A DNA stretch of 64,000 nt from Amphibalanus amphitrite (taxonomy: Eukaryota; Arthropoda; Thecostraca; Balanomorpha; Balanidae), in assembly GCF_019059575.1 (NCBI RefSeq), contig NW_024881987.1:124001-188000 (forward strand), read 5' to 3'. Below, one piece after another: positions 1 through 64,000 of the stretch. The position numbers were made by a program, and so were the translations under genes. The first letter of the stretch is position 1. Every line of letters starts with the position of its first letter. Below the pieces are notes generated by a model. The model worked only from the letters and a program-made list of their open reading frames with translations, did no database searches and was not told where the DNA came from.

Positions 1-596
1 GGTAAATGCCAGTGTCGTCTACCTGTAAGCTTAATCGTTAATCATGTCGCATAACCCAAAACATTTAACAACGGATGATCTCTCATTTACGTCTTGAGGC
101 ATCCCTGCACATGTTGCCAGAAGAATTACGTCTGCGCAGTTAATTCGAGTGACAATACCGTACCTGATATCTTGAGCACTGTGACCAGCAATCGTGACTT
201 CAAAGCGGCAATTGTTCAGATCTGATGAGAGCTCAAGATAGAAAAAGTCTCTTGACCCTTGTGTCCATTACCTATCTATCACAACTGCAACATCTCAGGG
301 CTGATATGATGGGTAAACATGAGATAAGCGTGTACGAGATGTCTCAGATGTCTTCAGTTCTTGTCTGCGCTCTCATTGTGATATGTTGTGCGTATTGACG
401 AAGGCAATAAGTAGCTTAGCGGAGCAAAATTATTGGATTGAATTGTAGCAGTCTTGTCTCCTTGTCACGTATGATATAGGTTAAGCAATGGCAGAGAACA
501 TCGCCAATAATTATGGATGTAGTCACGCACATTATTCACAAAGTAAAATTAGAGAATAAGAATAGAACTATGCTATCATCCTGTCTTTCTCCACAG
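1..596. other. Intron/noncoding DNA upstream of beta-galactosidase exon
   Basis: AT-rich sequence with no exon that I can support. It ends in a pyrimidine-rich 3' splice site, TCTTTCTCCACAG, at 584-596, so it is read as the intron before the terminal beta-galactosidase exon. The upstream exons must lie before the window. Confidence 0.6.
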
Positions 597-1946
597 GTGG
601 AGAACGAGTACGGCAGCTACTCGTCATGTGACGCCGTGTACATGACGCAGCTGCGTGACCTGCTGCGGCGTCACCTGGGCGACGACGTCCTCCTCTTCAC
701 CACCGACGGCGGTGCTGACTACTTCCTGCGCTGCGGACCCGTGGACGGCGCCTTCGCCACCGTCGACTTCGGCACCGGCTCGGACGCGGCCGAGGCGTTC
801 GCGGCGCAGCGGCGACACAACAAGATCGGCGGGCCGGCGGTCAATTCGGAGTTCTACCCGGGCTGGATCAACCACTGGGGCTACCCGCGCAACATGGTCT
901 CCACGGAGGAGGTGGTCAACGCCACCAAGACACTGATCTCTCTCGGCGCCAACTTCAACGTGTACATGATGCTGGGAGGAACGTCGTTCGGCCTCAGGGC
1001 CGGCGCCAACATGGGCGACACGTTCGAAGCCTGCACCACATCCTACGACTTCAACGCGCCGTACACGGAGAGCGGCAACATCACTGACAAGCTGTACGCC
1101 CTGCGGGAGCTCATCTATCCTTACACAAACATGACAGAGGTGGCGGTTCCTGACCCGCTGCCTGTCGCCTCCTACGGCGAGGTGAAGATGACGTGGCAGA
1201 CCAGCCTCCTGGAGGCCGTGCAGGCGCTGAACGTCACCCGGGTGTCAGACTCGCCGGCGGTGCCCTTCTGCGACGTCCACCAGGCGTACGGCTTCGTGGC
1301 GTACTCCGCGGCGGTGACGTGGAAGCCGCCGCAGCCGGCCGTGCTTTCCGTACCCGGCGTGCGGGACCGAGGCTACGTCTGGCTGGACGGTCGTCCGGTG
1401 GGCGTCCTGTCGCGTGCCGAGAGCGCCTTCTCGATACCCCTCCTCGCCGCCAAGGAAAGCACAGTCACCATCATTGTCGAGAGCCTAGGCCGCATCTGCT
1501 ACGGCGACATTCACGATCGTAAGGGGATACTGGAGGCGGTCACCCTCGGGGGCAAGGAGCTGACCAACTGGAGCATCACCGCCCTGCCGCAGGACCTGAC
1601 GCAGCTGGTGCCGGAGACGCCGACGCCGCAGGGGGACGCGCTGCACCCGGCGCTCTACAGGGGCGCCTTCTCCGCGGCCGACCCACCCGCCGACTCGTTC
1701 CTCCACTTCCCCGGCTGGCACAAGGGAGTGGCGTTCGTGAACGGGGTGAACCTGGGCCGCTACTGGCCCGCCGTCGGACCTCAGATGACGATGTACGTGC
1801 CGGCGCCCTTCCTCCGCGCCGGGGAGAACACCGTCACCCTCCTGGAGATGGATGGTGCGCCCTGTGGTCCGCAGGAGTCCTGCGCCGTGGCGCTGCAGGA
1901 TTATCCCGACCTGAATGGCCCGACTCCGGACAGGATCTCTCCCTAA
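597..1946 (+). CDS. GLB1: Beta-galactosidase (GH35), terminal exon, partial gene
   Basis: Acid beta-galactosidase, glycoside hydrolase family 35, which removes terminal beta-linked galactose from glycolipids and glycoproteins, normally in the lysosome or secreted. The exon opens right after a CAG acceptor in phase 0 with VENEYGSY, the family motif whose second Glu is the acid/base. NSEFYPGWINHWG, about 80 residues on, contains the nucleophile Glu in SEFYPGW. TSFGLRAGAN and a C-terminal galactose-binding-like beta domain follow, with the characteristic VNGVNLGRYW and GPQMTMYVP near the end. Stop TAA is at 1944-1946. About 449 residues are encoded without an intron, roughly the C-terminal two thirds of the protein; the front of the TIM barrel lies outside the window. 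An ATG at 513 is in frame but lies in the intron, so it is not taken as the start. GLB1 versus a GLB1-like paralogue cannot be decided here. Confidence 0.93.
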   Translation: MENEYGSYSSCDAVYMTQLRDLLRRHLGDDVLLFTTDGGADYFLRCGPVDGAFATVDFGTGSDAAEAFAAQRRHNKIGGPAVNSEFYPGWINHWGYPRNMVSTEEVVNATKTLISLGANFNVYMMLGGTSFGLRAGANMGDTFEACTTSYDFNAPYTESGNITDKLYALRELIYPYTNMTEVAVPDPLPVASYGEVKMTWQTSLLEAVQALNVTRVSDSPAVPFCDVHQAYGFVAYSAAVTWKPPQPAVLSVPGVRDRGYVWLDGRPVGVLSRAESAFSIPLLAAKESTVTIIVESLGRICYGDIHDRKGILEAVTLGGKELTNWSITALPQDLTQLVPETPTPQGDALHPALYRGAFSAADPPADSFLHFPGWHKGVAFVNGVNLGRYWPAVGPQMTMYVPAPFLRAGENTVTLLEMDGAPCGPQESCAVALQDYPDLNGPTPDRISP

Positions 1947-2695
1947 CGGTGCTTTTAAGCCAATTCTAAATAGATGACAATTTTAGGCATTTGTAGGAAC
2001 ATTTGGGGATTACAACTTGGCATTTATATTGTTCTTCCACGGGTATCATTTGCGAGTGATTATACGTATTGTAAATTCTAATGTTACATGGCTTAAGAAT
2101 GTGAATAAAGAGGAGGCTTCGTCGAGGACTTTAGTCGTTCTCAATCGGGCGACATCTTTAAACCATGAACGAAAACCACTTGAGCGGATTCGCTTTGGAA
2201 CTACTTTTTCATCAATAATATCGTGCACCCTTATCCAACCTGAAAATAGCCTTGCTTCGGGTTCTCATAGGCAAGCAGAATCATATTTACTCCCCGATAT
2301 CCTCTGTAAAAATGGAGTTCCCTTGATTCTTGTATCGCTATCAAGTACGTTCTAAAATCAAATAGAAATGAAGATGGGCAATTAAATGTCAAGCTTTTCA
2401 ATTCTTCCTTATCTGTAGATATATGACTCCAGAGTAAGGAGACAAGCGTGTCATGTATGTATTTCGGCACAATATTTGCACAGTCAACCCGTGTTTCGTT
2501 AGCACTGTCATCGTTGGGACGGGTCGGGTGCAGGTTCTTTCGAGTACAATATCGTATGATGGTAGATGGTGCATCAACACTCACTAACAATAACCATTTT
2601 AACAAATTCAGCAGTAACCGATTTGTTTCCGCCTCGCCATCCAAAGTCAGCAGGCACTAACCGCAAGACACCACAGTCAGTGGATGCCACAGTAG
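1947..2695. other. Convergent intergenic region
   Basis: The 3' ends of two convergent genes meet here. Nothing beyond the candidate poly(A) signal is recognisable; the short ORFs have no family likeness. Confidence 0.5.
2104..2109 (+). terminator. Possible poly(A) signal of beta-galactosidase gene
   Basis: AATAAA lies 158 bases after the stop codon. Position and sequence fit a cleavage/polyadenylation signal, but the hexamer is common by chance in AT-rich DNA. Confidence 0.35.
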
Positions 2696-5600
2696 TTACT
2701 GTTCAGTAGTCAGCTGGTCGACAAAGCTGAGGTCGGTGCCGAGCAGGTTCTCTTCGATCCAGGCGTCCATCTTTTGAACCATTTCGGGCGTCAGGTGGGC
2801 CTTCCAGCTGCCCGTCTGGCCTGGCGGTGACGTAAAGCAGCAAAAGGAAACATTAACATTTATCCCAACGAGACAGCTACGTTGACAGCAACTAAGTAAA
2901 CACGTTGAAAATTATTGTACTTCATATTATATTATGCACTCGTGGTATACGAGTATGATAATGTATTCAATCAAGCACGCATGGGGATAATTTAGCGAGC
3001 TAAGTTAAAGGGACTATCCCACCTTTAACATGGGGTTTAAGTTGAGATAGCCAAGTTTGCGGCGAGGTTCAGAAATCACTATCTATCTAGGTTGCAACCC
3101 CCGCGGCCTCTTGGTGTTGAAGAAATTCGTTCCCTTCATTTGAAAATGGGCCTTGTGCAAGGCCCTATCTTCAACATGGAGCGACCGTTAGTGTGACGTC
3201 ACCTCGTTTAGTCATTCTGATTTAAATGGCTTTGTTCGTTGAAAAATCGCTTAAAACTTGGTCTGAACTTTGTTGTGGTGCCTACAGAGTAAAAAGAATC
3301 AGCTTTATGACAGTAATGTGGCCTGGGGAAGGGGGTAATTTTGGGCTGTGACGTCACATATTTGAAAGTTTGTGTTTGGAATATGGGAAGCCTAAGATGT
3401 TTAATGAAAAATAAATGCCAGAACCGTGTTCCTGGTCATCCAATCTATAAAGTCGGGCTCAATTTAACTGGTTTTAACAACATTTTAGAAGGTGGGATAG
3501 TCCCTTAAAGCGGTGATGATAACGGCAGTGCAAAAAGGTCTGTGAAATAAATCCGAGAGTGGCATTGCCTGCAAATGTTCTTATGTAGCCTAAAGAGTAT
3601 TTCATCAGAATATTTCTTAACTATCTTTTTCTTCAGCTTATCCCTTCTTACATTATCAATTTCCTAACAAATTTAGGACAATCCCGTTCAAACCATATAT
3701 ATGTTATGTAAGGACCGTTATCCACATTACAGACATACACACTCACCCGCTCAAAACCTTCAGGAGATGGATTGACGGCCTTACCTTTGTTGATGAACGA
3801 CCGTTCCGGGTCCATCAGGCCCGGAACATCCCTCAGAAACTCGTTATTGACGTTGGGGTTCTTCCTCATGTTGTCGATGTGCAGGTGATTCACCAGCTTC
3901 TCCATCTGTTCATCCGTCAGCGTCTTCCCGAGGAACTTGGCTACTTTTGTGATGACGCTCCTTAGATCCTGCATAGAGAGCAAAATCATTCTTCCGTTAA
4001 CCCTCGCCCGCACATGCCATTTTCCCATCCTAGAACGCACATGGGGGGGTTGCCACCCCCCCCCCGCGCCCTTTCGTTCCTGTTGGAGATAGAGCTTAGC
4101 AGTAAGACCAAAAAGATTCTTTGGGAAGAGACGAATCCAATGATACCCAGTTTTACCTTCTCAGGTCAGTCATTGACGTTCCAGGTCAGGTCAAACTAAA
4201 AAAATATTGCTGTTTTGGGTCACCGTTGGATATCAAGTGCGCTGCTTATCAAATACCGATGACGATGCTGTTTTCTGGTGCCAAACCAGCTAGAAGCTCT
4301 TTGTCACACTACCCGACCAGAATTTTGCTGCTGAGGTCATTTCAGGTCAAGTTGGTCAAGGTCAATTATATGTGTTTGTATGTGTGTGTGTGTCTGTGTG
4401 TATACCTACTGATGTGTGCACCGATTGTTTTTGGGTCCATATTACATGAAATCATGATCTGAGAAGCTTTTACCAAAAATGCAGTCAAAAAGCTTCACAA
4501 AAAGTAAATTCTGCTTGCCTAAAACGCAATTATCTTAGATGACCTAGGTTGACCTTGACCCTGACCTTGACCCCTGTACATCGTCGAACAACATGTTCCA
4601 TGATAGGTGGGAGGTAAGACTGGCAAAAAAGGCCGAAATCAGGGTGTCAAAAGCTCACAAGGCCCATGGCAAGCGCAAGATGTTGAGAATTGGCCATTTG
4701 GGTCATGACATGACCTGAAAAACAAGGTCATATCTCCGAAACAAAAAATCACAGAAACTTGAAATTTTCAGTGGACATCAAAAAAGGATAGAGGAGCAGC
4801 TATACAAAAAATCAGCCTTCTAGCTCTAAAAATGTTGAGTGCAGAGCAGAAAGACTACCTGGGGGGGGGGGTGGCAACCACCCCCCCCCCCCCCCATGTG
4901 CGGGCGAGGGTTAACCGGAGCACCTGGGAAATTTCGAACGAGAATAAGATATTTTGATTGACAGGTTTAATTCAACCATAGATCACTATATATCTATATT
5001 TAGTGGTCTCTGATTCAACATATTGCGCACGGAAAAATAAGAGTAAAGACTCAGTCAACCGAGGAAGGAACGCGTCGCTGTCGCCATTAGCTACAAATAA
5101 TATGTACGATATTGAATATATTACACATACCCACGCGTACCTACATATAAGCCTACCTTTTTCATGTCTTCGTAGAAGATGAAGCACATGTTGGGGTGCC
5201 GCCGGAGGTTCCAGGCCTCCAGCACATGCGGGAAGAACGGTGTCTCCAACGCTGCAAAACAAAGTAGGTGCCTATTCACGAACCATTCATTTCGCGTTAT
5301 ATAGTGTCATATCGCCCGTTTAATGTAATGAGAAATCAAAATCTTTAATCGTTGCCAATAATCAATTAGCATAGTGAACTAAATTTGAGGCGTGAATTGC
5401 ACAATACCTACACGTTAGGTAATTCAGTTTTGAAGGGGTACGTACAAACAGTCTAACTAACTGTTTAATTAAACCAGTATACCTAGTCCTAAGTCCAACG
5501 CCTGAAAAAAAAAACATTACACGGAAAAGGACATTCTTTCTAAAAACACTTTCGTATGCATATGACACATGTAGGTACTTTGTACATTTATATGCACGCA

Positions 5601-8600
5601 TGGATGTCAGTATGACTGACCCACATGTGTATCCATAGAGATCTTATATACATACATGTATGAGATCTCTAGGTGTGCATCGGTTAATGTGTAATGTGTA
5701 TGCAAGCCATCGTCTTACTTCGGCCGTTAATGAAGTGCTCAAACAGTGTTGCGAAGTCTGAGTCGAAACCCTGGAGTTTCAGAGCCTTCAGATGGTTGAA
5801 ATAGGAAACAACCATATCCTTCGGGTTTCTTGCGACGTATATAACCTGCCAAAATTTGCAATACCGTCATACGTAATAAGCGTTTATTCCCGTACCTAAG
5901 TCCGACAGACAAAACCGCTCTTCACCAACGGCAAACGTAACCGGCGAAAACGTACACAAATTCAAACAACCAGCTGCAATATCACTTAAAAATTCGTAAA
6001 ACTCGGCCAGCGTCATCACCTTGGCCTTCTTCAGAAGGTCCGGCGGGTTCAGCGACATCGGCAGGTGGGACTTGACGAAGCGCGAGTGCTGAGTGGAGAC
6101 CGCCAGCCGCTGGGCCGGGTCGAGCGTCATCTTGGGAACCAGCTTCTTGGCCTCGGCGAACATGTTCCGTACGTGGTCCGGGTCATGGAGAAGAGAGAAT
6201 CTGCCGGACCAAGATTACTTTACTAATCTGCCGGACGATACCGAGGAGGTAAGGGGATGTGCGTGGGAGACGAGAGACTGAGAACCGTCGCTTGACCTTT
6301 GGGATCTAATAAAGCATAAGGTATAAATTATCTATGGCTGATGGTATAATTATTCACAATAATCCACCTGTGTCTAAAGATAAAACAATTAAGAGAATGA
6401 GTCGTGAGGATGAGTGAGAACGTGGCCCTGGCCTCTATATTTCCTCGTAGACGATGTCCTTTGGTAAATGAATAGATAATATATATTAACACATGGTTTC
6501 CCGTGTGTAAATGGTTTTAACCCGGCCGGGCCCGGGGGGTAATCCCAACCACCGCAGCCCGGGGGGGGGGCGTTTTTCGCCCCCCTTGTCTAACTCCGTA
6601 AATAAGGGAGCTACGGAAACAAAAGCGATACCAAACGAAAGGTCCTTACGAGACGATTCTAATGCACCTAAAATTTTTGACCTCAGGTCAATTTTCAAGG
6701 TCAGAGGTCAAGGTCAAAGGCCAAAACCGGCACATGTGTAGTGATCTCAAAGTAAGCCTTCTAGAGGACGGCAGGCTGCATCAAACCGGCAAAATTGGGT
6801 GTCAAACGAAAGAAGAGAATCTGAGGATTCTGAAAATGTGCTCCAAATCAAAGGTCAAGGTCAAGGTCACGCTCAAAATTGACCTCAAACTTGGCACTTT
6901 TTCGCACATCTTGCGTGCTAACTTCCAAGATGTTTTGAAATGTTTTGAGGCTTATCAGTTCCCTATTTGTGGTTCATCTTACGATACAAGGCTGCTCAAA
7001 GGTCAAGGTCACAGAAGAGTATCCCTGCTAGAGGCTATTTCACTGATTCAAGCTAGTAATAATAAATAAGACAATTTTGCCATCCGAAAGCACTAAATGA
7101 AGGCTTAGAGGAAAATAGATGCCAGATTCGTGATCAGCGGGTACAAATACATCATAAACGACCTTTCATGTGTCAAGGTCAACCAGAGGTCATTCGAGGT
7201 CACATGAGGTCAACATGAAACTTGACCTTTTCTGAACAAAATATATATCATTCGACGCGGCTTGACAAGGCGAATGTGATGGTACCACTGCCGTAGCTCT
7301 AGGACCATTTTTGCCGAAGTTATTTGCGAAAAACTAAAACCACATTTCGGGGTCGTTGACCTGACCTCTGACCTCAGGTCACCAAAACTATTTTTCTATT
7401 TTTCTCTAGGTCAAACGCTACACAGCCGTGCTCGTAATTTGTCTTTATCTCTAAAACTCTATTTTTAGCAGCTATTTGAAGTTTGCGTCTGTGACGCCGA
7501 AGTTTGCCGTGCAGGGGTCTAGAAAAATGGACCTTGTGACGTCATCAAGGGGGCTAGGTCCAAATTTTTTACTTCAGAAGATGTCAAATTGATGGGAGAA
7601 AAGGTACTAAAAGTTTCGCCTTCCTATCCCTAAGCGTTCGGGAGTTATCGCAAATATTCGCCAGGGGGGGGGGGCGAAAAACGCCCCCCCCGGGCCCGCG
7701 AGGGTTAACGCACGACGTGGATGGATTGGATTGGATGCATTAACGCACTAGTGCTCCATTCCATCCACGAGTGCGTTAAAACCATTTATGCACGGAAACC
7801 ATGTGTTAAACTAATTAATACATGCTTAACGGTGCGAATTTAAATGAAAATTAAACCTAGTCCATGCCACTAAAAAGGGCCCTTTATGGGAAATCTTAGA
7901 ATAGTCAATGACCCTTCCGAAAAACTTCAGTCGAGAAATCACTTTTGGTGCACGGCTACCTTCGAATTAACGCACGGTTAATCTCCAGTGAACGCACCGT
8001 AAAGTATGTATTAATAACTATTTAAATAGTTCGACCTCCCTCTGCAGTTTCCGAACGTCCTGTACGAGACAGGTGAAAAGCCAAACCACTTACTCTAGAA
8101 AGTTGTACCGGTCGTCCAGTGGTCTGGTGGCCGTCTCGTACTTGAGGTCATTGGCCAGCAGCCAGACCATCTCCTGTGTCCAGGTGGTCCCTGTCGGCAG
8201 GGTAACCGGGTGACAGTGAGGACTGTGGGTGGGTGTATCTGCTGCGTAATGTCACTTATGGTGTCACATCTACATTAGAATTAACCTTCGCCCTGGTGGG
8301 GGGGGCCATTTTGGCCCCCCCCCCTGTGGTTTTTTCAGCGATAACTCAGAAACCACTTGAGTTAGCGCCCTGAAACTTTGTATAGCTGTTTATTCAACAT
8401 TTTTACATCATGTCCTTTTTTTGGGGGTTCGGGTCAGGTCAGGTCAGGTCACAAGGTCACCAAAACTGACACCACCTCTAAAAAAGTTCAAAGCTCTCTC
8501 AAAGGCACAGCTTTTATCCGATCGATGTAAAATTTACAGTACTTGAAGATGTCACCCAGCTCTACAAAATGGCTATCTCGGATTTTTTATAAATGTGACC

Positions 8601-9748
8601 TAAGGTCAGGTCAGGTCATCGCTGCTCCCCATTATAAGTCAATGGGAGAATCGAAAAGTAGTTGTTTTTCAGCTAAATCGGGCGTGATTGTTCCTATATT
8701 TCGTTATTGAAGTGTCTTGGGTCAGCAAATCACAGCCCATGTGAAACCATTTGCTTGTGACCTCGCTGAGGTCACGCTAGGTCATCTCCCTGGTCACCAG
8801 AGGTCACCAGCGGTTTTTCTGCACTTACTTGTTATTGAATAGAGATAGAGACTCCGTTCGACGTTTATCGTGTTTGTCTCGTCAATGCGGATCGAATGAT
8901 ATGCAGCATGACCTATTTCGGTAAGGTCATGACCTTGACCTGAGGTCAAATTTTCAAAATGACCTTTCGAGGTCAAACTATATATCATTCGACGCGTCTC
9001 GACGAGCCAAGCACGATGGTGCATGAATCGTTTCTCTATTTTCTCGTGAATGCATGCTATAGTTAAAAACATTTTCAACGAAATTTGCCAAGTTGACCTT
9101 GCATGACCTCTGTAGGCCAAACCGTTGAGCTGAGGTCAAATCTGACGAACTTCGGCGAAAGAGCTTGAAAAGAGCTATCGATTGCTTTTTTCCGCGGCTC
9201 TCTAGCTCTTCTAGTTTCCGAGCTACAGCGGAATATGTCCGGCAACACCGAAAACACTGAAATTTGACCTATGATGACCTCTAGCGACCTCAATATTGAC
9301 CTTAGCGAAAAAATGACCGAAATACTTTCGAACGTACTTGTTATGGGCTTTCGTTTGCTTTTTTCCGCGTCTTCCTAGCCCTCTTCGTTTTCGAGTTAGA
9401 CGGGGGGGGTCATTTTGGCCCCCCCCCCCCCACCAGGGCGAAGGTGGCTCAGACCCACACCAGGGCGCGGGTTAAAGAGGATCAACTGATTCCTACAAAA
9501 GTACTTATGCCCCGGACTGACTTACCACATTTGGGGAGTGAGACAACCCAGATATCTCCGTCCTGAACCGGTTTGTTGTAGCACTGTTGGAGCATCTCTT
9601 CTGTGACGTGACCCATCAGCACAAAATCCCAGTGGTTGGCCTTGACAAACCCCTTGGGAAATCCCTTGCCGAAGTCACGGGTTATCCTCTCCTGAACGTC
9701 TTTTTCAAAGGGACGCACCTTGAAAGGAAGCTCTTTTGGCTGGTCCAT
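2696..9748 (-). CDS. Cytosolic sulfotransferase (SULT family), complete
   Basis: Transfers a sulfonate group from PAPS to hydroxyl or amine groups of small molecules in the cytosol. Coding exons, 5' to 3' on the minus strand: 9748-9526, 8190-8094, 6200-6020, 5845-5719, 5251-5157, 3968-3785, 2820-2696. All joins use GT/AG and the sum is 1032 nt, or 343 residues plus TAA. Motifs: PAPS 5'-phosphosulfate loop LPKCGTTWTQEM (residues 71-82, Cys where Ser is usual), catalytic His152 in VKSHLP, 3'-phosphate site VIYVARNPKDM (168-178), FIFYEDMKK, and the C-terminal KGQTGSWK (302-309) matching the KGxxG element. Two departures are Asn for Arg before that lysine and Ser for Asp before the tryptophan. 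The KTVE dimer motif is not obvious. The start is ATG 9748, seven bases after an acceptor, so a 5' UTR exon lies upstream. Substrate cannot be told from sequence. Confidence 0.93.
3005..3508. mobile_element. MITE in last sulfotransferase intron
   Basis: About 500 bp bounded by near-perfect terminal inverted repeats AAGGGACTATCCCACCTT and its complement, flanked by TTAA on both sides. No coding capacity. The same left terminus (AAAGGGACACTCCCACCTT) recurs at 56479, so it is a dispersed family. Confidence 0.75.
4001..4910. mobile_element. piggyBac-like MITE (TTAA family), intronic
   Basis: 910 bp between TTAA at 3997-4000 and TTAA at 4911-4914. The terminal inverted repeats begin CCCTCGCCCGCACATG, followed by a G-run/C-run hairpin (GGGTTGCCACCC type) at each end. 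The interior holds several AGGTCA-type hexamers and no ORF. TTAA duplication and a CCC terminus are the hallmarks of piggyBac-mobilised elements; no transposase is present. Confidence 0.82.
6521..7704. mobile_element. piggyBac-like MITE (TTAA family), intronic
   Basis: 1184 bp between TTAA (6517-6520) and TTAA (7705-7708). Ends are CCCGGCCGGGCCCGGGGG on the left and, read inward, CCCTCGCGGGCCCGGGGG on the right. It is rich in TCAAGGTCA and AGGTCA repeats and contains the family core ATATCATTCGACGCG near 7245. It lies in the intron between sulfotransferase coding exons 2 and 3. Confidence 0.82.
8285..9471. mobile_element. piggyBac-like MITE (TTAA family), intronic
   Basis: Flanked by TTAA at 8281-8284 and 9472-9475. 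The left end CCTTCGCCCTGGTGGGG pairs with CCACCAGGGCGAAGG at 9430-9443. A second terminus-like motif, CCAGGGCGCGGG, follows at 9460-9471, so the right end carries a duplicated terminus. The interior has many AGGTCA/TGACCT hexamers and the core CATTCGACGCG. It lies in the intron between sulfotransferase coding exons 1 and 2. Confidence 0.8.
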
Positions 9749-9931
9749 GGCTGGCCTGTGAAAATAAAGGACGTTACTTGTTTCAGTGACATTGTTGCTG
9801 AGTACGTGAGCGTATCTCAAATCTGAACCACTCAAGTGAGGATTGGTCCGTTTGTCTCCGATAGTCGGCACTTCGGCAGTTATCTAAAGGTTAGGGAGAC
9901 TGCAAAAAAAGGACGGCTATGTGTCATCATG

Positions 9932-10129
<198 letters not shown>

Positions 10130-10414
10130 TCTTTAGTCATGAGAAAATCATAAGTGGATGATGCATGAGCTGGTTTTTACTTCGTTATTTCTTATGGCCT
10201 ACCTATATTTTGACATTGAAGATTTATTCATTAGCTCGTCAGAAGCATGAACACTTATTCCATCGGCAACTAAATTGTATACTCGTCACCCGAACCTACA
10301 GAAAGTGCATACAATTATTGACTTCAACTTTAACTGAAAGCCCAACTTGCTGTCAGCACCTATGCCTAAATAGCGAACATCCCTGCCATTTCGTTCAATA
10401 AGACGGATACTCAC

Positions 10415-10560
10415 CTCTGCTGTCGGTAGCCCAGTGCCGATTGTCTGTAGCCCAGTGCACGTGGTCTGTTGTCTGTTCTCGGTCGTCGGCCGCGGCTCCG
10501 TCCCCCCTGACCTCGGAGTTACGACTGGTCTGTGGCCTCGTCCGACCAGTTGTACCATGA
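10415..10560 (-). other. Candidate 5' UTR exon of sulfotransferase
   Basis: On the minus strand a strong donor, AGAG|GTGAGT, ends at 10415, 659 bp upstream of the acceptor at 9756 that leads to the first coding exon. The upstream limit is arbitrary. The segment includes an imperfect duplication of GTAGCCCAGTGC. Inferred only from splice signals. Confidence 0.35.
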
Positions 10561-11088
10561 TCCTTCCAATGGAGCACGTCGGTGGGCGGGGAGGAACGAA
10601 TTCGACCAGTCACCGTTACCATGGGCGCTTTGGAATTGTCGTGGCCTTGACGGTACGACTGATAACAAATCGCCATGTGATGAACAAGGGTAAACTCAGC
10701 CAGAGGCGGGTGCAGCCGGGCATGGCCTCTCAGCATGCCCTGTTTGAACTGTGTGGGTAAAGTTGGCAGTTGTATACGTGACCTCGTCTATGTAACGAGA
10801 ATAGTAGAGAACAGTATTGACCAACTTTTTATCAATGGTGTGTCTGGGTGAGTAAATGATGCCTGGCCCACAATGCGGCGACGATGTCGGATCCGATCGT
10901 TGTTCATTGAGGCGAGGGTTAGGGGCGTGAAGACACTTCCGTCTTCCCGCAAACTTGGCTCCTGGGACACGTTTGCGATAAACGGATAGTCAACGTCCGA
11001 AATGTAGTCAAATTCCATCAGATGCGCCCGGTTCTTTTGAACCATATTTACTGCAACTTTCTCTCGAGAAGACCTGATAGGTATGCGA

Positions 11089-11345
<257 letters not shown>

Positions 11346-11590
11346 CGACTGGCCAGTGGCAGGCACTACCCCGAGAAGGGGGACAACAAGTAATACGGCG
11401 ATCCCAGACCTTGCCGATCATCGTTATCGCGCGGTAGCTCACCTTTGCTGGCGAGCTGGTCCGAACGGCATGCTAGGTCGCAACAGCTGCTCCGAGTACA
11501 GGACGAGTACGCCATTGTTTTGGAAATACCGGCATGCTACGAACCAGGGTGAGGTGCATCAGTTTCCCTCCCTGCGGATGATAGGTTTAA

Positions 11591-13489
11591 CCCTCACCGG
11601 ACCTCTTGGTTTTCCACGTACGTACGCGCCGGCCGAGGGGGGAGGTGGCTCGGTACGACCCCCCTCGCCGTTTCGCCCCTGATGGAGCTAGCAGAAAAAA
11701 CGAACGTGTGCGCCGTCACGAGACACAGCGACTGGTACCCGATTTTAAGGTCTCAGGTCAACCCATGGCCACTGAGGTCAGGTCAAATGACCCAATGCAC
11801 GGGTTCGCTTTTTATAATCAACTTCGCAAAGAACGGCCACGGCATCATCGTGTTCGCCTCACTCAGGCGCGTCGAATGGTTGTACCTACTTTTTGTTCGA
11901 AGGAGGTCAACTTGAGGTGTTAACCCTCGCCGGCACAGGCCATTTGGAGTCCTTCGACGGCACAAGGGGGGTTGGTAGACCCCCCCCCCTCGCGTTTGGC
12001 CCCTGATCGAGCTAGAGCTTCGCGGAAAAACCGAACGTGTTGCCCGTCACGAGAGGAAGCCGATGATACCCAATTTTAAGGTCCTAGGTCATCGGGTGAC
12101 CTTCCAGGTCAGGTCAATGACCCGAAAACCGGGAAAATCGGGACCTGTTAGAAAGTTGTAAAGTGTGGCTGCTATGTGGTTTTCCGGGGTGCTGATCACG
12201 AATATCGTGTTAGTTTTGATCAGAGATGATGTCTTTAAGCATTTAGACCAGGTCGGGTCAGGTCAGGTCAGGTCAACCGGTAGGGGCTGTGACGGGTATT
12301 CGTAATACGTGTCAACCGCCTCGGACAGCTTCGTAACATGTTACGAAGGCACCAAAACCACTTCGTAAATGTTCAAATGGTTGCTAAATTCGAATTCAGC
12401 TAAAAAAACTAGCCTAGAAACATGTAAAACTCGAAAAAGTGAACCGAGGTCACCCGAGGTCACCAAAGGTCAATGACCTGACCTGACCTTCAGGTGACCT
12501 TGACACCCACCCAATGCATGGAGCAACATCAAATCACATGTTTGAACGTTTGAAACCACGAAAAGCTTGCAAACGCGCGGCTAATGCGAGCCGACACGCG
12601 CCGAACCGCGATTTCGGCCAAACGTGGTCACAGAAAAGAGGTCACAGGTCAAAGATCATTGGGGTCAGGGTCATGAAATTTTCAGGGTTGGTGTAAAATT
12701 GATCAATGCGAGGGTACAGAAAGTTTCGTCGCGATCGGCCGCTTTTTACGCGAGTTATTCGCGAAAAACCTTAGGGGGGGGTTGCATCAACCCCCCCCTG
12801 TGCCGGCGAGGGTTAAGTGTTGACCTCGGGTCGAGGTCAGGTCAGAGTCCCTCAGGTCATGAAGCTGGTTGAAGGAGGTCATATCGCATATCATTCGATT
12901 CGACAGGCCTTCCTGAGTCCATTGGTGGCTTTCCTGACTCGCTAGCTCAATTTGATTTGGAGTATGACCCTAGTTATGTCATACATGACGTCACGAAAGG
13001 TCAACAATGCAAAAGTGAAGCATCGGACTTTCCAAGGAGTGCATGAAATCAAGATTCCCTGTGCTTGAGATAGCTTGAGATTGTTCCCGGAGCCAAAATA
13101 GCAGTTTTCATTTTTCCTAATTGACTTATGACGGTGAGGTCATGTGACCGACCTGACCTCTTGTGACATTTAGAAAAAAAATCAGAGATATACAAGTTGT
13201 GAGAACAAGTTGTGATAGGATACTACGTCCTGTAAGTTGCATCTCCATGTGATAGTTCCTCTGGCACTGAGGGCGTTCGTTACGAAGTTGCGACATCTGA
13301 TGACCGTGCATAGGTTCACTTATGACGTCATAGGTCAGTGACCTGACCTGACCTGAAAATGTGGTTGGTGTCACAAGATCTGACTTGAATCAAAGGTCAC
13401 GTATGCAAAGGTTCAGCTCTCTAGCGCTGGCGAGTTTGGAGCTATCACGAAAAAAAATATCGGGGGCGCTACCCCTCGGCCGGCGAGGG
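11591..13489. mobile_element. piggyBac-like MITE (TTAA family), outer of a nested pair
   Basis: Bounded by TTAA at 11587-11590 and 13490-13493. The left terminus CCCTCACCGG with GCGCCGGCCGAGGGG just inside pairs with the right terminus, which reads inward CCCTCGCCGGCCGAGGGG. It is interrupted by a second TTAA element at 11924-12812. The interior is dense in AGGTCA hexamers. No ORF is supported. Confidence 0.75.
11924..12812. mobile_element. piggyBac-like MITE nested inside another
   Basis: 889 bp with TTAA at 11920-11923 and 12813-12816. Terminal repeats are CCCTCGCCGGCACAGG and its near-complement CCTGTGCCGGCGAGGG. Same family as the host element, showing repeated use of TTAA targets inside older copies. 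Confidence 0.82.
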
Positions 13490-13493
13490 TTAA

Positions 13494-14296
13494 AAGTTTT
13501 AAACCAGCATTCTAACTAAGAAATATTTTGAAGTATGCTTGTGAATGTGACCTTTGACCTTAAGTGGCATTTTGAACCGTGTATGCAATTTGTCTAGGAC
13601 CAGACCTAACAACTATCCATAGTCTGTACATGTTGATTGCATATATCATTATCAATTGCCAAAATATTAAAGAAGGTCGCATCACACCCAACTCTGCCAT
13701 GACTGAGCATATTTCTAACAGCAGTGGCCGCCAGGAAAACCCACTGACGGATCCATAGGGTCATTTGAGGCAAAGCCCCACCCCTCGTGGCGCCCGAACT
13801 CTAGGAAAATTTGCGCTGTTTTTCGAGAATAAAACTACTTTACTTTAAAACTACTACTTTAATTAGGAACAGTATGTTTTAAACTGCACAGCAGTGCGTA
13901 ATGAATCGAAATCCGAAGAGTTTTTGGAATTTGGAGAAACTTTGTTGGGGGTATGCCCCTCGCAGTGTCCAAGACCGCCGTTCTGGATCCGCCAGTGGAA
14001 ATGCATCGCCATTCACATAGAAGCTTTTACCCGGTACCGTGTCGTGCATGTGCATGTCATCTTATACACACAGTCTATGATTGTCACCATAAGTATATTT
14101 TGTATTGTCGTTTGCATATTTTTCGAGACACATGGGTGTAATTTATTTGCTGGAACATATAATTTCAGTCAGATCTGTTAGCATAAACTATTAAAGACCC
14201 ATTCTACGGGAATGACATGTTTCAGACCAAATTGCAATAAGACCATTACGGGTAAGATTACATTACTTCCTATTAGAGCACAAGTGGCGATGACCT
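13494..14296. other. Gene-free interval
   Basis: AT-rich sequence without a convincing exon, repeat or TIR element; it lies 3' of the WAP-domain gene. Confidence 0.5.
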
Positions 14297-15662
14297 TTAG
14301 CAGGGAAGGTCAGTGCGGATGATTGCGGCGCTCTGAGAGCAGAACGTCTGCGTGTTGTTCTGGCAGAAGTAGGAGTCGGGTCCCGGGCTGCAGACCCGGT
14401 CCAGACACCCCGCCACTCCGTCGACCACGCGGCAGGTCGGGCCGGCTGGGCCGCAGGTCACGCTGTCGCAGGGGTTCGGGAACGCGGGCGCCGTGCAGCT
14501 GCTGCTGCCGGAGGCGCCGCGGCAGCAGAGCAGGCTCGACGGACAGTCGTTGTCGTAGGTGCACGGCTTCACGCTGTCGGCCGGCACCAGGCTGGCCGCC
14601 GGACAGAAGCCGGGCTTCGGCCGGGCCCTCGGCACGCAGGCCGAGGTGAACTGGCAGCCGGGGAAGGGCGTGCAGGCGGGCTGCGCGTCCGGCCGCCGCT
14701 GGGTCACACAGCGCGTGCCCGGCTGGCCGCAGAGGGCCAGCGCGCACGGGTCGTCGATGCAGACCGGCACCGGATAGCAGTGCTGGGTGGCGCACACCAC
14801 CTCCTGCAGCACACACACCTGGGTGCCGGCGCAGCGGATCGCCTGACAGCTCGGCGGCCTGGACGGCGGCGGCGGCTGCACGTCAACACACGCCGCTAAT
14901 GAAAAACACCACAGGCCCTTCCAGCATTTCCGCACCAGCTTACATTCCTGGCCGGTGGGGCACTTCTTCTTGCAGCTTGTCAAAGGCTCTGAAAAGAAAT
15001 GATAGTAGTGATTGCTTAGAAACACGAGTGAAATGTTTCTGTTCACTGCCAACTTCGCGCCTTATGCTATGCATAAGTGTAAAGCACGACTCCAGATGAT
15101 ATTAGACGTTCAAGCAAACTGCTATAATAGCTGGCTTTTGAAAATTGGAGACTGCTGTGCGTACAAGAGAACGAATAACACTAAAGGCCTATGGGCTTTT
15201 GTGTGCGCTGAACAGCGAAGCGCTGAAGTGGTATATATAATTTGATCGCCGAATTGATCGCAACCTCCTGACCGGATATAGGTGTGCAAAATATCAAGTC
15301 TGGAGACCGTGGTAACTGATAAGGTATAGGTTTGGTTCGAGTTTTGGATAATTTAAGCATAACAGTATTCCACTTTATAAGCCGTATCCGACATCATTTA
15401 GCCGAATACGCACCAAATAGTTGTCAGCTAATCCATCGTAAAAAAAAACACCTTCTACCTATCGCTCACGGCGTAATAAAGTCACGTAAGTACAACTATG
15501 TATATGCAGCAGTGCAACGAGTGCGCTGCATCAGGCATCTCTGTAGTTCGCCGAACAAACTGCAAGCGTTCATTTAGTCAGCTTACCGTGAGCCCGCAGT
15601 TCGGCGCAACAGAGCAACAGTAGCAGAGCCGCTGCGGCAGATCCCGACACAAGACGCCCCAT
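14297..15662 (-). CDS. Secreted cysteine-rich WAP-domain protein
   Basis: Two exons on the minus strand: 15662-15587, then 14988-14297, with GT/AG junctions and consistent phase, giving 255 residues ending in TAA. Exon 1 encodes a textbook signal peptide: MGRLVSG, then an Ala/Leu-rich core, with cleavage predicted after ...AELRA (about residue 24). The mature protein is extremely Cys-rich. An N-terminal segment with CKKKCPTGQEC, a short Pro-rich linker, Cys clusters resembling CxxxxCxxGxxC repeats, then one WAP four-disulfide core at about residues 152-190 (CPAASLVPADS, CTYDNDC, LLCC, SSSC), and a further Cys-rich tail. WAP proteins include protease inhibitors, antimicrobial crustins and shell-matrix perlwapins. 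Here the function is inferred only as an extracellular, disulfide-stabilised protein. The exact repeat family on either side of the WAP core is not recognised. Confidence 0.85.
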
Positions 15663-16704
15663 GTCAACTGATCGGAGACCGGTGGTAGACTAAGCCACGG
15701 ACAGCGGCTGCTCGCTCCCCCACAGCGTTCCACCCGACACAGGCTGGATGCCGGAGTGAGAGGCGTAAAGTCCCACCACACCCGCGCCAGTCGGCCTCTG
15801 GCTGTGCTCTGCAGACCACAGGGCACAGCACTACTGCGCTGAATGTCAGAAAACGGCCGCCCCGCACGTAATTAGACGGCCCGTGACCGTCAGAACCGTC
15901 AATATGACAGCTCATTGACAGCTCAACAAAACGAATGTCATGACGTTAAACTCCGACAAATCCCGTGCTACCCTATAAGCCAGCCTGTGCACGCCCCTGC
16001 CTGAACAGGTGACCCGGGTTCGAATGGGAACTGGGGGTGGGGAGGCACGTTGATCTTGACGCACGAGTCACTCACAACTGCCTCGGGGTGCCGCTCCCCA
16101 CTGGAATTCCCCAATAAGAAAGTATACGAACTTCTTCCCATACGAAGCTCACTATAGTTTCACAAAATGTAAAACAAAAAGAAAACAATCCGGCGAAGCC
16201 ATTCACCGAAAGTCGGATATCCGGGCACTTGACCTGACCTCAGACGTCACCGGTTGACTTGGCGCTTTGAATTAATTATCCCAGTCGCTGCGACTGGTAA
16301 CGGCGCACTGCACACGTCTTCTTCCGCGAGACTCTAGCTAAATTGGGGGTGACACGGCAAGGGAGCGGGTCCCACCAACTCCAGAAGACCGAACGATACG
16401 CGATATGACCTCAATTGAACGAATTCGTAACCTGAGTGGCTTTGACTTGATCTTGGCCTGAGGTTAACAAGCTAAGGCAACATCACAAAAAAACAGCATT
16501 TGACGCGTCTGAGCATGACAAACACGACGATACACAATTTGCCAACAATTTGCAGTTCTGCGGCTATTTTTTTGTTTTGCAAAGTTATTTACCAAAAGCC
16601 AATTGGCCCAGCTTCAGGGCTCTCCACCCGTATTATGTATTGAATATATTGTATATATCGGGTCGAGTTGAATATAGGTATATACCCGTACCTATAGGTA
16701 CAGG
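15663..16704. other. Upstream region with degenerate repeat remnants
   Basis: 5' flank of the WAP gene. A GGGTTCGAATGGG motif near 16017 resembles a tRNA B box, possibly an old SINE head. From about 16200 the sequence resembles the interior of the TTAA family (GACGCGTCTGAGCATGACAA, TGACCTGACCTC), probably an eroded copy later split by the hAT-type element at 16705. Confidence 0.4.
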
Positions 16705-17343
16705 CAGTGGTTTCCGCATGCGATAGGATGAGCGGTAAAGGATGAACAATAATTATCGTTGTTAAGTAAATCGGTTATCGTTATCATTTATCGCTAAATT
16801 TTCAAAATTATCGCTTATCCACTTATCGCAAGTTACAAAAATTATGAACGATAAACGATAAAATGTAAAACGGGATGATGGAAAAATGGAAGACGATCGA
16901 CAGTGTATGCCGCGCGACAGTATGTGCGACAGATGCTGAGCTTCAGACTAAAATGTGTTTTTTTTTTTGTCCTTTTTCTTTACTTGTACCTATGATCCAG
17001 TATTGAGTAGATAGATACTGCAAATAAACTTTAAGTACACCTATTTAAGCTGTATTTGCTATCGCTTTTGTTATCGCTGTTAAAAAAAAACAATTATCGT
17101 TATCGTTTTATCGTTTATCGTTTCGTTATCGCTATAAGAAAACAATTATCTTTATCGTTTTATCGTTTATCGTTTCGTTATCGCTGTTAAAAAAACAATT
17201 ATCGTTATCGTTTTATCGTTTTATCGCTATCGCTGTTAATTTTTTGAAAAAAAATATCGTTTATCGTTTATCGTTATCGCAAACCTTTCTTATCGTTTCA
17301 TCATTATCGCAGGTCTGAAAATTAGTTATCGCGGAAAGCACTG
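16705..17343. mobile_element. hAT-type MITE made of ATCGTT-rich arms
   Basis: 639 bp starting CAGTGGTTTCCGC and ending GCGGAAAGCACTG. The flanking octamers GGTACAGG (16697-16704) and GGTATAGG (17344-17351) differ at one base, as expected of an 8-bp hAT duplication. The interior is largely tandem TTATCG/ATCGTT with A/T runs on both strands, so the whole element can fold back. No ORF. Confidence 0.7.
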
Positions 17344-17492
17344 GGTATAGGTACCTACTATAAATTGAATTCGGAGCAGCAACTCAGGGGTCGCCGGTTG
17401 ACCACGTCCATTTTTTCCGCGAAGCTCTAGCTCAATAAGAGGCAAAACGGCATGGCGTCTGCCATTATTTACCCTCTCCCGTTGGCCGGGTG

Positions 17493-19684
17493 GGGGAGAG
17501 TGGGGTAATTTGGCCGGTGGTGTAAATTGGCCGCCCCCACCTGTACGATGTCTTATAAAAGTGAGTGAAATAACTCTAGTCTCTATTCATTTGTCATGGG
17601 TAGAAATAACTGGAGGACAAATGTCAAAACTTTGCCCCTCGTAGTTTTATTCAAAATTAATAAAACGTTAATTTCATTAGAAAATGGTAACTTTTACTTC
17701 TGTTTACAAAGTTGTATAACATGTAGGGGAAGCGGGGGGAGCACCGCCACCTTACGAGTAAGCATTCCTGCTCACCGAGCTGATATGCGTAGTAAAAACG
17801 AAGCTCTTTTGCATTCATGTGAAAGTAGGAATGTTTTCCTACATGTTGGCATAGTTTTCAAGCGCTCCATTATAAATTTCGCTACTTTACAGACGTCGAA
17901 AACAAGTCCTGCATTTTTCGTCCTCCAAAAAAATGTGCGGGTAGCACCGCCACTGATGGCGATGTTATCCACAGATCGGCCTTACGGTGACAGCCACCCT
18001 TGGAAGCGTTACTGCTGTCTGAAATAGTAACTCAAACTCATATAAGACACACAAGAAGAGACACACAAGTTAGTTTGTCACAGATCAGACTGTTTGTTGC
18101 GGACAATATGCATACAAAACATGACAAATTCAGTAAATTCACGTTTATTTCGAAACATCCAGTGAAGTCAAACGTGAGGTTAAAAAACAGACGACGTTTG
18201 CGGCCTAACTAAAGCTCTTCTCCGAGCTGAGTGAATCATCATTGCGGCTTTATCCATTTTGCCACCCCTTGGGGTAGCACCGCCGAGCATGGCGGTGTTA
18301 CCCCACTCACAGTCATGGACCGACAACGCCCCGACAGCAAAACAAGCCGGGACGCGATTCTTCTGTAATTCCTTTCTCAACAAAGAGCACTTCATGCCCT
18401 CAAATTTAACGTAAAAATCAAGGCATTTTGACTTGAAATGACCACTTACTTGCTGCTCAAACATGCCAAATGATTACAACGATGGTTTGAAATTCACAAA
18501 ATGGGCAATTGCGATCTTAAAATCAAATAAATCTTAGCGAAACCTACCTCACGCGGCGTCCCGTTTCCGTTCGGACACCGAAATGGCGAGTGTTTACATT
18601 TACAATTCAGAGTTTTGCCGATAGAGAGGATGGCGGTGTTTCCCACATGGCGGTGCTACCCCCGCTTCCCCTAGTATTTGGGCTAAAAACGAATTCAGAC
18701 ATTATAGCGCCATTCTTGGGGGGTGTTCAACGGTTCCAAGAGCAATTTCATCTAATTCCGTATAGCCATGCTGACTTTATACACAAAAATTTTCAGAATG
18801 GCAATATGGGGTAATTTGGCCGGGACTAGCGGGGCAACTTGGCCGGTGCGCTCATGGTCACTATGCTGGGACGGCCGAGTTTTCATGGTCAATTGTACCA
18901 TAAATGACATGATTCATGACCAACTTTGACTACTTTGATGACTTACTTCCGATTGGTCACCTGTAAGAGCATGTGACGTCATCAAAGGTTACCAAACGTT
19001 TTTTGCTAATAAATTCTTACATAAAAATGGTACAGCCGCACAAATGGTCTCATTCTGTTCAGCTCACCAAGGCGCATCGAATGATATGCATGATGACCTT
19101 GAAATCACGTGACCTTGAGGTCAAGCGATCTGAGGTAACGTGACTTGAGGTCAACCTTTGACCTTGACTTCTCGAGGTCAACACATATATGTTTGGATGC
19201 GGAATGACGAGAGAATTACGATGGTACTCGAAGTTTTGGCCTAGCTTGATTACTTCAAAAGTTATTCGTCTAAAAAAACTGTCTACGCATCTAGAGCCGC
19301 TAATTTGGCTATTTTGACCCCTGTGACCCCATGAGTCAACCTCCAAAATGTGGTAAATGCGTCAAAGGACACACGTCATTGCTGAATCTGAAGCTGACTC
19401 GCAATATAACAGAAAATCCCGACCGTACCTAAACTAACACCGGCCAAATTGCCCCACACCCCCGGCCAAATAACCCTGCTAGTGGGGCAATTTGGCCGCC
19501 TTGCAGACCTTTGTAATGCGTCACAATTTCAATATAAGTAATTACTCTATCATTTCAAGTTCACTGTCCAGTAAAGTAAAATGAATGCGACACCTGCCAG
19601 CGTTGAGAAAATGCAGAAATGTGTCGTCAATTCTAAGTTACATCGGTTTCTAAAAAAAAACGGCCAAATTACCCCACTCTCCCC
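17493..19684. mobile_element. Inverted-repeat element with GGGGTAATTTGGCC termini
   Basis: The ends GGGGAGAGTGGGGTAATTTG at 17493 and its complement ending at 19684 form a TIR of over 20 bp. Extra copies of GGGGTAATTTGGCC or its complement occur at about 18810, 18835, 19443, 19470 and 19490. Another element (17724-18673) is inserted, and about 18890-19340 is TTAA-family-like sequence with AGGTCA hexamers. No transposase and no clear target duplication. Confidence 0.6.
17724..18673. mobile_element. Nested MITE with TAGGGGAAGCGGGGG termini
   Basis: The left end TAGGGGAAGCGGGGGGAGC pairs with CTACCCCCGCTTCCCCTA at the right. The motif GGTAGCACCGCCA...TGGCGGTGTTACCCC recurs inside at 17940, 18270 and 18630, giving several internal hairpins. 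Lies wholly inside the 17493-19684 element. Confidence 0.65.
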
Positions 19685-20095
19685 AGTCGCCTATGCAGAA
19701 AACTGATAGGTACGGCGAGGCTTAACAACATTTCCGATAAGTTCACATACCTACTGGAGAGCGCCCCAGGCCCAGAGACCGATCATTGAACTCCATCCTT
19801 GGCGGGACAGCCTGCAGTCAGGGCTGGAGAATAATAATGTTTCACGTCCTGTTCTTCACCGCACCACAGCCGTTGACCCAGGGCATATTTTAACATACTG
19901 ACTGCGTCCCATTTTGGGACGCAGCCCCCTGCCTTTGGGACGTAGCCCTCGCGAAATTTGGACCACTGCGTCCCACACTGAAATGTCACGGTTTCAGCGG
20001 AAAAGTGCAAGCAAAAATATTTAGCATGCCTCGGTCTTTTACTATGCAACAGATGTTGCCTTTCTGATTGCTTTGTGCCCTGATTTACTATGCAC
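19685..20095. other. Gene-free interval
   Basis: No supported exon or element; one imperfect short direct repeat (GGGACGCAGCC/GGGACGTAGCC) near 19916-19947. Confidence 0.4.
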
Positions 20096-20552
20096 CTAAA
20101 GGAAACAGTTCACTTTCCTGAAATTAGTACCTATTTTGCTATTGATTTATGATTTTTTATGCTCAAAATGATCATGAAAGAAAGTAAAACCTTTTTGTAA
20201 AAACAATTATTTTCTATATTTTAATATAGGACGAACTATATTCTATGTAAAATAATGTTTGAGGCGGAAGCTTATTACGCGTTGACCATGGTCAATCATA
20301 TCGCGTAATTCAAACCTACGCATACTGCATTGGCTGTAAGCAGCATGCTGATTGGCTGACGATGACGTGGCTGCATTCCTGTGCAAGGCACGCATTCCTC
20401 TGCAAGGCACTCTTTTCGGAACGAGAAATGGAATATCTTCGTCTAGGGTGATCGTTGAGCCATAAAAGCTCCTGATTTGTGCTAGTCTCAGCTCAAGCTA
20501 CGAAACTGCTATTCCAGTTCAAAACCCCATGTTAAAAGTGAACTATTTCCTA
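20096..20552. mobile_element. MITE, family AAAGGAAAYAGTTCACTTT (copy 1)
   Basis: Termini CTAAAGGAAACAGTTCAC and GTGAACTATTTCCTAAG are inverted repeats. The interior is clearly homologous to 62019-62560: shared blocks include CAAAATGATCA, TATTTTCTATATTTT and TAGGGTGATCGTTGAGCC near 20445. The central part differs between copies. Confidence 0.75.
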
Positions 20553-20559
20553 AGTACAT

Positions 20560-20880
20560 ACATGCGCTCTCCAGTCCTTGTGCCCTGCCCTATCCTAGGG
20601 TCGTACACCTTGTTATGTCCTGCCCTACTATACCCCTAGGATATGTGACCTGCCCAGTGCCCTGTCCTAAGGTCTTGTACCTTGCCCTGCCCTTCCTTCA
20701 GGCCCTGCGCCCTGCTCTGCATTCAGGCCCTGTGACCCTCTCTGCCCTGCCCAGTTCCCTCAAACCCGATACCTTGTTGTCTTCCCGCCGTTCGGTGCTG
20801 CTGCCGGTTCGGTGCTGGGCCCGGATTTCGGGAAAATTGTGCATGTCTAGTCCTGTTCCTTGCCCTGCCCTCAGATCCAA
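20560..20880. repeat. Degenerate CCTGCCCT-rich minisatellite
   Basis: Irregular repetition of CCTGCCCT/CCCTGTCC/CCTTGCCCTGCCC over about 320 bp. The units are too diverged for a fixed period. Confidence 0.55.
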
Positions 20881-21369
20881 TAATACTTATATTGATTTAA
20901 AAAATCAAATATAAGACTTTAGCTAAAGTTGGAGAAGATTATCCCTGGACCTGGGCGGAACCCAGGGAGGCGAGGCGAGTTATCACAAGCAGCATAAGTG
21001 TCACCTTTAATCCCCTACGCTCCCCCTCCCCTGTGGCACCATCCGCCGCCCACCACCCATTCATGATTCACATTCGCGTAGTCGCCGTGCTGGACCTGTC
21101 GGAGCCGAGGCAGACATGCGAGCCTGGATAGGCTGACCCGGGCGGAAAATCGGCGCCCGCCCTTCCGGGGATTCCCGGCCATTGAAACCAAGGCCGTATA
21201 AGAGAGGTGGAATCATCCCGCGATTTCCAATGGACCGGTCGCTAAGCATTAGCGTGACGTCACTGGTGGAGACCGGGCGGCGCCCGGCTCCAAGCTGTAC
21301 GTCGGGTACATTTGGCACCGTATAGTTGTTATTACTGAACGACGAACGTAACGACAACTAATGACTCTT

Positions 21370-22601
21370 AATAACTTTTTTACTCACCTAAAGCCGATTT
21401 CCTTGCCGGTACATTGCCGACCCGAGCCCCAGGTTGACAATCATGGGATATGGGTCGGATGGGCGACCTGTTGTTGTTGTCAGTTGTAGTCCCTCCGCTC
21501 AGTCGAGCGTAGCCGAGCGGCTCTGGAGGGACCTGGCAGCGGCCGCCAGGGCCGCCACCAAGTCGTCGTCCCACAGGTCCCTCAGATGTGGGTGTATAGT
21601 CCCCAGTACGCGCATGCGGGTTCCCATCAGGGCCGGGCAGCGCGCCAGGACATGTCTCGGTGTGTCCGCCTCTTCTTTGCAGATGGGGCATCGCGCCGCC
21701 GGGCACCTGTGGCTACTGCATTGTTCGCAGCGCCCGCCAGGGTTTCTTCCAATCCTGTGTAGGTATTGTGCCGACGCCGACCAGTGACCGGCTCGTAACT
21801 GGTGGACATCGGCCGCCCTCGTTCGGTTCAGGCCGGCCACCGGCGGAGGGGAGCGCGAACCCATGAGGTCCCGGTACCATCCCTCGGGCCACCTCGCCGT
21901 CGCTCGCGCCCGCGCCGATCTTGCCGCTGCTCGGTGGACCGTTTGAACGTCCAGTGGGGATGACTCCTGCGGCAGCTGTGCCGCCTCCTTAGCCAGGATG
22001 TCCGCGCGTTCGTTTCCCTCCAGCCCGCAGTGGGAGGGAACCCACTGCAGATGGGCCCGGCGGCCCCGCTCCGCCACCGTAAGCAGGGCCTGCCATATTG
22101 TGGCACCAGCCGTGATTGCTGGGCCGCCGGTCCCGCGCGTAGGGCCGACAGAGCCGACTGGCTGTCAGTGCACAGCATCACCGGGTCGCCCGGGTCCTCC
22201 TCTGGGTGGTCCATCAGCCAGCTCAGCGCCGTGGCCAGAGCCACCATCTCGGCCCGGTAGCTGGAACACAGCCGGCCCGCCGGAGCTCGCAGTTCCTGCT
22301 CCTCTCCTCCCGGGCGAACCACCAGCGCGCCAGCACCTCCATTGTCCACTCCGCCCTCTGCCGAGCCATCCGTCCAAATCCAGGTCGCGCACTGTGTTAG
22401 GCCTCCCAGGCACCTCTCCGCCACCCGTCTTCTGTCCGCTGCCGACGCGCCCAGCGGCAGTTCGCCGACATCTATAGGGCCAGCGAGACACCAGCCGCGC
22501 CCATCCACGGCGGGGGGCGGCGGGAGATCATGTGCTCGATGGGGCCCGCAACACCGGCCGCCGTCCAGACTTCCCGGCCCAGAGAGCGCCATCCCCGCCA
22601 T
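21370..22601 (-). pseudogene. Decayed non-LTR retrotransposon 3' part: RNase H plus Cys/His tail
   Basis: Two overlapping minus-strand frames together read as the end of an ORF2. The first frame has the RNase H motifs WTDGS, CSSYRAEMVAL and CTDSQSAL. A frameshift near 22080-22150 moves the rest, WVPSHCGLEGNERADILA, into the next frame, which runs to the stop at 21499. RNase H is followed by LRAGHWSASAQYLHRIG and a Cys/His cluster (CEQCSSHRC, CPICKEE, HVLARCP), as at the C terminus of R1/I-group ORF2 proteins. The reverse-transcriptase part is absent, so the copy is 5'-truncated and frameshifted. GC content is much higher than in the flanks. The 3' UTR probably continues to about 21000. Confidence 0.78.
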
Positions 22602-22606
22602 CCCAT

Positions 22607-22673
22607 ATCGCCTGAAGAGTACCGGGGGATCATGATGATGATGATGATGATCCCCCGGTACTCTTCAGGCGAT
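22607..22673. repeat. 67-bp palindrome with ATG-repeat loop
   Basis: Perfect 27-bp arms beginning ATCGCCTGAAGAGTACCGGG and its complement enclose an (ATG)n stretch. It sits exactly at the truncated end of the RNase H pseudogene. Confidence 0.85.
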
Positions 22674-22759
22674 GGGCGACCTCGCGACGGGAGGAGGAAC
22701 GATTGCAATTGTTGTGTTCCGCACCGCCGATTGCATTCTCTATCTGCACCCGGGGGAGG

Positions 22760-24030
22760 GGAAGCAGGGGGCACGTGCCCCCATCGGATCAGGGGGCCTC
22801 TCGGGCCAGAGGGGCCTTGCGACGCCAATTGGCGGCTGAGGGTCCACGCTGGCATCTTTCGACTCAGAAGGGCCCCACAGGGCTCGGCAGAACACCTTAT
22901 GTGCTCCGAAGAGCCACACTTCTCTCCATAAGAGCCCCACACCGGCTTTTTAACTTAGTTAGTGTCCCTTGTCGGCCTTTGAGGGCCCCTTGCCGGCTTC
23001 TCAGGGCCTATTGGTGACCTCTGAGAGCTACTTGCCGGCCTCTGAGGGCCCTTACCGGCCTATCAGGGACCAGCAGCTCTAAGGGTTCCACACACGCCTG
23101 CGATGACCCCCTAAACCAATGGTTGAAGGCCCCCACAACGGCGCCTGCGAGGGCCCTCACCGGCGGCTGTGAATGCCCCACACCGGTGCCTAGCTGAGGG
23201 CCCAACACTGCCACCTCTGAGTGCAACCGGCACCCCTGAATGAGGTCCCGAAACCAGTGCTTCTTAAGGCCATATATCGGCGGCTCTGGGGGCTCAACGC
23301 CGGAGCCGCATCGGACGGCCACTCACCAGTGACTTTTGAGGGCCCCACTAGAGATGTCAATCGGATACCAACTTTTTGGTATACCGATTTCAAACCGATA
23401 ACAACTCGGTATTTGGTATTTCAACCCTAATGTGTTTGGTATTTTGTTGGTATCATGAACCCTCGCTAATGTTTAAGAGGCTAAGGAATCGGTAAAAAGT
23501 TGGTATTTTCCTCATGTTCCCAAGTTGGTTTGGTTTCGGTATTTCTCCACGGTTTTGGCTGGTATTTGGTTTGGTATCGGTATTCGGGGTATTCCGATTT
23601 TCCGTAATTGACATCACTAGGCCCCACACCGACGACTCTGAGGGCCCCACTGGCGTCTGAGTGTACCTTGCTGGTCTCTAAGGACTCCACAGGGCTCCCG
23701 AAGGCACCGCAGACCTCTTAAGAGCCCCTTGTCGGTCTCTGAGAGCCCCTGTCGGCCTGTAAAGGGTTCGAGCCAGCAGCTCTAAGGGTCCCACACCCAA
23801 CTGTGACAACCCCACACTGCAGTGTCTCTGAGGTCCCACAACGGCAACTGTGAGGACCCTCACCGGCGACTCTGAGGGCCCACAGCGGCACCTCTGGGGC
23901 CCCGCACCAATGCCTCTGAGAGCATCACACCGGTACCTTTGAGGGCCCACACCAGTGCCTCCAATGGCTTCATAACCGGCGGCCCTGAGGGCCCTACACG
24001 GGTGATTTTGAGGGGCGTAGCGAAGGCACC
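22760..24030. repeat. Degenerate GAGGGCCCCACACCGG minisatellite
   Basis: About 1.25 kb of irregular units built on CTCTGAGGGCCCCACACCGG with many substitutions and variable spacing, interrupted by a hAT-type MITE at 23349-23619. The ORFs crossing it are spurious. Confidence 0.7.
23349..23619. mobile_element. hAT-type MITE inside minisatellite
   Basis: 271 bp with ends TAGAGATGTCAAT and ATTGACATCACTA, flanked by a perfect 8-bp duplication GGCCCCAC (23341-23348 and 23620-23627). The interior is made of TTGGTAT/ATACCAA words, so it can fold into an imperfect hairpin. No ORF. Confidence 0.85.
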
Positions 24031-25254
24031 ACACAATCCCTTAGTCTCGCTGAGCTTCTATCCCAATCCCATACCGGCTTCTATCCCAATTCCGGCTCAA
24101 CTAATTATCAGCCCCCCCCCCCGAGGTGAAAAAAAACTCAAAAGCTGTCACCTACGCAATGTCTAGCTGTCACAAATTTTATTACAAGTCATCTTGAAAC
24201 AGTAGATACCATATTTTTTTACGCTTTCTCATCACCTTTGTAGGCCTAATGAAATGAGGCCAGAATGTTAGAAAGAAACTGACCTTTCAAATTTCGGCCT
24301 CTGTGCATTACAATACATCGCCACATTTCAGTGACACAAAAAAAAAATACTATCATCCAACTTACCTTACCTATAGGTCTGATCGTCTTCCTAGCTCGTC
24401 CTGGCTTCCTGATCCAGTTCAATCAGAACTCACGAAAGGATTGTCAGTCGTCACTTATTCACTTGCCTTCGCTTCAGTAGTCAGAACCAATTATCAACGC
24501 TCCTACCAAGTTTTCGGGACCGATGGTCATGGACCTCACCCCAGTTGTGGGGCCCAGATGTGACGTCCCCCGTCCCGTCGCTCGGTCCCTCCCTACCTCC
24601 GGCGGCGGCCAAGGCCGCGCCGGTCCCCGCCACCGCTCAACCGGCGACGAGCGGGACGAGCTGTCGCGCTGTCGCCGTTTTTCCTGCGTTGTCTATGGCG
24701 CTTCAGAACGCACCGGCTGTCGTACCCAAGTCGTACCGGCGGGATTTTTCAGCCGGAGCTGGCTACAAAGAGATGACGCTGTTAAATTTTTGTGCCGTGG
24801 TCCATAGTGGCCCTCTGTGGGAAGACAGCTCTGATTTTAGCGGAAACGGCCTAGTTATCTATTTTAAGTGCATCATCTGATATGCTCGAATTTGTCTCTT
24901 TATTCCTATGGCTGTCACCTACGCACGCAGGCGAGTAGCAGCTTTTTTCACCTCTGCCCCCCCCCCCCCTCCATGGGTCTCCATATCTATGTTTATTCTT
25001 TAAACGTAGGTACATTTAGGTGCATTAAGGGAGGTCAAACACGCCCAACGACGTTCAGGAAAACGAATGACTAAAAGCAATATCAATGTCATTAAATCGC
25101 CGGTCCGTCCTTTGAATGCGGAAAAAGAACGCGCTATGACTGGGCGAATTTCGAGACTGGCCAAAAGCAATCACAGCCCGCTCCCAATATCCCGCTTGCT
25201 GTCCCTCCACCGGCACATTACACAATGACACGTGTATCTCACCTGCATTATATA
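24031..25254. other. Gene-free interval upstream of retrotransposon 3' end
   Basis: AT-rich flanks around a GC-rich block at about 24530-24750. CCC-run plus GAGGTGAAAAAA at 24109-24134 and TTTTTTCACCTC followed by a C-run at 24943-24970 form a weak inverted pair, and GCTGTCACCTACGCA occurs near both. No coding sequence supported. The part just below 25255 may be the 3' UTR of the retrotransposon. Confidence 0.4.
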
Positions 25255-28200
25255 CTATTTCGCTTGCAATGTGGTATGTGCCCTTTCAAGATGATTCCTG
25301 GGTGGAAGATTTAGGGCGTCTTTGGCCAGTTTATCGGCCGCTTCATTGCCTGGGATACCGAGATGTCCTGGTATCCACAGGAGTTTGATATCCTTGCCTT
25401 CTCCTAATTTATACAACTGTTTTTTAATGTTATGTACTAGCCGGTTTGGCTCAGGTCGTCTAGTTTTTATAGCCATAATGGCTGAGGCCGAATCGGTACA
25501 TATCACCGCTTTTTCTATTGTGGATGTTGTTACGTGTTTGAGAGCTGCTAGGATTCCGGAAAGTTCTGCGGTAAATATGGAGTGATGATCATGTACCCTG
25601 TATGATTTCTGATATACCTCCGAATATACAGCGGCCGCTGTATTCGGCCCTTTTTTTGAGCCGTCTGTATAATAAAAGGTATATCCTGTGTGGTTGGCTT
25701 TATACTTGTGGAAGAGTTGCAAACATTCCTCTTTCAATGTATTACGTTTGTTCGACGAGAAAAGGAAAGACGCTCCTTCAAACGGAGGGATGTAGAAAGA
25801 AGAAGCGGGTGGAGTAGGGAGAATCTTTGGGGGAGGAATCTGAAACCGCGCGAAGACCAGTTCTATTCGATACGCAATCACCGGATATTTAGTTTGCGCG
25901 GACGAGAGATGACCTTCCTGATACCGATTAGTGACGATCTTGTGCGTGTTTTGATTAGGGGAAGAACAGGCGCGAGCGAAAAAGCGAAGCAGTTGTAGTT
26001 TACGTCGTTGTCGGAGAAAAGGGATGTTGCATTCCGCGTGAAGAGCTATAATACTTGTTGTTGCGTGAGCTCCCGTAATAATACGGAGAGCGTTGTTCTG
26101 GATAATCTGCAATGACTCAATTTTCTTAGAAGCTATATCATCAAATAGAAAAGCGTTATAGTCCAAGATAGGGCGAATAAGAGAGGTGTATAGCTGGAAA
26201 AGTGTGCGCCTATCTGCGCCCCAATCTTTTCCTGTTATACATTTAAGAATATTTATGCGCCTGGAACATCTGCTTTTAATGTTTTCAAAGTGTTTGTTAA
26301 AGTTAAGTGTTTTATCCAAGGTAATACCAAGGTAGGTAAATTCATTGACATAATTAATAGGTTTGTCTTTGATCTTAAGTGAGGGGGGTTTGTCATGAGC
26401 TAGCCGAGGTGGTACGAAGAGAAGAGCCGCCGTTTTGTTACGGGACAATTTAAGACCCCATTCTTCGCACCATTTAACTATATCATTTAGTATAATTTGG
26501 GCTCTACTATATGCTGCGAGAGGGGTGTCGCGCGTAACCCAAAACGCCACATCGTCAGCATATATAGAGTGTTTTTGGTTAAGCGGGGAGAAATGAAAGA
26601 TATCGTTAATCATGATAAGGAAGAGGGTAGGGGAAATGACACTACCCTGGGGAAGGCCATGATCTTGATTGGTGGTTGAAGAGAGAGTATTACCACATCT
26701 TACGTTAAATGTTCGATTAGTCAAAAAGTTTTTAATAAAGGCAGCCATATGGCCCCTTATGCCCAATCTATGTATTTTTATAAGAAGGCCTTGTTTATTG
26801 ACTCTATCAAATGCGTTTTGAAAATCCAAAAATACTGATAGAGTGAATTCGTTTTCCTGGAATCCCCTTTGTACATCATCTATCAAATGGGCTATAGAAT
26901 CGGACGTGGAGCGTCCAGGTCTAAAGCCATTTTGAAAGGGGGAAAGAAGTTTATTTGTTTCCAGAAAAGCTCTTATTCGCCCATTAATCATACGTTCGAA
27001 GAGTTTGGACGCGCAACTTGTCAAGGATATAGGACGATAACTGGAGGGAGAGGATGGGGGTTTACTGGGTTTAAGGATCGGGATTAGGGTGCTTATTCTC
27101 CAGCTATCTGGAAAGGTGTTGCTAATCCAAAGTTGATTAAAGGAGGAGAGGAGGGTTTCTAGACTAGTGCTAGAGAGGTTACGGAAAAAGGAATAGGCAA
27201 TTTGGTCGGGGCCTACAGAGGTATTGCCACATCGGGAGAGTGCGTGTGTAAGTTCACTAAGTGTGAACGGTTGGTTATATGGTTCAGTGTTAGTGGAGTG
27301 GAATGTAAGGGTGCTTAGTGTATGCGTGTAGAAGTGGTTCTGGTTTTGCGTGTATTGTTGTGCTGAGGATGTGTTGGAATAGTGTGTTGCAAATTGTTCC
27401 GCGACGTCGAGTGGGATGGTATAGTGGATATTGTTAATGTGGAGATGTGGAATTTTGTATGTTCTAGCGCGTTTATTTGAAAAGGCTTTAATTAGCGACC
27501 AGATTTTGGATAGAGGGGTAAATCTATTAAAGGTGTTTGAAAAGGTTTGCCAGCCTTTGGTTTTATTTTCTTTAATTATAATCATAGTTTGATATTTTTG
27601 ACGTCTATATGCTTCCTCGTGTTCCTCGCAGACACATTTTTGAAAGGCTCTGAGAGCGCGCTTCCGAAGAGCAACAGCTCTCTGGCATTCCGTGTTCCAC
27701 CACGGCGCATTTTTAGAATCTCTAGGCGGGCCAGTATGGGGAACATACTGGTGGGCCGCGGTAAGAATGTTGTTAAGGAAATCGTTAATATCATTAGGGG
27801 GAGTGTTGTTAATATGCTCATCTATATGTATTTGAAATGCTGACCAATCCGCTTTGTTAAAATTCCAGCGAGGCAAAAAGTTAAAGTTAGTTTGCCCTGA
27901 AGGGACGTTCAGTACATAATGAATAGGAAAGTGGTCGCTGAAGAGGGAGTCGTCTCCAACATTTTGAGTGAATAGTGTCGCGGTGTTTATGTCTGTGAAG
28001 GCCAGATCTATGACGGAGTGTGTGAGCTGGCCATTGTACGCTGCTGTTCTTGTTGGCGTGCGATTGTTGATACAAATTAGATCAAGTGCTTCAGTTACGT
28101 TATATATTTGTGTTCCGCGAGTGGTGTTTGAATTACAGCCCCAAGAAAGGTGATGGGCGTTAAAGTCTCCCATGATGAGGCACGGGGGTAGTATATCTGA

Positions 28201-28588
28201 GAGGAGTTTTGTTAGATGGGGGGGATGGAAAGGGAGGGAAGGGGAAAGGTAAATAGATATAATAGTTATGTCTTGGTGTGCAAGTTTAACCTTAGCACCA
28301 ACAGCATTTAGCTGGGTGTTTAGTTTAATTTGGTGATGGAGTAGTTTATTTGAAATATAAAGTGCCGAGCCGCCTCGGCGCGGAGTTACGTTAACGTTAT
28401 TTGTATACAGGGAATATTGGGGAATGTTAAAGTTGTAGTTGACAGCGTCCGAATCGATAAATTTTGTTTCTTGGACGGCGGCTACTAACGGTTTTTTTAT
28501 TTAAGATGTAGTTCTTGAATTCACCCCAATGGGATACAAGTGAAGCCGTATTCCATTGGAGGATGAATTCGTTAGAAAATTGGGCCAT
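25255..28588 (-). CDS. Retrotransposon ORF2: endonuclease, reverse transcriptase, RNase H (one frameshift)
   Basis: Copies retrotransposon RNA into DNA at a nicked target. Translation starts at ATG 28588 with FILQWNTASLVSHW, the usual opening of APE-type endonuclease ORF2s. A run of seven T on the plus strand (28492-28498) shifts the frame by one base; removing one restores an uninterrupted protein. The main frame then runs 972 residues from MGDFNAHHLSWG. Endonuclease: GDFNAHH and SDHFPI. RT: GPDQIAYSF, YRPISLTS, QNGFRPGRST, FLDFQNAFDRV, LPQGSVISPTLF, catalytic YADDVAFW. RNase H: YTDGSKKG, FTAELSGIL, CTDSASAI, IPGHLGIPGNEAADKLA. It stops about 20 residues after RNase H, with no C-terminal Cys/His cluster. 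The open frame elsewhere suggests a young copy. Confidence 0.93.
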
Positions 28589-28621
28589 TGCGCTTATGTA
28601 CTACTGGTGTTTTTGTTGTTT

Positions 28622-30028
28622 TTACTGAGTGGCTTCGCGGTTGCTCTGCGCTGCCGTTACCAGGCGCGCTAGCGAGCGTGTGGTGACACCTTCGGGCGGA
28701 GTGGGCGGGGCAGAGTGAGAGCGCCGTGGCCTTTTCTTTGCGGTGAGATTTTGTCGCACTGTGCGATTCAGATCATTCTCCAACGAGGAGTCTGATGACG
28801 GAGTCTGATTTATGTTGGGCGTCGGCAATGTCACCAGCACTGACTCGGATTCAGCGGTCGGCGGCGGCGCGGTCTTAGTGACAGTGGCAGGCTCCACGAT
28901 CGCTTCGGGGGCCTCGGGCTCGTTTGGCGCGAACTCCGTTTCGACCGACTCGGCTCGGCTCGGCCACCCGGTCTCGGCTGCCAGGGAGAAGATCCCCTCA
29001 AGGTCACTAGGGCTGGGTGGGACCGAAGTGCCGTTCTCAGATAGGCGACCATCGTAGCCTGGGGCGGGGCGAAGATCCGGTGAAGCCGGCGCGGTGTCAC
29101 GGTTCAGAGGGCGTCGGGCCGGGAGGGGACGGCGGGCCTGGGGGGCCACGGCTGTCGACACATCCTGGACACGGGGCCACACCTGTGCAGGGGGCGGAGC
29201 TTCGCTCCCAGCCCTTTCCTCATGATAGGCCTCGAGCGGCAGCGGGGGCGGCGGGATGGGGAGGGTGCCGCGCGCGTTCAACTGGTCCTTTTTTTGCACC
29301 CAGACCGGGCACGACCTGCTCCACGCGGGGTGGGGGCCCTCGCAGTAGGCGCATAACGGCTCTGGTGCCTCGCAGTTGTCTGGGGTGTGTCCAGTTCCTG
29401 CACAGCGGAGGCAGTTGGGCGTCTTAGATTTGCATGTGCTCTGCAGATGGCCGTATCGGCCGCAGTTGCGGCACAGTCTGGGGTTCGTCTCCCACGCCCT
29501 TACATCAAAAACCTCATAACCGGCATAGATGTACACTGGGCACGTGAGCCCCACAAAGCGCAGCTTGAGGAGCGGATTGGGACGCGATGTTTTCGACCGG
29601 AGGCGGACAACCTCGGCGACCTTTTGCGATCGAAGTTCGGTACGCAGCTCCTCCACATCCATGTACGCGAGCTGCGGCGCGTATATCGTGCCAGAGGTGG
29701 TGTTCATTTTCGTGGCTGGGGTCACGGTCACGGGAGTTCCGAGGAACTGATGGAGTTGAAGAGCTAAGGCGGCTTGGGCCTTGCTCAGCACCCGGATAAG
29801 GACATTGCCGGAACGAACGACCTTGGCGAAGCGGACTTTCCCGATGAGAGTATCCATCTCCCGGCGGAGCGCGAAAGGGGACACGCGGCTGAAGGTGCCA
29901 TCCTGAGGCGTCATCAACAGGTAACACTCCCCGACGGGGACCTCGTCCAAGAGGGGGTTGGGGGAGGGGGAGGGGGGGAAGAGGGGGTAGACCAGGGGGC
30001 GGGCGGGCCGGGATAGCGGGGGTGCCAT
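28622..30028 (-). CDS. Retrotransposon ORF1: gag-like zinc-knuckle protein
   Basis: 468 residues, presumed RNA-binding partner of ORF2 in the ribonucleoprotein. A proline-rich N terminus precedes a folded region of about 150 residues, then three tandem CCHC-type knuckles at about residues 186-240 (CRNCGRYGHLQSTC, CLRCAGTGHTPDNC, CAYCEGPHPAWSRSC). The tail is Pro/Ala/Glu-rich and low complexity. The reading frame is intact. ORF2 begins 33 bases after its stop. Confidence 0.9.
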   Translation of the reverse strand: MAPPLSRPARPLVYPLFPPSPSPNPLLDEVPVGECYLLMTPQDGTFSRVSPFALRREMDTLIGKVRFAKVVRSGNVLIRVLSKAQAALALQLHQFLGTPVTVTPATKMNTTSGTIYAPQLAYMDVEELRTELRSQKVAEVVRLRSKTSRPNPLLKLRFVGLTCPVYIYAGYEVFDVRAWETNPRLCRNCGRYGHLQSTCKSKTPNCLRCAGTGHTPDNCEAPEPLCAYCEGPHPAWSRSCPVWVQKKDQLNARGTLPIPPPPLPLEAYHEERAGSEAPPPAQVWPRVQDVSTAVAPQARRPLPARRPLNRDTAPASPDLRPAPGYDGRLSENGTSVPPSPSDLEGIFSLAAETGWPSRAESVETEFAPNEPEAPEAIVEPATVTKTAPPPTAESESVLVTLPTPNINQTPSSDSSLENDLNRTVRQNLTAKKRPRRSHSAPPTPPEGVTTRSLARLVTAAQSNREATQ

Positions 30029-30275
30029 AAGGGCGGGTGGTAGACCGGAAATACCTACGACGGAGAGTCGAGACGCCGAAGATGAAATACGGCAAGATGG
30101 CGGGTTATCAAGATGTCAACCGTCGACGGGGCCGAGTGCAGACGAGCGAGGAATGCTTCAAGATCGATGGAAGAAACCAGACAATGGCTCAAAGAATTTA
30201 GAAATTTTTAAGATCAGCAAAATGAGTATTGAAAGCAATTAAAGCACAACACCTATCACTACAATCACAAAAATC

Positions 30276-30431
30276 ATGTCCGTGAAGTTAGCGTCAGCAA
30301 CAGCAACGAATACAGCGTCGGATTCAGAATCGCTTAAAAAACTCATATTACGTCAATTGGGGGACGGGGAGCAAGAATATGACCTTTATTTGGCCCTAGC
30401 TCTTACCCCTTACCCCTTAATCGGCCCTTAA
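30276..30431 (+). CDS. Short ORF in left terminus of foldback element (putative)
   Basis: ATG is the first three bases of the element. A 51-codon ORF starts MSVKLASATATNTASD and runs through the unique terminus into the first repeat, ending at TAA. The mirror copy in the right terminus encodes almost the same peptide. It may be a remnant of an ancestral gene end or chance; no family recognised. Confidence 0.25.
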   Translation: MSVKLASATATNTASDSESLKKLILRQLGDGEQEYDLYLALALTPYPLIGP

Positions 30432-32290
30432 AGGAAGGGACGCGTCAAAAGTGCCTCAAGGGTTCGTCTGATCGCCAAAATAAGGGTCGCACTCGATTCC
30501 CCGGGTCAATATCTAGCCGCAGCCTCGGGTTCCAGATGTGTGCAACTTACCCCTTACCCCTTAATCGGCCCTTAAAGGAAGGGGCGCGTCAAAAGTGCCT
30601 CAAGGGTTTGTCTGATCGCCAAAATAAGGGTCGCAATCGATTCCCCGGGTCAATATCTAGCCGCAGCCTCGGGTTCCAGATGTGTGCAACTTACCCCTTA
30701 CCCCTTAATCGGCCCTTAAAGGAAGGGGCGCGTCAAAAGTGCCTCAAGGGTTCGTCTGATCGCCAAAATAAGGGTCGCAATCGATTCCCCGGGTCAATAT
30801 CTAGCCGCAGCCTCGGGTTCCAGATGTGTGCAACTTACCCCTTACCCCTTAATCGGCCCTTAAAGGAAGGGGCGCGTCAAAAGTGCCTCAAGGATTCGTC
30901 TTATCGCCCAAATAAGGGTCGCAATCGATTCCTCGGGTCAATATCTAGCCGCAGTCTCGGGTTCCAGATGTGTGCAACTTACCCCTTACCCCTTAATCGG
31001 CCCTTAAAGGAAGGGGCGCGTCAAAAGTGCCTCAAGGGTTCGTCTGATCGCCAAAATAAGGGTCGCAATCGATTCCTCGGGTCAATATCTAGCCGCAGCA
31101 TCGGGTTCCAGATGTGTGCAACTTACCCCTTACCCCTCAATCGGCCCTTAAAGGAAGGGGCGCGTCAAAAGTGCCTCAAGGGTTCGTCTGATCGCCAAAA
31201 TAAGGATCGCAATCGATTCCTCGGGTCAATATCTAGCCGCAGCCTCGGGTTCCAGATGTGTGCAACTTACCCCTTACCCCTTAATCGGCTTTTAAAGGAA
31301 GGGGCGCGTCAAAAGTGCCTCAAGGGTTCGTCTGATCGCCAAAATAAGGGTCGCAATCGATTCCTCGGGTCAATATCTAGCCGCAGCCTCGGGTTCCAGA
31401 TGTGTGCAACTTACCCCTTACCCCTTAATCGGCCCTTAAAGGAAGGGGCGCGTCAAAAGTGCCTCAAGGGTTCGTCTGATCGCCAAAATAAGGATCACAA
31501 TCGATTCCTCGGGTCAATATCTAGCCGCAGCCTCGGGTTCCAGATGTGTGCAACTTACCCCTTACCCCTTAATCGGCCCTTAAAGGAAGGGGCGCGTCAA
31601 AAGTGCCTCAAGGGTTCGTCTGATCGCCAAAATAAGGGTCGCAATCGATTCCTCGGGTCAATATCTAGCCGCAGCCTCGGATTCCAGATGTGTGCAACTT
31701 ACCCCTTACCCCTTAATCGGCCCTTAAAGGAAGGGGCGCGTCAAAAGTGCCTCAAGAGTTCGTCTGATCGCCAAAATAAGGGTCGCAATCGATTCCTCGG
31801 GTCAATATCTAGCCGCAGCCTCGGGTTCGAGATGTGTGTAACTTACCCCTTACCCCTTAATCGGCCCTTAAAGGAAGGGGCGCGTCAAAAGTGCCTCAAG
31901 GGTTCGTCTGATCGCCAAAATAAGGGTCGCAATCGATTCCTCGGGTCAATATCTAGCCGCAGCCTCGGGTTCCAGATGTGTGCAACTTACCCCTTACCCC
32001 TTAATCGGCCCTTAAAGGAAGGGGCGCGTCAAAAGTGCCTCAAGGGTTCGTCTGATCGCCAAAATAAGGATCGCAATCGATTCCTCGGGTCAATATCTAG
32101 CCGCAGCCTCGGGTTCCAAATGTGTGCAACTTACCCCTTACCCCTTAATCGGCTTTTAAAGGAAGGGGCGCGTCAAAAGTGCCTCAAGGGTTCGTCTGAT
32201 CGCCAAAATAAGGGTCGCAATCGATTCCTCGGGTCAATATCTAGCCGCAGCCTCGGGTTCCAGATGTGTGCAACTTACCCCTTAACCCTT
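30410..32290 (+). repeat. Left arm: about 13 x 144-bp tandem repeat
   Basis: Each 144-bp unit contains CTTACCCCTTACCCCTTAAT, CCTTAAAGGAAGGGGCGCGT and GGGTCAATATCTAGCCGCAG. Units differ by a few bases. 144 is a multiple of three and one frame lacks stops, giving a 597-codon ORF of 48-residue repeats; nothing suggests it is translated. Confidence 0.95.
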
Positions 32291-32296
32291 ACCCCA

Positions 32297-35200
32297 CATC
32301 TGGAACCCGAGGCTGCGGCTAGATATTGACCCGAGGAATCGATTGCGACCCTTATTTTGGCGATCAGACGAACCCTTGAGGCACTTTTGACGCGCCCCTT
32401 CATTTAAGGGCCGATTAAGGGGTAAGGGAAAAGTTGCACACATCTGGAACCCAAGGGTGCGGCTAGATATTGACCCGAGGAATCAATTGCGACCCTTATT
32501 TTGGCGATCAGACGAACCCTTGAGGCACTTTTGACGCGCCCCTTCCTTTAATGGCCGATTAAGGGATAAGGGGTAAGTTGCACACATCTGGAACCCGAAG
32601 CTGCGGCTAGATATTGACCCGAGGAATCGATTGCGACCCTTATTTTGGCGATCAGACGAACCCTTGGGGCACTTTTGACGCGCCCCTTCCTTTAAGGGCC
32701 GATTAAGGGGTAAGGGGTAAGTTGAACACATCTGGAACCCGAGGCTGCGGCTAGATATTGACCCGAGGAATCGATTGCGACCCTTATTTTGGCGATCAGA
32801 CGAACCCTTGAGGCACTTTTGACGCGCCCCTTCCTTTAAGGGCCGATTAAGGGGTAAGGGGTAAGTTGCACACATCTGGAACCCGAAGCTGCGGCTAGAT
32901 ATTGACCCGAGGAATCGATTGCGACCCTTATTTTGGCGATCAGACGAACCCTTGAGGCACTTTTGACGCGCCCCTTCCTTTAAGGGCCGATTAAGGGGTA
33001 AGGGGTAAGTTGCACACATCTGGAACCCGAGGCTGCGGCTAGATATTGACCCGAGGAATCGATTGCGACCCTTATTTTGGCGATCAGACGAACCCTTGAG
33101 GCACTTTTGACGCGCCCCTTCCTTTAAGGGCCGATTAAGGGGTAAGGGTTAAGTTGCACACATCTGGAACCCGAGGCTGCGGCTAGATATTGACCCGGGG
33201 AATCGATTGCGACCCTTATTTTGGCGATCAGACGAATCCTTGAGGCACTTTTGACGCGCCCCTTCCTTTAAGGGCCGATTAAGGGGTAAGGGGTAAGTTG
33301 CACACATCTGGAACCCGAGGCTGCGGCTAGATATTGACCCGAGGAATCGATTGCGACCCTTATTTTGGCGATCAGACGAACCCTTGAGGCACTTTTGACG
33401 CGCCCCTTCCTTTAAGGGCCGATTAAGGGGTAAAGGGTAAGTTGCACACATCTGGAACCCGAGGCTGAGGCTAGATATTGACCCGGGGAATCAATTGCGA
33501 CCCTTATTTTGGCGATCAGACGAACCCTTGAGGCACTTTTGACGCGCCCCTTCCTTTAAGGGCCGATTAAGGGGTAAGGGGTAAGTTGCACACATCTGGA
33601 ACCCGAGGCTGCGGCTAGATATTGACCCGAGGAATCGATTGCGACCCTTATTTTGGCGATCAGACGAACCCTTGAGGCACTTTTGACGCGCCCCTTCCTT
33701 TAAGGGCCGATTAAGGGGTAAGGGGTAAGTTGCACACATCTGGAACCCGAGGCTGCGGCGAGATATTGACCCGAGGAATCGATTGCGACCCTTATTTTGG
33801 CGATCAGACGAACCCTTGAGGCACTTTTGACGCGCCCCTTCCTTTAAGGGCCGATTAAGGGGTAAGGGGTAAGTTGCACACATCTGGAACCCGAGGCTGC
33901 GGCTAGATATTGACCCGAGGAATCGACTGCGACCCTTATTTTGGCGATCAGACGAACCCTTGAGGCACTTTTGACGCGCCCCTTCCTTTAAGGGCCGATT
34001 AAGGGGTAAGGGGTAAGTTGCACACATCTGGAACCCGAGGCTGCGGCTAGATATTGACCCGAGGAATCGATTGCGACCCTTATTTTGGCGATCAGACGAA
34101 CCCTTGAGGCACTTTTGACGCGCCCCTTCCTTTAAGGGCCGATTAAGGGGTAAGGGGTAAGTTGCACACATCTGGAACCCGAGGCTGCGGCTAGATATTG
34201 ACCCGAGGAATCGATTGCGACCCTTATTTTGGCGATCAGACGAACCCTTGAGGCACTTTTGACGCGCCCCTTCCTTTAAGGGCCGATTAAGGGGTAAGGG
34301 GTAAGTTGCACACATCTGGAACCCGGGGCTGCGGCTAGATATTGACCCGAGGAATCGATTGCGACCCTTATTTTGGCGATCAGACGAACCCTTGAGGCAC
34401 TTTTGACGCGCCCCTTCCTTTAAGGGCCGATTAAGGGGTAAGGGGTAAGTTGCACACATCTGGAACCCGAGGCTGCGGCTAGATATTGACCCGGGGAATC
34501 AATTGCGACCCTTATTTTGGCGATCAGACGAACCCTTGAGGCACTTTTGACGCGCCCCTTCCTTTAAGGGCCGATTAAGGGGTAAGGGGTAAGTTGCACA
34601 CATCTGGAACCCGAGGCTGCGGCTAGATATTGACCCGAGGAATCGATTGCGACCCTTATTTTGGCGATCAGACGAACCCTTGAGGCACTTTTGACGCGCC
34701 CCTTCCTTTAAGGGCCGATTAAGGGGTAAGGGGTAAGTTGCACACATCTGGAACCCGAGGCTGCGGCGAGATATTGACCCGAGAAATCGATTGCGACCCT
34801 TATTTTGGCGATCTGACGAACCCTTGAGGCACTTTTGACGCGCCCCTTCCTTTAAGGGCCGATTAAGGGGTAAGGGGTAAGTTGCACACATCTGGAACCC
34901 GAGGCTGCGGCTAGATATTGACCCGAGGAATCGATTGCGACCCTTATTTTGGCGATCAGACGAACCCTTGAGGCACTTTTGACGCGCCCCTTCCTTTAAG
35001 GGCCGATTAAGGGGTAAGGGGTAAGTTGCACACATCTGGAACCCGAGGCTGCGGCTAGATATTGACCCGAGGAATCGATTGCGACCCTTATTTTGGCGAT
35101 CAGACGAACCCTTGAGGCACTTTTGACGCGCCCCTTCCTTTAAGGGCCGATTAAGGGGTAAGGGGTAAGTTGCACACATCTGGAACCCGGGGCTGCGGCT

Positions 35201-38200
35201 AGATATTGACCCGAGGAATCGATTGCGACCCTTATTTTGGCGATCAGACGAACCCTTGAGGCACTTTTGACGCGCCCCTTCCTTTAAGGGCCGATTAAGG
35301 GGTAAGGGGTAAGTTGCACACATCTGGAACCCGAGGCTGCGGCTAGATATTGACCCGGGGAATCAATTGCGACCCTTATTTTGGCGATCAGACGAACCCT
35401 TGAGGCACTTTTGACGCGCCCCTTCCTTTAACCCGCGCCCTGGTGGGGTCTGTTTATAACGCGACCTGGTGGGGGGGGGGGGCTATTTTTTGCCCCCCCT
35501 CGTATCTCCGAAACTACTGGACGGATCCGCAAAATTCAAACGGCGTTCGAAAGGCCTGTCAAATTTGTCGAGGAAAACCAAATTTCATTGACCTCGGGGT
35601 CACCGATGACGTCACAGGTCAGGTCAAAGATGAAATGTTTCACCGTTCACGGGTCTTCTAGGGAATGCGCTATAACACCGAGGAAAACGCATTTTGTCGA
35701 GAATCAGCGATAGGGCGTCAGTTGCCTAGTAGATATATTACTATTAGAGGTCACTGACAATACCAGGTCAGGTCACAGGTCAGGTCACCAAGGGTCACAG
35801 GTCAGGTCACATGAGCCCAACTTTACTAAGGTTGTGTGATGCATGTTTTATGGCCAATTTTTCATTTCCAACTCAATGGTATTGGTTATAAGACTATCAG
35901 GTACGGCTTAGGTCACTTTCTGGTGAAGTTCAGGTCAAGGTCAGGTCAAGGTCAGGCCAAAAAAGGTCAAATTTTAAAGTTGATATTTTTGCATAAAATG
36001 GGTATTGATTCGATGCAGCTCGTCACGGGGAGTCTAATGGTGGTCTTTGTTTTGCGCTACGGGGTCTAGAATTGCTAAAAATTGAGTTTGAAAATTTGAC
36101 GTCATCAATTTTGAACAGTTTTTTCGCTATAACTTCGCCAAAAAAAGAGGTATCGATCTCAAATTTGGTATGTGGATGGAAGGCGGTAAGGACTATCACA
36201 TATATTCCGGTTTTTGCGAAATTCAAAAAACTTCTTGGATTTTTCGATTATTATATGCAAAAAAATTATTTTTTGATTTTTGGGGGTCAAAATCCAAAAA
36301 TTTCAAAAATCCGAGATAGCAGTTTTGTAGCCCTGTTGATTCTACAGCTTTTATGTCTTTATCATTTTTCTGTATTTGCAAAGCTATAGGCCTGACAGCT
36401 CTTCCCGCGAAACCCTTTTTTGGGTCGAAAACGGCAGAACATGACCTCACTCTGACGTCATTTCCGGCCAACCTATCATAGCCTTTGGAAAAATTTTTGG
36501 TCACAATGTGTAAAATTGATGTCCGGGAGGGTACTGAAAGTTTGGTGACGATCGGCGCAGCGGTTCTGGAGATATATCAAAAAGTCTGGAGGGGGGGCAA
36601 AAAATAGCCCCCCCCACCAGGGCGCGGGCTAAGGGCCGATTAAGGGGTAAGGGGTAAGTTGCACACATCTGGAACCCGAGGCTGCGGCTAGATATTGACC
36701 CGAGGAATCGATTGCGACCCTTATTTTGGCGATCAGACGAACCCTTGAGGCACTTTTGACGCGCCCCTTCCTTTAAGGGCCGATTAAGGGGTAAGGGGTA
36801 AGTTGCACACATCTGGAACCCGAGGCTGCGGCGAGATATTGACCCGAGGAATCGATTGCGACCCTTATTTTGGCGATCTGACGAACCCTTGAGGCACTTT
36901 TGACGCGCCCCTTCCTTTAAGGGCCGATTAAGGGGTAAGGGGTAAGTTGCACACATCTGGAACCCGAGGCTGCGGCTAGATATTGACCCGAGGAATCGAT
37001 TGCGACCCTTATTTTGGCGATCAGACGAACCCTTGAGGCACTTTTGACGCACCCCTTCCTTTAAGGGCCGATTAAGGGGTAAGGGGTAAGTTGCACACAT
37101 CTGGAACCCGAGGCTGCGGCTAGATATTGACCCGAGGAATCGATTGCGACCCTTATTTTGGCGATCAGACGAACCCTTGAGGCACTTTTGACGCGCCCCT
37201 TCCTTTAAGGGCCGATTAAGGGGTAAGGGGTAAGTTGCACACATCGGGAACCCGAGGCTGCGGCTAGATATTGACCCGGGGAATCGATTGCGACCCTTAT
37301 TTTGGCGATCAGACGAATCCTTGAGGCACTTTTGACGACGCCCCTTCCTTTAAGGGCCGATTAAGGGGTAAGGGGTAAGTTGCACACATCTGGAACCCAA
37401 GGCTGCGGCTAGATATTGACCCGAGGAATCGATTGCGACCCTTATTTTGGCGATCAGACGAACCCTTGAGGCACTTTTGACGCGCCCCTTCCTTTAAGGG
37501 CCGATTAAGGGGTAAGCGTTAAGTTGCACACATCTGGAACCCGAGGCTGCGGCTAGATATTGACCCGGGGAATCGATTGCGACCCTTATTTTGGCGATCA
37601 GACGAATCCTTGAGGCACTTTTGACGCGCGCCTTCCTTTAAGGGCCGATTAAGGGGTAAGGGGTAAGTTGCACACATCTGGAACCCGAGGCTGCGGCTAG
37701 ATATTGACCCGCGGAATCGATTGCGACCCTTATTTTGGCGATCAGACGAACCCTTGAGGCACTTTTGACGCGCCCCTTCCTTTAAGGGCCGATTAAGGGG
37801 TAAAGGGTAAGTTGCACACATCTGGAACCCGAGGCTGCGGCTAGATATTGACCCGAGGAATCGATTGCGACCCTTATTTTGGCGATCAGACGAACCCTTG
37901 AGACACTTTTGACGCGCCCCTTCCTTTAAGGGCCGATTAAGGGGTAAGGGGTAAGTTGCACACATCTGGAACCCGAGGCTGCGGCTAGATATTGACCCGA
38001 GGAATCGATTGCGACCCTTATTTTGGCGATCAGACGAACCCTTGAGGCACTTTTGACGCGCCCCTTCCTTTAAGGGCCGATTAAGGGGTAAGGGGTAAGT
38101 TGCACACATCTGGAACCAGAGGCTGCGGCTAGATATTGACCCGAGGAATCGATTGCGACCCTTATTTTGGCGATCAGACGAACCCTTGAGGCACTTTTGA

Positions 38201-41200
38201 CGCGCCCCTTCCTTTAAGGGCCGATTAAGGGGTAAGGGGTAAGTTGCACACATTTGGAACCCGAGGCTGCGGCTAGATATTGACCCGGGGAATCGATTGC
38301 GACCCTTATTTTGGCGATCAGACGAACCCTTGAGGCACTTTTGACGCGCCCCTTCCTTTAAGGGCCGATTAAGGGGTAAGGGGTAAGTTGCACACGTCTG
38401 GAACCCGAGGCTGCGGCTAGATATTGACCCGAGGAATCGATTGCGACCCTTATTTTGGCGATCTGACGAACCCTTGAGGCACTTTTGACGCGCCCCTTCC
38501 TTTAAGGGCCGATTAAGGGGTAAGGGGTAAGTTGCACACATCTGGAACCCGAGGCTGCGGCTAGATATTGACCCGAGGAATCGATTGCGACCCTTATTTT
38601 GGCGATCAGACGAACCCTTCAGGCACTTTTGACGCGCCCCTTCCTTTAAGGGCCGATTAAGGGGTAAGGGGTAAGTCGCACACATTTGGAACCCGAGGCT
38701 GCGGCTAGATATTGACCCGGGGAATCGATTGCGACCCTTATTTTGGCGATCAGACGAACCCTTGAGGCACTTTTGACGCGCCCCTTCCTTTAAGGGCCGA
38801 TTAAAGGGTAAGGGGTAAGTTGCACACATCTGGAACCCGAGGCTGCGGCTAGATATTGACCCGAGGAATCGATTGCGACCCTTATTTTGGCGATCAGACG
38901 AACCCTTGAGGCACTTTTGACGCGCCCCTTCCTTTAAGGGCCGATTAAGGGGTAAGGGGTAAGTTGCACACATCTGGAACCCGAGGCTGCGGCTAGATAT
39001 TGACCCGAGGAATCGATTGCGACCCTTATTTTGGCGATCTGACGAACCCTTGAGGCACTTTTGACGCGCCCCTTCCTTTAAGGGCCGATTAAGGGGTAAG
39101 GGGTAAGTTGCACACATCTGGAACCCGAGGCTGCGGCTAGATATTGACCCGAGGAATCGATTGCGACCCTTATTTTGGCGATCAGACGAACCCTTGAGGC
39201 ACTTTTGACGCGCCCCCTCCTTTAAGGGCCGATTAAGGGGTAAGGGGTAAGTTGCACACATCTGGAACCCGAGGCTGCGGCTAGATATTGACCCGAGGAA
39301 TCGATTGCGACCCTTATTTTGGCGATCTGACGAACCCTTGAGGCACTTTTGACGCGCCCCTTCCTTTAAGGGCCGATTAAGGGGTAAGGGGTAAGTTGCA
39401 CACATCTGGAACCCGAGGCTGCGGCTAGATATTGACCCGAGGAATCGATTGCGACCCTTATTTTGGCGATCAGACGAACCCTTGAGGCACTTTTGACGCG
39501 CCCCTTCCTTTAAGGGCCGATTAAGGGGTAAGGGGTAAGTTGCACACATCTGGAACCCGAGGCTGCGGCTAGATATTGACCCGAGGAATCGATTGCGACC
39601 CTTATTTTGGCGATCAGACGAACCCTTGAGGCACTTTTGACGCGCCCCTTCCTTTAAGGGCCGATTAAGGGGTAAGGGGTAAGTTGCACACATCTGGAAC
39701 CCGAGGCTGCGGCTAGATATTGACCCGAGGAATCGATTGCGACCCTTATTTTGGCGATCAGACGAACCCTTGAGGCACTTTTGACGCGCCCCTTCCTTTA
39801 AGGGCCGATTAAGGGGTAAGGGGTAAGTTGCACACATCTGGAACCCGGGACTGCGGCTAGATATTGACCCGAGGAATCGATTGCGACCCTTATTTTGGCG
39901 ATCAGACGAACCCTTGAGGCACTTTTGACGCGCCCCTTCCTTTAAGGGCCGATTAAGGGGTAAGGGGTAAGTTGCACACATCTGGAACCCGAGGCTGCGG
40001 CTAGATATTGACCCGGGGAATCAATTGCGACCCTTATTTTGGCGATCAGACGAACCCTTGAGGCACTTTTGACGCGCCCCTTCCTTTAAGGGCCGATTAA
40101 GGGGTAAGGGGTAAGTTGCACACATCTGGAACCCGAGGCTGCGGCTAGATATTGACCCGAGGAATCGATTGCGACCCTTATTTTGGCGATCAGACGAACC
40201 CTTGAGGCACTTTTGACGCGCCCCTTCCTTTAAGGGCCGATTAAGGGGTAAGGGGTAAGTTGCACACATCTGGAACCCGAGGCTGCGGCGAGATATTGAC
40301 CCGAGGAATCGATTGCGACCCTTATTTTGGCGATCTGACGAACCCTTGAGGCACTTTTGACGCGCCCCTTCCTTTAAGGGCCGATTAAGGGGTAAGGGGT
40401 AAGTTGCACACATCTGGAACCCGAGGCTGCGGCTAGATATTGACCCGAGGAATCGATTGCGACCCTTATTTTGGCGATCAGACGAACCCTTGAGGCACTT
40501 TTGACGCGCCCCTTCCTTTAAGGGCCGATTAAGGGGTAAGGGGTAAGTTGCACACATCTGGAACCCGAGGCTGCGGCTAGATATTGACCCGAGGAATCGA
40601 TTGCGACCCTTATTTTGGCGATCAGACGAACCCTTGAGGCACTTTTGACGCGCCCCTTCCTTTAAGGGCCGATTAAGGGGTAAGGGGTAAGTTGCACACA
40701 TCTGGAACCCGAGGCTGCGGCTAGATATTGACCCGGGGAATCGATTGCGACCCTTATTTTGGCGATCAGACGAATCCTTGAGGCACTTTTGACGCGCCCC
40801 TTCCTTTAAGGGCCGAGTAAGGGGTAAGGGGTAAGTTGCACACATCTGGAACCCGAGGCTGCGGCTAGATATTGATCCGAGGAATCGATTGCGACCCTTA
40901 TTTTGGCGATCAGACGAACCCTTGAGGCACTTTTGACGCGCCCCTTCCTTTAAGGGCCGATTAAGGGGTAAGGGGTAAGTTGCACACATCTGGAACCCGA
41001 GGCTGCGGCTAGATATTGACCCGAGGAATCGATTGCGACCCTTATTTTGGCGATCAGACGAACCCTTGAGGCACTTTTGACGCGCCCCTTCCTTTAAGGG
41101 CCGATTAAGGGGTAAGGGGTAAAATGCACACATCTGGAACCCGGGGCTGCGGCTAGATATTGACCCGAGGAATCGATTGCGACCCTTATTTTGGCGATCA

Positions 41201-43700
41201 GACGAACCCTTGAGGCACTTTTGACGCGCCCCTTCCTTTAAGGGCCGATTAAGGGGTAAGGGGTAAGTTGCACACATCTGGAACCCGAGGCTGCGGCTAG
41301 ATATTGACCCGGGGAATCAATTGCGACCCTTATTTTGGCGATCAGACGAACCCTTGAGGCACTTTTGACGCGCCCCTTCCTTTAAGGGCCGATTAAGGGG
41401 TAAGGGGTAAGTTGCACACATCTGGAACCCGAGGCTGCGGCTAGATATTGACCCGAGGAATCGATTGCGACCCTTATTTTGGCGATCAGACGAACCCTTG
41501 AGGCACTTTTGACGCGCCCCTTCCTTTAAGGGCCGATTAAGGGGTAAGGGGTAAGTTGCACACATCTGGAACCCGAGGCTGCGGCGAGATATTGACCCGA
41601 GGAATCGATTGCGACCCTTATTTTGGCGATCTGACGAACCCTTGAGGCACTTTTGACGCGCCCCTTCCTTTAAGGGCCGATTAAGGGGTAAGGGGTAAGT
41701 TGCACACATCTGGAACCCGAGGCTGCGGCTAGATATTGACCCGAGGAATCGATTGCGACCCTTATTTTGGCGATCAGACGAACCCTTGAGGCACTTTTGA
41801 CGCACCCCTTCCTTTAAGGGCCGATTAAGGGGTAAGGGGTAAGTTGCACACATCTGGAACCCGAGGCTCCGGCTAGATATTGACCCGAGGAATCGATTGC
41901 GACCCTTATTTTGGCGATCAGACGAACCCTTGAGGCACTTTTGACGCGCCCCTTCCTTTAAGGGCCGATTAAGGGGTAAGGGGTAAGTTGCACACATCTG
42001 GAACCCGAGGCTGCGGCTAGATATTGACCCGGGGAATCGATTGCGACCCTTATTTTGGCGATCAGACGAATCCTTGAGGCACTTTTGACGACGCCCCTTC
42101 CTTTAAGGGCCGATTAAGGGGTAAGGGGTAAGTTGCACACATCTGGAACCCAAGGCTGCGGCTAGATATTGACCCGAGGAATCGATTGCGACCCTTATTT
42201 TGGCGATCAGACGAACCCTTGAGGCACTTTTGACGCGCCCCTTCCTTTAAGGGCCGATTAAGGGGTAAGCGTTAAGTTGCACACATCTGGAACCCGAGGC
42301 TGCGGCTAGATATTGACCCGGGGAATCGATTGCGACCCTTATTTTGGCGATCAGACGAATCCTTGAGGCACTTTTGACGCGCCCCTTCCTTTAAGGGCCG
42401 ATTAAGGGGTAAGGGGTAAGTTGCACACATCTGGAACCCGAGGCTGCGGCTAGATATTGACCCGCGGAATCGATTGCGACCCTTATTTTGGCGATCAGAC
42501 GAACCCTTGAGGCACTTTTGACGCGCCCCTTCCTTTAAGGGCCGATTAAGGGGTAAAGGGTAAGTTGCACACATCTGGAACCCAAGCTGCGGCTAGATAT
42601 TGACCCGAGGAATCGATTGCGACCCTTATTTTGGCGATCAGACGAACCCTTGAGGCACTTTTGACGCGCCCCTTCCTTTAAGGGCCGATTAAGGGGTAAG
42701 GGGTAAGTTGCACACATCTGGAACCCGAGGCTGCGGCTAGATATTGACCCGAGGAATCGATTGCGACCCTTATTTTGGCGATCAGACGAACCCTTGAGGC
42801 ACTTTTGACGCGCCCCTTCCTTTAAGGGCCGATTAAGGGGTAAGGGGTAAGTTGCACACATTTGGAACCCGAGGCTGCGGCTAGATATTGACCCGGGGAA
42901 TCGATTGCGACCCTTATTTTGGCGATCAGACGAACCCTTGAGGCACTTTTGACGCGCCCCTTCCTTTAAGGGCCGATTAAGGGGTAAGGGGTAAGTTGCA
43001 CACATCTGGAACCCGAGGCTGCGGCTAGATATTGACCCGAGGAATCGATTGCGACCCTTATTTTGGCGATCAGACGAACCCTTGAGGCACTTTTGACGCG
43101 CCCCTTCCTTTAAGGGCCGGGGTAAGGGGTAAGTTGCACACATCTGGAACCCGAGGCTGCGGCTAGATATTGACCCGAGGAATCGATTGCGACCCTTATT
43201 TTGGCGATCTGACGAACCCTTGAGGCACTTTTGACGCGCCCCTTCCTTTAAGGGCCGATTAAGGGGTAAGGGGTAAGTTGCACACATCTGGAACCCGAGG
43301 CTGCGGCTAGATATTGACCCGAGGAATCGATTGCGACCCTTATTTTGGCGATCAGACGAACCCTTGAGGCACTTTTGACGCGCCCCTTCCTTTAAGGGCC
43401 GATTAAGGGGTAAGGGGTAAGTTGCACACATCTGGAACCCGAGGCTGCGGCTAGATATTGACCCGAGGAATCGATTGCGACCCTTATTTTGGCGATCTGA
43501 CGAACCCTTGAGGCACTTTTGACGCGCCCCTTCCTTTAAGGGCCGATTAAGGGGTAAGGGGTAAGTTGCACACATCTGGAACCCGAGGCTGCGGCTAGAT
43601 ATTGACCCGAGGAATCGATTGCGACCCTTATTTTGGCGATCAGACGAACCCTTGAGGCACTTTTGACGGGCCCCTTCCTTTAAGGGCCGATTAAGGGGTA
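32297..43700 (-). repeat. Right arm: about 71 x 144-bp tandem repeat, inverted
   Basis: Same unit as the left arm in opposite orientation, interrupted once by a 1197-bp MITE (35432-36628). Variant units form irregular higher-order periods: the TGA-creating variant AATCAATTGCG recurs at 33489, 34497, 35361, 40019 and 41315, which are 7, 6 and 9 units apart within its clusters. Blocks around 35360-38300 and 41315-43050 carry the same succession of rare variants (GGCGAGATATTG, GACGCACCCC, GACGACGCCCC, CCCAAGGCTG, GGTAAGCGTTAAG) and are a duplication offset by about 33 units. Confidence 0.93.
35432..36628. mobile_element. piggyBac-like MITE (TTAA family) inserted in satellite array
   Basis: 1197 bp starting CCCGCGCCCTGGTGGGG and ending CCACCAGGGCGCGGG, with TTAA before it (35428-35431) and CTAA after it. 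The array's uninterrupted units read CCTTTAAGGG at the same place, an empty TTAA site. It is loaded with AGGTCA hexamers, for example CAGGTCAGGTCACAGGTCAG near 35764. Confidence 0.9.
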
Positions 43701-43844
43701 AGGGGTAAGAGCTAGGGCCAAATAAAGGTCATACTCTTGCTCCCCGTCCCCGCATTGACCTAATATGAGTTTTTTAAGCGATTCTGAATCCGACGCTGTA
43801 TTCGTTGCTGTTGCTGACGCTAACTTCACGGACATACAAAAATC

Positions 43845-44431
43845 CCCTAGCCGACACGACGCGCCCCTAGTGGCGTGCGCGTCGTCGCGTGGGAATGATA
43901 CATTTATTACATACACCACCTTCGGTGAAATGTGTTCTGGAAACGATGGAAGTGGATGCGATATCCAAAAGCTGCTGATTAGCAGCTGGTATATCGTTAG
44001 TATCTATGACCGTGCCATATCGGATAAGGGTATTGAATTAGGAATACATGTTGATGTTGGCTGTAAAAATCGTCGGTGTAAAATTATTTGGTACCTTCAT
44101 AGCCTTTGTACCTGTACCTACTCTCTTACAATTCGAAGTGTTGTTGGCGGTAGTTGGATGCAGTTGGATGGAAGCAAGGCTATATAAACCGCTGGAAGGC
44201 TGCTAACTGTTTATACTAACTGTGATTTATACCTTCGTTGGGGTCGGTAGTCCGGTTGATATTGATATTGGTACCATTTTATGCAGCTAGTGTTTTATAT
44301 TCCTTCCTCAGGGTTAATTGCTCGTCACCTTGAATTACTTCAGGGCTCATAAGGAAGTAGCAAATTTAGATGTAAATTGTAAATACATGATAAAGTGAAG
44401 ATAAGTGGAAAATGAGGGAACAATAAGGGGC
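43845..44431. other. Gene-free interval
   Basis: Flank of the foldback element. An open frame crosses 43765-44187 but has no recognisable motif and begins inside the transposon terminus. Nothing else seen. Confidence 0.45.
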
Positions 44432-44490
44432 ATTAGTAGAGCAGACATCACACGAAGGTTTTCCAACCGAGGAGAGGCGCTGTAGGTTTG

Positions 44491-45572
44491 CCAGACTGGA
44501 AAAAATACACGTTATGCCGAATATGTCCGGCGTAGTGGCGGGATTGCGCCAAAAATTTCAGCGCACGTCCGGCGTAACTTCGCATGTGCCGCATTCAGCG
44601 CATGGCGGCGGACTAATTTTTCGGCGCAGGGCGTACACATAATTTTTTGGCAAAATACGATCACCGAATTTATGCAGTACGCTGGACCCTCGGCGTGGAG
44701 ATAGGTAAAGAAGACCTTGTTGAACATTGCCAAGCGTCGTTAAGCAATACCGCAGTGGGCATGAGAGCGCGGACGACCTGGCAAAACAGGCGGCCGCCCT
44801 GCCCTCAAACGCCCACTCGCTGACCAGGGCGGTTCACTGTGCGGCCTCGCATCGCACTGTCCGGCGCAGAGCGCGACAACTGCTCAGAATCACTATTCAT
44901 TTCAAGCCACTCCTCGGGAGCACGCCGCCGCTCCCTATCCCCGGAGAGGACCGAGGATGCCGTTTCGGTGCACCAGATGAGGGCGGGCCACTTGGGGCCG
45001 CTCGCTCCAATACGAATACGGCACCGAATCGGCTGTCTCCACTCCGCGGCGTGCCAGCAGTGCCCAGACAAGCGGTGACCCGTGTGCCGAGTGCCGTGTG
45101 CCGAGAAGAGGGTGATGTGCCGGAGCACATGCTGTCCCCTCGCTGACTCCCGCCAGCCTCGAACACATTGCTCCGCCGATATTAACATCGGCACTGTGGC
45201 ACGGCCCTCATCATTGTGGCCCCGGAACTCACGGCTCCAGCTTTGTTTCACGGCATGAAGCTAGAGTGCCCTAAGACTATTGAGGTATTGGGCTTCCGTG
45301 AAATCAAAAACTCATTCGGACGCTCAAACATGGGAGAGCGTACAAGGCCCCGGAACACTGTCTGGTTCATATAGCCTTGATCGGTAGATGTTCACATGAC
45401 ATGTCACATGTGCTTTATATAAAAAGGGCTTAATTTTCGCAGAAATGGGCATTGAGCACCTAACTTTTGGCGCAAATCACAGAAATTTCAGCGCAAAATC
45501 GCTTGCGACGAATTTCGGCGCAAGAGGGTCTCACAGGCGTCCGGCGTAGTGTATGGATGTTTTCCAGTCTGG
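44491..45572. mobile_element. hAT-type non-autonomous element carrying an RNase H fragment
   Basis: Ends CCAGACTGGAAAA and TTTTCCAGTCTGG, with a perfect 8-bp duplication TAGGTTTG (44483-44490, 45573-45580). Subterminal GTCCGGCGTAGT and AATTTCAGCGCA words repeat in inverted orientation at both ends. The middle holds the RNase H fragment at 44740-45170. Confidence 0.85.
44740..45170 (+). pseudogene. RNase H C-terminal fragment of a non-LTR retrotransposon
   Basis: The plus-strand frame has SADDLAKQAAALPSNAHS (end of an RNase H domain), then SVHQMRAGHLGP and a Cys cluster CQQC, the same order as in the element at 21370-22601. Frameshifts are needed to follow the Cys/His tail. It is GC-rich against an AT-rich host element. 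Confidence 0.65.
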
Positions 45573-45710
45573 TAGGTTTGTAGGTTGTAGGGTAGGTTTG
45601 TAGGTTTGTAGGTTATAGGTTGTAGGTTTTTAGGTTGCAGGTTTGTAGGTTATAGGTTGTAGGTTAGGTTAGGTTAGGTCAGGTAAGGTTAGTTTGTTTA
45701 GGTTTCCCTA
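45573..45710. repeat. TAGGTTTG/TAGGTTA low-complexity tract
   Basis: Imperfect repetition of GTAGGTTTGTAGG and TTAGG-type words, including three consecutive TTAGG units at about 45662-45680. TTAGG is the common arthropod telomere unit, but this stretch is too short and mixed to be called telomeric. Confidence 0.6.
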
Positions 45711-46396
45711 GAAAGAAGCACCACCGGGTATGGCGCCTCTCCCTGGTTGGAAAACCTTCGTGTGACGTCTGCTCTACTAATACCCAAAAAGGAGTGGAAA
45801 GCTGAATGTAAAGTGGAAGTGTCTTGTTCTTGTAAATGGCAGCTGCCAACCACAGCTTTTTTCTTAACACCTTTTAATCTGCAGCTGCCAAGTTTTGGCT
45901 CTGTTTACTTGGAATTTATTTTTGGGAACCCTGCAAAATAAATAAGCCAAATCTGGGGATAAAATAGGAATTGGGGGTAGGTTATGTTTCCTTAGACCCA
46001 TGCTAACATTCCTGGGCAATGCTACCAGTGCCTGGCCACTCGGAACAGTGTGAGAGCTCCGCTCTTGGCCCGCTGGATATATGGTGCTTAACCCAAACCA
46101 TCCAACCAGCCCCACGCTAATAAAAAACCTAATGGGCATTTAGCCCCACTTTTCAGATGCCCCTGGATCCACCCTTGCGTATGCTTCAACTAGCCTGCTC
46201 TCTTGAGTCAGATAAACACACAATTCTGCTACATGCTGTCTGATTTCTGCTGTAGGTATGCCAGCCCTGCCCCATAACAGCATGACTGATCTTGTATCCT
46301 CTTCTACCTTTACCAGGAGAAGCTTCCAGGATTTGCTCCCTCTGTGCAAATCAAGATCAGCTCCTGGAGAAGAACTTTTATCTTTGTTGGCTTGTC

Positions 46397-52397
<6,001 letters not shown>

Positions 52398-53225
52398 CAT
52401 GACTCGGGGGGGGGGGGGGGGGGAGTGCCGACTGTGTCGGCGGGTCAGTGCCTGAACCTGTGGTAACCGCGGGGACAGAGTCGTGAAATATGGAGGATTG
52501 TTGATTTTTATTGGGATAAGACATGCGTGCTGTGAACTGGAAATACAGATGTTTTTATTTGTGTACTTATATTACGCTCGCCTTTTTGGCTGCTACTCAC
52601 ACGGCAGATGTGCCTAGATTTAGAGGCGATTATGGGCTTCGGTTTCCCCGGGTGCATACATGACGCATGGTAAAAGCTGTCCAAGACTGGTCGAGCTGAC
52701 GACGAACTGTTGTTCATGGAGCTTAGCACAGCTTTTTCTGGTTTTCCACCTGTTTCCAACCTCTCTCGTTGAGCTTTCAACCAGTGCTACATACACCTGT
52801 TTCATTTCAATCTTATATTTTTTACAATGTATCTTTTACGTGCTTAGGTACACATTCAACAAAATACAAAAATACATTTCAGCTCATTGCGTACAACTTC
52901 TATCGTAAAAACTATTCATCACAAGCAAGATCGTCGCTCTTACAATCAGGTGCGAAGTCTTGCGATATTCATGCACCCATACGACCGTCAGCGCTAGTAG
53001 CCACACGGACACATCGAGCCTGACCAGGCGGTGTAGAGTGCAGGGTCACCTTTGATAGGACGCCCGCACAGCGGCGCACGACGGGAGATCAGTTGTGGTT
53101 CACTGGGACCAGATCAGACCACGAGGGTGGATCAGAACCCCCCCCCCCCTGTTTTCTCCGACAGCTGCGGATTCTGGGCGATCCCGTCCATCCTCGATCT
53201 CAGCAAGTGCATATATTTATCAGTT
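52398..53225. other. Convergent 3' region between TAPT1 and NUP42
   Basis: 827 bp holding both 3' ends, with a G-run at 52407-52424 and a C-run near 53141. No other gene seen; the open frames here have no family likeness. Confidence 0.6.
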
Positions 53226-56200
53226 TTAACGAGCGCACATTTCCCTCGGCGGCGGGGCGAGCGGCACCTTACCGAGTGTGAACTCGGCCGCCGCGAACTG
53301 CTCGCGATCCTGTTCGTTCAGTTCCGAGGGTTCGCTGTAAGCGTCGACGGGGGCGGCGGTCGGCTGGGTGCCGGCCCCGCCAGCCGCCGGCGCGCCGCCC
53401 TTCCCGAACAGGCCCCCGCCTCCCCCGGCCGGCTGCGCTCCGGGCAGTGCTGCCTGGCCACCGAACACAGAGCCGGCGGGGCCGGCGGCGGCCGGCGCCG
53501 GCTGGCTGCCAAACACCGAGCTGGCCGCCGGAGTCTGCCCGCCGAACGTCGACCCAGTCGTCTGAGGCTGCGCACCAAATGTTGAACCGGTCGTCTGAGC
53601 TTGACTGCCGAACGTTGAGCCGGTGGACGCAGTTTGACCGCCGAAGACTGAGCCGGTGGTCTGAGTCTGTCCGCCAAAGGTCGACCCACTCTGTCCTCCA
53701 AACACAGATCCACTCGGCTGAGTTTGCCCTCCAAATACCGATCCACCCGACTTGGACTGGCCCCCGAAAACTGATCCAGTCGGTTGAGTTTGACCTCCAA
53801 AGACTGACCCAGTCTGTTGAGTTTGACCTCCAAAAACTGATCCAGCTGCTGGCTGGCTTTGACCTCCGAACACTGACCCTGTTGACTGTGTTTGACCTCC
53901 AAACACCGAACCTGTTGGCTGGCTTTGTCCTCCAAATACCGAGCTTGTTGATTGCGCTTGTCCTCCGAATACCGACCCGGTCGTCTGGCTCTGCCCGCCA
54001 AACACTGACCCGGCTGCCGGCTGACTCTGTCCTCCAAATACAGACCCCGCTGGCTGGGTCTGTCCACCGAACACTGAGCCGGTCGGCTGCGGCCTCGCCC
54101 CGAACACAGACGCGGAGCCGGTCTGAGCGCCGAGCACCGACTGCCCGGTAGACTTTCCGAACAGGCCCGCACCGGTGGGCGCGGCCGCTCCGCCACCGCC
54201 GCCGAACAGAGACTTTGAGGTCTGCGGAGCGCCGCCGAACGTCGAGCTGCCGCCGCTGCTGCTGCCGCTCAGAGACGAGCTGAACATCTGCTGCTGCGGG
54301 TCAGAGACAGGCACGGGTCACACACTGGCATACCCTCACTGGCGGTCACGGTCACACACTACACTGAAGACTGGTAAACACCGTCACAATTAACCGTATC
54401 CATTGGGGGACACCGCCATACGCAATCTACACACCAAGCTGAACCGTCATGTCATCGACACACACAACAGTTAGCACAAAACTTCATTAAAAAAGTTCAA
54501 TTTTGATTGATAAAAATCTACTCCAGCGGATTCGTCCCATCCCAACTGCTTCCGGATTCTGCATACAGAGTTCCCCTCATAGCCCTAAGAAAGAGCATCA
54601 TATCGCTTGGGCCTGCCCTCTGTCTTTAACCTCCCTGAGATACAGATACAGATACCGTCTACAGATACTTTGTTCATACCAAATTCATGGAACATGGCTT
54701 TTCATTGCAATACGTCAAATAAGACCATGACCGACCCTCCCACCATCGGGAATGGCATTGACACGCCCCCCCCCCAACCGTCCGTCCCCCGGCCGCCTCC
54801 CCCGTATGTCAGAGCGGTGACACTTACCATGTATGTCCTCATCTCGGGCGAGGCGTTATGCAGCGACGCCCGCTTCTGGCGATACTCGGCCACCTTGGCG
54901 TTGAAGAACTGCAACTGAACGCAGTGTGTCAGAAGGCTAGCGATAGCAAAAGTTAAAACGAACCAGCAGCAGAAAAAGGCAGCACGCCCAACGCAGGGAA
55001 AACCCATCAGTTAAGTCGAGTTCTCGCCGCTTGCCATCAGAAGTATAAGTAGGATGTAAGGTAACAGCACACTTACATAAGCGTCCGGCGTGTTGGCCAC
55101 TTTGCTCTTGTACGCCTCTGCCCGCACCTCCTCTGGTGACAGGTCAGTCAGCCCTGCGCGTGGAGCAGTAGAAGGTCACACGGGATAGAGAGGGCAAGCC
55201 ATACACAATTACAGACCTCTGACAGCTAATACTCCATGTCAGGTCAGACAGCCCTGGAGCGTGCAGTCACAGTGACAGATTACGTACATATTCTGTCCTC
55301 TGTGATGAAAGTGTGGCATGCCACTCTATATAGTTGTGTTCTCATATAATGAACCATGAGAAACGAAACAATTTCTCAGACAGAATCGTGATCGGGAATA
55401 TCAGTGTGGCGCTGGAAATAGGGGAATAGGCCGTTTAGTGATAATAACAATCGTCAGAGCCGCCACACGATGCAGTAGTCGGGTAGGTTTCTCACCTGGG
55501 ATGCAGGGCTGGCCCTTCAGTGGTGAGAAACAGGAGAAGGGCCACTGCTTTGAATTCTCCCACACCTTCATTTCATTGGCGATCCCGGTGCTGGAGAAAA
55601 TAGTTTCGAGTCATTGGAAGGTCAAACTACATTTTGGTGGGAAAATAAGTGGCAAAGCGACTGTATAAATGAGGAAATAACATAAAACTGTCTTGATATC
55701 AGATATGTCATATCTATGAAGAGACAGAACCCCCAGGTTAAGTTTGTCAGTAAACATAAGGTACTTACAGCAACTCATTGAATGAGCTGGGAGTGCCTGC
55801 TGCAGCAGCTGGTTGCTGTGCCTGAGCTCGATAATTGGCCCCAGCGCCTGTGGCAATCAGGAGGAGTGGTCACAAGACAAACACTGACAGAAGGGAGCAT
55901 TCAGTCATACCATCAGCGTGAAAACATGCTCTGCAATTATCATTTGCAAACTCAAGACCTAATCTAATCTAATCTAATATAACATGAGATATCTAAAACT
56001 TTGTCGCAACTTCTGAACACCTCAGCTCGAAAAAACAACAACAATAAAGTTGACCTTAAATTGTTAGGTTCAACATCCATCGCAAAAGGTTGACAGCTCC
56101 AAGGAGCTCCAAGCATATGGATTATAAAAAATGGTGGTGCATGACAAGCAGGCAGCACATGTCTACCTTGAGGTCTTGAGGAGCATTTCTTACCTGCTGT

Positions 56201-56281
56201 TGGGCCCTTGAAGGGATGGTCGAACCTGCACCGGTCACCATAGCGGCAGTATCCCTGGTTGTAGTAGGTGCACACCACCAT
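53226..56281 (-). CDS. NUP42: Nucleoporin NUP42 (NUPL2/CG1), complete
   Basis: FG nucleoporin of the cytoplasmic face of the nuclear pore that binds GLE1 and assists mRNA export. Six coding exons on the minus strand: 56281-56194, 55847-55769, 55590-55496, 55153-55077, 54914-54828, 54293-53226; 1494 nt, 497 residues, phases consistent. An N-terminal CCCH zinc finger (CTYYNQGYCRYGDRCRFDH, residues 4-22) is followed by a Gln/Ala linker, the conserved helical region (MKVWENSKQWPFSCFSPLKG and DLSPEEVRAEAY), then a long FG domain in the last exon. That domain has more than twenty VFGGQ/TFGGQ units spaced about 12 residues by Gln/Ser/Thr/Pro spacers. The C terminus has FTLGKVPLAPPP, matching the GLE1-binding tail of animal NUP42. 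The FG spacing is far more regular than in vertebrate orthologues. Confidence 0.96.
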
Positions 56282-58437
56282 TGTTACACTTTACCTGTAA
56301 ACATGTCATAGATTGATGAAAGAGGAAGACCAAAGCTGTTCCAGGCCATGTAAATATTAAATAATATCAAAATAAGTGTCAATTTATTTCCCATAAAATC
56401 TCGTTAAAATCAGAGATATTCTGAATAAGAAAACAACAGCTGATTGTGGCCCTGGTAGTGGCGACATGGCTCGTTGCAGTTAAAGGGACACTCCCACCTT
56501 AACATTAGTTTTGAGTTGAGATCAGGGGCGGCGCCACGGGTTTTCGATAGGGGGGGACGGGGACCGAAAATCGAAAATCCCAAAAGTAGATACTGATCGT
56601 GTATGCAAAAAAAAAAAAACGAGGCACGTAACGCCGCGAAACTTGGCAAGGCCCAAAACACATCGAATGGTGCATCCCGTTTCCAAACTTATCCTAGGAC
56701 ACCTAAGATCGATCACCTTTTCAAGCATCCTTGCCTCTAAATCAAAATTTGCAGTCTTGCCAACTCAAAGCTGGTTTCCTACAAGCTGCGAATTGCTTAG
56801 GTATGAGTAGCAGTGCCAGCTATTCTTACGTTTCGTACTTTCAAATTTTCGATCTTACGTCTGGTCAGCTTCAGGGCTTCACCATCATATAGTCATGGAG
56901 GAAAAGTGGGAATGTCTTCTGCTCTGACAAGTGCGCCAAAACTGCAATATAATTTCAGAATCATGACATCACCACCTGATCCATATGCAACGGGCAGGGT
57001 GCAGCTAATGGCTAGCCGTCAGTGGTCATGTCATCGGTGGTCACTCAAAAGGCCATGCTAGGTCATGGAAGGTCACCAGCCGTTATTTGATCACACTTTC
57101 TGATGGATTTTACTTGCCAAGAGCTTCGCGGGAAAAACGAGCGCATGCACCGTTGAAAAATTGAGTGAAAGGGTCTCAGGTCCGGCGACCTCTGCAGGTG
57201 AAATGCCCCAGGGTAGGATTCCGGTGCTTGTTGATTAACTTCGTCAAAAATGGCAGTAGAGCTGTGATGTCGGCACCATTGTGTTCGTCATGATCGAGCT
57301 GGCACGACCTGCATCGTTCTCATATTCACCCTCCAATCGTAACAACTACAGCAGGGATTGGCAAATGGCGGGGCACCCCCTTTGGGAGGTAATGAAGGTC
57401 TCTGGAAACGTCATCCCACATCTCTTTAGCATTAGTGGCTCTCCTTATGGAACAGGTTTCTTGACTGGTCTGTTTCACCCCAGAATTCAAAGACTAGTCA
57501 AGGTACATAAAACCGAGCGCACCACAGTGAGCACAATTTGATAAGCTGGTGTATCTCAATTTTCATGTAGAACCTTTCACGTATCACGGACCTAAAACCC
57601 TTTCGTGCACTCATGCAAAAGCAACTGCCATGTTTCAACAGCTGGTAATGGCATTTTCACAGCCGCTGACGTAAGAAGGGGAGGGATGGGGGGCTCGATT
57701 AGACCCCCAGCCGTTCGACCGCCGACCGAACTTAGTTATGCAAAAAAAAAAAACGAGTGCTATCGAACCCCTTGACGAGAGGGAGCCGATGCTATATCCA
57801 ATTATAAGGTCTTGGGCTACTGCGTGCTTTTTTGGTCCTGCCTGTGATCTATCCGAACACTTCTCCCCACAAGTGCTGGGGTTAAATGGCATAGATTTCA
57901 AATGGTTCCTGTGGTAGAACTGCCATGCTTGAATTTGACTAATTAGGAATGGAAAATTTTCATATAGTAACGGAAATCTATGGAATTTCAGTGAACTTGG
58001 TTTTATCGGCAATGGGGTCTGGCAGTGGGGTGGGGAGGTAATAGGTAATAACCCTGCCTGGCGCCCCAAAAAGGGGGCACGATCCCCGAGGCCCTGCCGA
58101 TCACCTTATAACTCAGTCGGTGACACACCAGGGAAATAAGCTAAAATTAGAGCGCTCTATTTATTGCTCCCGCTACTTCACCGTCTCCCATAGGGTCCTG
58201 TGTTGAGCTGGTGTCGAGGCTCTAAAAATGACGCCGATTTTTGCACCCTTCTCACGAAAACCGCTCGGACCGCCTGGAAACTAATTGTTCCGCTCTAAAA
58301 ATTTCAGGATCGACGGGAAAATGAATGAGGAAAAGATTGGTCCTGAAATAATTCTGAACTCCCTGTAGAACATATCGAAATATGGCTGCAAACTAGGAGC
58401 ATGTCAAAATCGACAAAACAATACAAATAAACTTACC
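56282..58437. other. Intergenic region with eroded transposon pieces
   Basis: At 56479 a MITE left end (AAAGGGACACTCCCACCTT) matches the element at 3005, without a clear right end. CAGGGGCGGCGCCACGGG at 56523 resembles a hAT-type terminus. About 56990-57720 looks like an old TTAA-family copy (GCTAGGTCATGGAAGGTCAC, GAGCTTCGCGGGAAAAACGA). The words TATGCAAAAAAAAAAAACGA occur twice (56602, 57736). No gene supported. Confidence 0.45.
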
Positions 58438-58999
58438 ACGTACATAAAGTTGCATTATATTCACATTCAGATTCGCGTGCACATTCGCGGACCCCTCAGA
58501 TTTGGCTCAAAATTGCACAGCCTATAGATTTTGAGCTCCTGATTGCGAAAATCATGTTTTTATTTCACGCCGTCAAGTGGTTCTCAAAATATTCACACTT
58601 GTATTACTGCTAACATATTCTGGAACGTAACCCTTATTGGAAAAATCGGACCCCACCAAACTTCTCAAAAACTCCTGAGATGAGGTAAACATAAGCGCTG
58701 ATCCCAAAAAATAATTTTTACTTAACGCCGTCCCACAGTTTTCTCAGAATGAGCATCTAAAGTTCAAGGTCGTTCAAGGTCAAGTGCCTTTTCTCACCCT
58801 TTGGCGCTATTTGACACGTGACAGCTTTATATTTATGATGGACATTCGCACTACCTCCTACAAAAACAATATACCCAAATCCAAGGGGCGTTGCTGTACC
58901 AAAATGCAAAAAAAGCGTCAAAACCTCTTTCATTCAGCTAACAGTTAAATACAAGGGATATTCGAATTTGCCACACATAAAGCAAATTTGTCGGACCTG

Positions 59000-60060
59000 G
59001 TCGGACCCCTCCGATATCGTTCAAAATCTCAGGGATAATGCTCCTTGACCTCCTGAACATGAAAATGGTACTCCCTTTGAACGCCGTCAAGAACTTTTCC
59101 AGATATACGCATCCATGCACATTCAAATTGCATAGGTGTTGCATATGCACGTTCGGCGGACCCCTCCGATTTCGTTCAAAATCTCAGGGATGATGCTCCT
59201 TGACCTCCTGAACATGAAAATAGTACTCCCTTTGAACGCCGTCAAGAACTTTTCCAGATATACGCATCCATGCACATTCAAATTGCATAGGTGTTGCATA
59301 TGCACGTTCGGCGGACCCCTCCGATTTCGTTCAAAATCTCAGGAATGATGCTCCTTGACCTCCTGAACATAAGAATGACACTCCCTTTGAACGCCGTCAA
59401 GAACTTTTCCAGATATACGCATCCATGCACATTCAAATTGCATAGGTGTTGCATATGCACGTTCGGCGGACCCCTCCGATTTCGTTGAAAATCTCAGGAA
59501 TGATGCTCCTTGACCTCCTGAACATGAAAATGGTACTCCCTTTGAACGCCGTCAAGAACTTTTCCAGATATACGCATCCATGCACATTCAAATTGCATAG
59601 GTGTAGTATATGCACGTTCGGCGGACCCCTCCGATTTCGTTCAAAATCTCAGGAATGATGCTCCTTGACCTCCTGAACATGAAAATGGTACTCCCTTTGA
59701 ACGCCGTCAAGAACTTTTCCAGATATACGCATCCATGCACATTCAAATTGCCTAGGTGTTGCATATGCACGTTCGGCGGACCCCTCCGATTTCGTTCAAA
59801 ATCTCAGGAATGATGCTCCTTGACCTCCTGAACATGAAAATGGTACTCCCTTTGAACGCCGTCAAGAACTTTTCCAGATATACGCATCCATGCACATTCA
59901 AATTGCCTAGGTGTTGCATATGCACGTTCGGCGGACCCCTCCGATTTTGTTCAAAATCTCAGGAATGATGCTCCTTGACCTCCTGAACATGAAAATGGTA
60001 CTCCCTTTGAACGCCGTCAAGAACTTTTCTAGGTATACGCATCCAAGCACATTTAAATTG
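59000..60060 (+). repeat. 155-bp tandem repeats, left arm
   Basis: About seven units at 155-bp spacing (for example 59136, 59291, 59446, 59601 and 59756). They differ by a few substitutions, and the last is partly diverged next to the centre. Confidence 0.93.
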
Positions 60061-60830
60061 CAATTTGAATGTGCATGAATGCGTATATCTGGAAAAGTTC
60101 TTGACGGCGTTCAAAGGGAGTACCATTTTCATGTTCAGGAGGTCAAGGAGCATCATTCCTGAGATTTTGAACGAAATCGGAGGGGTCCGCCGAAAGTGCA
60201 TATGCAACACCTAGGCAATTTGAATGTGCATGGATGCGTATATCTGGAAAAGTTCTTGACGGCGTTCAAAGGGAGTACCATTTTCATGTTCAGGAGGTCA
60301 AGGAGCATCATTCCTGAGATTTTGAACGAAATCGGAGGGGTCCGCCGAACGTGCATATACTACACCTATGCAATTTGAATGTGCATGGATGCGTATATCT
60401 GGAAAAATTCTTGACGGCGTTCAAAGGGAGTACCATTTTCATGTTCAGGAGGTCAAGGAGCATCATTCCTGAGATTTTCAACGAAATCGGAGGGGTCCGC
60501 CGAACGTGCATATGCAACACCTAGGCAATTTGAATGTGCATGGATGCGTATATCTGGAAAAGTTCTTGACGGCGTTCAAAGGGAGTACCATTTTCATGTT
60601 CAGGAGGTCAAGGAACATCATTCCTGAGATTTTGAACGAAATCGGAGGGATCCGCAGAACGTGCATATGCAATACCTAGGCAATTTGAATGTGCATGGAT
60701 GCGTACATCTGGAAAAGTTCTTGACGGCGTTCAAAGGGAGTACCATTTTCATGTTCAGGAGGTCAAGGAGCATCATCCCTGAGATTTTGAACGATATCGG
60801 AGGGGTCCGGCCAGGTCCGACAAATTTGCT
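60061..60830 (-). repeat. 155-bp tandem repeats, right arm, inverted
   Basis: About five units of the same repeat in opposite orientation. Rare variants (TGTAGTATATGC at 59602 and GCATATACTACA at 60352) occupy mirror positions in the two arms, so the arms arose by copying one another after the array formed. Confidence 0.93.
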
Positions 60831-61381
60831 TTATGTGTGGCAAATTCGAATATCCCTTGTATTTAACTGTTAGCTGAATGAAAGAGGTTTTGACGCTTTT
60901 TTTGCATTTTGGTACAGCAACGCCCCTTGGATTTGGGTATATTGTTTTTGTAGGAGGTAGTGCGAATGTCCATCATAAATATAAAGCTGTCACGTGTCAA
61001 ATAGCGCCAAAGGGTGAGAAAAGGCACTTGACCTTGAACGACCTTGAACTTTAGATGCTCATTCTGAGAAAACTGTGGGACGGCGTTAAGTAAAAATTAT
61101 TTTTTGGGATCAGCGCTTATGTTTACCTCATCTCAGGAGTTTTTGAGAAGTTTGGTGGGGTCCGATTTTTCCAATAAGGGTACGTTCCAGAATATGTTAG
61201 CAGTAATACAAGTGTGAATATTTTGAGAACCACTTGACGGCGTGAAATAAAAACATGATTTTCGCAATCAGGAGCTCAAAATCTATAGGCTGTGCAATTT
61301 TGAGCCAAATCTGAGGGGTCCGCGAATGTGCACGCGAATCTGAATGTGAATATAATGCAACTTTATGCACGTAAACTTACC

Positions 61382-62018
61382 GGGTTTTTTTTATTTTCCA
61401 TGCATCTGTGTATGAAATCAGTCGGTTTTTCGGAAAGATAATCTTCTGTTTAATAAATAATTCCACAATTGCAATCGAGAAAAAAAAAAACATTTCTGCT
61501 GTGACGGCAGTTTTGGCATTGTGCCAGTAGTGTGGCGTGCGCGGTGCTGCGTGGTCGTCAGGACGGAGTTGTGAGTATTTTCGGTGTTTTAAATGGTTGA
61601 TGGCCATTTGAACCAGCTTTATATTATTTCCTACAAATTTTTGCATCAAATTATTGCTTTGAAAGACCATTGAAACCCCTTATCTCTTCATGAAACACGA
61701 TCATATTTATCGTCGACGAAAATGGCGCGGGACCCCATGTGCGTTCCGATCGAAATAAATCGTAAATTAAATAATATTCGATGATAAGTATCATATTCTA
61801 GTGACACATTTTCATAAAATAAGGCATAAACTTTGCAAGGAAGTCAACATTGGATAATTGGATTCTTATTTTGCTCACATATCCTTGTGTAGTCAAATGG
61901 CTCAATTGTTAGATAAATGTAAGCATATGTTTTGGCTTGATGTTTGCTGTGAAACCACCCAGCCACTTGCTGGTTGAGTGGTTTTTGATAATAACCTGAT
62001 AATCATTTCTCCTTTTCC
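61382..62018. other. Possible promoter/first exon of a rightward gene
   Basis: A GC-rich stretch at about 61500-61570 in AT-rich surroundings ends in a donor-like GTT|GTGAGTATTT (after 61570). It could be a 5' UTR exon spliced to 63439. No other feature. Confidence 0.3.
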
Positions 62019-62560
62019 TTAAAGGAAATAGTTCACTTTCACGAAATTATTTTTTTGCAATGGATTTATGATTTTTTATGTTCAAAATGATCAGCAAAGA
62101 AAATAAAACCTATTTATAACAAAATATTATTTTCTATATTTTGATATAAGAAGAACTTTTCAGTTTCTGTAAGGCACAGGCGATCCAGTATGAAAAGAGC
62201 ATGGGTTCCGAAAATTCTTCAGAAACTAGAGAAATTATCGCGGCCACCGGCATTTGGGCGATCTGCTGCTGCTGAATGTCCTTATTGATCAGTACGAGAA
62301 TTTCTCTAGAGTTCTCGTAGATAATTTCTCTAGTTTCTGAAGAATTTTCGGTACCCATGCTCTTTTCATACTGGATTGGAATATATGCAAGGCACACATC
62401 CTCAACGCAAGACACCTTTTTCGGGACGAGAAATAGAATATCTTTGCCTAGGGTGATCGTTGGGCTGTAAAAGCTCCTGATTTATGCTCGTCTCAGCCCA
62501 GGCTACGGAACTGCTATTCCAGTTCAAAACCCATGTTAAAAAGTGAACTATTTCCTTTAA
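62019..62560. mobile_element. MITE, family AAAGGAAAYAGTTCACTTT (copy 2)
   Basis: Ends TTAAAGGAAATAGTTCACTT and AAGTGAACTATTTCCTTTAA. Homologous to 20096-20552 at both ends, but with a 192-bp palindromic insertion (62184-62375) in the centre. Confidence 0.8.
62184..62375. repeat. Near-perfect palindrome nested in MITE
   Basis: Arms of about 56 bp starting TCCAGTATGAAAAGAGCATG and mirrored at the right end, with a short asymmetric centre. Probably a tiny inverted-repeat element inserted into the MITE, or an internal inverted duplication. Confidence 0.8.
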
Positions 62561-63438
62561 AGGAAGACTGCCACCTTCAAAAAGTTTTCTCAGATCGGCC
62601 CATGATTTTTTCCCTGGATAAAACGAAATTTTAGAATTCACCTGGCAAGCTATCATCACGTGAATCGCGTAAAAAAATTATCGATTATCATAAATTATCA
62701 ATCGGATAATGTCTAGCGACAATGTTGACACATCACTAGACTTCAAGGTCATAAGATATGGAAGCGGGTTTTGTCGCCATAAACGGCGCGCATGTTACAA
62801 TTGAAATATACAATGATCCTTGCTTTGGTTATGTATGTCGTGTTTACGCTTTTGGAATTGCCTGTTTTAATGAGTTATGTTATCTATATCTTAAAATATT
62901 CCAATTCTGATTCATCTGATAGGTATATATATACATGTATTTTGGCATGTGATATTAAAAGCTAGACTATTTCCAGGTTTATATGAATAGTGATAGACTA
63001 AGTTGAGACAAGTGCTATTTGAATAACAAATACCTATGGTATTGGAAAAATTGTCATGAATCTGATAGTGTTTCCATTCCAGCACCAATTTCCCAGTCTT
63101 CAAAGTGTGGCAGGGAGCTCAATCCGTGACAAGATGTTTGGGACAGTCAAAACATTGCCCCAAGCGGAATGCCGAGACCTGGGCAACCCAATTCCTTTCA
63201 TGAGGGCCCCTCATGAATATGATGAAAATGATATAATGATGAAGTGCATCATTTAATAAGTATGAGAAGCGAAATGAATCAATGCTGTGACAAGCTTTCA
63301 ACTTCTGCCCCAGATTTCCTTGCTTCTGCCCCAAAATTCCTCAAACCTGCCACAACCTGTGGTGTGTGCCCTGACAACATATTGTCAAGACCTGCCACGT
63401 TTTGCAGACTGGCCCATTTCTGTATGCCTACCTTCCAG
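62561..63438. other. Gene-free interval or intron
   Basis: AT-rich. AAAGGAAGACTGCCACCTTC at 62558 resembles the left end of the 3005 MITE family, without a matching right end. Probably an intron of the gene starting at 63445. Confidence 0.35.
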
Positions 63439-63558
63439 GTGAAGATGCCTGGTGAGCGAGGGAGAGGACGAGGACGGCCGACGGGTGAGGAGAGGAGGTG
63501 GTCGAGGGGCAAGAAGAATTCTCAACTTTTCACCCACCGCCCAGCCCGAGCCCCAAAG
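63439..63558 (+). CDS. First coding exon of an AT-hook-like protein, partial
   Basis: After the acceptor CTTCCAG, an ATG at 63445 opens 38 codons ending at a donor AAAG|GTAAAT. The peptide starts MPGERGRGRGRPTGEERRW and is strongly basic; RGRGRP matches the AT-hook core (GRP flanked by Arg). An in-frame extension upstream to 63244 is open but lies before the acceptor. The gene continues beyond the window, so its family is unknown. Confidence 0.5.
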
Positions 63559-64000
63559 GTAAATAACTGAATGTTTCTTACGATGCGATGTGAAAGTATG
63601 AAACAATTGTTAATATTTATTTAATTGCCATGTGTGGCCTAGCCTTTATCTAGGTTGCTAGCCAATATATATTTTAAGGTGATTATTGCAATTAAAATTA
63701 TCATGTACCTACCTTGAAAAGTCAGGTACACTACAAGCAGAAATAATACAACCTAATCTAACCTTACCTAACCTTACCTAATGTAAGATAATCTCACCTG
63801 ACTCATTGTGTGGTTTGGTGGAAGTTATAAATGTTTTGTGAAAAAAATATGGTTAGTACACAAAACATTTCTAAGGATGTGTTCTTTCTAATCATGTTTT
63901 AATTTTGTGAGTCTCTTCATTTTCTAAAGAGTGCAAAAGGAGGTATTCAACTCTGCTCATGATAATTCAAAAGGAATTCTTAAATACAATGCACCCATAA
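63559..64000. other. Intron, right edge
   Basis: AT-rich. Contains a short CCTTACCTAA-type run (63760-63785). Nothing else recognised. Confidence 0.4.

Follow-up and report, generated by a model that had tools for sequence, protein, structure and literature searches.

A probable foldback transposon of inverted 144-bp arrays and the variable centres of its family

The window, that is, the whole 64,000-nucleotide stretch of DNA analysed here, contains what looks like a satellite locus of a 144-bp unit. Elements of the foldback class were described decades ago, and the locus raises the question whether it is one insertion of such an element, and how two long inverted arrays come to meet with almost nothing between them.

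The element in the window

The foldback element and the LINE-like element beside it are composed as follows.

25255..28500, reverse strand: ORF2 of the LINE-like element (endonuclease, reverse transcriptase, RNase H)
28622..30115, reverse strand: open frame of 497 codons of the LINE-like element, adjoining the foldback element, no Pfam match
30267..30275: left target-site duplication ACAAAAATC, occurring once at the unoccupied site in the three LINE relatives found
30276..43835: complete foldback element, 13560 bp
30276..30401, forward strand: left terminus, 126 bp, starting with ATGTCCGTGAAGTTAGC
30402..32291, forward strand: array of 13.1 units of 144 bp
32292..32294: centre join of 3 bases, different from those of all other 34 elements read
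32295..43709, reverse strand: inverted array of about 71 units of 144 bp
35432..36629: nested non-coding insert, 1198 bp, with inverted ends CCCGCGCCCTGGTGGGG and a 3-bp TAA duplication
43710..43835, reverse strand: right terminus, 126 bp, inverted
43836..43844: right target-site duplication ACAAAAATC

The mirror-image termini and the 9-bp duplication of the original prediction are found at these exact coordinates, with ACAAAAATC on both sides and 194 of 200 positions identical when the outermost 200 bp at each end are compared. One arm is far longer than the other, with about 71 units against 13.1. The forward array has 13 whole units at 30402-32273 and then an 18-bp part; at the centre, unit position 18 ends the forward array, three bases follow, and position 139 opens the reverse array. 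As predicted, the element consists almost entirely of the inverted 144-bp arrays, although it is not quite satellite alone, since the reverse array is interrupted by the 1198-bp insert. The latter is a later arrival, outside the foldback plan. It has TAA on both sides and inverted ends, and its longest stop-free frame has 126 codons. PIF/Harbinger-like elements are recognised by a 3-bp TWA target duplication and terminal inverted repeats (TIRs); the insert has both, and the name is tentative because no transposase is present in it.

A derivation of the terminus from the 144-bp unit was considered and rejected, the alignment score being 23 either way with a shuffle median of 22. One frame of the unit, 48 codons long, runs without a stop in unit type A as well as in unit type B; as a hint that the array is a protein repeat, it was judged unremarkable. 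The tRNA scan (bacterial code) and the Rfam scan of the window gave no matches.

The foldback element sits beside the 5' end of the LINE-like element, whose 497-codon frame is called ORF1 from its position only. The three relatives of the LINE that were found run through the insertion point without the foldback element and so represent the unoccupied site, which bears out the claim of a single insertion event. We conclude, with good though not full confidence, that 30276-43835 represents a single insertion of a non-autonomous foldback DNA transposon, whose family is dispersed through the genome in more than 100 copies.

The 144-bp family in the genome and its mobilisation

The 807.55-Mb genome contains 374 exact copies of the 23-bp terminus and none of the reversed control pattern, hence the count is not due to chance; the further copies on whose existence the original prediction depended are present. 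Mapping covered 351 of the 374 termini, and the pair counts, sizes and ranks rest on these 351. They yield at least 137 facing pairs with a median of 6.1 kb. Among the termini listed, the pair lengths range from 455 bp to 18.3 kb, with one more pair of 39.9 kb, and the window element, predicted to be very large, is the 16th largest of 137.

Identical 9-bp flanks were observed in 32 of the 42 elements with both ends read, as had been anticipated for other copies, and all 32 flanks are mutually different. Ten elements have no perfect 9-bp duplication. The flanks are inverted in five copies of a composite lineage (L020, L021, L031, L039, L041) and in L022; two elements are the halves of a back-to-back pair (L037, L038), one has three mismatches and one has a single mismatch. 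The composite lineage seems to be carried within another repeat, because the outer flanks are common to its copies. The family has the features of the foldback class, that is, long inverted repeats of tandem units, and dispersed copies at unrelated sites with target duplications. In group A, the terminal 126 bp of an element's own arms compare at 0.992, against 0.975 for arms of other elements; this advantage is slight in the first unit and not clear in units two and three. An element's own arms score somewhat higher throughout in group B, in a comparison disturbed by gaps. We do not claim gene conversion between the arms of one element. The genome also holds 11,646 exact, overlapping (TTAGG)5 matches, consistent with the arthropod host named earlier.

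Genome-wide, 6108 exact 18-mers of the unit were observed, while an estimate from the elements alone predicts 6426. Since the two numbers match, arrays outside the transposon are not indicated in this assembly, collapsed heterochromatin being beyond judgement. The proposal that the transposon seeds satellite arrays is thus unsupported in this assembly, whereas the rest of the earlier interpretation (a foldback element, one insertion, 9-bp copies, no transposase in the copies read) stands. The locus might still be an ordinary satellite whose inverted halves are an assembly artefact: tandem arrays misassemble easily, the array lengths of long copies could hold assembly errors, and contig C16 has one element twice, sequence-identical and inverted. 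However, the elements explain the unit count, the LINE relatives preserve the unoccupied site, the 9-bp flanks are identical in most elements, and copies of only 455–1867 bp show the identical plan with centres of their own, which makes an artefact highly improbable.

The autonomous copy that was sought did not emerge. Scoring of 150 of 204 candidates gave 111 MULE-domain matches, and all of these are more than 49 kb away from any of the 351 mapped ends, out of 374, in a search that could miss intron-split genes and copies with changed termini. The ten inserts examined inside arms or termini are all small and non-coding. Of the characters of Mutator elements (MULE, Phantom subclass), the family has the 8–10-bp target duplication and long TIRs; a MULE transposase between the same termini was found in none of the copies read. 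As no transposase is tied to the termini, mobilisation of the Mutator type can only be inferred. Four MULE loci were read. According to Pfam, L059 has a Phantom-type frame (FLYWCH and MULE), and the other three have MULE frames with SWIM or ZSWIM-like domains. All four were rejected as the autonomous partner, the termini and units being absent beyond chance-level short matches; in particular, the 6.2 kb of L059, which is part of a longer repeat extending past the stretch read, contain neither the terminus nor the 144-bp unit.

Alternatively, a transposase of another kind, for instance P-type or Merlin-type, moves the family, which would then be foldback-like by convergence, as is Galileo, a foldback-like member of the P superfamily according to the available part of PMC3573991. 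The lack of a MULE gene linked to the termini agrees with this, MULE being the one domain searched for. On the other hand, the 32 sites show no evident preference, and a 9-bp duplication of this sort is typical of Mutator relatives, as the available parts of the reports on Tm1 (PMC3169594) and on Muta1, where it is 8–9 bp (PMC5225508), indicate, and we consider a non-Mutator enzyme rather improbable.

Centre joins in two families

Thirty-five elements were read across the centre, giving 36 junction rows: L025 alternates between forward and reverse arrays twice, and its two equal rows are counted once. L010, an inverted duplicate of L009, was left out of the counts. In all 35 elements, the two arrays are separated by no more than 44 bp and a middle domain is lacking. 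The five composite-lineage copies have one common centre, and the remaining 30, which include L022, L037 and L038, all differ. Three pairs among the 30 joins fall within three bases in unit position, direct or mirrored (about two are expected by chance), and these pairs differ in filler. Inserted bases, 1–44 in number, are present at 21 of the 30 joins. Fifteen fillers are 5 bp or longer; six of them match the unit over a longer stretch than any of 500 random strings, and for nine the match is not clearly above that of random strings of equal base frequencies. Overlaps of 1–2 bp, seen at eight of the 30 joins, are not above chance (the null gives 28% with 1 bp and 10% with 2 bp). Pairs C388 and C804, with different flanking bases and an equal length of 7526 bp, could share a centre, as judged by their lengths.

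Three sibling elements, L034, L042 and L057, occupy different 9-bp sites and have three different centres. One arm is identical over 640–720 bp in all three, and its deeper parts align less well, with 0.6–0.9 mismatches per unit overall. For the other arm, L042l and L057r differ by 11 mismatches in 24 units (3456 bp), the baseline for unrelated arms being 1.2–1.6 mismatches per unit. The sibling arms are colinear from outside inward.

The window contains a second foldback element, of a family with a 155-bp unit.

58429..58437: left 9-bp duplication AAACTTACC of the second element
58438..61372: second foldback element, 2935 bp, with 564-bp arms and inverted arrays of the 155-bp unit; centre between 60060 and 60061
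61373..61381: right 9-bp duplication AAACTTACC of the second element

In this family, one centre is kept in all seven copies read, which were picked from shorter pairs (3.3–6.2 kb) and occupy seven different sites. The centre is symmetric at 52–56 of 60 positions in six copies and at 35 of 60 in L062, the arms of different copies average 96% alike, and no middle domain is present in any of the seven. Since the 155-bp family keeps its centre, a changing centre is not inevitable for the foldback architecture.

We suggest that the termini would be recognised by a transposase provided in trans, most probably one of the Mutator/MULE type, and that the element would move by cut and paste. The arms gain and lose whole units between related copies, as seen in the one sibling trio. 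Around the time of movement, the centre where the arrays meet would break and be rejoined by error-prone end joining, often with filler bases left behind; we infer this from the fact that joins differ between elements. If the centre is remade, then each insertion has its own centre, while the termini and outer units are inherited. Taken alone, breakage and rejoining around the time of movement is a tentative proposal, to which we give somewhat less than an even chance. We hold equally tentatively that the centre of the 144-bp family is not inherited, every successful transposition breaking the spacer-less palindrome and rejoining it at another position, with a private repair scar as the outcome, and that the 155-bp family moves with a fixed centre. 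The evidence that ties the change of centre to movement, rather than to later change in place, is indirect.

The centres may instead have been remade in place after insertion and independently of transposition, the palindromes being extruded or forming hairpins at replication and then cut and rejoined off-centre. Long palindromes are fragile, spacer-less inverted arrays are the expected substrate, and the joins are asymmetric, most of them with inserted bases. However, the 155-bp family keeps its centre in all seven copies read although their arms average 96% alike, the composite lineage keeps one centre in five of five copies read, which are short, and the loci C346 and C427, whose left flanks are almost identical, carry elements of equal length, the comparison being one of lengths. 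We regard remaking in place as possible, leaning towards doubtful. The other explanation is that each copy is a separate internal-deletion derivative of a longer autonomous ancestor that had a middle domain, formed by interrupted gap repair after excision, with the scars being deletion joins. Classical internal deletions retain the outer parts, lose the inner ones and have filler at the join; the anatomy here is the same, and the colinearity of the sibling arms from outside in also fits. At that, such an origin has to be reconciled with the lack of a middle domain in every element read of both families and with the small, non-coding nature of the inserts examined, and we think it unlikely, if by no means negligible. 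It differs from rejoining at movement mainly in when the middle was lost.

Known relatives and implications

Drosophila FB and FB-NOF elements have inverted repeats of tandem units and a 9-bp duplication, as does the 144-bp family, compared by description only; FB units are short, and complete FB has the NOF gene in the middle. To our knowledge, Helentrons as a class lack both inverted arrays and a target duplication of the foldback kind. The Helentrons of oysters, dispersed mobile elements with satellite-like tandem units in the available part of PMC7492417, share such dispersed units with the 144-bp family, and the inverted arrays and the duplication belong to the latter.

The accessible part of PMC4079207 describes Tetris of Drosophila virilis as having TIRs with a variable number of ~220-bp tandem units and 8–10-bp duplications. 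That element also has a middle domain, as well as an inner TIR domain and an outer flanking domain of at most 866 bp. Its TIRs reach 1,735 bp, three copies are structurally complete, and it gave rise to independent satellite arrays (same source). The likeness covers tandem-unit TIRs, a duplication in the 9-bp range and non-autonomy, with no transposase found for either, as far as that part of the source goes. Unlike Tetris as described there, the 144-bp family has no inner or middle domain in the 35 elements read, has arms of up to several kb and at least 137 facing pairs, and shows no indication of independent satellite arrays.

Tm1 of root-knot nematodes, according to the available part of PMC3169594, has 8–10-bp duplications in 45 of 53 elements and units of ~14 bp. 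Its elements range in size from less than 0.5 kb to about 0.9 kb, their TIRs are separated by other sequence, and in M. incognita one copy carries a Phantom-type MULE transposase. On that description, both families have composite TIRs, variable numbers of tandem units and 9-bp duplications, whereas the 144-bp family has longer units, no sequence domain between the arrays and no transposase copy found. The Galileo F subfamily, in the part of PMC3573991 available, has long TIRs that vary in their number of ~210-bp tandem units, with at most 2–3 units per arm and unit numbers that differ between the two arms of a single copy. Its transposase is of the P superfamily, and its nearly complete copies contain a spacer as well as a coding region. 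So described, it resembles the 144-bp family in its long tandem-unit TIRs and in arms unequal in unit number. The known kind is that of foldback elements, the closest being Tetris, Tm1 and FB, and what is new here is the spacer-less centre.

Because the copies described are few or short, it is difficult to follow the growth of foldback arms, the upkeep of their mirror symmetry and the events at the centre. This genome offers at least 137 facing pairs of ends for one family, together with another family whose centre behaves in the opposite way. The joins can serve as a catalogue of germ-line repair of very long palindromes and, if the centre of the 144-bp family is indeed remade at every move, the 144-bp and 155-bp families would form a natural paired experiment in palindrome repair. 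More generally, loci that appear in assemblies as satellites may be single transposon insertions.

The window element and its insertion site

The limits of the foldback element in the original prediction are exact: it occupies 30276-43835 (13560 bp), with ACAAAAATC flanking each side. From outside inwards, a 126-bp terminus leads into an array of the 144-bp unit, with 13 whole units and a partial one in the left arm and about 71 in the right arm.

Features of the window (family 1, foldback family of the 144-bp unit; family 2, that of a 155-bp unit)
480-1946, + strand: glycosyl hydrolase 35 (beta-galactosidase), piece of a host gene
14297-15061, - strand: WAP domain, piece of a host gene
25255-28500: LINE-like ORF2 with endonuclease, reverse transcriptase and RNase H
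30276-43835: family-1 element, 13560 bp, ACAAAAATC duplication at both ends
32292-32294: head-to-head join of the two arrays, three bases in between
35432-36629: 1198-bp insert splitting the right array, with inverted ends and TAA duplication
48291-49082, + strand: DUF747 membrane protein, piece of a host gene
58438-61372: family-2 element, 2935 bp, 9-bp duplication AAACTTACC

The 1198-bp insert is an insertion separate from, and later than, the foldback element. It shares CCCGCGCC ends with non-coding inserts nested in two other copies, L013 (877-2061) and L036 (3105-4305), the latter two being 83% alike; the TAA duplication was noted for the window copy (35432-36629). All three non-coding inserts are perhaps Harbinger-like MITEs.

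The left flank of the foldback is the 5' end of the LINE-like element. Both flanks were joined and searched against the genome, yielding seven matches: the window's own two flanks, two matches to the right flank only, and three to the left flank (92, 87 and 86% identical), which continue through a single 9-mer and 14 bp without the element. These three are unoccupied sites, the stretch past the junction being short (14 bp). Thus the suggestion that the locus results from one insertion event is borne out by an element-free site in three LINE-side relatives, each with a single copy of the 9-mer.

Family 1 across the genome

The 807.55-Mb assembly (2644 contigs) contains 11,646 matches to (TTAGG)5, overlapping ones included, a number that agrees with an arthropod host but is no proof of one. 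The first 23 bp of the family-1 terminus have 374 exact matches genome-wide, and the reversed control has 0. The places of 351 termini were obtained by subdividing the 23-bp pattern on the preceding base. Among these listed termini there are at least 137 facing pairs (two termini in opposite orientation), a number not equal to that of independent insertions, since some pairs are locus duplicates or copies of a composite lineage (L020, L021, L031, L039, L041). The pairs span from 455 bp to 18.3 kb, plus one at 39.9 kb (median 6086 bp); the window element is the 16th largest of the 137, and 77 listed ends have no partner.

We considered 35 whole elements (including the window one and excluding the duplicate L010) and both ends of seven longer elements. 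The general plan is terminus, array, inverted array, inverted terminus; the exception is L025, in which + and - alternate twice. Inserts break up some arms or termini; all ten examined are small, and none is coding. The units fall into at least two types: A resembles the window unit at about 98% and B at about 88%, while the composite lineage and L022 have intermediate ones. In L028, whose array is of type B, the period is likewise 144.

Most of the copies read carry 9-bp duplications: the flanks are identical in 32 of 42 elements, all 32 being mutually different and with no strong base preference seen. The remaining ten are the five composite-lineage copies and L022, where the flanks are inverted, the two elements of a pair on contig C111, L030 (three mismatches) and L045/L046 (one mismatch). 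The composite lineage is enclosed in an outer inverted sequence, GGTAAAGCTGGCGTC...GTAAGTATT; that of L022 is similar, yet different. A T precedes each end in 21 facing pairs shorter than 2.6 kb among the termini listed, which suggests a numerous composite lineage carried within a larger repeat.

Several loci have unusual arrangements. At C111:789381-803532, two elements with differing unit types (L037, L038) stand back to back, with 0 bases between them and no duplication, perhaps due to recombination between copies. Twice (C773:142059 and C1528:19198) a family-2 terminus follows a family-1 terminus at a distance of 532 bp, which suggests that a chimeric or nested element has been copied. On contig C16, a sequence-identical element is found twice in inverted orientation (L009/L010), with identical right flanks and differing left flanks; either the duplication is recent or the contig is misassembled. 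The left end of L045 has a tandem duplication of the terminus and 22 bp of the unit (201-474).

An exact 18-mer from the 144-bp unit occurs 6108 times genome-wide, against 6426 predicted for 187 elements from 0.80 matches per 144 bp (35 elements read) and a mean interior taken from an initial set of 41 pairs. Hence the elements themselves account for the units, and this assembly gives no support to the proposed seeding of satellite arrays by the transposon. Published work on Tetris (PMC4079207) already describes foldback elements as a possible source of satellites. The available part of the mostly non-subscription literature on foldback elements and satellite arrays has no description of family 1.

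Candidate source of mobility

Family 1 would be moved by a transposase supplied in trans, putatively of the Mutator type, given the 9-bp duplication and the resemblance to Tm1 (PMC3169594) and mosquito MULEs (PMC5225508), as far as the accessible portions of these reports describe them. None of 111 MULE-domain matches (from 150 of 204 candidates scored) lies within 49 kb of the 351 termini listed, and therefore we do not place family 1 in the Mutator superfamily. One locus, L059 (C511:219800-226000), has a Phantom-type frame of 378 codons with FLYWCH and MULE domains; the surrounding repeat is at least 5.7 kb long and has two near-identical relatives.

Centres of the foldback elements

The unit positions at the centre, the join where the two inverted arrays meet, vary among family-1 copies (36 junction rows from 35 elements). 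One join is common to L020, L021, L031 and L041 and is mirror-image in L039, whereas the 30 elements outside this composite lineage have 30 different joins. Three pairs of the 30 have joins at most 3 bases apart in unit position, with differing filler in each; this is about chance level, as our arithmetic gives roughly 2 from 435 pairs, direct or mirrored. At 21 joins there are 1–44 inserted bases, eight overlap by 1–2 bp and one is blunt; there is no excess of short overlaps, random joining predicting as much. Among 15 fillers of at least 5 bp, six match the repeat unit over a longer stretch than do all 500 random strings generated with equal base frequencies, and the other nine do not exceed these strings. 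The joins and fillers fit error-prone end joining in which filler is copied from nearby, and prove it only partly. Twelve of the 30 elements are shorter than 5 kb, and misassembly is less likely in these. Copy-specific centres have no description in the accessible part of the mostly non-subscription literature on foldback elements, palindromes and end joining.

Family 2 served as a control. Its window element has 564-bp arms and inverted arrays of the 155-bp unit; six other copies were picked from the shorter pairs. In all seven the 9-bp duplication is perfect, each copy sits at a site of its own, and the arrays meet at one unit position, so loss of the centre is not automatic in spacer-less arrays. 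The diagnostic bases indicate a single ancestral centre present in both orientations; in L062, a local change adjoins it.

The family-1 centres might be constantly changed in place. Indirectly, this is opposed both by the retention of the family-2 centre and by the composite lineage, which keeps one centre in all five copies read. We suggest that centre rejoining may instead be coupled to element movement. A possible counter-example to such coupling is given by two facing pairs of equal length, 7526 bp, with differing end-adjacent bases (C388:387430-394955 and C804:296787-304312), which are either equal by chance or siblings with one centre.

Three sibling copies, L034, L042 and L057, occupy three sites with differing 9-bp duplications. 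The first 640–720 bp of one arm are identical in all three, and the other arm can be aligned unit by unit, with units absent in blocks: the left arm of L042 and the right arm of L057 differ by 11 mismatches in 3456 bp (24 units), and the left arm of L034 and the right arm of L057 by six over 13 units. Deeper in the first arm the fit is poorer, its three pairwise comparisons giving 8 mismatches over 13 units, 13 over 15 and 8 over 10; three unrelated arm pairs, given the same best-fit alignment, have 1.2–1.6 mismatches per unit. The unit positions at the three centres are 39/99 (overlap of 1 bp), 117/64 (10 bases inserted) and 82/136 (again a 1-bp overlap). Thus the centres and unit numbers appear to evolve faster than point mutations build up.
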